The translations under genes were made by a program, and so were the position numbers. 43,560 bases of DNA from assembly GCA_031265875.1 (NCBI GenBank), contig JAISCA010000065.1, forward strand, positions 1 through 43,560. Reading direction: 5' to 3'. Source of the stretch: Propionibacteriaceae bacterium (lineage in GTDB: Bacteria; Actinomycetota; Actinomycetes; Propionibacteriales; Propionibacteriaceae). Below, piece by piece: positions 1 to 43,560 of this stretch (position 1 is the stretch's first letter; each line of letters opens with the position of its first letter). The notes below the pieces were generated by a model, which worked only from the letters and a program-made list of their open reading frames with translations, was not told the origin of the DNA and did no database searches.

Positions 1-470
1 TCGTTAGCTGGCACCTGCCATGTCGCCACACCATCATTCCAATCGTAGACGAACTGATCTATCGCACCGTTCGTCTCACGATTCCAATACTGCCCAGCCC
101 GCTGGATCAACTGCTCCAAATAAGCTTGAGGAACGAACGCATCCTTACTCGCAATTGACTGAGTCGAGGCGTATATGACATAGAAAGTATGCGTCAACCC
201 AGTGTTAGACAACACACCAACGTTAGACGACGTACTAGACACAGAAGTGCCGACAGTCGCCCTAGACACGGTCCCCTCAGTGGCATCCGCGACCCCAGAA
301 GGATCGGGATACATGAAATCCGCACTCGGATCGGCTTGCCCACTGACAGCAGACGACACTGGATCCGCCTGAGCCTGAGCAGGCGCCACACCCACCAAAG
401 CGAAACCGCCAACCAAAGCTGACAGGACACTGACCGCTAGACGTTTAAGGATTCGTTCTCTGCCCATCAT
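1..470 (-). CDS. secreted metzincin-like metallopeptidase, N-terminal part (runs off the window)
   Basis: Reading frame open from an ATG at 470 (second ATG at 467) to the window edge, about 156 residues. It starts with a basic tip, then a hydrophobic signal-peptide core ending near APAQAQA, then a Ser/Thr/Val-rich linker. From about residue 92 it matches the complete peptidase at 2985-5141: I count 50 identities in 65 aligned residues, including the shared RAGQYWNRETNGAID and YDWNDGVATWQ blocks. The zinc-site region lies beyond the edge and cannot be checked. A strong GGAGGT ribosome binding site precedes the start and sits inside a 12-bp palindrome. Function is inferred from the paralogue: an exported zinc protease. 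The pair looks like a tandem duplication separated by a lipoprotein and an LPXTG protein. Confidence 0.8.
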   Translation of the reverse strand, partial: MMGRERILKRLAVSVLSALVGGFALVGVAPAQAQADPVSSAVSGQADPSADFMYPDPSGVADATEGTVSRATVGTSVSSTSSNVGVLSNTGLTHTFYVIYASTQSIASKDAFVPQAYLEQLIQRAGQYWNRETNGAIDQFVYDWNDGVATWQVPAN

Positions 471-753
471 TGGACACCTCCGGAGGTACGGGAGGTGACG
501 AGGTGACCTTTTGGCCGAATCGCCATCTACGGGACTCACTTTGCCACAAAGTCTGGACGAGTACAACCCCCTCTTTCCCCCCGATGTGCCTCAGATACTT
601 TGAGTACGTGGGTGCAGGGACTGTCCCGTGGCAGGCCGAAGGCCGAGACCCGGCCGCGACGATGCCGTACCCGACCCACGCCTCGATTGAGAGCACGTTC
701 AACATCACACGTCAAAACATTGAGACATTTACCAGCACCGCGTCGGGATGCCG
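471..753. other. intergenic region between lipoprotein and partial peptidase
   Basis: 283 bp without a convincing gene. It should carry the promoter of the partial peptidase on the minus strand. A TTGACG box lies at about 711-716 (minus) but the hexamer 17 bp further on is a poor -10. Short frames on both strands have no recognisable protein features or start signals. Confidence 0.4.
476..487 (-). promoter_or_regulatory. 12-bp palindrome covering the ribosome binding site of the partial peptidase
   Basis: ACCTCCGGAGGT is a perfect palindrome whose right half on the minus strand is the Shine-Dalgarno sequence, 5 nt before the ATG at 470. It could be a fortuitous strong RBS or an operator; nothing in the sequence decides this. 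Confidence 0.4.
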
Positions 754-1356
754 TCAGCACACACCTGTGATTTCTCGGAAGAAGCGTCCGCTAGGGCTAG
801 CGGCATCCAATAATTGAACCTGCCAATCCACCCCACCAGCGCTCGGATCGAAGTACGGGTAAAGAACCTGCACCAGTCGAACGATGGGATCGTCAGCGCT
901 GCCCACCTCACCCGCTGCCGCACCAAGGATGACCCCACCGTTCGCGATGGCCTCATTCAGGAGCGTCAACTCTCGTTGTAACCCTGGACAGTCGGGATAT
1001 GACTTCGGGTCGAATTGCGCCTCCACTGCGGTCGGGGAGCCGCTCGGGAGCACCCCCGACGTCGGGTCGACGTCACTCGGCGTCGTCTCCACCGGTGTGA
1101 CTGGGAAGGTGGTGGCTCCTGACCTCTCGCTGCTGCCCGCCGACGCCGGTGGAGTTATGGACGACGAGGTCGTGTTTGGTGGCTCACTGACACCGCCACA
1201 AGCGGTCAGGAACACGAGCGCACCAACACCTCCGACTAGAGCGACCACGAACCTGCGCCAGGCATTCGTTCTGATTGGTCTAATCTCCAGTGCCCGCTTA
1301 CCGTCGCATGACGCTAAGCGGCCGTCGTCGGCCTCCGTCCTCGGCCTCACTGACAA
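754..1356 (-). CDS. putative lipoprotein of unknown function
   Basis: About 200 residues. A basic stretch is followed by a hydrophobic segment ending in LVFLTAC-GG, a type II signal peptide with the lipobox cysteine near residue 53. A Ser/Thr/Pro-rich linker and a roughly 90-residue domain with two further cysteines (SYPDCPGL and the C-terminal GVC) follow. I do not recognise the domain. The ATG at 1356 overlaps the end of the LPXTG gene by 10 bp, but the N-region before the signal core is long for a lipoprotein, so the real start may be an internal non-ATG codon nearer the RTNAWRR segment. Its position suggests co-transcription with the surface genes upstream and an extracytoplasmic, membrane-tethered location. 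Confidence 0.65.
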   Translation of the reverse strand: MSVRPRTEADDGRLASCDGKRALEIRPIRTNAWRRFVVALVGGVGALVFLTACGGVSEPPNTTSSSITPPASAGSSERSGATTFPVTPVETTPSDVDPTSGVLPSGSPTAVEAQFDPKSYPDCPGLQRELTLLNEAIANGGVILGAAAGEVGSADDPIVRLVQVLYPYFDPSAGGVDWQVQLLDAASPSGRFFREITGVC

Positions 1357-2888
1357 GCCCGCTGAGGGGTCGGCAGCGAAGAGGACCGTCCAGCCAGAAC
1401 AGCCGAACCGGACAAGGCGATGACGGCCATACCTATGAGACCAACGGCCAGACCGACCGTCCCGGAACCGATCTCGGCACCGGTGGAAGGCAGAACCCCT
1501 CCACTAGCCGCGACCAGAACCTTGAAAGCACCCGACCACTGACCGGAGATGGAACCGGTCAATGTGATGGTGTGGTCGCCGGCCTCGAAGCCAACCGGCA
1601 CTAGGAAATCGAACACGACATCGCCGTTCGCGTCGGCCTGGACCTGGCCCAACTCCAACGGATCGGAGTGAACCACCCCAGTCACCGTCTCGCCAGGGAC
1701 GAAATTATGTCCGCCCACGGCTTGCCTATCACCAGGCCGCAACTCCAAAACGGACACCGCCAGATACGGCGCCTGGACGGTGACCGTCAGCGGAGCCGAC
1801 ACGTTACCAACGGAATCAGTCACAGTCAACACGACGGTCGAGCCGTCGGGTAGCGCCGGAACGGGACGACAAACGAACCGACCATCCTGATCCGCCGTCA
1901 CAGTCTCACAACCAGGCACCGGCACGTCCACGCCATCAGTGATGACGACCACACCACCCGGCACCGTCGTGCCGGCGACCTCGGCGCCATTGGTCGAACC
2001 GAGGGCCGGCGGAGCGGGCGGCCCCGCCACAAATGAGAACGGAACATAAATACCAGTGTCAAGATGCGTGTACGCCAGCACGTAGTCACCCGCCGTCCGC
2101 GACGTCAACGCGAACGAATACCGACCGCCGCCCAACTCAACCGCCGGCGACACCGACACATCAGTGGTGGAATGGAACGAATCCGCGTACCACACCTGCG
2201 CCCGGACGCTCGAGGCGGCATCCGTCAACGGATTGTTCTGCAGGTCCGTCAGGCGCATCACCGCCGTCCACGAGTCCACCCCGTCCGCAACCACCTGCGG
2301 TCCGCCACTAGTCGACTCCAGCGACACCAAGGTCTGGACTGGCCCACAAGTGACACCAGGGAAATAAATCCTCGCCGGCGCCGGCGAACCAGCCAACTCG
2401 ACCGGCTGCCCATTCACTTCGACTGTGGCATGCACCATCACATCCAGCCAGATGCAAACCTGCCCACTGACGTCAACCACCGCATGCCCATCGGCATCAG
2501 TTCTGACCACTGAGTTGCCGTCGATTCTTCCACCCCCATCGACCGAGAACCTCACCGGCACATCCACCATAGGATTCCCGGCACCATCGACCACCGTCGC
2601 CAAGGCGACCGCGTACACCCCTCCCATAGGACGAGCCCAATCCTCGCTCACCACCAGCGTCGAGGCCGACACATCCACCGTCGGGGCAGGTGCCACCGCA
2701 CTGGCCATCGACATCGCGGACAGACTCCCCGCCAGTGTGACCACGACCGCCGCCACAGCCGCGACCAACCGACTCCGCGTTTTAGCACCGCTTGAACTAG
2801 TTGAAGCGCTGCGGAACATCCGGCCCATATCTCGAACTTTCACCCCAGGAGCCACGCCACGACGATTGGGCGAATAATCATCACTCAT
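1347..2888 (-). CDS. LPXTG-anchored cell-wall surface protein with Ig-like repeats
   Basis: 513 residues from the ATG at 2888. There is a long basic N-region, a hydrophobic signal core (VAAVAAVVVTLAGSLSAMSMASA), then Ig-like beta modules: a bacterial Ig/invasin-type domain (ADGHAVVDVSG), a second near DLQNNPLTDAA, and a Big-type module with VTDSVGNVSAPLTVTV. The C terminus is a sortase sorting signal: LPSTG at about 466-470, a hydrophobic helix, then AGR. The family is expected to be covalently linked to peptidoglycan by sortase and to work in adhesion. The frame stays open upstream to 2972, but a perfect 15-bp hairpin (2923-2956) lies in that extension and fits better as the terminator of the preceding gene, so I favour 2888 (or ATG 2906). 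No sortase gene is in the window. Confidence 0.8.
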   Translation of the reverse strand: MSDDYSPNRRGVAPGVKVRDMGRMFRSASTSSSGAKTRSRLVAAVAAVVVTLAGSLSAMSMASAVAPAPTVDVSASTLVVSEDWARPMGGVYAVALATVVDGAGNPMVDVPVRFSVDGGGRIDGNSVVRTDADGHAVVDVSGQVCIWLDVMVHATVEVNGQPVELAGSPAPARIYFPGVTCGPVQTLVSLESTSGGPQVVADGVDSWTAVMRLTDLQNNPLTDAASSVRAQVWYADSFHSTTDVSVSPAVELGGGRYSFALTSRTAGDYVLAYTHLDTGIYVPFSFVAGPPAPPALGSTNGAEVAGTTVPGGVVVITDGVDVPVPGCETVTADQDGRFVCRPVPALPDGSTVVLTVTDSVGNVSAPLTVTVQAPYLAVSVLELRPGDRQAVGGHNFVPGETVTGVVHSDPLELGQVQADANGDVVFDFLVPVGFEAGDHTITLTGSISGQWSGAFKVLVAASGGVLPSTGAEIGSGTVGLAVGLIGMAVIALSGSAVLAGRSSSLPTPQRACQ

Positions 2889-2922
2889 CAACGGAAATCC
2901 CATCATTCGGTATTTTGAAGAG

Positions 2923-2956
2923 CTGGTGGGTTTGAATAAACATTCAAACCCACCAG
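2923..2956 (-). terminator. perfect 15-bp stem-loop after the metallopeptidase gene
   Basis: Arms 2923-2937 and 2942-2956 are exact inverted repeats with a 4-nt loop. The structure lies 28 bp past the peptidase stop codon on the minus strand, where a terminator would be expected. The trailing sequence has only a weak T-run (TTCAAAATA), so partial readthrough into the LPXTG gene is possible. Confidence 0.65.
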
Positions 2957-2984
2957 CATGAGAATCGAACACAGATACCAGCGG

Positions 2985-5141
2985 CTACGCCGTAGGTGTC
3001 GCAGTGAGTACGTAAGGATTAGCCGTCATGCTAGGACGTAAGTAGTAGGTCGTAATGGATAAGTAGACCGTACCGGCGCTGGCGGAAGTGTAGGTGAATG
3101 ACATCGGGCTGCTAGTTCCTGCGTAGCTGCCAAGCAGTAGCGCACGACCCTGGTACAGGGGACCGATCACTCCCACCCGCAACGAAGTACCGGTAGGGAA
3201 TGACCCAGTGATAGTCCAAGTGCCGGCTGCGGGCACAGTGACGGCGATCCAATCTTCATCACCAGAGAATTCGAGTCCCTTGGTGATTGATGATGATCCA
3301 CTCTCGTTCAACGTCCATGAACAAGACCCTTCAAGCACCGACGCGCAGTCATCGGCCGGATTCAATGTCGCAGTGACCGTGTACGGATCAGCGGTCACGC
3401 TTGTGGTAGCACTCACGTTGCTGATGTCCAGGAAGACCATTTCTCCGGCGATCAAAGTGGTCGAAACGATGAAATCGCCCCAACCAACGGCACCGTCATT
3501 GCCCCAGTAGAGCGTTGAGGTGTAGCCCCAGGGGAGGAATAGGACCTGGGCCTTCAGATCAGCTCCAGCCGGAGTCGCCGACGAAGTGAATGTCCACACT
3601 CCGGTGGCAGGAACAACGAACCCAATGAAGTCATGATCGCTCGGTGTAGCTAAACTCCTTGTGATCGTAGAAGGGCCAGTCGCACTCAAAACCCATGCGC
3701 AGTAGGACGTTATCGAGGCTCCACAATCATCTGCTCCCGTGACTGGTTGATTGACCGTCACATTCACCACAGCGTTATCACTGGTGACCGAAGTCACTGT
3801 CACCCGTATCTGTCCAGACGCGGAGACGAATGAATCGCTGGTTGACGCGTTACTCTGCGTCAAGAACTGATCTTGAACTCCGCCCCAAGAATTCTTCGTA
3901 TTCAGAGTTGGGCTAAGGAAAGCAGTCCTATCAGCGTTCGGATTGGGCGTTTCTGGATATACCCTGAGGATACGCACTCCGAGACCCTCACGGAATTCAA
4001 TTGAATACACGGCAGATGGATCCGTCGGGTCGATGATCTCGATTTCATTCAGACTAGAGTAGTCTTGATCCTCCAGTGGAACCAAAGTGAAGGATTGAGA
4101 GGATGGTGTCGACACTTCGGCCATACCAATGCCAGACTCGAGTAGACCCAACTCCGCTTTCCGATGGCCAGGCAAAGCTTGAAGATAACCACTACCCGGA
4201 CCCCCCATAATATCGTATGTATCATAGTAAAGCTCGTTAGTGCAAGTCGGTTGAGAGCCCGTGAAAGAACCATCATAAGTAGGCGCTGGACAAATTGCTT
4301 CCCCCGAGTGACCCAGCCCTAGATTATGACCAAATTCATGCTCAAACACCGGCGCGTAGCAAAAACCCCACAAGGCGGCGTTCGGATTCGTCGAGCCACA
4401 AGTGTAAGTCCCGCTAGGGGGATTGACTAAGAGTCTGGCATATCCGCCATTCGACAAACCCCGCGACGAAGGATAATTCGCCTGTCCCGCCATCGGCGAG
4501 CCCGTCAAACCCGGATCGTCGCTCCTGACGAGTATCAGCAAGTGCGATGTCGTTGGCCATGTAACAGGATCCGCTTGAAAGCCAGCCTCTGGGAACACCT
4601 GGGCAGCGTATGGCAACGCCCCATCGTATACCACACTCGTTTGTGTCTCCTCCCACAGAGTATAGTTCGCTGGCATTTGCCATGTGGCAACCCCATCATT
4701 CCAATCATAGGTGAAGCTATCGATGGCACCGTTAGTCTCGCGGTTCCAATACTGCCCAGCTCGCGGAATCAGCTGATCTAAATACGTCTGAGGAATGAAT
4801 GAATTTTTGCTTGCGATCGGCTGTGACGACATGTAAAGCACGTAGAAAGTGTGGATCACTCCGCTCCCAGATGTGATCGAATTCACAGAATTTCCCGACT
4901 CAACCGAACTCACTGAGTTTTCAGATGTGAACGAGCTAGACGACTGCACTGACGAATCCGTGAAACCTGAAGGGTCCGGGTACATCCCTTCAATGGTATC
5001 CGCAGTCGACATCGCCGCCTGCTCGCTGGGCGGAGCCGCCTGAGTTTGTGTCGGGGGGACGAACGCAGCAGCTCCAAGAACTAAAGCCACTGATAATAGG
5101 AATAGAAAGAAATAGCGTTTAGTGGTTCTGCTTTCAGTCAT
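2985..5141 (-). CDS. secreted zinc metallopeptidase (metzincin-like) with two C-terminal PPC-like domains
   Basis: 718 residues from the ATG at 5141, which has a GAGGGG ribosome site 11 nt upstream; the GTG at 5153 lies too close to it. Signal peptide: basic TKRYFF start, hydrophobic core to about residue 26, cleavage near TQTQA-APP. A Ser/Val-rich linker spans about 45-95. The catalytic region has the extended zinc motif HEFGHNLGLGH (H268, E269, H272, H278) and a downstream YDIMG Met-turn (M312), the metzincin hallmark. Several Cys residues (248, 261, 284, 300) could form disulfides. Two repeats beginning DDCGAS and DDCASV (about 475-590 and 600-718) resemble PPC (pre-peptidase C-terminal) beta domains. 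There is no LPXTG motif, so it is probably released. Substrate unknown. Confidence 0.85.
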   Translation of the reverse strand: MTESRTTKRYFFLFLLSVALVLGAAAFVPPTQTQAAPPSEQAAMSTADTIEGMYPDPSGFTDSSVQSSSSFTSENSVSSVESGNSVNSITSGSGVIHTFYVLYMSSQPIASKNSFIPQTYLDQLIPRAGQYWNRETNGAIDSFTYDWNDGVATWQMPANYTLWEETQTSVVYDGALPYAAQVFPEAGFQADPVTWPTTSHLLILVRSDDPGLTGSPMAGQANYPSSRGLSNGGYARLLVNPPSGTYTCGSTNPNAALWGFCYAPVFEHEFGHNLGLGHSGEAICPAPTYDGSFTGSQPTCTNELYYDTYDIMGGPGSGYLQALPGHRKAELGLLESGIGMAEVSTPSSQSFTLVPLEDQDYSSLNEIEIIDPTDPSAVYSIEFREGLGVRILRVYPETPNPNADRTAFLSPTLNTKNSWGGVQDQFLTQSNASTSDSFVSASGQIRVTVTSVTSDNAVVNVTVNQPVTGADDCGASITSYCAWVLSATGPSTITRSLATPSDHDFIGFVVPATGVWTFTSSATPAGADLKAQVLFLPWGYTSTLYWGNDGAVGWGDFIVSTTLIAGEMVFLDISNVSATTSVTADPYTVTATLNPADDCASVLEGSCSWTLNESGSSSITKGLEFSGDEDWIAVTVPAAGTWTITGSFPTGTSLRVGVIGPLYQGRALLLGSYAGTSSPMSFTYTSASAGTVYLSITTYYLRPSMTANPYVLTATPTA

Positions 5142-5180
5142 GACTAATAGCACCCCTCTTGGAGGTAAGGAGCGACAATA

Positions 5181-5200
5181 TTAACTGTTTAACCAGTTAA
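5181..5200. promoter_or_regulatory. inverted repeat, candidate operator in the peptidase leader
   Basis: TTAACTG (5181-5187) and CAGTTAA (5194-5200) are exact inverted 7-mers around a 6-nt spacer. They lie about 20-35 nt downstream of the predicted transcription start of the peptidase gene, a typical repressor position. AT-rich palindromes of this kind are common operators, but no cognate regulator gene is in the window. Confidence 0.4.
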
Positions 5201-5223
5201 CTTAGCCGCCCGAGGTCATTACC

Positions 5224-5252
5224 TTCTTAGCACTACTGATAGGGGCTGTCAA
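5224..5252 (-). promoter_or_regulatory. predicted sigma-70-type promoter of the metallopeptidase gene
   Basis: On the minus strand a perfect TTGACA -35 box (5247-5252) is followed after exactly 17 bp by TAAGAA (5224-5229), a moderate -10 box. Transcription would begin near 5217, leaving a leader of about 75 nt to the ATG at 5141. Confidence 0.55.
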
Positions 5253-5422
5253 CCCCCAGACGTGAATTGACTTACGATCCAGATCCTGGCCGTCGCCCCC
5301 ACTAGCCCGTAAGCGCCGATCATGACTGCCACCGTCGTCGAACGAGCCGTCCGAACGCACGACCCGCCAAAAATATGGCTGTGACTAGTCGCTCGCGTCC
5401 ACGGCCTCGGCCGAACGGAAGG

Positions 5423-5450
5423 AGGGGCCAGCGGCACACCGCCAGCCCCT
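5423..5450 (-). terminator. possible terminator of the RLP operon
   Basis: AGGGGCCAGCGG and CCGCCAGCCCCT form an imperfect GC-rich hairpin 45 bp past the stop of the last operon gene. Two internal mismatches and no T-run make this only a weak call. The rest of 5253-5494 contains no gene I can support. Confidence 0.35.
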
Positions 5451-5494
5451 CACTACGAGATCTGGTCATACGGCCATGACCGCCGACCCCCGAC

Positions 5495-6280
5495 TCAACC
5501 CAGCAAATGCTGGGCCAGATACTTAGCCACTCCATCCTCAGCGTTGCTGGCGATGACCTCGTCGGCCATAGCCAAGGTGCGCTCGTAACCATTGGCCGGC
5601 ACCAGCACCCGGCCCATCAAGGCCAACCAACCACGATCATTGTCACCATCGCCGAAGCCCCAGCCGTCTTTACCGTCGACGCCGAGGTGCTGGAGCAAGA
5701 AAGCCATGGCGTCGCCCTTCGAGGCCCCGGGGGCCGAGACCTCGGTCAGGCGGTCCATCGAGCGTTCCAGGCCGACCTCTTCCTCCAGGGGCGGGCAGGC
5801 CCGGTCCAGGTCCTCGGCTGGGCCACCGCCCATGATCTTGACCACCGGTTGGCCGTCGATGATCGCCTCCAGGGGGCCGAATTGGATCTCGACCTGGTTC
5901 AAGTGCCCGATCAGCTGCGAGCCGACTGACTCCTCGCTGGCGTAGATGGCGTCCGCCGTCCACACCACCGGGTGCAGGCCGTGGCGGCGGATGGCGGCCA
6001 CGATGTCGTGCGCGGCCACCGGGTCCATCGCCTTGACCCAGAGCCGCTCACCGGAGACCGGGTCGGTCACCAAAGCCCCGTTGCAGCAGACCACCGGCGA
6101 GGTCAAGCCGGAGTCACGGGCGGTGCCCAGGGCCGACCGCTCGGCCCGGCCGGTGATGACGACCCCGGCCACGCCCAAGCCGGGCAACTGGGCCAGGACC
6201 TGACGGGTGTAGGCGCTGACCTGGTGGTCGGCGCCGGCCAGGGTGCCATCGACGTCGAAGGCAACCAACTTGGGTTTCAT
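5495..6280 (-). CDS. HAD-IIB (Cof-type) sugar-phosphate phosphatase, second of a tandem pair
   Basis: 261 residues from the ATG at 6278-6280, preceded by AAAGGAG at good spacing. Motif I is FDVDGTLAG (nucleophile D9, acid/base D11), motif II is VVITGR, motif III is the Lys in SKGDAM, and motif IV is GFGDGDNDRGW. The large C2-type cap between motifs II and III places it in HAD subfamily IIB, whose members mostly dephosphorylate sugar phosphates. Its start overlaps the stop of the upstream paralogue by 4 nt (ATGA), so translation is probably coupled. Last gene of the operon; the role is inferred as removing phosphate from a pathway intermediate or clearing a side product. The substrate cannot be predicted. 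Confidence 0.85.
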   Translation of the reverse strand: MKPKLVAFDVDGTLAGADHQVSAYTRQVLAQLPGLGVAGVVITGRAERSALGTARDSGLTSPVVCCNGALVTDPVSGERLWVKAMDPVAAHDIVAAIRRHGLHPVVWTADAIYASEESVGSQLIGHLNQVEIQFGPLEAIIDGQPVVKIMGGGPAEDLDRACPPLEEEVGLERSMDRLTEVSAPGASKGDAMAFLLQHLGVDGKDGWGFGDGDNDRGWLALMGRVLVPANGYERTLAMADEVIASNAEDGVAKYLAQHLLG

Positions 6281-7104
6281 GGGGTCTCCTTTGGGCTGGG
6301 TCGGTCCGGTTGGTCCAAGACCTGTTGGGCGATGTGACGGGCGACGGAGTCGTCGCTGTGGTGGCCGATGATCTGATCGGCCAAGGCTTTGACCCCAGGC
6401 CGGGCGTTGGCCGGGACGACCGCCCAGCCCAAGCTGGACAACCAACCGATGTCATTGTCCGAGTCGCCGAAGCCCCAGGCCTGGTCCGGGCCGAGTCCGA
6501 GCCGGTCCAAGACGAAGGCCAGGGCCGCTTCTTTGGAGACGCCGTCGGCGACCGCGCCGTAGAAATCCGGCATCGAGCGCACCAAGGCCGGACAGGCCGC
6601 CTCCAGTGCGGGACCGATCTGATCCAAGCGCTCCGGACTGGCCCCCAACATGACCTTGACCAACGGCGTCTGGGCCACGACCTGGTCCAGCGGACCCCAA
6701 CAGGCCGCCTGGCCGAGGATGTCGGCGATGATCTGGTTGGACTGGTCCGGCGCTTCGGCGTACCAGTCGTCCAGGCCGAACAGGGTCGGGCTGAGGCCGA
6801 ACCGCCGCCCGGCCGCCAGAGCCTGTTCGACCTCGACTGTCGTCATCGGCTGGACCGACATCCGGCTCCCGGAGACCGGGTCGGTCACGACGGCCCCCTC
6901 GTAGGAGATGACCGGAGCGGTCAGCCCGAGGGAACGGGCTATCTCAAGCACTGACCGCTCCGGGCGACCCGAAATGATGACGCCGGACACCTCGGCCCCG
7001 GCCAACTGGCTGACGATCTGACGGCTGTAAGCCGAGACCAGACCGTCCTCACCGGCCAAGGTGCCGTCGATGTCCAGCGCCACCAAAGCGGGTCGTTCAG
7101 GCAC
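6277..7104 (-). CDS. HAD-IIB (Cof-type) sugar-phosphate phosphatase, first of a tandem pair
   Basis: 275 residues from a GTG at 7104, nine bases after the kinase stop codon. Motif I LDIDGTLAG (D11, D13), motif II VIISGR, a Lys in SKEAAL, motif IV GFGDSDNDIGW. It is clearly paralogous to the gene at 5495-6280 along its length (shared TDPVSG, WGFGD, VVPAN blocks), indicating local duplication. The cap regions differ, so the two may have diverged in substrate. Family knowledge: Mg2+-dependent cytoplasmic phosphatases acting through an aspartyl-phosphate. The GTG start has GGAG only two bases upstream, so the exact start is uncertain; no better in-frame candidate is visible before the phosphatase motif. 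Confidence 0.83.
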   Translation of the reverse strand: MPERPALVALDIDGTLAGEDGLVSAYSRQIVSQLAGAEVSGVIISGRPERSVLEIARSLGLTAPVISYEGAVVTDPVSGSRMSVQPMTTVEVEQALAAGRRFGLSPTLFGLDDWYAEAPDQSNQIIADILGQAACWGPLDQVVAQTPLVKVMLGASPERLDQIGPALEAACPALVRSMPDFYGAVADGVSKEAALAFVLDRLGLGPDQAWGFGDSDNDIGWLSSLGWAVVPANARPGVKALADQIIGHHSDDSVARHIAQQVLDQPDRPSPKETP

Positions 7105-7113
7105 CGCTCCAGC

Positions 7114-8679
7114 CTACTCGGCGTACTTCGACTGGAAAGCGGAGATCGACTTGTAAACCCCACCGGAGGCCAGCGACTTGTAGACCTGGCGGAAGATGCC
7201 GAAGATCTCGTCGTAGCGCTCCCCCACGGCCTCGTTCGGCTCGTAGGTGCTGGTGACCTGGACCATCGAGTCGACCGCCTCGCCCATGGAGGAGAAGACG
7301 CCGGCCCCGACCGCGCCCAGCATGGCGGCGCCCAGGACGGCGCACTCGCCCTCCTTCAGGGCCTGGGTCGGACGACGGTAGATGTCGGTTTGGATCTGGC
7401 ACCAGAGCGGAGACTTGGTGGCCCCGCCGGACAGCCGGATCTCGTCCACCTGGGTGCCCATGCCGGTGAAGGTGTCGAGGATGTCGCGCATCTCGAAGGC
7501 CACACCCTCCATGACCGCCCGGGCCATCGCGCCGGTGCCGTGGGTCAAGGTCAACCCGAGGAAGCCGCCCCGGGCCTCAGCGTCGAAGTTGGGCGTCTGC
7601 GAACCGGCCAGATAAGGCATGTAGAGCAGGCCCTGGGAGCCGGCCGGAACCTTGTCCGCCATCCGGTTGAGGATGTCGAAGTCGACGTCGCCGCCCAACA
7701 TCTGAACCATCCGGCCGATGTAACCGACCTTGTCCCTGAACCAGCGGTAGCTGGCGGCGGCGGCGTTGGTCAGGCCTTCGGCCACCCACTTGCGCTCGCC
7801 GGCGATGGCCGAGGCCTCACAGGCGATGGCGCAACCGGGGTCGAAACGGGGCTCGTCGTAGTGGGCGATGGCCACGCCGGAGGTGCCCAGGGTGACCTCG
7901 GCCACACCGGTGGCCACGACACCGGCCCCGACCGCGCCGCAAGCTTGGTCGCCGCCGCCGGTCACCAGCGGGGTGCCCTCGGCCAGACCGGTCCGGGCCG
8001 AAGCCTGGGCGTCGACCACGCCGACCTGGGTGCCGGAGGGCACCAGGGTGGACAACAGCGACAGATCGATGCCCATCTTGGCGCACAACTCAGCGTCCCA
8101 CTCGAAGGTGCGGGCGTTCATCAAGCCGAAGAGGGAACCGTTGGGATAGTCCTGATACCAACCATCCTTGGCCCCCATCTCGTGCAGGAACCACTCTTGG
8201 GTGTTGAGGACGCGGGCGGTGCGGGCGAAGACCTCGGGCTCGTGCTTCTGCATCCACATGATGTGCGGCGCCGACCACACCACCGAAGGTGGCATGCCGG
8301 TGGTCTGGTAGTAATACTCGGTGCCCAACTCGTTGCGGATCCAGTCGACTTCGGCCGCGCAACGGGCGTCCTGCCAGCTCAGGCCCATGCCGTCGCGCAG
8401 CAAGCGGCCCTGGGCGTCGATGTAAAGGTGGAGGGCGCGCTGGGTGGAGAAACCGATCGACTTGATGTCCTTGGGGTTGACCCCGGACTTCTCGATCGCC
8501 TCGCGCAAGACTTCCTCGTTGGAGCGGGACAGCATGTTGATGTCCTGCTCGACCCAGCCGGGCTGGGGGTAGACGCAACCGTACTCACGGTAGGCCTCCG
8601 CCATGATGGCGCCGGTCAGGTCGTAAACCTTGGCTTTGACGCCAGTGGTGCCAGTGTCTATACCGATGACATAGTTCAT
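7114..8679 (-). CDS. FGGY-family carbohydrate kinase (xylulokinase/ribulokinase-like)
   Basis: 521 residues, the normal FGGY length, from an ATG with AAAGGAG 8 nt upstream. The N-terminal ATPase-fold half opens with IGIDTGTTGVKA (phosphate 1), has SWQDARC near residue 100 and GGGDQACGAVGAG near 245. The C-terminal half contains TLGTSGVAIAHY and RLSGGATKSPLWCQ (adenosine loop). The family phosphorylates ketoses or polyols with ATP. Among named members it looks closest to the xylulose/ribulose group, but I cannot assign the sugar. Genes on both sides (AraM-like dehydrogenase, HAD phosphatases, RLP) make it the likely entry kinase of the pathway, producing a mono-phosphate. No sugar transporter is encoded nearby. 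Confidence 0.88.
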   Translation of the reverse strand: MNYVIGIDTGTTGVKAKVYDLTGAIMAEAYREYGCVYPQPGWVEQDINMLSRSNEEVLREAIEKSGVNPKDIKSIGFSTQRALHLYIDAQGRLLRDGMGLSWQDARCAAEVDWIRNELGTEYYYQTTGMPPSVVWSAPHIMWMQKHEPEVFARTARVLNTQEWFLHEMGAKDGWYQDYPNGSLFGLMNARTFEWDAELCAKMGIDLSLLSTLVPSGTQVGVVDAQASARTGLAEGTPLVTGGGDQACGAVGAGVVATGVAEVTLGTSGVAIAHYDEPRFDPGCAIACEASAIAGERKWVAEGLTNAAAASYRWFRDKVGYIGRMVQMLGGDVDFDILNRMADKVPAGSQGLLYMPYLAGSQTPNFDAEARGGFLGLTLTHGTGAMARAVMEGVAFEMRDILDTFTGMGTQVDEIRLSGGATKSPLWCQIQTDIYRRPTQALKEGECAVLGAAMLGAVGAGVFSSMGEAVDSMVQVTSTYEPNEAVGERYDEIFGIFRQVYKSLASGGVYKSISAFQSKYAE

Positions 8680-8768
8680 ATCGAAGCTCCTTTGCTCAGA
8701 TCAGGTTTTGTTCAGGTGGCCTGGCGGCCCGCCCTGGGTCCACGTCAGGCCTTATCTAGTCCTATTTG

Positions 8769-10196
8769 TTATTTGTCGTACGGAGCGATCAGACCGTAGT
8801 AGGTCTCGAAGACGCCGTCCAAGAACTCCTCCGTCCACAGTCCGGCGAAGCCCAGCACGTCGGCCACGGAGGTGCGCTTGCGCATCAGGCGAGCGTTGGT
8901 GAAGGCCCAGCGGGCCCGCTCCTCGGTGATCCCGGTCGGGATGGCGGTGAAGCGCAAGGGGTGGCCGGTGGCGGCCAGGGCGGCCACGTAGGCCTCCGGC
9001 TTGGGGGCCAACCGGCGCAACTCGGCCCGCAGGTCGTCCCACCGGCTCAGCGCCGCCTTGATCTGGTCGCGCCCGCGCCGCCAGGCTTCGATCTTGGCCG
9101 AGTAGTCATTCCAGCACTCGCCCCAGGTCTCGCCCGTAGCGTCCAAGAAGCCGAAGGCCCGTTCGACCTTGGCCTTCTCAGCCTGATCGTCGATGCCATC
9201 CGGGTCGAGACCGGACAGGTCGGCCTGGTCGATCAACTTGTCGAAGGCGATCAAGGACAAGATGGCGGCCAGACCGCACTGGGAGCCATGGTTGCCGACC
9301 GGGCGGTGGTCGTATTCGGCCGACATGTCCAGGGTGTGGCTGGTGACGTGCTCCAGCCCCGACAGCGGGGCCGACTCGCCGGCGAAGCCGATGGCCAGAC
9401 CGGTGGCGGCCAGATCCTGGGCGATGGCCCCCATCTTGGCTGGCGTGTGCGGGCCCAGCACCGGGTCGCGAACCAGCATCCGGTTCATCGAGAAGGTCAT
9501 CGTCTCCAAGCTGAGCGGCTCCCACTTGCCCAGGCCGAGCCGGTGGCCGAGCAGGTAGTCGGCGAAGGAGACGGCCGCCACGGCGGCGTCGCCGATGCCG
9601 CCGTCGGTGTAGGGCCCAGGCGCGTCGAAGAGCAACTGGGTGTCGATGACCAAGGCGTCGGGCAGACGCGATGGCAAGGTTCGCTTGACGCGACCGAAGG
9701 TGATGGGCGCTTGATCGGAGGTGTAGGCGCAGACCGAGTTGGCGGTCTGGACTGTGACCAGCCTCAGTTCAGGGTTGCCCTTGGCCTCGTACTCGAAGAC
9801 GCCGTGCTTGGCCAAATCGGTGATGGTGCCGGAGCCGAGCGACAGCACCGTCAAACCGGGCCTAAGCGCGGCTTCGACCTCGCCGATGTGGAGCGGCGTG
9901 GTGTGGAGTTCGTGGTCGTCGCTCAGCACCAGGATCTGGACCGCGCAGCCGGCTTGGCGCAGGGCCTCAGCCAACATCGGTTTGATCGACTGACCGGCCC
10001 GCTTGATGTCGGTGAGGTCCTGGACGATCAAGACGTCGGCCCGATCGCGCCCGTCCAGCACCACGCGCACGACCTCCTGCAAGGCCGTGTCCGACATCAC
10101 GATTTCTTTCATACGCTGGTCGCGGCGCCGCCCGGCCAACAGGCTCATGTGATCGTAGAACCCGTCCAGCGGGCCCGGGGTCAGTTCATAACTCAT
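8769..10196 (-). CDS. sn-glycerol-1-phosphate dehydrogenase-like (AraM/EgsA) metal-dependent oxidoreductase
   Basis: 475 residues from the ATG at 10194-10196 (AAGGAAG upstream). The fold is iron-containing alcohol dehydrogenase/dehydroquinate synthase type. The NAD(P) loop is LGSGTITDLAK (121-130), as in AraM. Candidate metal ligands are D203 (GGIGD), a His in LEHVTSH (H283/H287) and H303 (NHGSQCG), the Asp-His-His pattern of glycerol-1-phosphate dehydrogenases. It is longer than Bacillus AraM, with extra helical sequence after about residue 340. Family knowledge: interconverts DHAP and glycerol-1-phosphate. In this operon a different phosphorylated polyol or ketose is equally possible. It follows an AraL-like phosphatase, the same order as araL-araM in the Bacillus subtilis arabinose operon. 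Confidence 0.82.
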   Translation of the reverse strand: MSYELTPGPLDGFYDHMSLLAGRRRDQRMKEIVMSDTALQEVVRVVLDGRDRADVLIVQDLTDIKRAGQSIKPMLAEALRQAGCAVQILVLSDDHELHTTPLHIGEVEAALRPGLTVLSLGSGTITDLAKHGVFEYEAKGNPELRLVTVQTANSVCAYTSDQAPITFGRVKRTLPSRLPDALVIDTQLLFDAPGPYTDGGIGDAAVAAVSFADYLLGHRLGLGKWEPLSLETMTFSMNRMLVRDPVLGPHTPAKMGAIAQDLAATGLAIGFAGESAPLSGLEHVTSHTLDMSAEYDHRPVGNHGSQCGLAAILSLIAFDKLIDQADLSGLDPDGIDDQAEKAKVERAFGFLDATGETWGECWNDYSAKIEAWRRGRDQIKAALSRWDDLRAELRRLAPKPEAYVAALAATGHPLRFTAIPTGITEERARWAFTNARLMRKRTSVADVLGFAGLWTEEFLDGVFETYYGLIAPYDK

Positions 10197-10231
10197 GTCG
10201 GACTTCCTTGTCGAACTTGTCGAAACTTCAC

Positions 10232-11059
10232 TTATAGAAGCGGGGCGGCCAGCAGGTCGATGCGCTCTAGGACGTAGTCGGGCAGAGCGGCGACGGGGAA
10301 TTGGTCGAGCTCGTCCAGAGCGGTGTCCCCGGTCAGGACCAGGGCCGTCTTGGTGCCGGCGGCGATGCCCATGGCGATGTCGGTGCGGATGCGATCGCCC
10401 ACCATGACGGCGCGCTCGACCGGCACGCCGAGCAGGCTGAGGGCGGTCGTCATCATGGTCGGGCTGGGCTTGCCGATGACGAGCTCGCATTGGCGCGAGG
10501 TGCAAGCCTCGATGGCGGCCGTGATGGCGGCCGCGTCCGGTTCGCCCCGCCCGCCCGGGAAGGGGCAGTACATGTCGGGGTGGGTGGCGATGAAGCGGAC
10601 CTGGGGCCGGTTGCGCAAGGCGTCGAAAGCGGTCTGCAGCTTCCAGTATTCGAAGGTGCGGTCGTAACTCGACACCACCAGGGTGATCTCCCCCGGGTCC
10701 TTCGACAGCTTGACCCCCCGCATCCTCAGCTCCTCCAGCAGAGGCGGCTCACCGCAGACGAAGCAGACCGCGTCGGGCAGGTTCTGATTGATCCAGGCCG
10801 CCGTCAGGGTGCCCGAGGTGACGACGTCGTCCTCAGTGGCGGACAGACCCAACCGGTTCAGCTTCTCGGCGTACTCGCCTCTCGTCCTAGTCGGATTGTT
10901 GGTCACGAAAGCCCGCTTACGCCCGGCCTGGGCGATGGCGTCCATCAGCTCAGGCACGCCCGGCAACAAGCCGGAGCCGAGGTAGATGGTGCCATCCATG
11001 TCGAAGAGGTAGGCGTCATAGTCTTCCGTCACCTGGGCGGTGACTTCTTTCGTAGGCAT
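10232..11059 (-). CDS. HAD-IIA sugar-phosphate phosphatase (NagD/AraL-like)
   Basis: 275 residues from the ATG at 11059 with AAGGAG 8 nt upstream. Motif I LFDMDGTIYLG (D20, D22), then FVTNNPTRTR (motif II plus the typical NagD Asn-Asn-Pro), cap domain containing YDRTFEYWKL, motif III Lys in VIGKPSP, motif IV MVGDRIRTDIAMG and TALVLTG. These are diagnostic of HAD-IIA. AraL and NagD members dephosphorylate sugar phosphates, often broadly. Here it is the second gene of the RLP operon, separated from the RLP gene by 139 nt containing a long hairpin, and is followed 35 nt later by the AraM-like gene. The substrate is not predictable from sequence. Confidence 0.86.
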   Translation of the reverse strand: MPTKEVTAQVTEDYDAYLFDMDGTIYLGSGLLPGVPELMDAIAQAGRKRAFVTNNPTRTRGEYAEKLNRLGLSATEDDVVTSGTLTAAWINQNLPDAVCFVCGEPPLLEELRMRGVKLSKDPGEITLVVSSYDRTFEYWKLQTAFDALRNRPQVRFIATHPDMYCPFPGGRGEPDAAAITAAIEACTSRQCELVIGKPSPTMMTTALSLLGVPVERAVMVGDRIRTDIAMGIAAGTKTALVLTGDTALDELDQFPVAALPDYVLERIDLLAAPLL

Positions 11060-11130
11060 TGGGGTGCTCCTTGGCTGGGGTCGTCGGACTGGGGTCGAGC
11101 CGGGGATCGGCGGGCTGGCTATCTGGCTAT

Positions 11131-11191
11131 GGTCAAGCGACCAGCGGCGGCTCGACCGGATGGCTCGGTCGACCGCCCTGGTCGCTTGACC
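11131..11191 (-). other. long intercistronic stem-loop after the RLP gene
   Basis: GGTCAAGCGACCA (11131-11143) and TGGTCGCTTGACC (11179-11191) are perfect 13-nt inverted repeats. The inner sequence GGCGGCTCGACC/GGTCGACCGCC extends the pairing with a single bulge. It starts 7 bp after the RLP stop codon and lacks a T-run. I read it as an mRNA processing/stability element or attenuating terminator that would raise RLP relative to the downstream genes. Confidence 0.6.
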
Positions 11192-11198
11192 TGATGGC

Positions 11199-12515
11199 TC
11201 AGCCCTTGAGGTCGAAGATGCCGGTCGCGCCCTCTTGGTAATAACCCCAAGCTTCCAGAGCCGACGCCAACTCCGGGTGCTGGAGAGCGGCCTGGTCGGT
11301 CTTGACGCCGGCCAGAGTGGCGGCGATGGCTTGCCGGAAGGCCTTGGCGCCAGCCCGCGGGCCCATCGGGTGGGCGTGGATGCCAGCCCCGGAGGCGATG
11401 ATGACGTCATTGCCGAACTTGGTCATGACATCCTCGACGTGCCCCTGGGTGGTGCCGCCGCCCGGCATCGGCCAGACCGGCTTGATGTGGCCGAGCGGTT
11501 GCAGCATCTTGTAGCCGCCGTCGACGAAGGTGTCCATCATCATCGGGAACTTGCCGTAGGGGGTCAAGGCGATGATCATGTCGACACCGGCCAGCCGGGG
11601 CAGCTTGGCGCCGATCAGACCGGACGACATGCCCGACCAGGGCGACTCGGAGACCGCGCCGCAATAGTCGGAATGGCCCAGGATCGGCACGTTGATGTTC
11701 TCGTCCTCGGTGATCATGCGAGTGGAGTCCAAGCCAGCCGTGTTGTAGTTGATCAAGAGGCAATTGGCGCCGGCTTCCAAGGCCCGATAGGCGTTACGCC
11801 GCATTTGGTCGGGGCCGGAGGTGATATTGAAGGCGTAAAGGGTCTTCTCGCCCTTCTCCTCATCGGCCCGCTTGAGCGCCGCCATGACCGCTTTGACGCG
11901 GTCCTCCAGCGGGCAATAGACCGGGTCGGTGACCAATTCGTCGTCTTTCAGGATGTCGACCCCACCGACGGCGGACTCGAAGGCCAGCTTGGCGGTCTCC
12001 TCCGGCGACAGGCCGGTGCAGGGCTTGATCATGTTGTTGAGCAGCGGACGATCGTAGACGCCGAGCAGCTGACGCACGCCGGGGACGCCGAACTTGGGGC
12101 CCTTGAAATGCTCCAGGAAGGAGGCCGGCCACTCCAGATCGACCAGTTTGACCTTGCCAGACGAGGAGATGTTGCCGATCACGGTGGTGAACATCATGGC
12201 GAACTCGGGTCCGAAGTTGGCCCAGGGGTAGGCGATCCGGCAGATGAAGTGGCGCTCGGTGATGTCCGAGGGCAGACCGATCTGGTAGCTGGGCGTCTCA
12301 TACACCCCGACTAGACGTCCGACGCAGCGCTCCCGGACCTCTTCGGTCTCGCCCGGCACCTTGGTCCAAGTGCCGCAGGTCTGCTCGATTCCCAGCGCCG
12401 CCGCGAACCGGATGATGTTCGTCTGCGGCTTCACCGCACAGTAATAGGTCGCGATCACGAAACGATCGCGATCCAACGCCTCCGGATACTGCATAATGAT
12501 CGGATCGATGAACAT
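11199..12515 (-). CDS. RuBisCO-like protein (form IV-type RLP), first gene of a catabolic operon
   Basis: 438 residues, ATG at 12515 preceded by AGGAG. RuBisCO large-subunit fold. By motif alignment to spinach numbering it keeps E60 (E44), T65-W66 (GTWT, 49-50), N123 (N115), K175 (K164 in IKPC), the carbamate/Mg triad K201-D203-E204 (K190, D192, E193 in ILKDDEL), H294 (H281), K334 (K322 in YGKF), G380-G381 and G403. It has lost K177 (Cys), R295 (Ser282), H298 (Cys), H327 (Ile), S379 (Gly) and G404 (Ala). So the metal site and one phosphate site look intact while the residues of the second phosphate site are gone, as in known RLPs (MtnW enolase, Rhodospirillum RLP isomerase, the apionate-pathway enzymes). 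CO2 fixation is very unlikely; enolisation, isomerisation or decarboxylation of a mono-phosphorylated sugar is the reasonable inference. Confidence 0.9.
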   Translation of the reverse strand: MFIDPIIMQYPEALDRDRFVIATYYCAVKPQTNIIRFAAALGIEQTCGTWTKVPGETEEVRERCVGRLVGVYETPSYQIGLPSDITERHFICRIAYPWANFGPEFAMMFTTVIGNISSSGKVKLVDLEWPASFLEHFKGPKFGVPGVRQLLGVYDRPLLNNMIKPCTGLSPEETAKLAFESAVGGVDILKDDELVTDPVYCPLEDRVKAVMAALKRADEEKGEKTLYAFNITSGPDQMRRNAYRALEAGANCLLINYNTAGLDSTRMITEDENINVPILGHSDYCGAVSESPWSGMSSGLIGAKLPRLAGVDMIIALTPYGKFPMMMDTFVDGGYKMLQPLGHIKPVWPMPGGGTTQGHVEDVMTKFGNDVIIASGAGIHAHPMGPRAGAKAFRQAIAATLAGVKTDQAALQHPELASALEAWGYYQEGATGIFDLKG

Positions 12516-12620
12516 GGACTCTCCTATTTGTGACGCTCGCCTGAATGGCGCGATAACACGACTCCCCTGTCATCATCTGATCGAACCGCTCTGGTCGACT
12601 GTGACCCCACGGAGCCTTTC

Positions 12621-12632
12621 TGACGTTCGTCA
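12621..12632. promoter_or_regulatory. candidate SorC-type operator half-site 1 (TGACGTTCGTCA)
   Basis: Near-palindromic TGACGTTCGTCA contains ACGTTCGT, the reverse complement of the ACGAACGT found at 12681-12688 and in front of the SorC gene at 22781-22788. It lies about 110 bp upstream of the RLP start. Assignment to that regulator is a hypothesis. Confidence 0.35.
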
Positions 12633-12678
12633 AGTTAGTCAGGCCGCCTGCCCTCCGCAAGACCGCTTCGACCCCTCT

Positions 12679-12690
12679 GCACGAACGTCC
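12679..12690. promoter_or_regulatory. candidate SorC-type operator half-site 2 (GCACGAACGTCC)
   Basis: GCACGAACGTCC differs from the reverse complement of the site before the SorC gene (GGACGAACGTGC at 22779-22790) only in the central AA/TT. It lies about 165 bp upstream of the RLP start and 58 bp from the first site. Functional role inferred. Confidence 0.35.
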
Positions 12691-12899
12691 CCCGCCCATC
12701 GAAGGGATGGAATTCCGATCAGGGAGGGTATTTTCCAACCCCACTGGACCGGTCCGAGGCTCGTCGACCGGCCAACCCCGTGAACGGATGTGCAAAAATT
12801 AAGGATAGATGTGAACGCCCGCTCGGAGGCCGGGTGGGCCTTCCGCAGCCCTTCCCGGCCGAATTCAACGGCCCAGCGGTCAGATCACAGATCTAGAAG

Positions 12900-12950
12900 C
12901 CCCAAAAAGTGTCCTCCCTCCGCTACGCTCCGGTCCGGTACTTTTCGGGG
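12900..12950 (-). terminator. possible terminator of the YihX-like HAD gene
   Basis: CCCCAAAAAGT (12900-12910) and ACTTTTCGGGG (12940-12950) pair over 11 positions with one G-T type mismatch and a 29-nt loop. It lies 39 bp past the stop of the gene ending at 12989. No T-run follows on the minus strand, so it is a weak call. Confidence 0.4.
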
Positions 12951-12988
12951 ACCCCGAGAAATCGAAACTCGGCTCATTCGTCGAAGTT

Positions 12989-13561
12989 TCAGACTCCTAG
13001 TGAAGCTAGGGCCCGTCTGATGCTGTCGGCGTCGACGTAGTCGTAGGCCGCCATGCCCACGGCCCAGGCCGCCTCGACGTTCTCATGTTTGTCGTCGAAG
13101 AAGACGATCTGTTCCGCCGGTAACCCCAGCCGATCGACCAGGGCGAGGTAGGACTCCGGCGACGGCTTGCGCAGCTGGATGTCGCCCGACACCACCCAGA
13201 GCGGGATCAAGCGCTCCAGATCGAAGCGGCGGCGCAGGGCGACCGACCACTCGGAGACGTCGTTGGTCAAGGCGCAGAGCGGATAGCCGGCCTCGACCAG
13301 CTCGTCCAGCAACTCCATGATGCCGTCGTTGAGCTCGTACAAGGCCACGTAATCGTCGTCGTCGCCTTCGACCTGGCAGGTGGCCCAGAACTCGGCCGAG
13401 GTCATCTGCCCCAAGCTGGCTTTCTTGTACAGGGCCCAGGCCTCGGCCTCGGTCAGAGGACTGCCCAGAGAGGCCAGGTAGGGATGCAGAGCGGCTCGGA
13501 CTAGATTGCCATTGGCGTAGAGGACGCCGAAGGCGTCCAGAGCGACGGTCGGTTTGGACAC
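12989..13561 (-). CDS. HAD-IA phosphatase-like protein (YihX type) with an altered motif I
   Basis: 190 residues. Late motifs are clear: ALTNDVSEW (motif II), RKPSPESY (motif III Lys), FFDDKHENVEAAWAVGM (motif IV), closest in pattern to YihX, the E. coli alpha-glucose-1-phosphatase. Motif I reads ALDAFGVLYAN: the nucleophile D9 is present, but the acid/base Asp expected two residues on is Phe11. YihX-type proteins also lack the second Asp there, so reduced or different activity is possible but not proven. It is on the same strand as the RLP operon, 473 bp upstream, probably with its own terminator, so membership in that operon is doubtful. A phosphatase on a sugar phosphate is the family expectation. 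Confidence 0.75.
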   Translation of the reverse strand: MSKPTVALDAFGVLYANGNLVRAALHPYLASLGSPLTEAEAWALYKKASLGQMTSAEFWATCQVEGDDDDYVALYELNDGIMELLDELVEAGYPLCALTNDVSEWSVALRRRFDLERLIPLWVVSGDIQLRKPSPESYLALVDRLGLPAEQIVFFDDKHENVEAAWAVGMAAYDYVDADSIRRALASLGV

Positions 13562-13680
13562 GTCAACCTCCTCGGGCGGAAATGAGCCGGAGCGAGATGC
13601 GGCCCTCCGGCGACGGCGGCGTCAGCCTACCGACTTCAAGCTGCGCCGCCCGCGCCGACCCCTAGGCGGACGCCAGCCGC

Positions 13681-14787
13681 TCAGGCCCGGACCGCCACCT
13701 CGGCGTGCAAGTCGAGCAGACGGTCGACCGGCTCAGTCCAGGGGTACGACTCGGCCCGGCGGCGGGCGGCCTCAGCCAGGCCGGCCGGATCGGCCCGGCG
13801 CCGGGCCATCAAGCGTTCCACCGCGTCGGCCAGGAAGACTGGGTCGGGTGAGGCCCATTCGGCGCAAGAGCCGTCGACCAGCTCCCGGGCGCCGCCCCGG
13901 TCGGCCGTCACCACCGGCGTGCCACAGGCCAGGGCCTCCAGCACGGCCAGACCGAAGGTCTCGGCCGGGCAGACGCTGAGGGCCAGGTCGGCCCGGCGGT
14001 AGACCGCGCTGATTGCCTCCCGGCCGTCCGAATAGCCATGGAAGAAGACCGGGGAGCCCTCGGCGATCGACTTCAACTCGTCGATCTGGGGACCGACCCC
14101 ATGCACGTCGAGCCGGATCGGACAACCCCGGCGGTCCAACTCGACCGCCGTGGCGACAGCCAGATGGGGGCTCTTCTCGCGCGACAGCCGACCGACGTGG
14201 ACCATGTTCCAGGTCGTCCCCGGCGCCGCCACCGCAGCCGCCGGGTGGAAGCACTCCAGGTCGACCCCCAGGGCCACCTGGGCCAACCGGGCCTGGGAGC
14301 CGGACCATTCCTGGGCGCTGTAGCCAGTCGTCACCACCACGCGGTCGTACAACTTAGCCAGCCCGGCGTTGAGCCGGCGCACGGCCCAACTGACGTCATG
14401 GCGTAAGAAGAGGGAGGCTTGGTCGTCCAAACGCTCATGGCTGAACAGGATCGAACCGACGCCCCGGCGCCGGGCCCACCAAGCCGCCGCCGTCAAGGTC
14501 CATTTGTCCGAGACCTCGACGCTGGTGGGCCGGAAGCGCTCCAGAGCTTGGATCACCTTGGGCAAGGCGGTCACGATCCGGTAGCCGCCGCTGACGGCCG
14601 GGGAGGCCACGGTCAAGGTGACGCCGTCCTCCCCTTGGCTGATGCCGTCGCGCGGCCCGGGCACGATCAGCAGGCGTTCGCAACCGGCCGCCACATAGCC
14701 TCGGCCGAGTTGGTCGACCGCCCGGCGCAGACCGCCCGAGGTCGGGCCGATGAAGTTGGCCAGTTGGGCGATCCGCAGTCGGCTCAT
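13681..14787 (-). CDS. GT4-family glycosyltransferase
   Basis: 368 residues from an ATG at 14787 that overlaps the rplQ stop by 4 nt (ATGA). GT-B fold: the N-terminal domain begins with [20 protein letters not shown], including the Gly-rich acceptor-side loop. The C-terminal nucleotide-sugar domain has [18 protein letters not shown], then [20 protein letters not shown] (the E-x7-E motif of GT4), then [12 protein letters not shown]. The overall pattern resembles actinobacterial alpha-mannosyltransferases acting on lipid or cell-wall acceptors (PimB/MgtA group), but the acceptor cannot be read from sequence. No transmembrane segment is visible; it is likely peripheral at the inner membrane. The coupling to rplQ is unusual: the gene here is commonly truA. 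Confidence 0.85.
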
Positions 14788-15443
14788 GCGGTCTCGGGCT
14801 CTACCTCGGTCTCGGACTCCGCCGGAGCGGTCTCCTCGGCGGCCTCGGGCTCAGGAGCCTCCGGCGCAGCCTCGGTCTCGGCCTCGACCACCGCCGGCGA
14901 GGACGGGCTGGCGGCCGACTCCACCGGAGCGGTCTCCACCGCCTCGGCCTCGACCGCTTCAGCCTCGGCCACTGGCTCCGCCGGAGCGGCGGCAGCGGCC
15001 GACCGGGACTTGGCCGGGGCCGGCCGTCCGGCCGCCTTGACCCGCTGCTCGGCGGCCCGCTGCTTGCCCTGACGCGATTCCTCGACCGATTCAGTCACGA
15101 TCTCGATCACGGCCAGAGCGGCGTTGTCGCCTTTGCGGTGACCGACCTTGATGATGCGAGTGCAGCCACCGTGGCGCTCTTCCAGCTTGGGCGCGATGTT
15201 CTCGAACAGGTGATGCACCACGTTGGAGTCACGCACGACGCGCAAGACCAGACGGCGGGAGTGCAGGTCGCCCCGCTTGGCCTTGGTGATCAAACGCTCG
15301 GCCAGAGGCTGGACCCGCTTGGCCCGATGCTCGGTGGTGGTGATACGACCGTGCTCGAACAGCTGAGTGGCCAGGTTGGCGAGGATGAGCCGCTCATGGG
15401 CGGGGCTGCCGCCGAGACGCGGCCCCTTGCTGGGCTTAGGCAT
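14784..15443 (-). CDS. rplQ: 50S ribosomal protein L17 with a long C-terminal extension
   Basis: 219 residues. The first 120 or so are canonical L17 ([47 protein letters not shown]), which lines the polypeptide exit tunnel. Residues from about 125 on form a low-complexity Ala/Glu/Pro tail, first basic ([12 protein letters not shown]), then strongly acidic, almost doubling the usual length of about 120-130. Actinobacterial L17 proteins often carry such tails, though this one is large. Last ribosomal gene of the alpha operon, 27 bp after rpoA, and overlapping the downstream glycosyltransferase start. Confidence 0.97.
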
Positions 15444-15470
15444 GGTGGTGGTCCTTCAAAATGGTGTTTG

Positions 15471-16493
15471 TCAGTACTGTTCGGTTTCGGTGTAGTCGGC
15501 CTCGTCCTCGGGCTCGACGCTGAAGCGGTCGAAGGCGCCGTAGGCGTCCAGACCGGGCACGGAGTCCTTCAACGACAGGCCCAGCTCGCTCAACTTGGCC
15601 TTGACCTCGTCGATCGACTTCTGTCCGAAGTTACGGATGTCCATCAGGTCCTGCTCGGAACGGGCCACCAGCTCTGAGACGGTGTGGATGCCCTCCCGCT
15701 TGAGACAGTTGTAGCTCCGCACGGTCAGACGCAGGTCCTCGATCGGCAGGGCCAGGTCGGCCGCCAATTGCTCGTCCACCGGCGAGGGGCCGATCTCGAT
15801 GCCCTCGGCCTCGAAATTGAGCTCACGGGCCAGCGAGAACAGCTCCACCAGGGTGCGACCGGCCGACGCCACGGCGTCACGGGGCAGGATCGAGGACTTG
15901 GTCTCGACGTCCAGGATGAGACGGTCGAAGTCGGTCCGCTGCTCGACTCGGGTGGCCTCAACCTTATAGGTCACGCGCAGCACCGGCGAGTAGATCGAAT
16001 CGACCGGGATACGGCCGATCTCAGCGTCCGGGTTCTTGTTCTGGACCGCCGAGACGTAGCCCCGGCCGCGCTCGACCACGAACTCGATGTCGAGGCTGCC
16101 CTCGTCGTTCAAGGTGGCGATGGTCAGATCGGGGTTGTAGATCGTGACCCCGGCCGGCGGGGCGATGTCGGCCGCCGTGACGGCGCCGGCCCCGGCCTTG
16201 CGCAGGTACATCGTGACCGGCTCGTCCTCGTCCGAGCTCAGCACCAGGGTCTTGATGTTGAGGATCAACTCGGTCACGTCCTCGACCACCCCGGGCAGGG
16301 TGGAGAACTCGTGCGAGGCCCCCTGGACCTTGATGCTGGTGACGGCCGCGCCCGGGATCGAGCTGAGCAGGGTGCGCCGCAGCGAGTTGCCCAGGGTGTA
16401 GCCGAAACCCGGCTCCAGGGGCTCGATGACGAAACGCGAGCGATAGTCGTTGACGACCTCTTCGGACAAGAGTGGGCGTTGAGCGATAAGCAT
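15471..16493 (-). CDS. rpoA: DNA-directed RNA polymerase subunit alpha
   Basis: 340 residues from the ATG at 16493 (MLIAQRPLL, the usual actinobacterial start) with AAAGGA upstream; the GTG at 16508 would include that ribosome site. The N-terminal assembly domain ([20 protein letters not shown]) dimerises and nucleates beta/beta-prime. The C-terminal domain (about 245-310; [34 protein letters not shown]) contacts UP elements and activators. A short acidic tail closes the protein. Sits between rpsD and rplQ as in other bacteria. Confidence 0.98.
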
Positions 16494-16589
16494 GGGATTC
16501 CTTTCCACCGACCGCTATATGACGGTGAGTTGGGTTTGACGTTGCGTCGACTGACCTGGGCCAGGGCCGGAGCGACCGGCCCGGACCGG

Positions 16590-17195
16590 TCAGCGGGAAT
16601 AGAGTTCGACGATGAGCTGCTCTTGCAGGTCGATCACGATCTGATCGCGGACCGGCAGCTGGTGCACCAGGATTCGCATCGGCTTGAGCCGGGCGTCCAA
16701 CCAAGCCGGCACATTCCGATCGTCGTGCGTCTCCCGCGCGATGACGAAGGGGTGCAGGTCGACCGACTTGGGCTTGACCTCGATGATGTCGTGCGGGGTG
16801 ACCCGGAAGCTGGGGATGTTGACCTTGTGGCCGTTCACCGTCAGGTGGCCGTGCGAGACCAACTGGCGGGCCTGGCGCCGGGTGTTGGCGAAGCCAGCCC
16901 GGTAAACCACGTTGTCCAAGCGCGACTCCAAGATCTGGAGCAGGATGTCGCCGGTCTTGGCGTTCGAGCGGGTGGCTTCCTCGTAGTAGCGCCGGAATTG
17001 CTTCTCCAGCACGCCGTAGGCGTAACGCGCCTTCTGCTTCTCTTTCAGCTGCTGGGAATATTCGGAGTCCTTGGTCCGGCCCCGCCCGTGCATGCCGGGC
17101 GGATAGGGGCGACGTTCGAACGCCTTGTCGTTGCCTACCAGATCGGTCCCCAGGCGACGGGACTTCCGGGTCAGTGGGCCAGTGTAACGGGCCAT
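16590..17195 (-). CDS. rpsD: 30S ribosomal protein S4
   Basis: 201 residues. Starts MARYTGPLTRKSRRLG; the S4 RNA-binding domain (about 90-155) includes RLDNVVYRAGFANTRRQAR and VSHGHLTVNG. It has no cysteines, so it is the zinc-independent type. S4 is a primary 16S rRNA binder and in many bacteria represses its own operon; no leader structure was identified here. Placed between rpsK and rpoA, the standard alpha-operon order, 96 bp upstream of rpoA. Confidence 0.97.
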   Translation of the reverse strand: MARYTGPLTRKSRRLGTDLVGNDKAFERRPYPPGMHGRGRTKDSEYSQQLKEKQKARYAYGVLEKQFRRYYEEATRSNAKTGDILLQILESRLDNVVYRAGFANTRRQARQLVSHGHLTVNGHKVNIPSFRVTPHDIIEVKPKSVDLHPFVIARETHDDRNVPAWLDARLKPMRILVHQLPVRDQIVIDLQEQLIVELYSR

Positions 17196-17224
17196 TTGTT
17201 CAGTCCTTCTCTGTTGCTCGGGGT

Positions 17225-17632
17225 CTAGACGCGACGGCGCTTGGGCGGACGGCAGCCATTGTGGGGCACCGGCGTGACCTCAGACAGCACGCCGATCTCG
17301 AGGCCGACGGCGCCGAGCGAACGGATGGCCGTCTCCCGGCCCGAGCCCGGGCCCTTGACGAAGACGTCGACTCGCTTCATGCCGTGCTCCATGGCCCGGC
17401 GCCCGGCCGCCTCGGCCGCCATCTGGGCGGCGTAGGGGGTGGACTTGCGGGAGCCCTTGAAGCCGACCGTGCCGGCCGAGGCCCAGGCGATGACGGCGCC
17501 GGCCGGGTCGGTGATCGAGATGATGGTGTTGTTGAAGGTGCTCTTGATGTGAGCCTGGCCGACAACGATGTTCTTCTTTTCCTTGCGCCGCACCTTGGTC
17601 TTGGCGCTCGCCTTGCGGCCTGCAGTAGCCAT
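17225..17632 (-). CDS. rpsK: 30S ribosomal protein S11
   Basis: 135 residues, full length. Contains [16 protein letters not shown], the conserved [17 protein letters not shown] segment and the basic C-terminal [18 protein letters not shown]11 forms part of the 30S platform and contacts the 3' region of 16S rRNA. It begins 37 bp after rpsM and ends 29 bp before rpsD, consistent with one transcript. Standard length and composition, nothing unusual seen. Confidence 0.97.
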
Positions 17633-17669
17633 AGGGTTTGTTCTCTCCAGTTCTCAGTGGTGGGGCAGC

Positions 17670-18044
17670 TCAGCGAGCCTTACGCTTACCGGCCACTGCC
17701 TTACGCTTGCCCTTACGGGTGCGGGCGTTGGTCCGGGTGCGCTGACCCCGGACCGGCAGGCCGAGACGATGACGGCGACCTTGATAGTTGCCGATCTCGA
17801 TCTTGCGACGGATGTCGGCCGCGATGGTGCGGCGCAGATCGCCTTCGATCTCGTAATTGGCTTCGATGTGGTCGCGCAGGGCGACGAGCTGCTCGTCAGT
17901 CAGTTGGTGGACTCGGATGTCACCACTGATGCCGGTGGCTTTGAGGGTTTGGGCGGCGCGGGTGCGGCCGATGCCGAAGATGTAAGTGAGGGCGACCTCG
18001 AGGCGCTTGTCGCGCGGCAGGTCGACACCGATGAGGCGTGCCAT
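17670..18044 (-). CDS. rpsM: 30S ribosomal protein S13
   Basis: 124 residues. The N-terminal helix-turn region ([24 protein letters not shown]) and the [18 protein letters not shown] block are diagnostic, followed by a Lys/Arg tail. S13 sits in the 30S head and contacts P-site tRNA and bridge B1. It is separated from rpmJ by about 305 bp, unusually wide for this operon, so a promoter may lie immediately upstream. Confidence 0.97.
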
Positions 18045-18349
18045 CAGGCAGGTTACCTTTCGGGTGCCGGGTCTAAGAGCTGGCCGAAGACCCGCGAAGG
18101 TGTCGGACGTGACGCGCTCCCCCGGCTGGGGGCCTCGGCCTTCGTCCGAGGGTGAGCCGATCCGGCGGACCGGAGCGACGTGCGTGCACGCTTTGGTTTG
18201 CCCTGATCCGGCTCGGCGCCGGAACGGCCTGACGGCCGGGGCGGGCGGGGCCAGGGACTGGCTCTGCCCTCCCGCCGATCGGATCGACGGGTGTTCCGCA
18301 CTGGAACTATTCAGTTATGAGACCCGACGCCGGGCCCAGTCGGGGCTGA
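18045..18349. other. intergenic region rpmJ-rpsM
   Basis: 305 bp without a gene. A short inverted repeat, ACTG...CAGT around GAACTATT, lies near 18300-18315 in an AT-richer stretch on the promoter side for rpsM. I see no clear -10/-35 pair, so an internal alpha-operon promoter is a guess. Frames across the region have no family signature. Confidence 0.35.
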
Positions 18350-18463
18350 TCAGCCCTGACGCTGCTTGTGGCGTGGGTTGTCGCAGATCACCATGACGCG
18401 ACCGTGCCGGCGGATGACCTTGCACTTGTCACAGATCCGCTTCACGCTCGGCTGAACCTTCAT
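18350..18463 (-). CDS. rpmJ: 50S ribosomal protein L36, zinc-binding type
   Basis: 37 residues, [20 protein letters not shown] onward. The zinc ligands C11, C14, C27 and H32 (CDKC and CDNPRH) are present, so this is the C+ form. Many actinobacteria carry a second, zinc-free L36 elsewhere, expressed in zinc starvation. It lies between infA and rpsM, its normal place. The frame closes with TGA at 18350-18352. Confidence 0.96.
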
Positions 18464-18524
18464 GGCCTGCTTCCTGTCTGGTCGTGGGGCGAGCCCCACT
18501 GTTGGCTTCCTCGATTGGGACGGT

Positions 18525-18746
18525 CTACTTGTGACGGTAGACGATACGACCCCGTGTCAGGTCATAGGCGGAGAGTTCGACCACCACCCGGTCCTGAGGC
18601 AGGATGCGGATGTAATGCTGCCGCATCTTGCCGGAGATGGTGGCGAGGACTCTGTGACCGTTGGCCAACTCGACTCTGAACATCGCGTTGGGCAAAGCCT
18701 CGACCACAGTTCCCTCGAGCTCGAGAGCACCTTCTTTCTTCCCCAT
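18525..18746 (-). CDS. infA: translation initiation factor IF-1
   Basis: 73 residues, the standard length, forming a single S1/OB fold. Conserved blocks: [36 protein letters not shown], and PYDLTRGRI-like [15 protein letters not shown]-1 occupies the A site of the 30S subunit during initiation. It starts the alpha-operon segment after the interruption by ispH and the glycerol genes, so it must have its own promoter in 18747-18913 or depend on transcription from ispH. Confidence 0.97.
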
Positions 18747-18913
18747 GACCTCTCAATCGCTTAGCGTGACACGCTGACGAGTAACTATCCGTGGACACGC
18801 ATAGCCGAGCGATCATACTACGCCTTGGGACCAAGGCGCCCAAATCCGTCCGGCCCCGACCGCTGGCCGACCGGCCAGTCCCCGCCGGACCGACCAGGCC
18901 AGATCTATCCGGG

Positions 18914-19888
18914 TCAGCTCTGCGGGCGGCCGGCCGCCCGCAGGTCGCGGCGCAGATCGGGCGGCAAGGCGAAGGTCAGGGTCTCCTCGACCAAGGCCTC
19001 GGTCACCAAGTGGTCGAAGCCACGCCGCCGCAGCCAGTCCACCACCTGATGGACCAGATGGTCCGGCACCGAGGCTCCGGAGGTGACCCCGACGGTGTCG
19101 ACCTGCCGCAGCCAGGCCTCCTCGATGTCGTCGGCTTGGTCGACCCGCTCGGCCCTAGCGGCGCCGGCCTGGCGGGCCACCTCGACCAGGCGGACCGAGT
19201 TGGAGGAGTTGCGCGAGCCGACCACGATCACCAGGTCGCACTGGGGGGCGATCCGTTTGACCGCCTGTTGGCGGTTCTGGGTGGCGTAGCAGATGTCGTC
19301 GCTGGGCGGGTCGACCAGAGCAGGGAAACGTTGGCGCAGCCGGGTCACGGTCTGTCGCGTCTCGTCCAGGCTGAGGGTGGTCTGGGACAGCCAGGCCACC
19401 CGCTCGGGGTCGGGCACGACCACCGTGTCGACGTCCTGGGGCCGCTCCACCAATTGGATGGCGGCCGGGGCCTCTCCCTGGGTCCCCTCCACCTCCTCAT
19501 GGCCGGCGTGGCCGATCAGCAGGATGCTGAGGCCGGCCTGGGCCAGCCGGGCCGCCTCATGGTGGACCTTGGTGACCAAGGGGCAGGTGGCGTCGATGGT
19601 CTTCAAATGACGGGCGGCGGCCTCGGCCCGGACCGCCGGCGAGACGCCGTGGGCCGAGAAGACGACCGTGGCCTGGGCCGGGACCTGGGCCAGATCCTCC
19701 ACGAAGACGGCCCCTTGACGGCGCAGGTTGGCCACGACGTGCTGATTGTGGACGATCTCCTTACGCACGTAGACCGGCGGCCCGTACAGGGCCAAGGCCC
19801 GCTCGACCGTGACGACGGCCCGGTCCACCCCGGCGCAGTAGCCCCTGGGAGCGGCCAGGATGACGCGCTTGGGGCCGGTTTCAGTCAC
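18914..19888 (-). CDS. ispH: 4-hydroxy-3-methylbut-2-enyl diphosphate reductase
   Basis: 324 residues from a GTG at 19888. Last step of the MEP pathway: reduces HMBPP to IPP and DMAPP. The three iron-sulfur cysteines are visible: C18 in APRGYCAGV, one in [12 protein letters not shown] and one in [10 protein letters not shown]. Other conserved blocks: [26 protein letters not shown] and [10 protein letters not shown]. Full-length, no anomaly. Not normally inside the spc-alpha cluster; here it stands between glpK and infA on the same strand, 167 bp before infA. Confidence 0.96.
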
Positions 19889-19992
19889 GGGGCCACTTTA
19901 CCCAGCCCCGGCCAGCGGGCCGTCTGAGCGGCTGAGAGCGTTCGGCTCCGGCCGATCCAGCCCGGCCGGGTCGGCCGACGCCAGACGACGAG

Positions 19993-20036
19993 AAACGATC
20001 ACCGCCGGCTCTTTGGGAAGCCGGCGGTGATCGTTT
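19993..20036 (-). terminator. strong terminator after glpK
   Basis: ACGATCACCGCCGGCT (19995-20010) and AGCCGGCGGTGATCGT (20019-20034) are perfect 16-bp arms with an 8-nt loop, extended by A-T pairs on both sides. It lies about 35 bp past the glpK stop. T-rich sequence flanks both ends, so it can work in either direction. It isolates the glycerol genes from ispH. Confidence 0.85.
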
Positions 20037-20071
20037 TCTCTATTCCCTAGAAAGGAGTGTTAAGGAGCGTA

Positions 20072-21586
<1,515 letters not shown>

Positions 21587-21677
21587 TTGCTGATTCCTCC
21601 ACATCGTTGGGGTTGAGGGTTGTAGGGCTCCCCTACGGGAATGGCCCCAGGTTACAGCGGTGTACCAGTGATTGGAA

Positions 21678-21719
21678 CCGTGACGCCGCGGCCACCGCTG
21701 CGCGACCGCGACGTCACGG
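21678..21719 (-). other. intercistronic stem-loop between glpF and glpK
   Basis: CCGTGACG-C-CGCGG (21678-21691) pairs with CCGCG-A-CGTCACGG (21706-21719), one mismatch, 14-nt loop, starting 6 bp after the glpF stop. There is no T-run. Like the hairpin after the RLP gene, it probably adjusts relative expression of the two cistrons or stabilises the upstream mRNA. Confidence 0.5.
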
Positions 21720-21725
21720 CTTCGG

Positions 21726-22526
21726 TCAAGGCAGCAACACGCCCGAGGCGAAGCCGGCCGCCAGGCCGCCGATGATCGGGCCGACCACCGGCACCCAGGC
21801 GTAAGCCCAGTCCGAGCCGCCCTTGTTCGGCGCCGGCATGATGGCGTGCCAGAGGCGCGGCGCCAGGTCGCGGGCGGGGTTGATGGCGTAACCGGTCGGC
21901 CCGCCCAGAGAGGCGCCGATGCCGACGATCAAGAGGGCCACGCCCAAAGCGCCCAGCCAGCCCAAGCCGCCCGGGGTGCTAGTGGCCGAGTCGCCCCAGT
22001 GGCCGGCCGCCAAGACGATGAAGACCAGGACGAAGGCGCCCAAAGCCTCAGTCACGACGTTCCAGCCGTAGCTCCGGATGGCCGGGCCGGTGGCGAAGAC
22101 GCCGAGCTTGGCGCCGTCGGGCTGTTCGATGTCGAACTGCTTCTTGTAGGTCAGCCAGGCCAGGGCCGCGCCGATGAAGGCGCCCAGCAGTTGGGCGCCG
22201 ATGTAGACGCCGATGCTGGCGGCGTTGATGGCGATGCCGGGTACGAACTCTGGGTTCTCAGTCCCGGCTTTGGAGGCCACCACACCGAGTGTGACGGCCG
22301 GGTTGAGGTGACCGCCGGACTTGTAGGAGGCCAGGACGCCGGCGAAGACGGCCAAGCCCCAGCCGAAGTTGACGACGAGCCAACCGGCGTCTTTGGCCTT
22401 GCTGCCGTTCAAGGAGACGGCGCAGCAGACGCCGGCGCCGAGGAGCAGCAGGATGGCGGTGCCGACCGTCTCAGACAAAAATATCGTTGCCAGAGTGATG
22501 TCGACCGGCGGTGGGTCTATGAGCAT
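21726..22526 (-). CDS. glpF: glycerol uptake facilitator (aquaglyceroporin)
   Basis: 266 residues, MIP family. Six predicted membrane helices and the two NPA half-helices: GGHLNPAVT after the second helix and [13 protein letters not shown] after the fifth. The Asp after the second NPAR and the small residues nearby fit a glycerol-conducting channel rather than a water-only aquaporin. Facilitated diffusion of glycerol into the cell for trapping by GlpK. First gene of the glpF-glpK pair, divergent from the SorC regulator with a 281-bp shared control region. Confidence 0.94.
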
Positions 22527-22542
22527 TGGATACTCACTCTCC

Positions 22543-22560
22543 GACGTCTATCCAGACGTC
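22543..22560. promoter_or_regulatory. inverted repeat upstream of glpF
   Basis: GACGTC (22543-22548) and GACGTC (22555-22560) are self-complementary 6-mers flanking TATCCA, so the element forms an 18-bp palindrome 17 bp upstream of the glpF start codon, overlapping the leader. Possible operator or leader hairpin; no established consensus is matched. Confidence 0.35.
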
Positions 22561-22758
22561 ATTCGATGGATGTGCCCAGGCCGGAGGGTTTCGACCTGGC
22601 AGCCAGCTCTCGTAGAGCCACGCCAAAGGTGGACGTCGAACGAGGCCGGGACCGACTCACCGTCGCGCCCGGCTGCACGCTCTGTTGCCACGCCCGCTCC
22701 TTTGTGCACCGTGATCTCCCGTGATCCCCGGCTTTATCCCCTAATCTTGCGAACCAAC

Positions 22759-22790
22759 GCACGAATGCGCTAGGAATTGGACGAACGTGC
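22759..22790. promoter_or_regulatory. candidate SorC operator: two direct repeats 20 bp apart
   Basis: GCACGAATG (22759-22767) and GGACGAACG (22779-22787) repeat in the same orientation with start-to-start spacing of 20 bp, two helical turns. The second copy extends to GGACGAACGTGC. The site lies directly before the SorC ribosome site, suggesting autoregulation and control of the divergent glpF. ACGAACGT recurs in the RLP promoter region. Inference only. Confidence 0.4.
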
Positions 22791-22807
22791 AGACGCGGGA
22801 GGTACCA

Positions 22808-23758
22808 ATGCACGCGCGCTACGAAGAGATGTACGAGGCGGCTATCCGCTATTACATCCACAACGAGACTATGGAATCGATCGCTCGCCATCTCCAGGTC
22901 TCCCGCTCGTCGGTCTCACGCCTGTTGGCGGAGGCCCGTCGCTCCGGCCTGGTGCGCATCTCGCTGGCCTCGGAGGTGGGCTCACGCTCGCCCGTGGCCA
23001 GGGCTTTGTCCGAGGCTTTCGGCGTCACCGTCCATCTGGTCTCGGTGGGCGACTCCGCCCCCATCTCGACCCGCTTGGAGCGGGTCTGCCGGCTGGCCGC
23101 CTCGCTCTTGGCCGAGTCCGTCTCGGACGGCTCCCTGATCGGCGTGGCCTGGGGCGTGACGATGGCCAACACGGTGCGCTACGTCGAACGCCGGCCGCTG
23201 CGCGACGCCTTCATCGTCCAGATGAACGGCGGCAACAACGCCCAGGACACCTCCGCCTTCTACGTCGGCACCGTCCTGCAGCCCCTGGGCGACGCCTTCG
23301 ACGCCCGCGTCATCCACTTCCCGGTGCCGGCCTTCTTCGACTACGCCGCCACCAAGCAGGCCATGTGGCGGGAGCGCTCGGTCCGGGCCGTGATCGACTA
23401 CCAGAACCGGCTCGACCTGGCCATCTTCGGCATCGGCGCCATCCACGGCCGGGTCCCCTCCCACGTCTACTCGGCCGGCTACGTCGAGCCCGAGGACATG
23501 ACCCAGGCCGCCGCCGACGGCGTGGTGGGCGACGTCTGCACCGTCTTGCTGCGTGAGGACGGCTCTTTCGCCGACATCGCCTTGAACAGCCGCGCCACCG
23601 GCTTGACCCCGGCCGACATGCAGCGCATCCCGGTCCGGATCGGCGTGGTGGCCGACCCCTCCCGGGCCTCGGCCCTGCTGGGCGCGCTGCGGGCCAAGAC
23701 CATGACCGACCTGATCTGCGACGACACCACCGCCCACGCCGTCTTGGAACGCCTCTGA
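22808..23758 (+). CDS. SorC/DeoR-family sugar-responsive transcriptional regulator
   Basis: 316 residues from the ATG at 22808 with GGGAGG 5 nt upstream; a GTG at 22787 lies within the putative operator. The N-terminal helix-turn-helix (about 8-50) reads YIHNETMESIARHLQVSRSSVSRLL. The C-terminal SorC effector domain (about 60-316) has LIGVAWGVTMANTVR, VQMNGGNN, LAIFGIGAIHG and GVVGDVC, the phosphosugar-isomerase-like fold that binds a phosphorylated effector in this family. Divergent to glpF-glpK, so glycerol-3-phosphate or a related phosphorylated sugar is the likely effector. Shared sequence motifs suggest it could also act on the RLP operon. Confidence 0.9.
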   Translation: MHARYEEMYEAAIRYYIHNETMESIARHLQVSRSSVSRLLAEARRSGLVRISLASEVGSRSPVARALSEAFGVTVHLVSVGDSAPISTRLERVCRLAASLLAESVSDGSLIGVAWGVTMANTVRYVERRPLRDAFIVQMNGGNNAQDTSAFYVGTVLQPLGDAFDARVIHFPVPAFFDYAATKQAMWRERSVRAVIDYQNRLDLAIFGIGAIHGRVPSHVYSAGYVEPEDMTQAAADGVVGDVCTVLLREDGSFADIALNSRATGLTPADMQRIPVRIGVVADPSRASALLGALRAKTMTDLICDDTTAHAVLERL

Positions 23759-23760
23759 CC

Positions 23761-23787
23761 GTCCCTTAGCTCCCTTAGCTAAGGGAC
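23761..23787 (+). terminator. stem-loop after the SorC regulator gene
   Basis: GTCCCTTAGCT (23761-23771) and AGCTAAGGGAC (23777-23787) are perfect 11-bp arms with a 5-nt loop, two bases after the regulator stop codon. map ends convergently at 23853, so it may terminate both genes. No T-run follows. Confidence 0.65.
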
Positions 23788-23852
23788 GGGACAGCCAGTC
23801 CGACCCAGCCGACCCGACTACGACGCCGGATCGGCTTCGTCGACGGACCGGC

Positions 23853-24698
23853 TCAGTCGGACAACGGGCCGAAGGGCAAGCCCAGACGGTTCAGTTCGGC
23901 CTCGCCCCCGTCCAGGGCGGTCAGCACCCAGAGACCGTGCTTGGTCACAGTCATGGTGTGCTCCCAGTGGGCGCTGCAAGAGTCGTCGGCCGTCACCACG
24001 GTCCAGCCGTCCTCCAGCACCGCCGTGCGTCGGCTGCCCAGGGTCAGCATCGGTTCGATGGCCAAGCAGAGCCCTTCGACCAGGGCCGGGCCCCGGCCTG
24101 GCCGGCCGTAATTGGGCACGTCGGGCTCCTGGTGCATGGCCGAGCCGATGCCGTGGCCGGTGTAGTCCCGCAGGAGGCCGTAACGCTCCTTCTGGGAGCG
24201 CACCGAGGCCTCGACGGCGGCTGAGATGTCGGACACCCGCCCGCCCAGCCGGGCCGCCGCCAGACCGGCCCAGAGGGCCTGCCGGGTGACCTGGTTGAGC
24301 CGGGCCACGGCCGGCGCGACCGGACCGACCTCGACCGACACGGCGGAGTCGCCGTGCCAACCGTCCAGCACGGCCCCGAAATCGATCGAGACCAGGTCGC
24401 CGGTGGCCAGGACCCGCTCCGGCGAGGGCAGGCCGTGCACCACCTCCTGGTTGATCGAGACGCAGACGACGCCCGGGAAGGGCCCCCCGGCCCAACCCGG
24501 GTCATAGCCTAGGAAGGACGAGGTGGCCTTCTCCCGGGCCAACGCCTCGACCGCCAAGTCATTCAGCTCAGCTGTCGTGAGACCCGGCTGACAAGCCGCC
24601 GCCATGGCTTCCAGAGCCCGCCCCACGACCAGGCCGGCGCGGCGCATCTGGCGCAATTGATCGACGCTCTTCAGCTCGATCCCACGGTGATCGGCCAC
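23853..24698 (-). CDS. map: methionine aminopeptidase, type I
   Basis: 281 residues from a GTG at 24698. Removes the initiator Met from nascent proteins. Metal ligands typical of MetAP: Asp in SIDFGAVLDGWHGDSAVSV (two Asp), His in TGHGIGSAMHQEP, Glu in AIEPMLTLG and Glu in HWEHTMTVT. The substrate-binding His is in VVHGLP. Type I, without the type II insert. 18 bp after adk, completing the usual secY-adk-map order; infA, which normally follows, is displaced by the glycerol genes and ispH. Confidence 0.96.
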   Translation of the reverse strand: MADHRGIELKSVDQLRQMRRAGLVVGRALEAMAAACQPGLTTAELNDLAVEALAREKATSSFLGYDPGWAGGPFPGVVCVSINQEVVHGLPSPERVLATGDLVSIDFGAVLDGWHGDSAVSVEVGPVAPAVARLNQVTRQALWAGLAAARLGGRVSDISAAVEASVRSQKERYGLLRDYTGHGIGSAMHQEPDVPNYGRPGRGPALVEGLCLAIEPMLTLGSRRTAVLEDGWTVVTADDSCSAHWEHTMTVTKHGLWVLTALDGGEAELNRLGLPFGPLSD

Positions 24699-24716
24699 GG
24701 CGATCCGTCACCGCCC

Positions 24717-25286
24717 TCAGAGTTTGGCGTCGAGGGCGGCGGCGCAGCGGGCCGTCACCTCGTCGACCGATCCGACGCCGTCGACCTCGACCAGCAGGCC
24801 TTGGCTCCGGTAACGGTCGAGCAGGGGGGCGGTCTCGGCCTGGTAGACCTCGAAACGACGCCGGATGCTGGCCTCGTTGTCGTCCGCCCGGTGCTCGATC
24901 TCGGCCCGCTTCAGCATCCGCGCCACCAGCGTCTCAGTCTCCACCAGCAGGGACAGGGCGGCTTGCAGGGGCCGGCCGGCTTGGCTCAACAACTGATCCA
25001 AGGCTTCGGCCTGGGGCACCGTGCGGGGGAAGCCGTCGAGCAGGAAGCCAGGGGCCGTGTCGGGCTCGGCCAGGCGCTCGGCCACGATCTGGACTGTGAC
25101 CTCGTCCGGCACCAGTTCGCCTTTGGCCATCAATTGGCTGACGACCAGACCGAGTTCGGTCTGGCGCTCGACGTTGGAGCGGAAGATGGCGCCGGTGGAG
25201 ATGGCCGGCACGCCATAGTGTTGGGCGATCTCGACGCCCTGGGTGCCTTTGCCGGCCCCGGGCGGGCCCATGATGAGCATACGCAT
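24717..25286 (-). CDS. adk: adenylate kinase
   Basis: 189 residues from the ATG at 25286 (AAGGAA 9 nt upstream; an in-frame extension to 25523 lacks any family signal). ATP + AMP to 2 ADP. P-loop GPPGAGKGTQ, AMP site STGAIFRSNV, FLLDGFPRT, and RADDNEASIRRR. The LID is short and has no zinc-finger cysteines, the actinobacterial short type. Separated from secY by 343 bp, so it may have its own promoter despite the conserved order. Confidence 0.96.
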   Translation of the reverse strand: MRMLIMGPPGAGKGTQGVEIAQHYGVPAISTGAIFRSNVERQTELGLVVSQLMAKGELVPDEVTVQIVAERLAEPDTAPGFLLDGFPRTVPQAEALDQLLSQAGRPLQAALSLLVETETLVARMLKRAEIEHRADDNEASIRRRFEVYQAETAPLLDRYRSQGLLVEVDGVGSVDEVTARCAAALDAKL

Positions 25287-25629
25287 GAGTCTGGATTCCT
25301 TCCCTCGGACTCCGGCTGGCCTCGGCCCAGCCGCGCGCCCCAGGTTACGCCATCGCCCAGACCACAGCTCGAGGACCGTCCCAACAGAAGAGAAAACGCC
25401 GTGACCGGTCGATCCGCCGCGAGTCGCCTTCGGCCTCCCAACCGTCGCTGCGGACCGAGCACAGCGGCCACCTGAGACCACACCCTCGATTACGAAGAGC
25501 CAGAAAACGCCGTAACCACCCACCCAGACGAAGGCCTTCCGGCGAGCGGAGAGTTAAAACCAACATTTCCGCGTGTCGATGGCCGCAAGCGCCCGTTCGG
25601 CGGCGGGGTGGGTGCGATCGAGCCGACGC
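25287..25629. other. intergenic region secY-adk with a 16-bp direct repeat
   Basis: 343 bp without a gene. AGAAAACGCCGTGACC (25391-25406) and AGAAAACGCCGTAACC (25502-25517) repeat in the same orientation with one difference, 111 bp apart. They lie on the promoter side for adk-map (minus strand), so they may be regulator sites; no -10/-35 pair is clear. Confidence 0.4.
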
Positions 25630-26943
25630 CTACTTGAGGAAGCCCTCGTAGCTGCGCTGTTCTAGCTGGGACTGGATCTGCTTGACCGTGTCCAGGCCGA
25701 CGCCGACCACGATCAGGATCGAGGTGCCGCCGAAGGGGAAGTCCTGGTTGGCCCCGACGGCGATGAAGGCCAGGGTCGGGATCAAAGCGATGACGGCCAG
25801 GTAGAGCGAGCCGGGGGCGGTCAGACGGGACAGCACGTAGGCGATGTAGCGCTCGGTCGGAGCGCCGGCCCTGATGCCGGGGATGAAGCCGCCGTACTTC
25901 TTCATGTTGTCGGCCATCTCCTGGGGGTTGAAGGTGATGGAGACGTAGAAGTAACAGAAGGCGACGATCAAGCCGAAGAAGACCAGGTTATAAATCCAGT
26001 TGTCGCCGTTGACGAAATTGGACACGATCCAATCCGACCCCCAGCCGGTCGGCCGGACCTGGGCGTAGAGCACGGGCAGATAGAGCAGGGAGGAGGCGAA
26101 GATGACCGGGATGACGCCGGATTGGTTGACCTTGAGCGGGATGTAAGTCTTGGAGCCGCCGTACATCTTGCGGCCGACCATGCGCTTGGCGTATTGCACT
26201 GGGATACGGCGCTGGCCCTGCTCCATGAAGATGATGGCCGCCATCACCAGCAGGCCGATGGCGAGGACCAACAGGAAGAGGAACCAACCCTTGTCGGCGC
26301 CGCCGGAGTGGGTCTCCTTGATGCTCCAGAGCGAGGACGGGAAGCGGGCCACGATGGTGGTGAACATCAGCACCGACATGCCATTGCCGACGCCCCGCTC
26401 GGTGATCAACTCGCCCAGCCACATGACGATGCCGGTGCCGGCCGTCATGGTCAAGATCATGACGATGATGGAGTAGATCGAGTTGTCGTAGATGATGTTG
26501 GGGCAGCCCGAGAAGATCTGGTCGTTGGCGGCCATGGTGACGTAGGCGGTGCCGTTCAAGACGGCCAGGATCAAGGTCAGATAGCGGGTGTACTGGGTGA
26601 TCTTGGCTTGGCCGGACGAGCCTTCCTTCTTCAAGGTGGCCAGCCGGGGCACCACCACCGTCATCAACTGCAAGATGATGCTGGCCGTGATGTACGGCAT
26701 GATGCCGAGGGCGAAGACCGCCATCTTCAACATGGCGCCGCCGGAGAACAGGTTGACCATCGAGAACAACCCGGCCCGGTCGCCCGACGAGGCCTGGGCG
26801 GCGCAGTAGTTGAGCTGCTCGACGTTGACGTTCGGCACCGGCAGGGTGGAACCGAGCCGGAAGACGACTAGGACGCCCAGGGTGAACAGGATCTTCTTGC
26901 GTAGGTCAGATGACCTGACCACGTTCATGAAGCCAGTCAGCAT
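25630..26943 (-). CDS. secY: preprotein translocase subunit SecY
   Basis: 437 residues, ten predicted membrane helices. Conserved features: the N-terminal RSSDLRKKILFTLGVLVVFRLG, the plug region after helix 1, and cytoplasmic loops (MEQGQRRIPVQYAKRM, SITFNPQEMADNMKKYGGFIPGIRAG) that contact SecA and the ribosome. It forms the protein-conducting channel with SecE and SecG and is the export route for the signal-peptide proteins in this window. Starts 58 bp after rplO. Confidence 0.98.
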   Translation of the reverse strand: MLTGFMNVVRSSDLRKKILFTLGVLVVFRLGSTLPVPNVNVEQLNYCAAQASSGDRAGLFSMVNLFSGGAMLKMAVFALGIMPYITASIILQLMTVVVPRLATLKKEGSSGQAKITQYTRYLTLILAVLNGTAYVTMAANDQIFSGCPNIIYDNSIYSIIVMILTMTAGTGIVMWLGELITERGVGNGMSVLMFTTIVARFPSSLWSIKETHSGGADKGWFLFLLVLAIGLLVMAAIIFMEQGQRRIPVQYAKRMVGRKMYGGSKTYIPLKVNQSGVIPVIFASSLLYLPVLYAQVRPTGWGSDWIVSNFVNGDNWIYNLVFFGLIVAFCYFYVSITFNPQEMADNMKKYGGFIPGIRAGAPTERYIAYVLSRLTAPGSLYLAVIALIPTLAFIAVGANQDFPFGGTSILIVVGVGLDTVKQIQSQLEQRSYEGFLK

Positions 26944-27001
26944 CCTTCGGACTCCTCACTCACGACCTGTGGCCCGGCTTCCTGCCGGACCGCCAGCTCG
27001 A

Positions 27002-27439
27002 CTACAACTGCTCGATAGTACCGCCGGCCTGCTCGATCTTGGCTTTCGCCGAGGCCGAGAAGGCGTGGGCTGAGACCTGCAAGGCGACCGACAGCTCGCC
27101 TGAGCCCAGAATCTTGATCAGACCGTCGCGAGCGGCCCCCTTGGCCACCAAGTCGGCCGCCGTGACCGCTCCGCCCTCGGGGTAGAGCTGGGCCAGCTTG
27201 GCCAGATTGACGACTTGGTATTCGACCCGGAAGGGATTCTTGAACCCCTTCAACTTGGGCAGCCGCATGTGCAGCGGCATCTGACCGCCCTCGAAGTTCT
27301 CCGGCACGTTCTTACGCGCGCCAGTGCCCTTGGTGCCACGACCGGCTGTCTTGCCTTTGCTGGCCTCGCCCCGGCCCACCCTGGTCTTGGGCTGGTGGGC
27401 GCCAGGAGCGGGGCGAAGGTGGTGAACCTGCAACGCCAT
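27002..27439 (-). CDS. rplO: 50S ribosomal protein L15
   Basis: 145 residues. Gly/Arg/Lys-rich N-terminal part ([21 protein letters not shown]) that penetrates 23S rRNA, then [18 protein letters not shown] and a globular C-terminal half ending [15 protein letters not shown]. Late-assembling 50S protein. Begins 2 bp after rpmD and precedes secY, the canonical spc-operon order. Length normal for the family. Confidence 0.97.
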
Positions 27440-27441
27440 GC

Positions 27442-27624
27442 CTACTTGACCTCCTCGACCCGGACCAGGTGGGCCACGGTTCGCACCATGCCCTGCACCT
27501 GACGGGTGTCTTCTTTGATGACCGAATCGCCGATCCTCTTCAGGCCCAGGGTACGCAGAGTTTCGCGGTGGTTCCTAAGCTCCGAGATACCGGACTTGAT
27601 CTGGGTGATGGCGAGCTGTGCCAT
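27442..27624 (-). CDS. rpmD: 50S ribosomal protein L30
   Basis: 60 residues, typical of bacterial L30. [27 protein letters not shown] followed by [20 protein letters not shown] matches the family. Small two-layer 23S rRNA-binding protein. One base from the rpsE stop and two from the rplO start, so it is translated in a tightly packed run. No anomaly seen. Confidence 0.97.
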
Positions 27625-27625
27625 G

Positions 27626-28246
27626 TCAGTGCTCTCCTTGGCTACGGGCCGCCTTGAGCAGGGCGGCCGGGGCCACGTGCTCGACCGGCAGACCCCGACG
27701 GCGGGCCACCTGCTCCGGCTCTTCCAGACTCTTCAGAGCCGCCACGGTGGCGTGGACGACGTTGATGGCGTTGGGCGAGCCGAGCGACTTGGCCAGGACG
27801 TCATGCACCCCGGCGCACTCCAGCACGGCCCGGGCCGAGCCGCCGGCGATGACGCCGGTGCCGGGCGAAGCCGGCCGCAACAAGACGACCCCGGCGGCCG
27901 CCTCGCCCTGGACCGGATGCGGGATCGTGCCCAAGATACGGGGCACCCGGAAGAAATGCTTCTTGGCTTCCTCGACGCCTTTGGCGATAGCGGCCGGAAC
28001 CTCTTTGGCTTTGCCGTAACCGACGCCCACCATGCCTTCGCCGTCACCGACCACGACCAAGGCGGTGAAGCCGAAGCGACGCCCGCCCTGGACCACCTTG
28101 GCCACCCGGTTGATGGCGACCACGCGCTCCAGGTAATTGCTCTTGGGCGCCTCGGCCTGCCCTTGGCCGCCGCCGCGGCGGTCGTCGCGACCGCGCCGCT
28201 CGCCGCCGCCGGCTGTGCCACGACGTTGGGTTCCATTAATCGGCAT
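27626..28246 (-). CDS. rpsE: 30S ribosomal protein S5
   Basis: 206 residues from the ATG at 28246 (AAAGGGA upstream). A Gly/Arg-rich N-terminal extension (about 1-35, [15 protein letters not shown]) is followed by the double-stranded RNA-binding domain ([27 protein letters not shown]) and the C-terminal S5 domain ([31 protein letters not shown]). S5 acts at the mRNA entry/decoding accuracy region. The N-terminal extension is longer than in E. coli but common in actinobacteria. Confidence 0.97.
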
Positions 28247-28262
28247 ATTCGGTCCCTTTCCG

Positions 28263-28646
28263 TCAGAACCCGAGTCCAGCCGACCGCGCGCCCTCAGCCA
28301 AGGCGGCGACACGGCCGTGATACTTGTGTCCAGCGCGGTCGAAGACCACCTGGTTGATACCGGCCTGGCGGGCCCGCTGGCCGACCAACTGGCCGACCTG
28401 CTTGGCCTTGGCCGACTTGTCGCCGCTGGCCGCCCTCAGATCGGCTTCCAGGGTCGAGGCCGAGGCCAAGGTGCGTCCGACAGAATCGTCGATGACCTGG
28501 GCCACCATGTGGCGGCTCGACTTGGTGACGACCAAGCGCGGCCGTTCGGGGGTGCCGACGACGGTCTTGCGCACACGCGACTGGCGCCGCAGCCGGGCCG
28601 CCTGACGGTCGGCCATGGTCTTGGGCACACGCAACTTGATGGCCAT
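28263..28646 (-). CDS. rplR: 50S ribosomal protein L18
   Basis: 127 residues from the ATG at 28646, which shares one base with the rplF stop (TGATG); a GTG at 28649 is a possible alternative. Blocks [31 protein letters not shown] and the C-terminal [24 protein letters not shown] are diagnostic. L18 binds 5S rRNA together with L5 and places it on the large subunit. Position between rplF and rpsE is standard. Confidence 0.97.
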
Positions 28647-29188
28647 CACTTACCAGCCTTTCCAACCTTGCGGCGGACCTGTTCGCCGGCGTAACGGACG
28701 CCCTTGCCCTTGTACGGCTCCGGCTTGCGAATCTTACGGATGTTGGCCGCCACTTCGCCGACGGCCTGCTTATCGATGCCCCGGACCGAGAACCGGGTCG
28801 GCGCCTCGACGTTGAAGGTGATGCCAGCCGGGGCGTTGACCACGACCGGGTGGGAGAAGCCGAGGGCGAATTCCAGTTCGGTCTCGGACTTCAAGGTGAC
28901 GCGGTAGCCGACGCCGACGATCTCGAGCTTCTTCTCGTAGCCGTCCGTCACACCGACCACCATATTGGCGATCAGCGTCCGCGTCAGACCGTGCAAGGAA
29001 CGCGAGGTCCGCTCGTCGTTGGGCCGCAGCACCAACAGCTCGCCGGCCTCGCTCCGTTCGACGGTGATGGGGTCGGCGATGGTGTGGCTGAGCGCGCCCT
29101 TGGGGCCGGTCACGGAGATGACCTGGCCCTCGGTCTTGACTTCGACGCCGGCCGGAACCGGAATCGGCATCTTTCCAATACGTGACAT
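28646..29188 (-). CDS. rplF: 50S ribosomal protein L6
   Basis: 180 residues, two repeated alpha/beta domains. [36 protein letters not shown] and the highly conserved C-terminal [16 protein letters not shown] are present. It sits near the GTPase-associated centre of the 50S subunit. 15 bp after rpsH, with a 1-nt overlap into rplR. Normal length, nothing unusual. Confidence 0.97.
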
Positions 29189-29203
29189 GTCAATCCCTCC
29201 GGC

Positions 29204-29611
29204 TCACCAGACGTAGGCGAGGACTTCCCCGCCGACCGACTTGTGATTGGCTTCCTTGTCCGTCATCAGACCTTGACTGGTCGAGATGATGGCGACTCCG
29301 AGGCCGCCCAAGACCTTGGGCAGACCGGTCGACTTGGCGTAGACGCGCAGGCCCGGCTTGGAGATCCGGCGCAGGCCAGCGAGGGCGCGCTCACGGTTGC
29401 GGCCGTACTTCAAGGTCACGGTCAGCGTCTTGCCCACCCCGCCGGCGGGAGCGTCGGCCACCTGGTACCCGGTGATGTAGCCCTCGCGCTTGAGGATTTG
29501 GGCGATACCGACCTTGATCTTGGAGTGCGGCATCGAGGTCGACTCGTGGTACGCCTGATTGGCGTTGCGCAGACGGGTCAGCATGTCCGCGATGGGATCA
29601 GTCATGGTCAT
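29204..29611 (-). CDS. rpsH: 30S ribosomal protein S8
   Basis: 135 residues from the ATG at 29611, with a second in-frame ATG two codons in. [18 protein letters not shown] and the C-terminal [19 protein letters not shown] match S8, a primary 16S rRNA central-domain binder that in E. coli represses the spc operon by binding its mRNA. Whether that feedback operates here cannot be judged. The gap to rpsZ (81 bp) is wider than most in the operon. Confidence 0.97.
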
Positions 29612-29692
29612 GGCTTCAAGCCTCTTTCTCGCAGCGGTTTCCGCTCAGGGCGGACCTGCTGAGTTCGATGGTTGAGTTCGGGAGCTGGGGTG

Positions 29693-29878
29693 TCACCAGG
29701 AGGACTTCGTCACGCCGGGCAGTTCGCCCCGGTGAGCCATCGTCCTGAGACAGATCCGGCAGAGGCCGAACTTACGGTAGACCGACTTGGGCCGGCCGCA
29801 CCGCTGGCAGCGGGTGTACGACCGCACCTTGAACTTCGGCTTGCGGGACTGCTTGACCTTGATCGCTGTTGTCGCCAC
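29693..29878 (-). CDS. rpsZ: 30S ribosomal protein S14, zinc-binding (type Z)
   Basis: 61 residues. Zinc ligands C24, C27, C40 and C43 ([10 protein letters not shown] and LCRICLR), the short C+ form. Actinobacteria often keep a longer zinc-independent S14 elsewhere that replaces it when zinc is scarce; none is in this window. Binds the 30S head late in assembly. 14 bp after rplE, in its normal place between L5 and S8. Confidence 0.97.
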
Positions 29879-29892
29879 GGTGTCTCCCTAGC

Positions 29893-30525
29893 TCATCTCT
29901 TCTTCTTGCCGACCGGACGAGTCCGCTTCTTCGGCTGCTTCTGGGCCGCCGCGGCTGCGGCTGCCTCGTCGGTCTGGAAGGGGAAGCCCAGCCTTCTGAG
30001 CAGGGCCCGGCCCTCTTGGTCGGTGGCGGCCGAGGTCACGAAGGTGATGTCCATGCCGCGCAGGCGGTCGATCTTGTCTTGGTTGATCTCATGGAACATG
30101 ACCTGCTCGGTCAAGCCAAAGGTGTAGTTGCCACGGCCGTCGAACTGGCGCGGGTTCAGCCCCCGGAAGTCACGGATGCGAGGCAGGGCCAGTGAGAGCA
30201 GCCGATCGGCGAACTCCCACATGCGGTCGCCCCGCAGAGTGACGTGGCAGCCGATCGGCATGCCCTCGCGCAGCTTGAACTGAGCGATCGACTTGCGGGC
30301 CTTGGTGATCTGCGGCTTCTGGCCCGTGATCTGAGCCAGGTCCGCCACCGCCGCGTCGATGATCTTGGAGTCACGAGCCGCCTCGCCCACGCCCATGTTG
30401 ACCACGACCTTGACCAGGCCGGGTATGCGCATGACGTTGTCGTAGGCGAACTCCTCGTGCAGTCCCGGGGCGATCTCGTCGCGGTAACGCTGCTTCAGGC
30501 GCGGGACCGCCTTCTGCTCGGCCAT
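29893..30525 (-). CDS. rplE: 50S ribosomal protein L5 with a basic C-terminal tail
   Basis: 210 residues. Core of about 180 with [41 protein letters not shown], and [21 protein letters not shown], which together with L18 anchors 5S rRNA and touches P-site tRNA. The end is a poly-Ala run followed by a Lys/Arg tail ([14 protein letters not shown]), about 25 residues beyond the usual terminus. The start ATG shares one base with the rplX stop. Confidence 0.97.
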
Positions 30526-30899
30526 CAGATCTCCTTCCCGGTCTTGCGCGCGATCCGGACGGACCGCGTGCTCTCGTACTCCGAACCGTCAGGGCGCCGT
30601 TTGGTCACCGGCCGCCGCTCGAAACCGACTCGGGTGACGACCTCCTTGCCCTCGTGGCGCACCACCAAGGCGACATTGGAGACATGGATGGGGGCCTCGA
30701 AACTGATGATGCCGCCCTTGACGACGTTGCGCCCGGAACCGTCGGGACGGTCCTTGCGGTGACGCTTGACGATGTTGACACCGCTGACGGTGACGCGCTG
30801 GCCTTCCGGATCGACCGCGATGACCTCGCCCACCGTGCCCTTGTCCTTGCCGGCGATGACCTTGACGCGGTCACCCTTCTTGACGTGTAGCTGGGCCAT
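30525..30899 (-). CDS. rplX: 50S ribosomal protein L24
   Basis: 124 residues. The N-terminal KOW motif ([20 protein letters not shown]) is diagnostic, followed by [12 protein letters not shown] and [16 protein letters not shown]24 starts 50S assembly at the 5' end of 23S rRNA and sits by the tunnel exit. One base after rplN and overlapping rplE by one base. Slightly longer at the C terminus than E. coli L24, normal for the phylum. Confidence 0.97.
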
Positions 30900-30900
30900 C

Positions 30901-31269
30901 TCAGATCACCTCGGGAGCCAGAGAGACGATGCGCATGAACCGCTTCTCGCGCAACTCGCGCGCCACCGGCCCGAAGATACGGGTGCCTCTAGGCTCGCCG
31001 TCGGCGCGCAGAATCACAGCCGCGTTCTCGTCGAAACGGATGTACGAGCCGTCGACCCGCCGGTGCGCCTTGGCGGTGCGCACGACGACGGCCTTGACGA
31101 CCTCGCCCTTCTTGACGTTGCCGCCCGGAATGGCGTCCTTGACGGTGGCAACGATAGTGTCGCCGACGTAGGCATAGCGACGCTTGGAGCCACCGAGCAC
31201 CCGGATGCACAGGATCTCCTTGGCTCCGGTGTTGTCGGCGACTCTCAGTCGCGACTCCTGCTGGATCAT
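30901..31269 (-). CDS. rplN: 50S ribosomal protein L14
   Basis: 122 residues, the invariant family length. [49 protein letters not shown] and the C-terminal [23 protein letters not shown] are canonical. Forms an inter-subunit bridge and the RsfS binding site. Starts 85 bp after rpsQ, a gap wider than most here. Confidence 0.98.
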
Positions 31270-31354
31270 CTCTTCTCCTTGGTCCGGCCGGTTCCCCGCC
31301 TGGGGCCTGTCAGGACATTGATTCCGGTTGTTCCCCGCCAGGCGGAGAACAGGA

Positions 31355-31618
31355 TTACTTAGCCTTCTCGACGATCTCGACCAGCCGCCAGCGCTTGGTG
31401 GCGGACAAAGGACGGGTCTCCATCACTCTGACGCGGTCGCCCAGGCCGGCCTGGTTGGCCTCGTCGTGCACCTTGAGACGTTCGGTCCGGGTCATGACCT
31501 TGCCGTAGAGGGGGTGCTTGACCCGGTCCTCCACCGTCACCACGACGGTCTTGTCCATCTTGTCGGACACCACCACGCCCTCACGGACCTTGCGGCCGCC
31601 GCGTTCGGACTGACTCAT
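31355..31618 (-). CDS. rpsQ: 30S ribosomal protein S17
   Basis: 87 residues, OB fold. [41 protein letters not shown] and the end [21 protein letters not shown] are diagnostic. Early 16S 5'-domain binder. Its ATG overlaps the rpmC stop by 4 nt (ATGA), so the two are likely translationally coupled. Normal length. Confidence 0.97.
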
Positions 31619-31854
31619 TCTTGACTCTCCCCTACTTCGTCGGGATCGGGCACGATGCCTAGGCTGCGCTCCTGCAGGACGGTGTAGACGCGGGCGATGT
31701 CTTTGCGCACCGTGCGCAGACGCCCGTGCGACTCCAATTGACCGGTCTGGGCCGCGAAACGCAGCGTGAAGAGTTCATTCTTCAACTCAGTGACGCGAGC
31801 GTTGAGGTCGGCGCCGCTCATGGCGCGTAACTCAGACGCTGATGTGGTCGCCAT
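31615..31854 (-). CDS. rpmC: 50S ribosomal protein L29
   Basis: 79 residues, an all-helical hairpin. [41 protein letters not shown]-type sequence (seen in shorter blocks: [29 protein letters not shown]) identifies it. L29 lies at the tunnel exit beside L23 and helps dock SRP and trigger factor. Shares one base with the rplP stop and 4 nt with rpsQ. The C-terminal acidic tail [11 protein letters not shown] is a little longer than usual. Confidence 0.96.
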
Positions 31855-32273
31855 CAGATCTCACCCGCTTCCCGCTTGACGAACCGCGCTTTGAAAGGCA
31901 GTTTGTGGATGGCCAGGCGCATGGCCTCCCGGGCCACGTCCTCGCCCACACCGGACAGCTCGAACAGGATGCGACCCGGCTTGACATTGACGATCCACCA
32001 CTCCGGCGAGCCCTTGCCCGAGCCCATCCGGGTCTCGGCCGGCTTCTTGGTCAGGGGCCGGTCCGGATAGACGTTGATCCAGACCTTGCCGCCACGGCGG
32101 ATGTGACGGGTCATGGCGATACGGGCGGCTTCGATCTGACGGTTGGTCAGATAACTCGGCTCCAAAGCTTGGATGCCGAACTCGCCGAAGGCCAGCTTGG
32201 TGCCGCCCTTGGCCTGACCGCCCCGCTTGGGGTGGTGCTGCTTGCGAAACTTGACGCGACGCGGAATCAACAT
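31854..32273 (-). CDS. rplP: 50S ribosomal protein L16
   Basis: 139 residues. [46 protein letters not shown] and [10 protein letters not shown] are invariant L16 blocks. It contacts the A-site tRNA elbow and is essential for late 50S maturation. 3 bp after rpsC, overlapping the rpmC start by one base. Full-length and unremarkable. Confidence 0.98.
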
Positions 32274-32276
32274 GAT

Positions 32277-33101
32277 TTAGGCTCCTGCGCTCTCTGGGGC
32301 CCCGGCTGGGGCCTCGGCCCTGGGCTCGTTGGCCTCGGCCCGGCGACGGCCGCCCCGCTCGGGACGATCGGGACGATCCGGGCGATCGGACCGCTCCCGG
32401 CCCGGCCGACGGCCCGGCCGCTGACGGCCCAGGTTGGCTTGCCGGGCGGCCTTCTGGGCGGCTCGCTCGGCTCGAGTGCCGATCACGTCGCCCTTGTAGA
32501 TCCAAACCTTGACGCCGATCCGGCCGAAGGTGGTGCGGGCCTCGTAGAAGCCGTAGTCGATGTCCGCCCTGAGCGTGTGCAGAGGCACCCGGCCCTCGCG
32601 GTAGAACTCCGAGCGGCTCATCTCGGCTCCGCCCAGACGGCCGGAGCACTGGATCCGAATGCCGATCGCGCCGCCGCGCATGGCCGACTGCTGGGCCTTG
32701 CGCATGGCCCGCCGGAAAGCCACCCGGGCGCCGAGCTGCTCGGCCACGCCTTGGGCCACCAGCTGAGCGTCGATCTCAGGGTTCTTGACCTCCAAGATGT
32801 TGAGCTGGACCTGCTTGCCGGTCAGCTTCTCCAGCTGGGTCCGGACCTTCTCCGCCTCGGCCCCGTTGCGCCCGATCACGATGCCGGGACGGGCGGCGTA
32901 GAGATAGATAGTGACGCGCTCGCCGCGGCGTTCGATCTCGACCGAGGAGATGCCGGCCCGTTCCAGGTTGCGAGCCAAGAAGCGGCGGATCTGGACGTCC
33001 TCAGAGACGTTGACGGCGTATTGCTTGTCGGCGTACCAGCGTGACACGTGGTCGGTCGAAATGCCCAGACGGAAGCCCATCGGGTTGATCTTTTGGCCCA
33101 T
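32277..33101 (-). CDS. rpsC: 30S ribosomal protein S3 with an Arg/Pro-rich tail
   Basis: 274 residues. [18 protein letters not shown] start, KH type II domain around 40-110 ([27 protein letters not shown]), then the S3 C-domain ([43 protein letters not shown]). From about 220 on there is an Arg-rich then Ala/Glu-rich tail ([15 protein letters not shown]), about 50 residues beyond the core. S3 forms part of the mRNA entry helicase site. 2 bp after rplV. Confidence 0.97.
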
Positions 33102-33103
33102 CC

Positions 33104-33505
33104 TCAGGCTCCCTTCTCGGTCCGCGGCTCGACGACGACGGTGATGTGGCTGGCGCGCTTCAGGATGCGCGAGGCGGAGCCTTTGGCGCGGGGCCGGATG
33201 CGACGCATAGTGACGCCCTCGTCGACGAAGATCTGGGAGACATAGAGCTGGTCGGAGCGCAAGGCTTCGGTCTGCTCGGCGTTGGCGGCGGCCGAGGCGA
33301 CGGCCTTGTAGACCGGCTCGGAAGCCGCCTGGGGGGCGAACTTGAGCAGTGTCAGAGCGTCCTTGACATCCAGCCCGCGCACCAGGTCGGCCACCCGGCG
33401 GACCTTCATCGGTGTCATACGGATGTGCTTGGCGATGGCGTACGACCCGGGCCGGTCGCCCAAGAGGGCTTCCCGCCTGGTCGGCCGATCAGTCTTCGTG
33501 GTCAT
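33104..33505 (-). CDS. rplV: 50S ribosomal protein L22
   Basis: 133 residues. [33 protein letters not shown] and the beta-hairpin tip region [25 protein letters not shown] are present; that hairpin lines the exit tunnel and is the site of macrolide-resistance mutations in other bacteria. I see no insertion in it. 21 bp after rpsS and 2 bp before rpsC. Confidence 0.97.
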
Positions 33506-33526
33506 GGAACAGATTCCCTTCCCGGC

Positions 33527-33808
33527 CTAGCGCCGACGCGCCTTCTTGTCGTCCTTGACGTGGCCACGGAAGGTCCGGGTGGGGGCGAACTCGCCCAGCT
33601 TGTGGCCGATCATCGACTCCGTCACGAAGACGGGCACGAACTTGCGCCCGTCATGGACGGCGATGGTGTGACCGAGCATGTCGGGCACGATCATGGAACG
33701 ACGCGACCAGGTCTTGATGACGGTCTTGGCGTTGCGGGCATTCAGGTCGACCACCTTCTTGACCAGGTGGTCGTCCACGAAGGGGCCCTTCTTCAGACTG
33801 CGTGGCAT
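33527..33808 (-). CDS. rpsS: 30S ribosomal protein S19
   Basis: 93 residues, standard length. [48 protein letters not shown] and [15 protein letters not shown] are canonical. S19 with S13 contacts the A-site finger in the 30S head. Lies between rplB and rplV with 19 and 21 bp gaps, each carrying a ribosome binding site. Confidence 0.98.
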
Positions 33809-33827
33809 ATCTTCTCAAGTCTCCTGA

Positions 33828-34664
33828 TCAGCGCTTCTTGCCGGACTTACGACGACGGATGATAAGACGGCTGGAGGCCTTGTTCTTGTCCCGCGTGCGA
33901 CCCTCTGGCTTGCCCCAAGGCGAAACCGGGTGGCGCCCGCCGGAGGTCCGGCCCTCGCCGCCGCCGTGGGGATGGTCCACCGGATTCATGACGACGCCGC
34001 GGACGGTCGGACGGACGCCCTTCCAGCGCATCCGACCGGCCTTGCCCCAGTTGATGTTGGATTGTTCGGCGTTGCCGACCTCGCCCACCGTGGCGCGACA
34101 GCGGATGTCGACCAGCCGCATCTCGCCGGAGGGCATACGCAAGGTGGCGTACTTACCCTCGCGGGCCACCAGCTGGATGGCGGCTCCGGCCGAACGGCCC
34201 ATCTTGGCCCCGCCGCCCGGCCTCAGCTCGACGGCGTGGACGGTCGTGCCGACCGGGATGTTACGCAATGGGAGGTTGTTGCCGGGGCGGATGTCGGCGC
34301 CCTCGCCGGATTCGACCCGGTCGCCTTGACGCAAGTCCTTGGGAGCTATGATGTACCGCTTCTCGCCGTCGGCGTAATGCAACAAGGCGATGCGGGCGGT
34401 GCGGTTGGGGTCGTACTCGATCTGGGCCACCTTGGCCGGCACGCCGTCCTTGTCGTAGCGCCGGAAGTCGATCAGACGATAGGCCTGCTTGTGGCCGCCG
34501 CCGATGTGACGGGTGGTGATGCGACCCTGATTGTTGCGCCCGCCGGTCTTCGGCTTGGGGGCCAGCAGTGACTTCTCCGGGGTCGAGCGAGTCAGCTCGA
34601 CGAAGTCGGCCACGCTGGAGCCGCGCCGGCCCGGCGTCGTCGGCTTGTACTTACGGATTCCCAT
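33828..34664 (-). CDS. rplB: 50S ribosomal protein L2
   Basis: 278 residues. [47 protein letters not shown] and the peptidyl-transferase-adjacent [19 protein letters not shown] with its invariant His are all present. L2 is required for subunit association and peptide-bond formation. 19 bp after rplW. Full length with a Lys/Arg-rich C terminus. Confidence 0.98.
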
Positions 34665-34683
34665 CTCGGTTCGTCCTCTTCTC

Positions 34684-34992
34684 TTACATCCCGGAGCCGA
34701 AGATATCGATTCGCTCGCCGTCGGCGATCGTCACGATGGCCCGCTTGGTGGCGGCCCGGCGGCCCCAACCGTTCCGGGTGCGCTGACGCTTGCCGGCCCG
34801 GTTGGCGGTGTTGACACCCAAGACATGGACTCCGAAGACCTTCTCCACGGCCACGCGGATCTGGATCTTGTTGGCCTGGCGATCAACAATGAAAGTGTAC
34901 TTATTCTCGTCGATCAGTCCGTAGCTCTTCTCCGACACGACCGGGGCGAGCAGGATGTCGCGGTGGTCGTATCGCTTCACTGGCGCGGTCAC
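34684..34992 (-). CDS. rplW: 50S ribosomal protein L23
   Basis: 102 residues from a GTG that overlaps the rplD stop by 4 nt (GTGA). [26 protein letters not shown] and [23 protein letters not shown] are diagnostic. L23 is the docking site at the tunnel exit for trigger factor and SRP. The overlap with rplD suggests coupled translation. Confidence 0.97.
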
Positions 34993-35903
34993 TTGGCCTC
35001 CTCCTGATCACTGGAGCCGTCCTCGGCCACCGGCTCGGCCTCAACCTGCGGCTCGGCCGATTCGACCGGCTCGGCCTCGGCTTCGGCCTTGGGCTTGACG
35101 GTCCGCTTGGCTTTGGGCTTGGACTCCGCCTTGGGCTTGGTCTCAGACTCGGCCTCGGCCGGCTGATCGTCCGCCGCCTGATCGACCGGCTCGCCCGATT
35201 CGACCGGCTCGGCGGCCTTGGCCGCCTTGGCCTTGAGCCGGGGTGCCTTGACGACCTGGACCGGAGCGAGACCTTGGCGGGTCAGATAGTCGTTCAGGGC
35301 CGCTTGGGTGAAGACGACCGTCTGATTGACCAGCACGTCGTAGCTGTTGAGCTGATCGACGGCGATGGCGTGCACGTTGACGACGTTGCGCAAGCTGAGC
35401 CAGGCCAGGTCCTCGTCCCGGTGCAACACCACGATGGCCGAGGTGTAGGAACCGATTCCGTCCAGGGTCTTGAGCGCTTGCCGGGTCGAGGGGAGCTCAC
35501 CGGACACGATGGAGTCGACCACGAACAAACGGCCGTCCCGAGCCCGGTCCGACAGGACCGCGCGCAGGGCGGCTGCGATCATCTTCTTGGGCGTGCGCTG
35601 TGCGTAGGAGCGCGGTTGCGGGCCATGCACGACACCGCCACCAGTCCACTGCGGCGCCCGGCGCGAACCCTGGCGGGCCCGACCGGTGCCTTTCTGGCGC
35701 CACGGCTTGGCACCACCGCCGGAGACCTCGCCCCTGGTCTTGGTGGCGTGGGTGCCCTGGCGGGCGGCGGCCTGCTGGGCCACCACGACCTGATGGATCA
35801 GCGGCAGGTTGGCCGGCGCGTCGAAGAGGTCGCCGGGCAGCTCGAGCTGGCCGGTCTTAGACCCGTCGGCTGCGATCAGATCGATCTTGATGCTGTCAGT
35901 CAT
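34989..35903 (-). CDS. rplD: 50S ribosomal protein L4 with a long acidic/lysine-rich C-terminal extension
   Basis: 304 residues, about 100 more than E. coli L4. The core (1-210) has the tunnel loop [36 protein letters not shown] with GPQPRSY, and the C-terminal helix region ending [20 protein letters not shown]. From about 215 on the sequence alternates Lys-Ala and Glu-Ala-Pro blocks ([22 protein letters not shown]), a low-complexity disordered tail. In E. coli L4 also represses the S10 operon; whether it does here is unknown. 5 bp after rplC. Confidence 0.97.
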
Positions 35904-35908
35904 TGCCC

Positions 35909-36559
35909 TCAGCCCTTCTTCACCGCCGAGCGAATGACGACCAGACCGCCCTTGGGGCCGGGAATGGCACCCTTGACCAAGATCAGGCCGCGCTCGGCGT
36001 CGACGGCGTGGACGGTCAGATTCTGAATCGTCTTACGCTGGACGCCCATGTGGCCGGCCATGCGCAAACCTTTGAAGATACGCGAGGGAGTGGCGCACTG
36101 GCCGATCGAACCGGGCGAACGATGCTTGCGGTGGACGCCGTGGCCGGCTCCCAGGCCGGCGAAGCCGTGCCGCTTCATGACACCGGCCGTGCCCTTGCCC
36201 TTGGTCACGCCGATGACATCGACGATCTCGGCGGCGGCGAAGATGTCGGGGGCGATCTCCTGACCCAGCCTGTATTCGCCGGCGTCGGCCGTGCGCAGCT
36301 CCAGCAGGTGGCGCCGGGGCGTCACCTGGGCTTTGTCGAACTGGCCCTTGGCCGGCTTCGTGACGGACTTGGCTTTGATGGCGCCGAAACCGAGTTGGAT
36401 GGCGGAATAGCCGTCGATCGGAGGGGTGCGGACCTGGGTCACGACACAGGGACCGGCCTGGACCACCGTCACCGGCACAATCCGGTTGTTCTCGTCCCAG
36501 ACTTGGGTCATGCCCAGCTTGGTGCCGAGGATGCCCTTGACATTACGTTCCGTATTCAT
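35909..36559 (-). CDS. rplC: 50S ribosomal protein L3
   Basis: 216 residues. [27 protein letters not shown], the extension [34 protein letters not shown] that reaches the peptidyl-transferase centre, and [20 protein letters not shown] are canonical. One of the two initiators of 50S assembly. Begins 8 bp after rpsJ, so the S10 operon reads rpsJ-rplC-rplD-rplW-rplB as in most bacteria. Confidence 0.98.
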
Positions 36560-36567
36560 GACTGACC

Positions 36568-36879
36568 TCAGGGAAGCTTGATCTCGATGTCGACGCCAGC
36601 GGGCAGGTCGAGACGCATCAATGAGTCCACAGTCTTAGGCGTCGGATCGAGAATGTCGATCAGACGCTTGTGGGTGCGCATCTCGAAGTGCTCCCTCGAG
36701 TCCTTGTACTTATGGGGCGAACGTATGACGCAATAGACGTTCTTCTCCGTCGGCAGCGGCACGGGGCCGGCCACCTTGGCCCCGGTGCGGGTCACGGTGT
36801 CGACGATCTTGCGCGCCGAGCTGTCGATGACCTCGTGGTCATAGGCCCGCAGCCTGATGCGGATCTTCTGTCCCGCCAC
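36568..36879 (-). CDS. rpsJ: 30S ribosomal protein S10
   Basis: 103 residues from a GTG at 36879. [62 protein letters not shown] are invariant; in E. coli the same protein is NusE, a partner of NusB/NusG in antitermination. First gene of the whole ribosomal run. The str-operon genes (rpsL, rpsG, fusA, tuf) that often precede it are absent; a DUF3263 gene lies 281 bp upstream instead. Confidence 0.97.
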
Positions 36880-37160
36880 GGGAGTGTCCTTCCTGCCTCG
36901 GCCGGTCGCCCGGCTCGCGCTGAGTCGGGACCCGCCTGGGGCCCCTCGTTGCTCCGACCCACGCTGTCGGGCGTGTCGCGCGCTTTTCAGTCGCGCGCCC
37001 GCTTCGGCCAGTCATGGTTTGCGGTCATGGACTACCCGATCGACCTGGTCTGCCACAACCCGGCTGATTCGGGCGTTAGCCCGCACCGCGCCAGGCAACC
37101 CTGTCGGGGCAACCTGGGGATTTTGTCACGGAACCCGGCCCGAAGGCAAATCCGACCGGC
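36880..37160. promoter_or_regulatory. leader/promoter region of the S10 operon
   Basis: 281 bp that must hold the main promoter of the ribosomal run. CGCGCG repeats around TTTTCA (about 36977-36997) can form a GC-rich hairpin. No confident -10/-35 pair could be picked. Frames through it on either strand show no family signal. Confidence 0.4.
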
Positions 37161-37421
37161 TCACCCGACCCGGCAGCGGCCGGCCAGCCGGCGGCGACGC
37201 AGCCGTTCGACCAGGCTGGGATCCAAGGCCAGCGCGGCTGGCGAATCGATCAACCGGCCCAGCCGTCGATAATACCGAGCCAGGGAGCAGCCGAAGCGCT
37301 GCCGGATGGCTCCCTCTTTGACCGTGGCCCGGGACCACAGGCGCCGCTCGAATTCCAACAGGGCGATGTCGTCGACGCTCAAGCGCCCGCCCTGATCGGT
37401 CGCCTCTGGTTGCTCTGTCAT
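37161..37421 (-). CDS. DUF3263 family small protein
   Basis: 86 residues. The pattern LSVDDIALLEFERRLWSRATVKEGAIRQRFGCSLARYYRRLGRLID-SPAAL-DPSLVERLRR (read here in pieces) matches DUF3263, a small helix-turn-helix-like family confined to actinobacteria: LEFER, KEGAIRQRFG, ARYYRRL and DPSLVERLRR are the key blocks. The central helices look capable of DNA binding, but no function is established that I know of. Same strand as, and directly upstream of, the S10 operon; divergent from manA with about 110 bp between. Confidence 0.8.
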   Translation of the reverse strand: MTEQPEATDQGGRLSVDDIALLEFERRLWSRATVKEGAIRQRFGCSLARYYRRLGRLIDSPAALALDPSLVERLRRRRLAGRCRVG

Positions 37422-37532
37422 GACGGTCAGACTAGGAGTTAGGTCTGACAGTCCTGCGATACCTATTCACTGGGTCGGTAAGATCGAAGCGTCGATGCGG
37501 CCAGCACGTCGCCGTGGGCCGAAAGGATGGAC

Positions 37533-38702
37533 ATGCTTCCGTTGCAAGGCCAGGTCCGTAATTACGCCTGGGGCTCCCCCACAGCCATACCTGAACTGCT
37601 GGGTCGGACCCCGACCGGCGACCCCCAAGCCGAGTATTGGTTGGGGGCCCATCCACTGGCCCCATCCTTGATCGACGGCCAGCCCCTCGACTCCGTGCTG
37701 CGTCAGCACCCGGACTGGGTCCAGCCGAGTTGCCGTCGTGTCTTCGGCGATCGCTTCCCGGTCCTGATGAAACTGCTGGCGGCGGATCGGCCGCTGTCCC
37801 TCCAGGCCCACCCCGACCGGGCCCAGGCCGAGGCCGGCTTCGCCCGTGAGGAAGCGGCCCGGCTCGACCTCGACAGCCCCGAGCGGACCTATAAGGACGA
37901 CTGGCCCAAGCCGGAGTTGCTGATCGCCTTGACCGAGTTCGACGGGCTGTGCGGTTTCCGCGAACCGGCCCAGACGGTCGAACTGTTCCGGGCCTTGGGA
38001 GTGGCCGACGCCCTCACCTCGGTCATCTCGCCGCTCTGGCAACGCAAGGGCGCGACCGCCTTGGCCCAGGTCTTCTTGGACATTCTGACTCTGGACGATC
38101 CCGACTTGGTCGCCCGGGTGGTCCAAGCCGCCCGGGCCCGGCTGCGCGACTCCGGCGCGCTGGGCGATTTCGCTCAGACCGCCGTCGAACTGGACGCCCA
38201 CTATCCGCGCCACCCCTCCATCCTGGCCGCCCTGCTGCTCAACCGCATCCACCTGGAACCGGGCCAGGGCCTCTTCTTGCCGCCCCGCACCATGCACTCT
38301 TATCTACGCGGCGTCGGGGTCGAGGTCATGGCCACCTCGGACAACGTCCTCCGGGGCGGTTTGACCACCAAACACATCGACGTGGACGAGTTGATCCATG
38401 TGGTCAGCTTCCAGCCCTCCACCATCGCCCCGGTCCCGACCCAAGACGAGGCTGGCTTCATCCACTATCTGACCGAGGCCCCGGAGTTCAGCGTCTGGCG
38501 GGGCGAGCTGTCCCACTCCCGCCTGCCGCTGCCAGCCACCGGCTCCTGCCGCTTGGCCCTGGTCATCGACGGCGAGGCCGAGTTGCGGTCGGAGCTGTCC
38601 TCGCTCGAACTGGGACTGGGCCAGGCCGCTTTGATCCCGGCCGGCGAGGCGGTCGACGCCATCGGCTCGGCCACCATCTTCGTCAGCGCCCCCGGCGTCT
38701 GA
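37533..38702 (+). CDS. manA: mannose-6-phosphate isomerase, class I
   Basis: 389 residues from the ATG at 37533 (AAGGA 5 nt upstream; the ATG at 37527 overlaps that site). Interconverts mannose-6-phosphate and fructose-6-phosphate, feeding GDP-mannose synthesis for glycans. Zinc ligands typical of type I PMI: Gln and His in SLQAHPDRAQAE, Glu in DDWPKPELLIALTEF, and His in PPRTMHSYLRGVGVEVMATSDNVLRGGLT (in shorter view HSYLRG). Cupin fold. It supports mannosylation and could supply the GT4 enzyme at 13681-14787, though they are not linked. Confidence 0.95.
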   Translation: MLPLQGQVRNYAWGSPTAIPELLGRTPTGDPQAEYWLGAHPLAPSLIDGQPLDSVLRQHPDWVQPSCRRVFGDRFPVLMKLLAADRPLSLQAHPDRAQAEAGFAREEAARLDLDSPERTYKDDWPKPELLIALTEFDGLCGFREPAQTVELFRALGVADALTSVISPLWQRKGATALAQVFLDILTLDDPDLVARVVQAARARLRDSGALGDFAQTAVELDAHYPRHPSILAALLLNRIHLEPGQGLFLPPRTMHSYLRGVGVEVMATSDNVLRGGLTTKHIDVDELIHVVSFQPSTIAPVPTQDEAGFIHYLTEAPEFSVWRGELSHSRLPLPATGSCRLALVIDGEAELRSELSSLELGLGQAALIPAGEAVDAIGSATIFVSAPGV

Positions 38703-38853
38703 GCCCCCGCCCCAGCCCAGATCGGTCCGCCCTCCGCCGGACTGGCCGATGGCGGGACGCCTCGTCGTCGAACGCCCTGGGCCGTCGGACGGGACGCCCC
38801 GGGCCAGCTTGGGCTAACCTGATCAAGCCGATTCGAGCCGATCCGATCGGCCC

Positions 38854-38929
38854 GCCACCTTAGCTCAGTCGGCAGAGCTCCCGCCTTGTAAGCGGACGGT
38901 CATCGGTTCGAATCCGATAGGTGGCTCCA
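38854..38929 (+). tRNA. tRNA-Thr (anticodon TGT)
   Basis: Full cloverleaf: acceptor GCCACCT/AGGTGGC, D-stem GCTC/GAGC, anticodon loop CTTGTAA with TGT at 38887-38889, T-arm ATCGG-TTCGAAT-CCGAT, discriminator T and an encoded CCA (38927-38929). The anticodon stem has one C-A mismatch at its top pair. Decodes ACA (and other ACN by wobble). Confidence 0.93.
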
Positions 38930-39100
38930 GCCGGCTGTCGCCAGCCTCCCGGCCGCGAGCGAGCACTTCTGTCTCTCGTTTTCGGCGTGTCATGGGCCGG
39001 GATCGCTCGTTCGGCGACAACGACTTCGTGATCGAACAGTTACGACGTCGCGCCGCCGCGCTTCGTCCGATCTGGCATAATGCGACCCACAACTTAATAA

Positions 39101-39205
39101 CCCGATCAGTCGGAGGAAGCCGGTGGAGAACCCGGCACTGACCCGCAACGGTGTATCGACCGCAGAAACCGGTCGATGAGTCCGAGAATCTGACTGCTTG
39201 GAGCG
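39101..39205 (+). promoter_or_regulatory. cobalamin riboswitch
   Basis: The conserved core GGAGGAAGCCGGTG-GAGAA-CCCGGCACTGACCCGCAACGGT (39112-39152) matches the cobalamin aptamer: GAAGCCGGTG, the paired CCCGGC, and the CTGACCCGCAAC box. A variable stem TCGACC/GGTCGA and the closing GAGTCCGAGAATCTGACTGC follow. It ends about 75 nt before the GTG start of the next gene, so B12 should lower that gene's expression, by terminator or ribosome-site control; the switching arm was not resolved. Confidence 0.88.
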
Positions 39206-39281
39206 TTTCCATCCGTCGAGGTCTACGGAGGACGTCGCCTCACGGCGTAGGCCTTCGGATCGCTCACCGAAAGGCGTACCC

Positions 39282-40460
39282 GTGTCGACACTTCGCCCCC
39301 AGGTCCCACCATCGTGCTCCCCCCACCCTCGTCTCCCGTCTCCGCGCCCACGCTCCCGGCTCTGGACCGTCCCCGGCTCCGCCCGGCGCTGGCTCCGCCC
39401 CGTCGGCCCGGCTGGGGCTAGGTTGGCGCTGCTCGGGTTGGGGGCCGTGTTGACGGTCGGCGCGCTGGGGGCCGCCGCTCCCGCCGCCTCCGCCGCCGGG
39501 CTGCCCGCCCTCGGGGCCCGGGCCGGCCTGTGCACCACGGCCGATCAGGACGCCGTCTCGGTCGTGATCGACCACGGCGCGCTGGGCGGTGGCGTCCAGA
39601 CCTACTGCGCCACCGGTCTGAGCGCCCGTTCGACCGGCATCGACGCCTTGCGCGCGGTCTGGATCAGCACCACTGGCACGGTGCACGACGGACCGGGCTT
39701 CATCTGCCGCATCCAGGGCCGTCCCTCGGCCAGCGAGGTCGTCCCCTTGCCCAACGACCCGAGTTACACCGAGCAATGCGTCGACACCCCGCCCGCCACG
39801 GCCTATTGGTCCTATTGGCACGCCCCCTCGGGCGGCCCTTGGACCTATAGCCAACTCGGTGTGATGTCGCACCGGGTCATCCTGGGCGGCTTCGAAGGCT
39901 GGTCCTTCGCCACTGGGTCCGCCAGCGGCGCGGCCAGCCCGCCCCGGGTCAGCCCAGTGACCGAACCGGCCCCCGAGCCGCCGCCGGCGCCCGCGCCCGA
40001 GCCGGACCCCAACCCACCGGCCGCCCAGCCGAACGCGAACAATCCCCAGACCGGACAAACCGGCCAGACCGGCGCCACCGACCCAGCCGATCCGGCCGCC
40101 AGCCAGAGCGAGCAGCCGGCCCCGAGCGACGACCCGAGCGATCTGATCGTTCCCGTGTCGGCCTCGTTCAGCCCCAACCCCTCAGCTCCGGCCTCGGCCT
40201 TGATCGACCCGCCGGAACCGGCCGCTGGCTCAGGCCCCAGCCCCACCGCTCTGATCGGCCTCGGCGCCATCGTCCTGCTGGGCGGGGCCGGCCTCACAGC
40301 GACCTGGCTGAGACGGCGCCAGGCCTCTCGCGTCGGCGGCGCCCCGCCCGAGCCGGCCGACCTCTCGGACCGACCGGCCGACTCCGCCCCGGCTCCAGCC
40401 AGCCCGGTGGACGCCACCGCCGCAACTGAGACCACGGACCCCACAGGGGCCGTGTCTTAG
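39282..40460 (+). CDS. B12-riboswitch-controlled secreted, membrane-anchored DUF4430-like protein
   Basis: 392 residues from the GTG at 39282 (AAAGG upstream); an upstream TTG at 39198 lies inside the riboswitch and is rejected. Long basic N-region, then a hydrophobic signal core (ALLGLGAVLTVGALGAAAPAASAAG). The extracellular domain (about 75-215) has VVIDHGALGGGVQTYCATG, FICRIQGRPS, the paired Cys in TEQCVDT and the ending YWSYWHAPSGGPWTYSQLG, VILGGFEGWSF, a pattern I associate with DUF4430/transcobalamin-C-like domains. A Pro/Glu/Gln-rich linker leads to one membrane helix (LIGLGAIVLLGGAGLTATWL), then Arg-rich and acidic cytoplasmic residues. Control by B12 and the domain type suggest corrinoid capture at the cell surface. 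Inference, not demonstrated. Confidence 0.8.
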   Translation: MSTLRPQVPPSCSPHPRLPSPRPRSRLWTVPGSARRWLRPVGPAGARLALLGLGAVLTVGALGAAAPAASAAGLPALGARAGLCTTADQDAVSVVIDHGALGGGVQTYCATGLSARSTGIDALRAVWISTTGTVHDGPGFICRIQGRPSASEVVPLPNDPSYTEQCVDTPPATAYWSYWHAPSGGPWTYSQLGVMSHRVILGGFEGWSFATGSASGAASPPRVSPVTEPAPEPPPAPAPEPDPNPPAAQPNANNPQTGQTGQTGATDPADPAASQSEQPAPSDDPSDLIVPVSASFSPNPSAPASALIDPPEPAAGSGPSPTALIGLGAIVLLGGAGLTATWLRRRQASRVGGAPPEPADLSDRPADSAPAPASPVDATAATETTDPTGAVS

Positions 40461-40469
40461 ACTGCCCCC

Positions 40470-42254
40470 ATGTCTGACGTCCGCCCCTGGTCCGCCATCG
40501 ACGCCTTGGCCGAAGCCCACCTCGACCAGTCGATCGCTCTGTCTCCCCTGCTGGCCACCGAGATCGGCTCCGATCAAGGGGCCGACCGGCTGGACGACTT
40601 CTCCCCGGCCGGATTGGCCCAACGGGCCGACCTCGACCGGGCCACTTCGAGCCGGCTCGAGCGGCTGACGCTGGCTGGGGTCGACGATCCGGTCGACCAA
40701 GTCACGGTCTGGGCCTTGCGTGATCGCCTCAGTTCCAGTCTCGACCTGGACCAGGCCGGCGAGGGCTACCGCGAGCTCAACGTCGTCACCGGCCCGCAGC
40801 ACCAGATCGAGGACGTCTTCGCCCTCATGCCGCAGGACTCCCTGGCGGACTGGCAGGTCATCGTGGACCGCCTGGGCCAGGTCCCGGCCGCTTTGGCCGG
40901 GCACGTCGAGACCCTGCGCCAAGGCGCGCGACGCGCTCTGTCCCCGGCCCGCCGCCAGGTCGAGTTGGCCGCCCGCGACGCCCGTCGACAGTCCCAGGCC
41001 GGCTCGGTCTTCGCCCAGTTGGTCGACCAAGCCGCCAGCCTGCCCGCCCTCGACGGCCCGGCCGGGACCAAGGCGCGAGAAGGGCTGCGTCAGGCGGCCG
41101 CCCGGGCCGAACGGGCCTACGCCGAGTTGGCCGACTACCTGCTGGACGACCTCGTCTCCCAGACCGTCGACCAGGACGGCGTCGGCCCAGAGCGTTACGC
41201 CCTGTGGTCGCGTCACTTCCTCGGGGCCACAGTCGACCTGCGGGAGACCTATGCCTGGGGCCTGGAGGAACTGGACCGGATCGTGCGCGAGCAATCCGAC
41301 CTGGTGGCCCAGTTGTACGGCCCCGGCGTCGGCTTGGACGAGGCCATCGACCGGCTGGACGCCGACCCGGCTTGGCGTATCGAGGGGGTGGAGGCCTTGC
41401 GGGCCTGGCTGCAAGACACCGCCGACCAAGCCATGGCCGACTTGGACGGCGTCCACTTCGACATCCCCGCCCCGGCCCGCCGCTTGGAGGGCCGGATCGC
41501 CCCGACCCGCTCCGGCGGCATCTACTACACCGGCCCCAGCGACGATTTCTCCCGCCCCGGCCGGATGTGGTGGTCGGTGCCCGAGGGGGTCGACTCCTTC
41601 ACCACCTGGCGCGAGCGCACCACCGTCTACCACGAGGGCGTGCCCGGCCACCACCTCCAGATCGCCCAAGCCGTCTTCCTGCGTCATCGGCTCAACCGCT
41701 GGCGCCGCTTCAGCGGCACCTCGGGCCACGCCGAGGGCTGGGCCCTGTACGCCGAGCGCTTCATGGACGAGCACGGCTACCTGCCCCACCCGGGCGACCG
41801 TCTGGGCATGTTGGACGGGCAACGCCTGCGCGCCGCCCGGGTGGTGTTGGACATCGGAGTCCATCTCGGGTTGCCCTTCCCCGACGGCTCGGGCCAGCCC
41901 TGGGACCGGCGTCTGGCCTGGACCTTCCTGCGCGCCAACTCGACCATGAGCGAACCGTCCTTGCGCTTCGAGCTGGACCGCTACTTAGGCTGGCCCGGCC
42001 AGGCCCCCTCGTACAAGATCGGCCAACGCCTGTGGCAGAACCTGCGCGCCGCCGCCCTGGCTAAGGGAACCAGTCTGCGCCAGTTCCACCAGGACGCCCT
42101 CAGCCTGGGCGGGCTGGGCTTGGACGTGCTGGCCCAAGCTCTGGCCCGGCCCGCCTCCAACCGACCTGACACCAGCGCCGGACCTGACACCAGTGCCGGA
42201 CCTGACGCTCCCGCCCAACCAGGCACTCCCGCCCAACCAGGCACTCCCGCCTGA
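40470..42254 (+). CDS. DUF885 family (M32-like) metallopeptidase-like protein
   Basis: 594 residues, ATG at 40470 nine bases after the preceding gene. DUF885 proteins are all-helical, related in fold to M32/M2-type zinc carboxypeptidases. The zinc site is visible as TTVYHEGVPGHHLQIAQ (HExxxGHH variant), with SGTSGHAEGWALYAERFMDE downstream supplying the third ligand Glu. Earlier WSVPEGVDSFTTWRE and later RLAWTFLRANSTMSEPSLRFELDRYLGWPGQAPSYKIGQ blocks are typical. No signal peptide, so cytoplasmic. The C terminus ends in a repeat of about 30 residues (PDTSAG, PGTPAQ units). Peptide substrate unknown. Confidence 0.88.
   Translation: MSDVRPWSAIDALAEAHLDQSIALSPLLATEIGSDQGADRLDDFSPAGLAQRADLDRATSSRLERLTLAGVDDPVDQVTVWALRDRLSSSLDLDQAGEGYRELNVVTGPQHQIEDVFALMPQDSLADWQVIVDRLGQVPAALAGHVETLRQGARRALSPARRQVELAARDARRQSQAGSVFAQLVDQAASLPALDGPAGTKAREGLRQAAARAERAYAELADYLLDDLVSQTVDQDGVGPERYALWSRHFLGATVDLRETYAWGLEELDRIVREQSDLVAQLYGPGVGLDEAIDRLDADPAWRIEGVEALRAWLQDTADQAMADLDGVHFDIPAPARRLEGRIAPTRSGGIYYTGPSDDFSRPGRMWWSVPEGVDSFTTWRERTTVYHEGVPGHHLQIAQAVFLRHRLNRWRRFSGTSGHAEGWALYAERFMDEHGYLPHPGDRLGMLDGQRLRAARVVLDIGVHLGLPFPDGSGQPWDRRLAWTFLRANSTMSEPSLRFELDRYLGWPGQAPSYKIGQRLWQNLRAAALAKGTSLRQFHQDALSLGGLGLDVLAQALARPASNRPDTSAGPDTSAGPDAPAQPGTPAQPGTPA
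42163..42250 (+). repeat. 18-bp tandem repeats in the 3' end of the DUF885 gene
   Basis: GACCTGACACCAGYGCCG occurs twice in a row (42163-42198) and a partly degenerate third copy leads into AACCAGGCACTCCCGCCC-type units repeated twice more. Each unit is 18 bp (6 codons), so copy-number change keeps the frame and only lengthens the PDTSAG/PGTPAQ tail. Possible length polymorphism between strains. Confidence 0.75.
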
Positions 42255-42351
42255 CCCGACACCACCGACCGCACTGGCACATCAGCCGGACCCGCCACCA
42301 CCACCCGAACCGCCGACGTCCGAGCGGACTTCGACCGAGAGGCCCACGAAC

Positions 42352-43101
42352 ATGCCGACACCGCACATCAGCGCCCAGCCGGGCGACTTCGCCCCGGCCG
42401 TCTTGATGCCGGGCGACCCCAAACGGGCCCAGCGCATGGCTGAGACCGTCCTCGACCAGGCCCGATTGGTGACCGACGTCAGGGGCACGCTCGGCTTCAC
42501 CGGCCGCCTGGCCCAAGCGGGTCCGCACCAGGGCCAGCCCCTGTCCATCATGGCCTCCGGCATGGGCATGGCCTCGATCGGCATCTACGCCACCGAGTTG
42601 TTCCGGTTCTACGATGTCGAGCGGATCATCCGAGTCGGCACGGCCGGTGGCATCTCGCCTCAAGTCGAAGTCGGCCACCGGGTCATCGCGGTCGGCGCCC
42701 ACAGCGCCAGCTCGATGAACGAATTACGCCTGCCCGGCGTCCACTTCGCGGCCAGCGCCGACCTGACCATGGCGGCGGCGGCCTGGGCCCTGGCCCGAGC
42801 CGAGGAGGCGGCCGGCGCTGAACCTGAGGCGGTGACCTGGGCCGGGGCAGTCGTCACGAACGACCACTTCTACTTCGCCGTGCCGGGCCAGCTCGAAGCC
42901 CTGGAACGTCACCATGTGCTGGCGGTCGAGATGGAGACCGCCTCGCTCTACGCCGTGGCGGCCGAGTTCGGCCGGGCCGCCTTGTCCGTCCTGACGGTGT
43001 CCGACCACCTGACTAGACCCGATCCCCAGATGTCAGCGGACCAGCGCGAGACCTCCTTCCAAGGCGCCCTGCGGCTGGCCCTGGCCGCCGCCTTCGCCTG
43101 A
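42352..43101 (+). CDS. deoD: purine-nucleoside phosphorylase, DeoD type
   Basis: 249 residues from the ATG at 42352, with GAGAGG about 9 nt upstream. Hexameric PNP family: phosphorolysis of purine (deoxy)nucleosides to base and (deoxy)ribose-1-phosphate. Motifs: MPGDPKRAQRMAE, SGMGMASIGIYATEL (phosphate loop), RVGTAGGIS, AVEMETASLYAVAA with the Glu that binds the ribose, and VSDHLTRPD with the catalytic Asp. Length normal for DeoD. 97 bp after the DUF885 gene; other deo genes (deoC, deoA, deoB) are not in the window. Confidence 0.94.
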   Translation: MPTPHISAQPGDFAPAVLMPGDPKRAQRMAETVLDQARLVTDVRGTLGFTGRLAQAGPHQGQPLSIMASGMGMASIGIYATELFRFYDVERIIRVGTAGGISPQVEVGHRVIAVGAHSASSMNELRLPGVHFAASADLTMAAAAWALARAEEAAGAEPEAVTWAGAVVTNDHFYFAVPGQLEALERHHVLAVEMETASLYAVAAEFGRAALSVLTVSDHLTRPDPQMSADQRETSFQGALRLALAAAFA

Positions 43102-43129
43102 GCCAGGGCTGAGTCGCGGCCGGGGCGCT

Positions 43130-43480
43130 TTGACCCGGACCTGGGACCGCCAGGGGCTGACGGTCGAATTGGCCTACCAAGGCGCCGGCGACAGCTTCCC
43201 CCAGCTGGAGTCGATCACCGACCAGGCCGGTCAGACGGTCACGGTCACCAGCGACCCCGTCGGCCGGGTGACTTCGCTGACCCGCCCGGACGGCGCGGTC
43301 TGGCGCTTGGGCTATTCGGTCGCCGGCGACCTGATCGAGTTGACCTCGCCCGAGGGCCGGAGATTGGGCTTCGGCTACGACGACGCCCACCGTATGACCG
43401 CTCAGACGGGCGCCGACGGCGTCACCTGGCTGCGCAACGAGTACGACGTTTTAGTCTTTGTGGTGGTCGACGGGTCGTGA
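43130..43480 (+). pseudogene. RHS/YD-repeat protein fragment, truncated at both ends
   Basis: A run of about 107 residues with four YD-type repeats: LTRTWDRQGLTVELAYQ, ITDQAGQTVTVTSDPVGRVTSLTRPDG, YSVAGDLIELTSPEGRRLGFGYDDAHRMT and WLRNEYD. RHS proteins are large secreted toxin or adhesin shells of over a thousand residues. Here the similarity begins with only a TTG start 28 bp after deoD, with no ribosome site, and breaks off after NEYD near 43449. The following VLVFVVVDGS is unrelated and ends in TGA. I read it as a remnant whose right boundary may be an insertion or deletion point. The remaining bases to 43560 show a hairpin (43471-43484, CGGGTC/GACCCG) but no recognisable gene. Confidence 0.7.
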
Positions 43481-43560
43481 CCCGGCTTACGACTGGCGCC
43501 TGTGGGCTGTCTTCATCGTGATTTGTCCGGCTCGTCGTCCGTCGGGCCCTGGCCCGGCGG

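Follow-up and report, generated by a model that had tools for sequence, protein, structure and literature searches.

The window analysed here, a stretch of 43,560 nucleotides from a gut actinobacterium (Propionibacteriaceae), carries the gene of a RubisCO-like protein (RLP) at the head of a row encoding a dehydrogenase-like protein, a carbohydrate kinase and three phosphatases, raising the question of which reaction an RLP may catalyze in such company. To our knowledge, few RLP reactions have been established. In the accessible portion of a study on an actinobacterial RLP the functions of its closest relatives, one of them in a model acetogen, were called unknown (PMC7325909), and among the literature matches listed, as far as their text was available, there was no recognisable description of a set combining RLP, FGGY kinase and AraM.

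As originally predicted, six genes lie on the minus strand from 12515 to 5495 in the order RLP, HAD-IIA, AraM-like, FGGY, HAD-IIB and HAD-IIB, and their presumed identities were borne out by Pfam and NCBIfam family scans, which for HAD-IIA, the AraM-like protein and the second HAD-IIB used the longer mechanical ORF frames instead of the chosen starts. The RLP gene (11199..12515, 438 aa) is followed by those of a HAD-IIA phosphatase (10232..11059, 275 aa, ATG start; PF13344, PF13242), a protein related to AraM and glycerol-1-phosphate dehydrogenase (G1PDH) (8769..10196, 475 aa; PF13685, 49 bits), an FGGY carbohydrate kinase (7114..8679, 521 aa; PF00370, 182 bits, and PF02782, 113.5 bits) and two HAD-IIB phosphatases, 1 (6277..7104, 275 aa, GTG start; PF08282, 135.8 bits) and 2 (5495..6280, 261 aa; PF08282, 132.7 bits). 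Successive gaps of 139, 35, 89 and 9 bp and a 4-bp overlap between the two HAD-IIB genes suggest, by spacing alone, that the six genes would be co-transcribed. No transporter families were found among the genes checked directly flanking the operon.

The largest gap, on the same strand, holds a hairpin with a 26-bp stem and no T-run (11131..11191; -55.2 kcal/mol for the fold window 11100-11200, a single fold without shuffle control). A similar hairpin lies 3' of the RLP gene in a sister genome (L019/G006), strong and without a T-run in both, so that RLP expression may differ from that of the rest of the operon; it may act in RNA stability or attenuation. A 13-bp-stem hairpin without a long T-run (5422..5451, minus strand), downstream of the last gene, is a possible terminator, absent from the output of the consensus terminator scan. 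The 473-bp intergenic region upstream (12516..12988, minus strand), presumably the promoter region of the operon, contained no match to the sigma-70 consensus and could be aligned to the sister genome only in part; the promoter and terminator consensus scans gave chance-level results, and an Rfam scan at gathering scores detected only a tRNA at 38854 in the window, with no riboswitch or other known RNA.

The sister genome keeps the gene order until its contig ends within the first HAD-IIB gene. Identities are 95% for RLP, 95% for HAD-IIA, 90% for AraM and 97.5% for FGGY, and purifying selection acts on these four genes, with dN/dS values (quotients of the computed NG86 dN and dS; the two HAD-IIB genes were left out) of 0.08, 0.07, 0.15 and 0.03, respectively.

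The RLP belongs to the form IV superfamily by its RuBisCO_large domain (PF00016, 175.5 bits; cut-off 30.1) and by having lost residues that RuBP carboxylation requires, and its similarity to solved RLPs settles the fold. Placement of this protein inside a characterized group with the same neighbors would have undone the original prediction; among the groups compared it falls outside both MtnW and OiaX, with scores of 285.6 (cut-off 513.6) and 332 (cut-off 409) for the two MtnW models and 224.6 (cut-off 700) for the OiaX model, and the OiaX-like sequences form a clade apart in the tree. The comparison with the DeepYkr pathway concerns gene content, in which the two differ. The window RLP nests among sequences of Bacillota and Synergistota, hence it was likely acquired by transfer.

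Residue numbering and roles are taken here to be those of RubisCO. In the active-site alignment, the window RLP shows the changes K177 to C, R295 to S, H327 to I and S379 to G. K175, K201, D203, E204 and H294 are kept in all 82 members of the clade, R295 is replaced in all 82, and position 327 holds V, I or L in 81 (one gap). Since the carbamate site and the loop-6 lysine are retained and the contacts with the C5 phosphate of RubisCO are gone, the substrate is likely a monophosphate.

FGGY proteins are a family of alcohol and ketose kinases. The FGGY kinase of the window lies under every listed NCBIfam cut-off (XylB, the best, 340.7 vs 380.25; GlpK 222.8 vs 590.35), and its nearest relative beyond the genus among 34 aligned FGGYs, that of locus L094, is 41% identical. 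The AraM-like protein scored 86.9 bits with PRK00843 (cut-off 413) and matched the PDB entry 9h4x (E 3.5e-19). It keeps GD, EH and HG, presumably the metal-ligand motifs of the AraM/G1PDH family, and carries Cys for the Asp of the S(M/V)DG motif, present in the five other homologs compared, which by sequence places it in a divergent subfamily. HAD-IIA exceeds the cut-off of TIGR01460 (130.5 bits), and the two HAD-IIB proteins, 45% identical, bear the motifs DIDGT and GFGDSDND (1) and DVDGT and GFGDGDND (2).

Neighborhoods of related RLPs in other genomes fall into distinct types. Out of 79 loci, 31 have an FGGY gene, 33 a PF09370/UPF0261 module, none both and 15 neither; FGGY is on the same strand and within 500 bp of RLP at 22 of the 79, and at 19 of the 20 actinobacterial FGGY loci. 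It accompanies RLP in 20 of the 22 actinobacterial relatives fetched, namely in 20/20 at 44-49% identity and in 0/2 at 39 and 35% (L229 and L230, the least similar). Matches from Bacillota genomes (n=17) comprise 9 with the PF09370/UPF0261 module, 3 with FGGY and 5 with neither. Two loci (L046, L212) have a galactitol-family PTS (EIIC-GAT), FGGY not being found. A kinase or polyol PTS thus recurs beside these RLPs, partly together with a dehydrogenase. The carbonyl-forming partner is AraM in the window and L019, G1PDH in L043, GlpA, GlpB and DUF1667 in L021, L022, L023, L034, L035 and L226, and GlpA/GlpB/GlpC-like in L082, L090, L095 and L212; AraM/G1PDH was linked to RLP in two lineages only. 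In L226 a single strand encodes, in order, triosephosphate isomerase (TIM), GlpA, GlpB, DUF1667, two FGGYs, an unknown protein, RLP and PFK, a row that suggests a route into glycolysis. Beside the RLP-FGGY genes of L020-L022 there is a 280-aa protein with the appearance, by eye, of a membrane protein; the L021 copy had no Pfam or PDB match.

Based on this evidence, we tentatively propose, with somewhat less than even confidence, that the operon encodes a pathway for polyol or ketose phosphates built around an uncharacterized RLP clade; we infer the substrate, the order of steps, the RLP reaction and the role of the HADs as follows. The FGGY kinase would phosphorylate, at its terminus, a linear polyol with a longer chain than glycerol, and the NAD(P)-dependent AraM-like enzyme would oxidize the carbon adjacent to the phosphate, giving a ketose 1-phosphate. 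The RLP would then bind this monophosphate where the C1 phosphate sits in RubisCO and abstract the C3 proton, so that a 2,3-enediolate would form and the carbonyl be shifted along the chain, by analogy with the chemistry of the Rhodospirillum rubrum RLP on methylthioribulose 1-phosphate. The product would be a ketose phosphate usable by central metabolism, and the three HADs may hydrolyze products or overflow phosphates. The succession of kinase, oxidoreductase and RLP in the original prediction recurs in part: a GlpA-type gene occurs at 8 of the 31 FGGY loci and a G1PDH/AraM-type gene at 2. Of the other FGGY loci, 14 carry an aminotransferase or saccharopine-dehydrogenase-like gene instead, and 7 lack all of these. 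That only 10 of 31 include a GlpA- or G1PDH/AraM-type gene was counted against the pathway, as were the 33 loci with a PF09370/UPF0261 module and no kinase, the 15 with neither, the restriction of AraM/G1PDH linkage to two lineages and the lack of flanking transporter families. Relatives of the operon, present in many anaerobes, point to a route for phosphorylated sugar alcohols that has yet to be described.

Erythritol-type pathways use the FGGY kinase EryA, the G3PDH-like EryB and the isomerase EryC, and share with this proposal a kinase, a glycerol-phosphate-dehydrogenase-like step and the isomerization of a ketose phosphate; here, however, an RLP would replace the isomerase and AraM stands in place of the flavin enzyme. 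The arabinose operon of Bacillus subtilis contains araL-araM, and the predicted likeness to it holds at the family level, a HAD-IIA (a match at subfamily level only) adjoining an AraM-family enzyme and an FGGY kinase, but does not extend to AraA and AraD, which are absent here, nor to the Asp motif of AraM or any specific FGGY model. The RLP of the DeepYkr pathway in R. rubrum and R. palustris is, in the accessible part of its description, a 5-methylthioribulose 1-phosphate 1,3-isomerase, transposing the carbonyl of a ketose 1-phosphate, in a pathway that uses MtnP, MtnA and a cupin (PMC5893883). The reaction type is the one proposed here, but MtnP, MtnA and the cupin are missing from the operon.

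Within the clade, E60 is kept in 82/82 members, N123 in 81/82 and K334 in 81/82 (one gap), and we take these to be CO2-handling residues of RubisCO. Their conservation argues against a plain isomerase, which has no obvious need of them, and would fit an OiaX-like enzyme that decarboxylates or carboxylates a keto-acid or ketose monophosphate, the operon then serving to process a sugar acid or to add CO2; the reference copy of OiaX (3-oxo-isoapionate-4-phosphate decarboxylase) also has K334, and that of MtnW has S at 334 and K at 123. OiaX and OiaX-like RLPs likewise pair a kinase with an RLP in sugar catabolism. Nevertheless, we consider this unlikely, as OiaX-like RLPs adjoin an acid-sugar kinase in 7/7 plasmid records whereas the kinase here is an FGGY (there is no PF07005 gene in the operon, and the one match of the genome is on another contig), the operon has no acid-forming dehydrogenase, and the OiaX model score is far below its cut-off.

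Another explanation is that the six genes do not form one pathway, the RLP being solitary and transfer having brought the FGGY-AraM pair and the HADs next to it. The genome has 20 FGGY_N matches, from which a simple estimate puts the chance of an FGGY in a random 20-kb stretch at about 12%; the RLP-FGGY link therefore rests on recurrence across genomes. An FGGY-AraM pair without RLP occurs elsewhere in both the window genome and the sister genome (C68, C50), the strong hairpin divides RLP from the other genes, and the exact six-gene set was found only in the window and the sister genome among the loci fetched. In contrast, FGGY-RLP linkage recurs in several phyla, L043 combines RLP with G1PDH and XylB, and the order is maintained in the sister genome, with four genes under purifying selection, which makes chance association improbable.

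The RLP could also act on triose phosphates, in glycerol or glycerol-1-phosphate metabolism around DHAP. In Sporomusa (L090, L095) it adjoins GlpK, aquaglyceroporin and GlpABC-like genes, and it lies beside GlpK in L082 and on contig C28 of the window genome; the TIM gene of L226, the affiliation of AraM to the DHAP/G1P family and the class II aldolase genes at some RLP loci point in the same direction, class II aldolases being ketose 1-phosphate lyases. However, the RLP-linked GlpKs form a clade of their own with Val for Phe in the GTGCF motif, where Phe270 presumably packs glycerol; this change and the lost Asp of the window AraM fit substrates other than glycerol, and the FGGY of the operon shares only 23% identity with the GlpK that the window itself encodes. 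The residue changes in these GlpKs thus weaken a glycerol pathway, and we regard it as quite improbable.

Methionine or 5-deoxyribose salvage by an RLP of the MtnW or DeepYkr type is very improbable: although MtnW (the B. subtilis-type 2,3-diketo-5-methylthiopentyl-1-phosphate enolase, with a monophosphate substrate) provides the best NCBIfam model and the best PDB matches, the RLP is below both cut-offs and does not share its E60, N123 and K334 with MtnW, whose plasmid copy has methionine-salvage neighbors, and the operon has no mtn genes, nor did the 99%-complete genome give a match to mtnA (TIGR00512; 9 of 14 control genomes positive).

Returning to the proposed polyol- or ketose-phosphate pathway, a broader and rather doubtful extension is that the clade transposes the carbonyl of a ketose 1-monophosphate (or decarboxylates it reversibly), a reaction undescribed in the RubisCO superfamily, and acts as the hub of a pathway found across Actinomycetota, Bacillota, Synergistota, Chloroflexota and archaea, for which the FGGY/dehydrogenase and PF09370/UPF0261 modules would be interchangeable feeders. 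The two domains of Tm-1, an antiviral protein of plants, have bacterial relatives in PF09370 and UPF0261. The latter was termed uncharacterized in the accessible part of one report (PMC5028733). If true, both would gain a place in sugar-phosphate metabolism, the neighbor modules, never found together, giving a functional lead, and a RubisCO relative that shifts carbonyls on ketose 1-phosphates would represent general isomerase chemistry, with a bearing on the origin of RubisCO. The clade offers recurrent neighbors, a short list of candidate substrates and isolates, including Eubacterium barkeri, E. aggregans, Lactonifactor longoviformis and Sporomusa.

The six genes predicted on one strand were borne out by the analysis. 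The operon occupies 12515-5495 (minus strand). Its first gene encodes a RubisCO-like protein (RLP, 438 aa), followed by those for a HAD-IIA phosphatase of 275 aa, a 475-aa protein resembling AraM/glycerol-1-phosphate dehydrogenase (G1PDH) and a 521-aa FGGY kinase; the last two genes code for HAD-IIB phosphatases of 275 and 261 aa that share 45% identity. Successive genes are separated by 139, 35, 89 and 9 bp, except for the last pair, which overlaps by 4 bp. In a sister genome (G006, Propionibacteriaceae bacterium) the gene order is identical up to the end of the contig (L019), and amino-acid identity amounts to 95% (RLP), 95% (HAD-IIA), 90% (AraM) and 97.5% (FGGY). The dN/dS values, quotients of separately computed dN and dS covering these first four genes, are 0.08, 0.07, 0.15 and 0.03, respectively, evidencing that the four reading frames are real and conserved. 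A search of 57 genomes, counting that of the window, gave RLP matches (E ≤ 0.001) in 12; of the genus's 18 other genomes, G006 alone had one. Therefore, the six-gene operon is an accessory unit. It lies beside a ribosomal-protein/rpoA block (L17, RpoA, S4); between the two are genes for a HAD-IA protein and a glycosyltransferase. A strong hairpin with a 26-bp stem between the RLP and HAD-IIA genes (11131-11191), similar to one after the RLP gene in L019, could uncouple the expression of the two parts. Downstream of the operon (1347-5153) lie a 541-aa protein carrying bacterial Ig-like domains and a 722-aa reading frame that matched no Pfam family.

No comparable description of an RLP-FGGY-AraM-type gene set was recognised among the literature matches listed, mainly open-access, the novelty being the metabolic context in which a RubisCO-superfamily enzyme stands here. 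One study describes an actinobacterial RLP that has an epimerase-like neighbour, and considers the function of related RLPs unknown (PMC7325909). Curated models excluded membership of this RLP in the characterised MtnW and OiaX groups in a profile scan of the window protein, and the OiaX-like plasmid RLPs formed a clade of their own (support 100, including one unlabelled actinobacterial gene). In the RLP tree, built by a quick method with SH-aLRT support only from 113 rows (108 different; the same gene was fetched twice in, e.g., L017/L098, L006/L101 and L007/L102), the MtnW row stands on a long branch and its position is uncertain. The RLPs of the window and L019 cluster with that of Acetobacterium (L023, support 93) within a nine-row set (support 95) of Bacillota, Synergistota and the window genus, all rows of which stand at FGGY loci, two loci contributing two rows each. 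At L021 and L022, two RLP copies with equal or nearly equal scores against the window RLP lie ~6 kb apart, each followed by an FGGY gene downstream. Among the best 80 of 199 relatives, the closest ones from beyond the genus share 77% identity with the window RLP and belong to Bacillota where a host is stated, a pattern for which transfer of the RLP into Propionibacteriaceae is the simple explanation. A second RLP of the window genome (49% identical; L098, contig C28, 7032-12220) is flanked by a divergent-clade glycerol kinase (GlpK) on one side and a further FGGY on the other; the contig ends at a GlpC-like gene.

Across 79 related loci drawn from those best 80, FGGY homologues were found in the fetched stretch of 31, PF09370 or UPF0261 homologues in 33, neither in 15 and both in none, module counts being lower bounds since many stretches end at contig ends. 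Labels set by hand on the RLP tree changed 7 times for PF09370/UPF0261 and 6 times for FGGY+Glp, also between RLPs ~70% identical to the window protein, which suggests that these modules are two ways of serving one enzyme. PF09370 loci without FGGY, most of them also with UPF0261, comprise L024-L029, L031-L033, L050-L059 and L101; some PF09370 loci also hold a 2-phosphosulfolactate-phosphatase-like or PHP gene. In Actinomycetota (22 of 54 non-own genomes with an RLP match fetched), all 20 loci with RLP identity of 44-49% carry FGGY, in 19 cases ≤500 bp away on the same strand, and a saccharopine-dehydrogenase-like gene is present at 14 of these 20; L229 (39%) and L230 (35%) have neither module. 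Of 21 Bacillota matches 17 were fetched, several from genomes of earlier loci (e.g., L214 and L069), yielding 9 with PF09370/UPF0261, 3 with FGGY, 5 with neither and none with both.

Partner genes differ among the 31 FGGY loci: a gene of GlpA type is present at 8, one of G1PDH/AraM type at 2, and one resembling aminotransferase III or saccharopine dehydrogenase (≥100 bits) at 14; the remaining 7 lack all of these types. GlpA occurs with GlpB and DUF1667 at L021, L022, L023, L034 and L035, as well as at L226 (outside the 79), where a single strand carries, in a row, TIM, GlpA, GlpB, DUF1667, two FGGYs, a protein that matched no Pfam family, RLP and PFK. GlpA/GlpB/GlpC-like genes are found at L082, L090 and L095, and at L212 without FGGY; G1PDH is found at L043, and AraM at L019 and in the window. 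A PTS with a galactitol-family EIIC is present at L046 and L212, FGGY being found at neither locus, an aquaglyceroporin at L090 and L095, and SorC-type regulators at 32 of the 79 loci. At L045, an FGGY resembling rhamnulokinase (241 bits, under the model's cut-off) is accompanied by a class II aldolase and by an ABC transporter whose binding protein is of the sugar type. Taken together, these neighbours point to polyols and ketoses. In archaea, Chloroflexota and deep Actinomycetota the RLP partner is an aminotransferase or saccharopine-dehydrogenase-like enzyme, types that interconvert amine and carbonyl. Class III aminotransferase homologues occur at archaeal and Chloroflexota RLP-FGGY loci (L064, L072, L073, L075, L081, L085, L097), accompanied by class I homologues at L073 and L075, and are replaced by a saccharopine-dehydrogenase-like gene at L087, L089 and L096.

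Active-site residues were mapped by alignment of 82 clade rows to a form I enzyme, with numbers and roles as in spinach RubisCO. E60, W66, K175, K201, D203, E204 and H294 are retained in 82/82, N123 and K334 each in 81 (the exceptions being E and a gap, respectively) and T65 in 79, the other three having S; conversely, K177 is replaced by C and R295 by S, M, L, P, T or V in all 82, H327, apart from one gap, by V, I or L in 81, and S379 is retained in 21. Thus, the site for RubisCO's second phosphate is mostly lost and the metal-carbamate site, K175 and the loop-6 lysine are kept, from which we infer a substrate with a single phosphate beside a carbonyl, probably a ketose 1-phosphate or similar. 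We propose a scheme in which the FGGY kinase would produce a polyol phosphate, the AraM-like enzyme would oxidise it to a ketose 1-phosphate, the RLP would enolise this product and move its carbonyl, and the HADs would remove the phosphate. A carbonyl shift of this type has been reported for the DeepYkr RLP from R. rubrum and R. palustris (PMC5893883). HAD-IIB homologues near RLP at L037 (45 bits) and L095 (68), and HAD-IIA homologues at L047 (129) and L213 (86), lend weak support to the HADs being part of the RLP theme. Against the scheme stand the PF09370/UPF0261 loci without a kinase, the presence of a GlpA- or AraM-type dehydrogenase in only 10 of 31 FGGY loci, the AraM/G1PDH link in only two lineages, the FGGY richness of the window genome (20 matches) and the strong RLP/HAD-IIA hairpin. 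It is also possible that the RLP is a decarboxylase, since the E60/K334 pair kept in the clade leaves room for CO2 chemistry; K334 is present in the OiaX copy and absent from the MtnW copy.

Within the proposed kinase-dehydrogenase-RLP scheme, glycerol as the substrate of the RLP-linked kinases and AraM is weakened: the RLP-adjoining GlpKs (C28, L082, L090, L095) form their own clade (support 100/100) in which the Phe of the GTGCF motif is changed to Val (the three of these four that were scored pass the GlpK model); likewise, Cys or Gly replaces the Asp of S(M/V)DG in the window AraM and its paralogues on contigs C68 and C50, metal-ligand motifs being retained, whereas this Asp is present in five other homologues compared. 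Both changes would fit a substrate other than glycerol. FGGY-AraM pairs without an adjoining RLP recur at 8944-12066 of L111 (C68, window genome) and 6798-9831 of L112 (C50, G006), that is, in both genomes carrying the RLP operon, so that these two genes can form a module by themselves.

At 20072-23758 the window holds glpK and an aquaglyceroporin gene, both on the minus strand, together with a divergent SorC/DeoR-type regulator on the plus strand, embedded in the ribosomal-protein region near secY-adk-map and rpoA; regulators resembling this one flank many RLP loci elsewhere.
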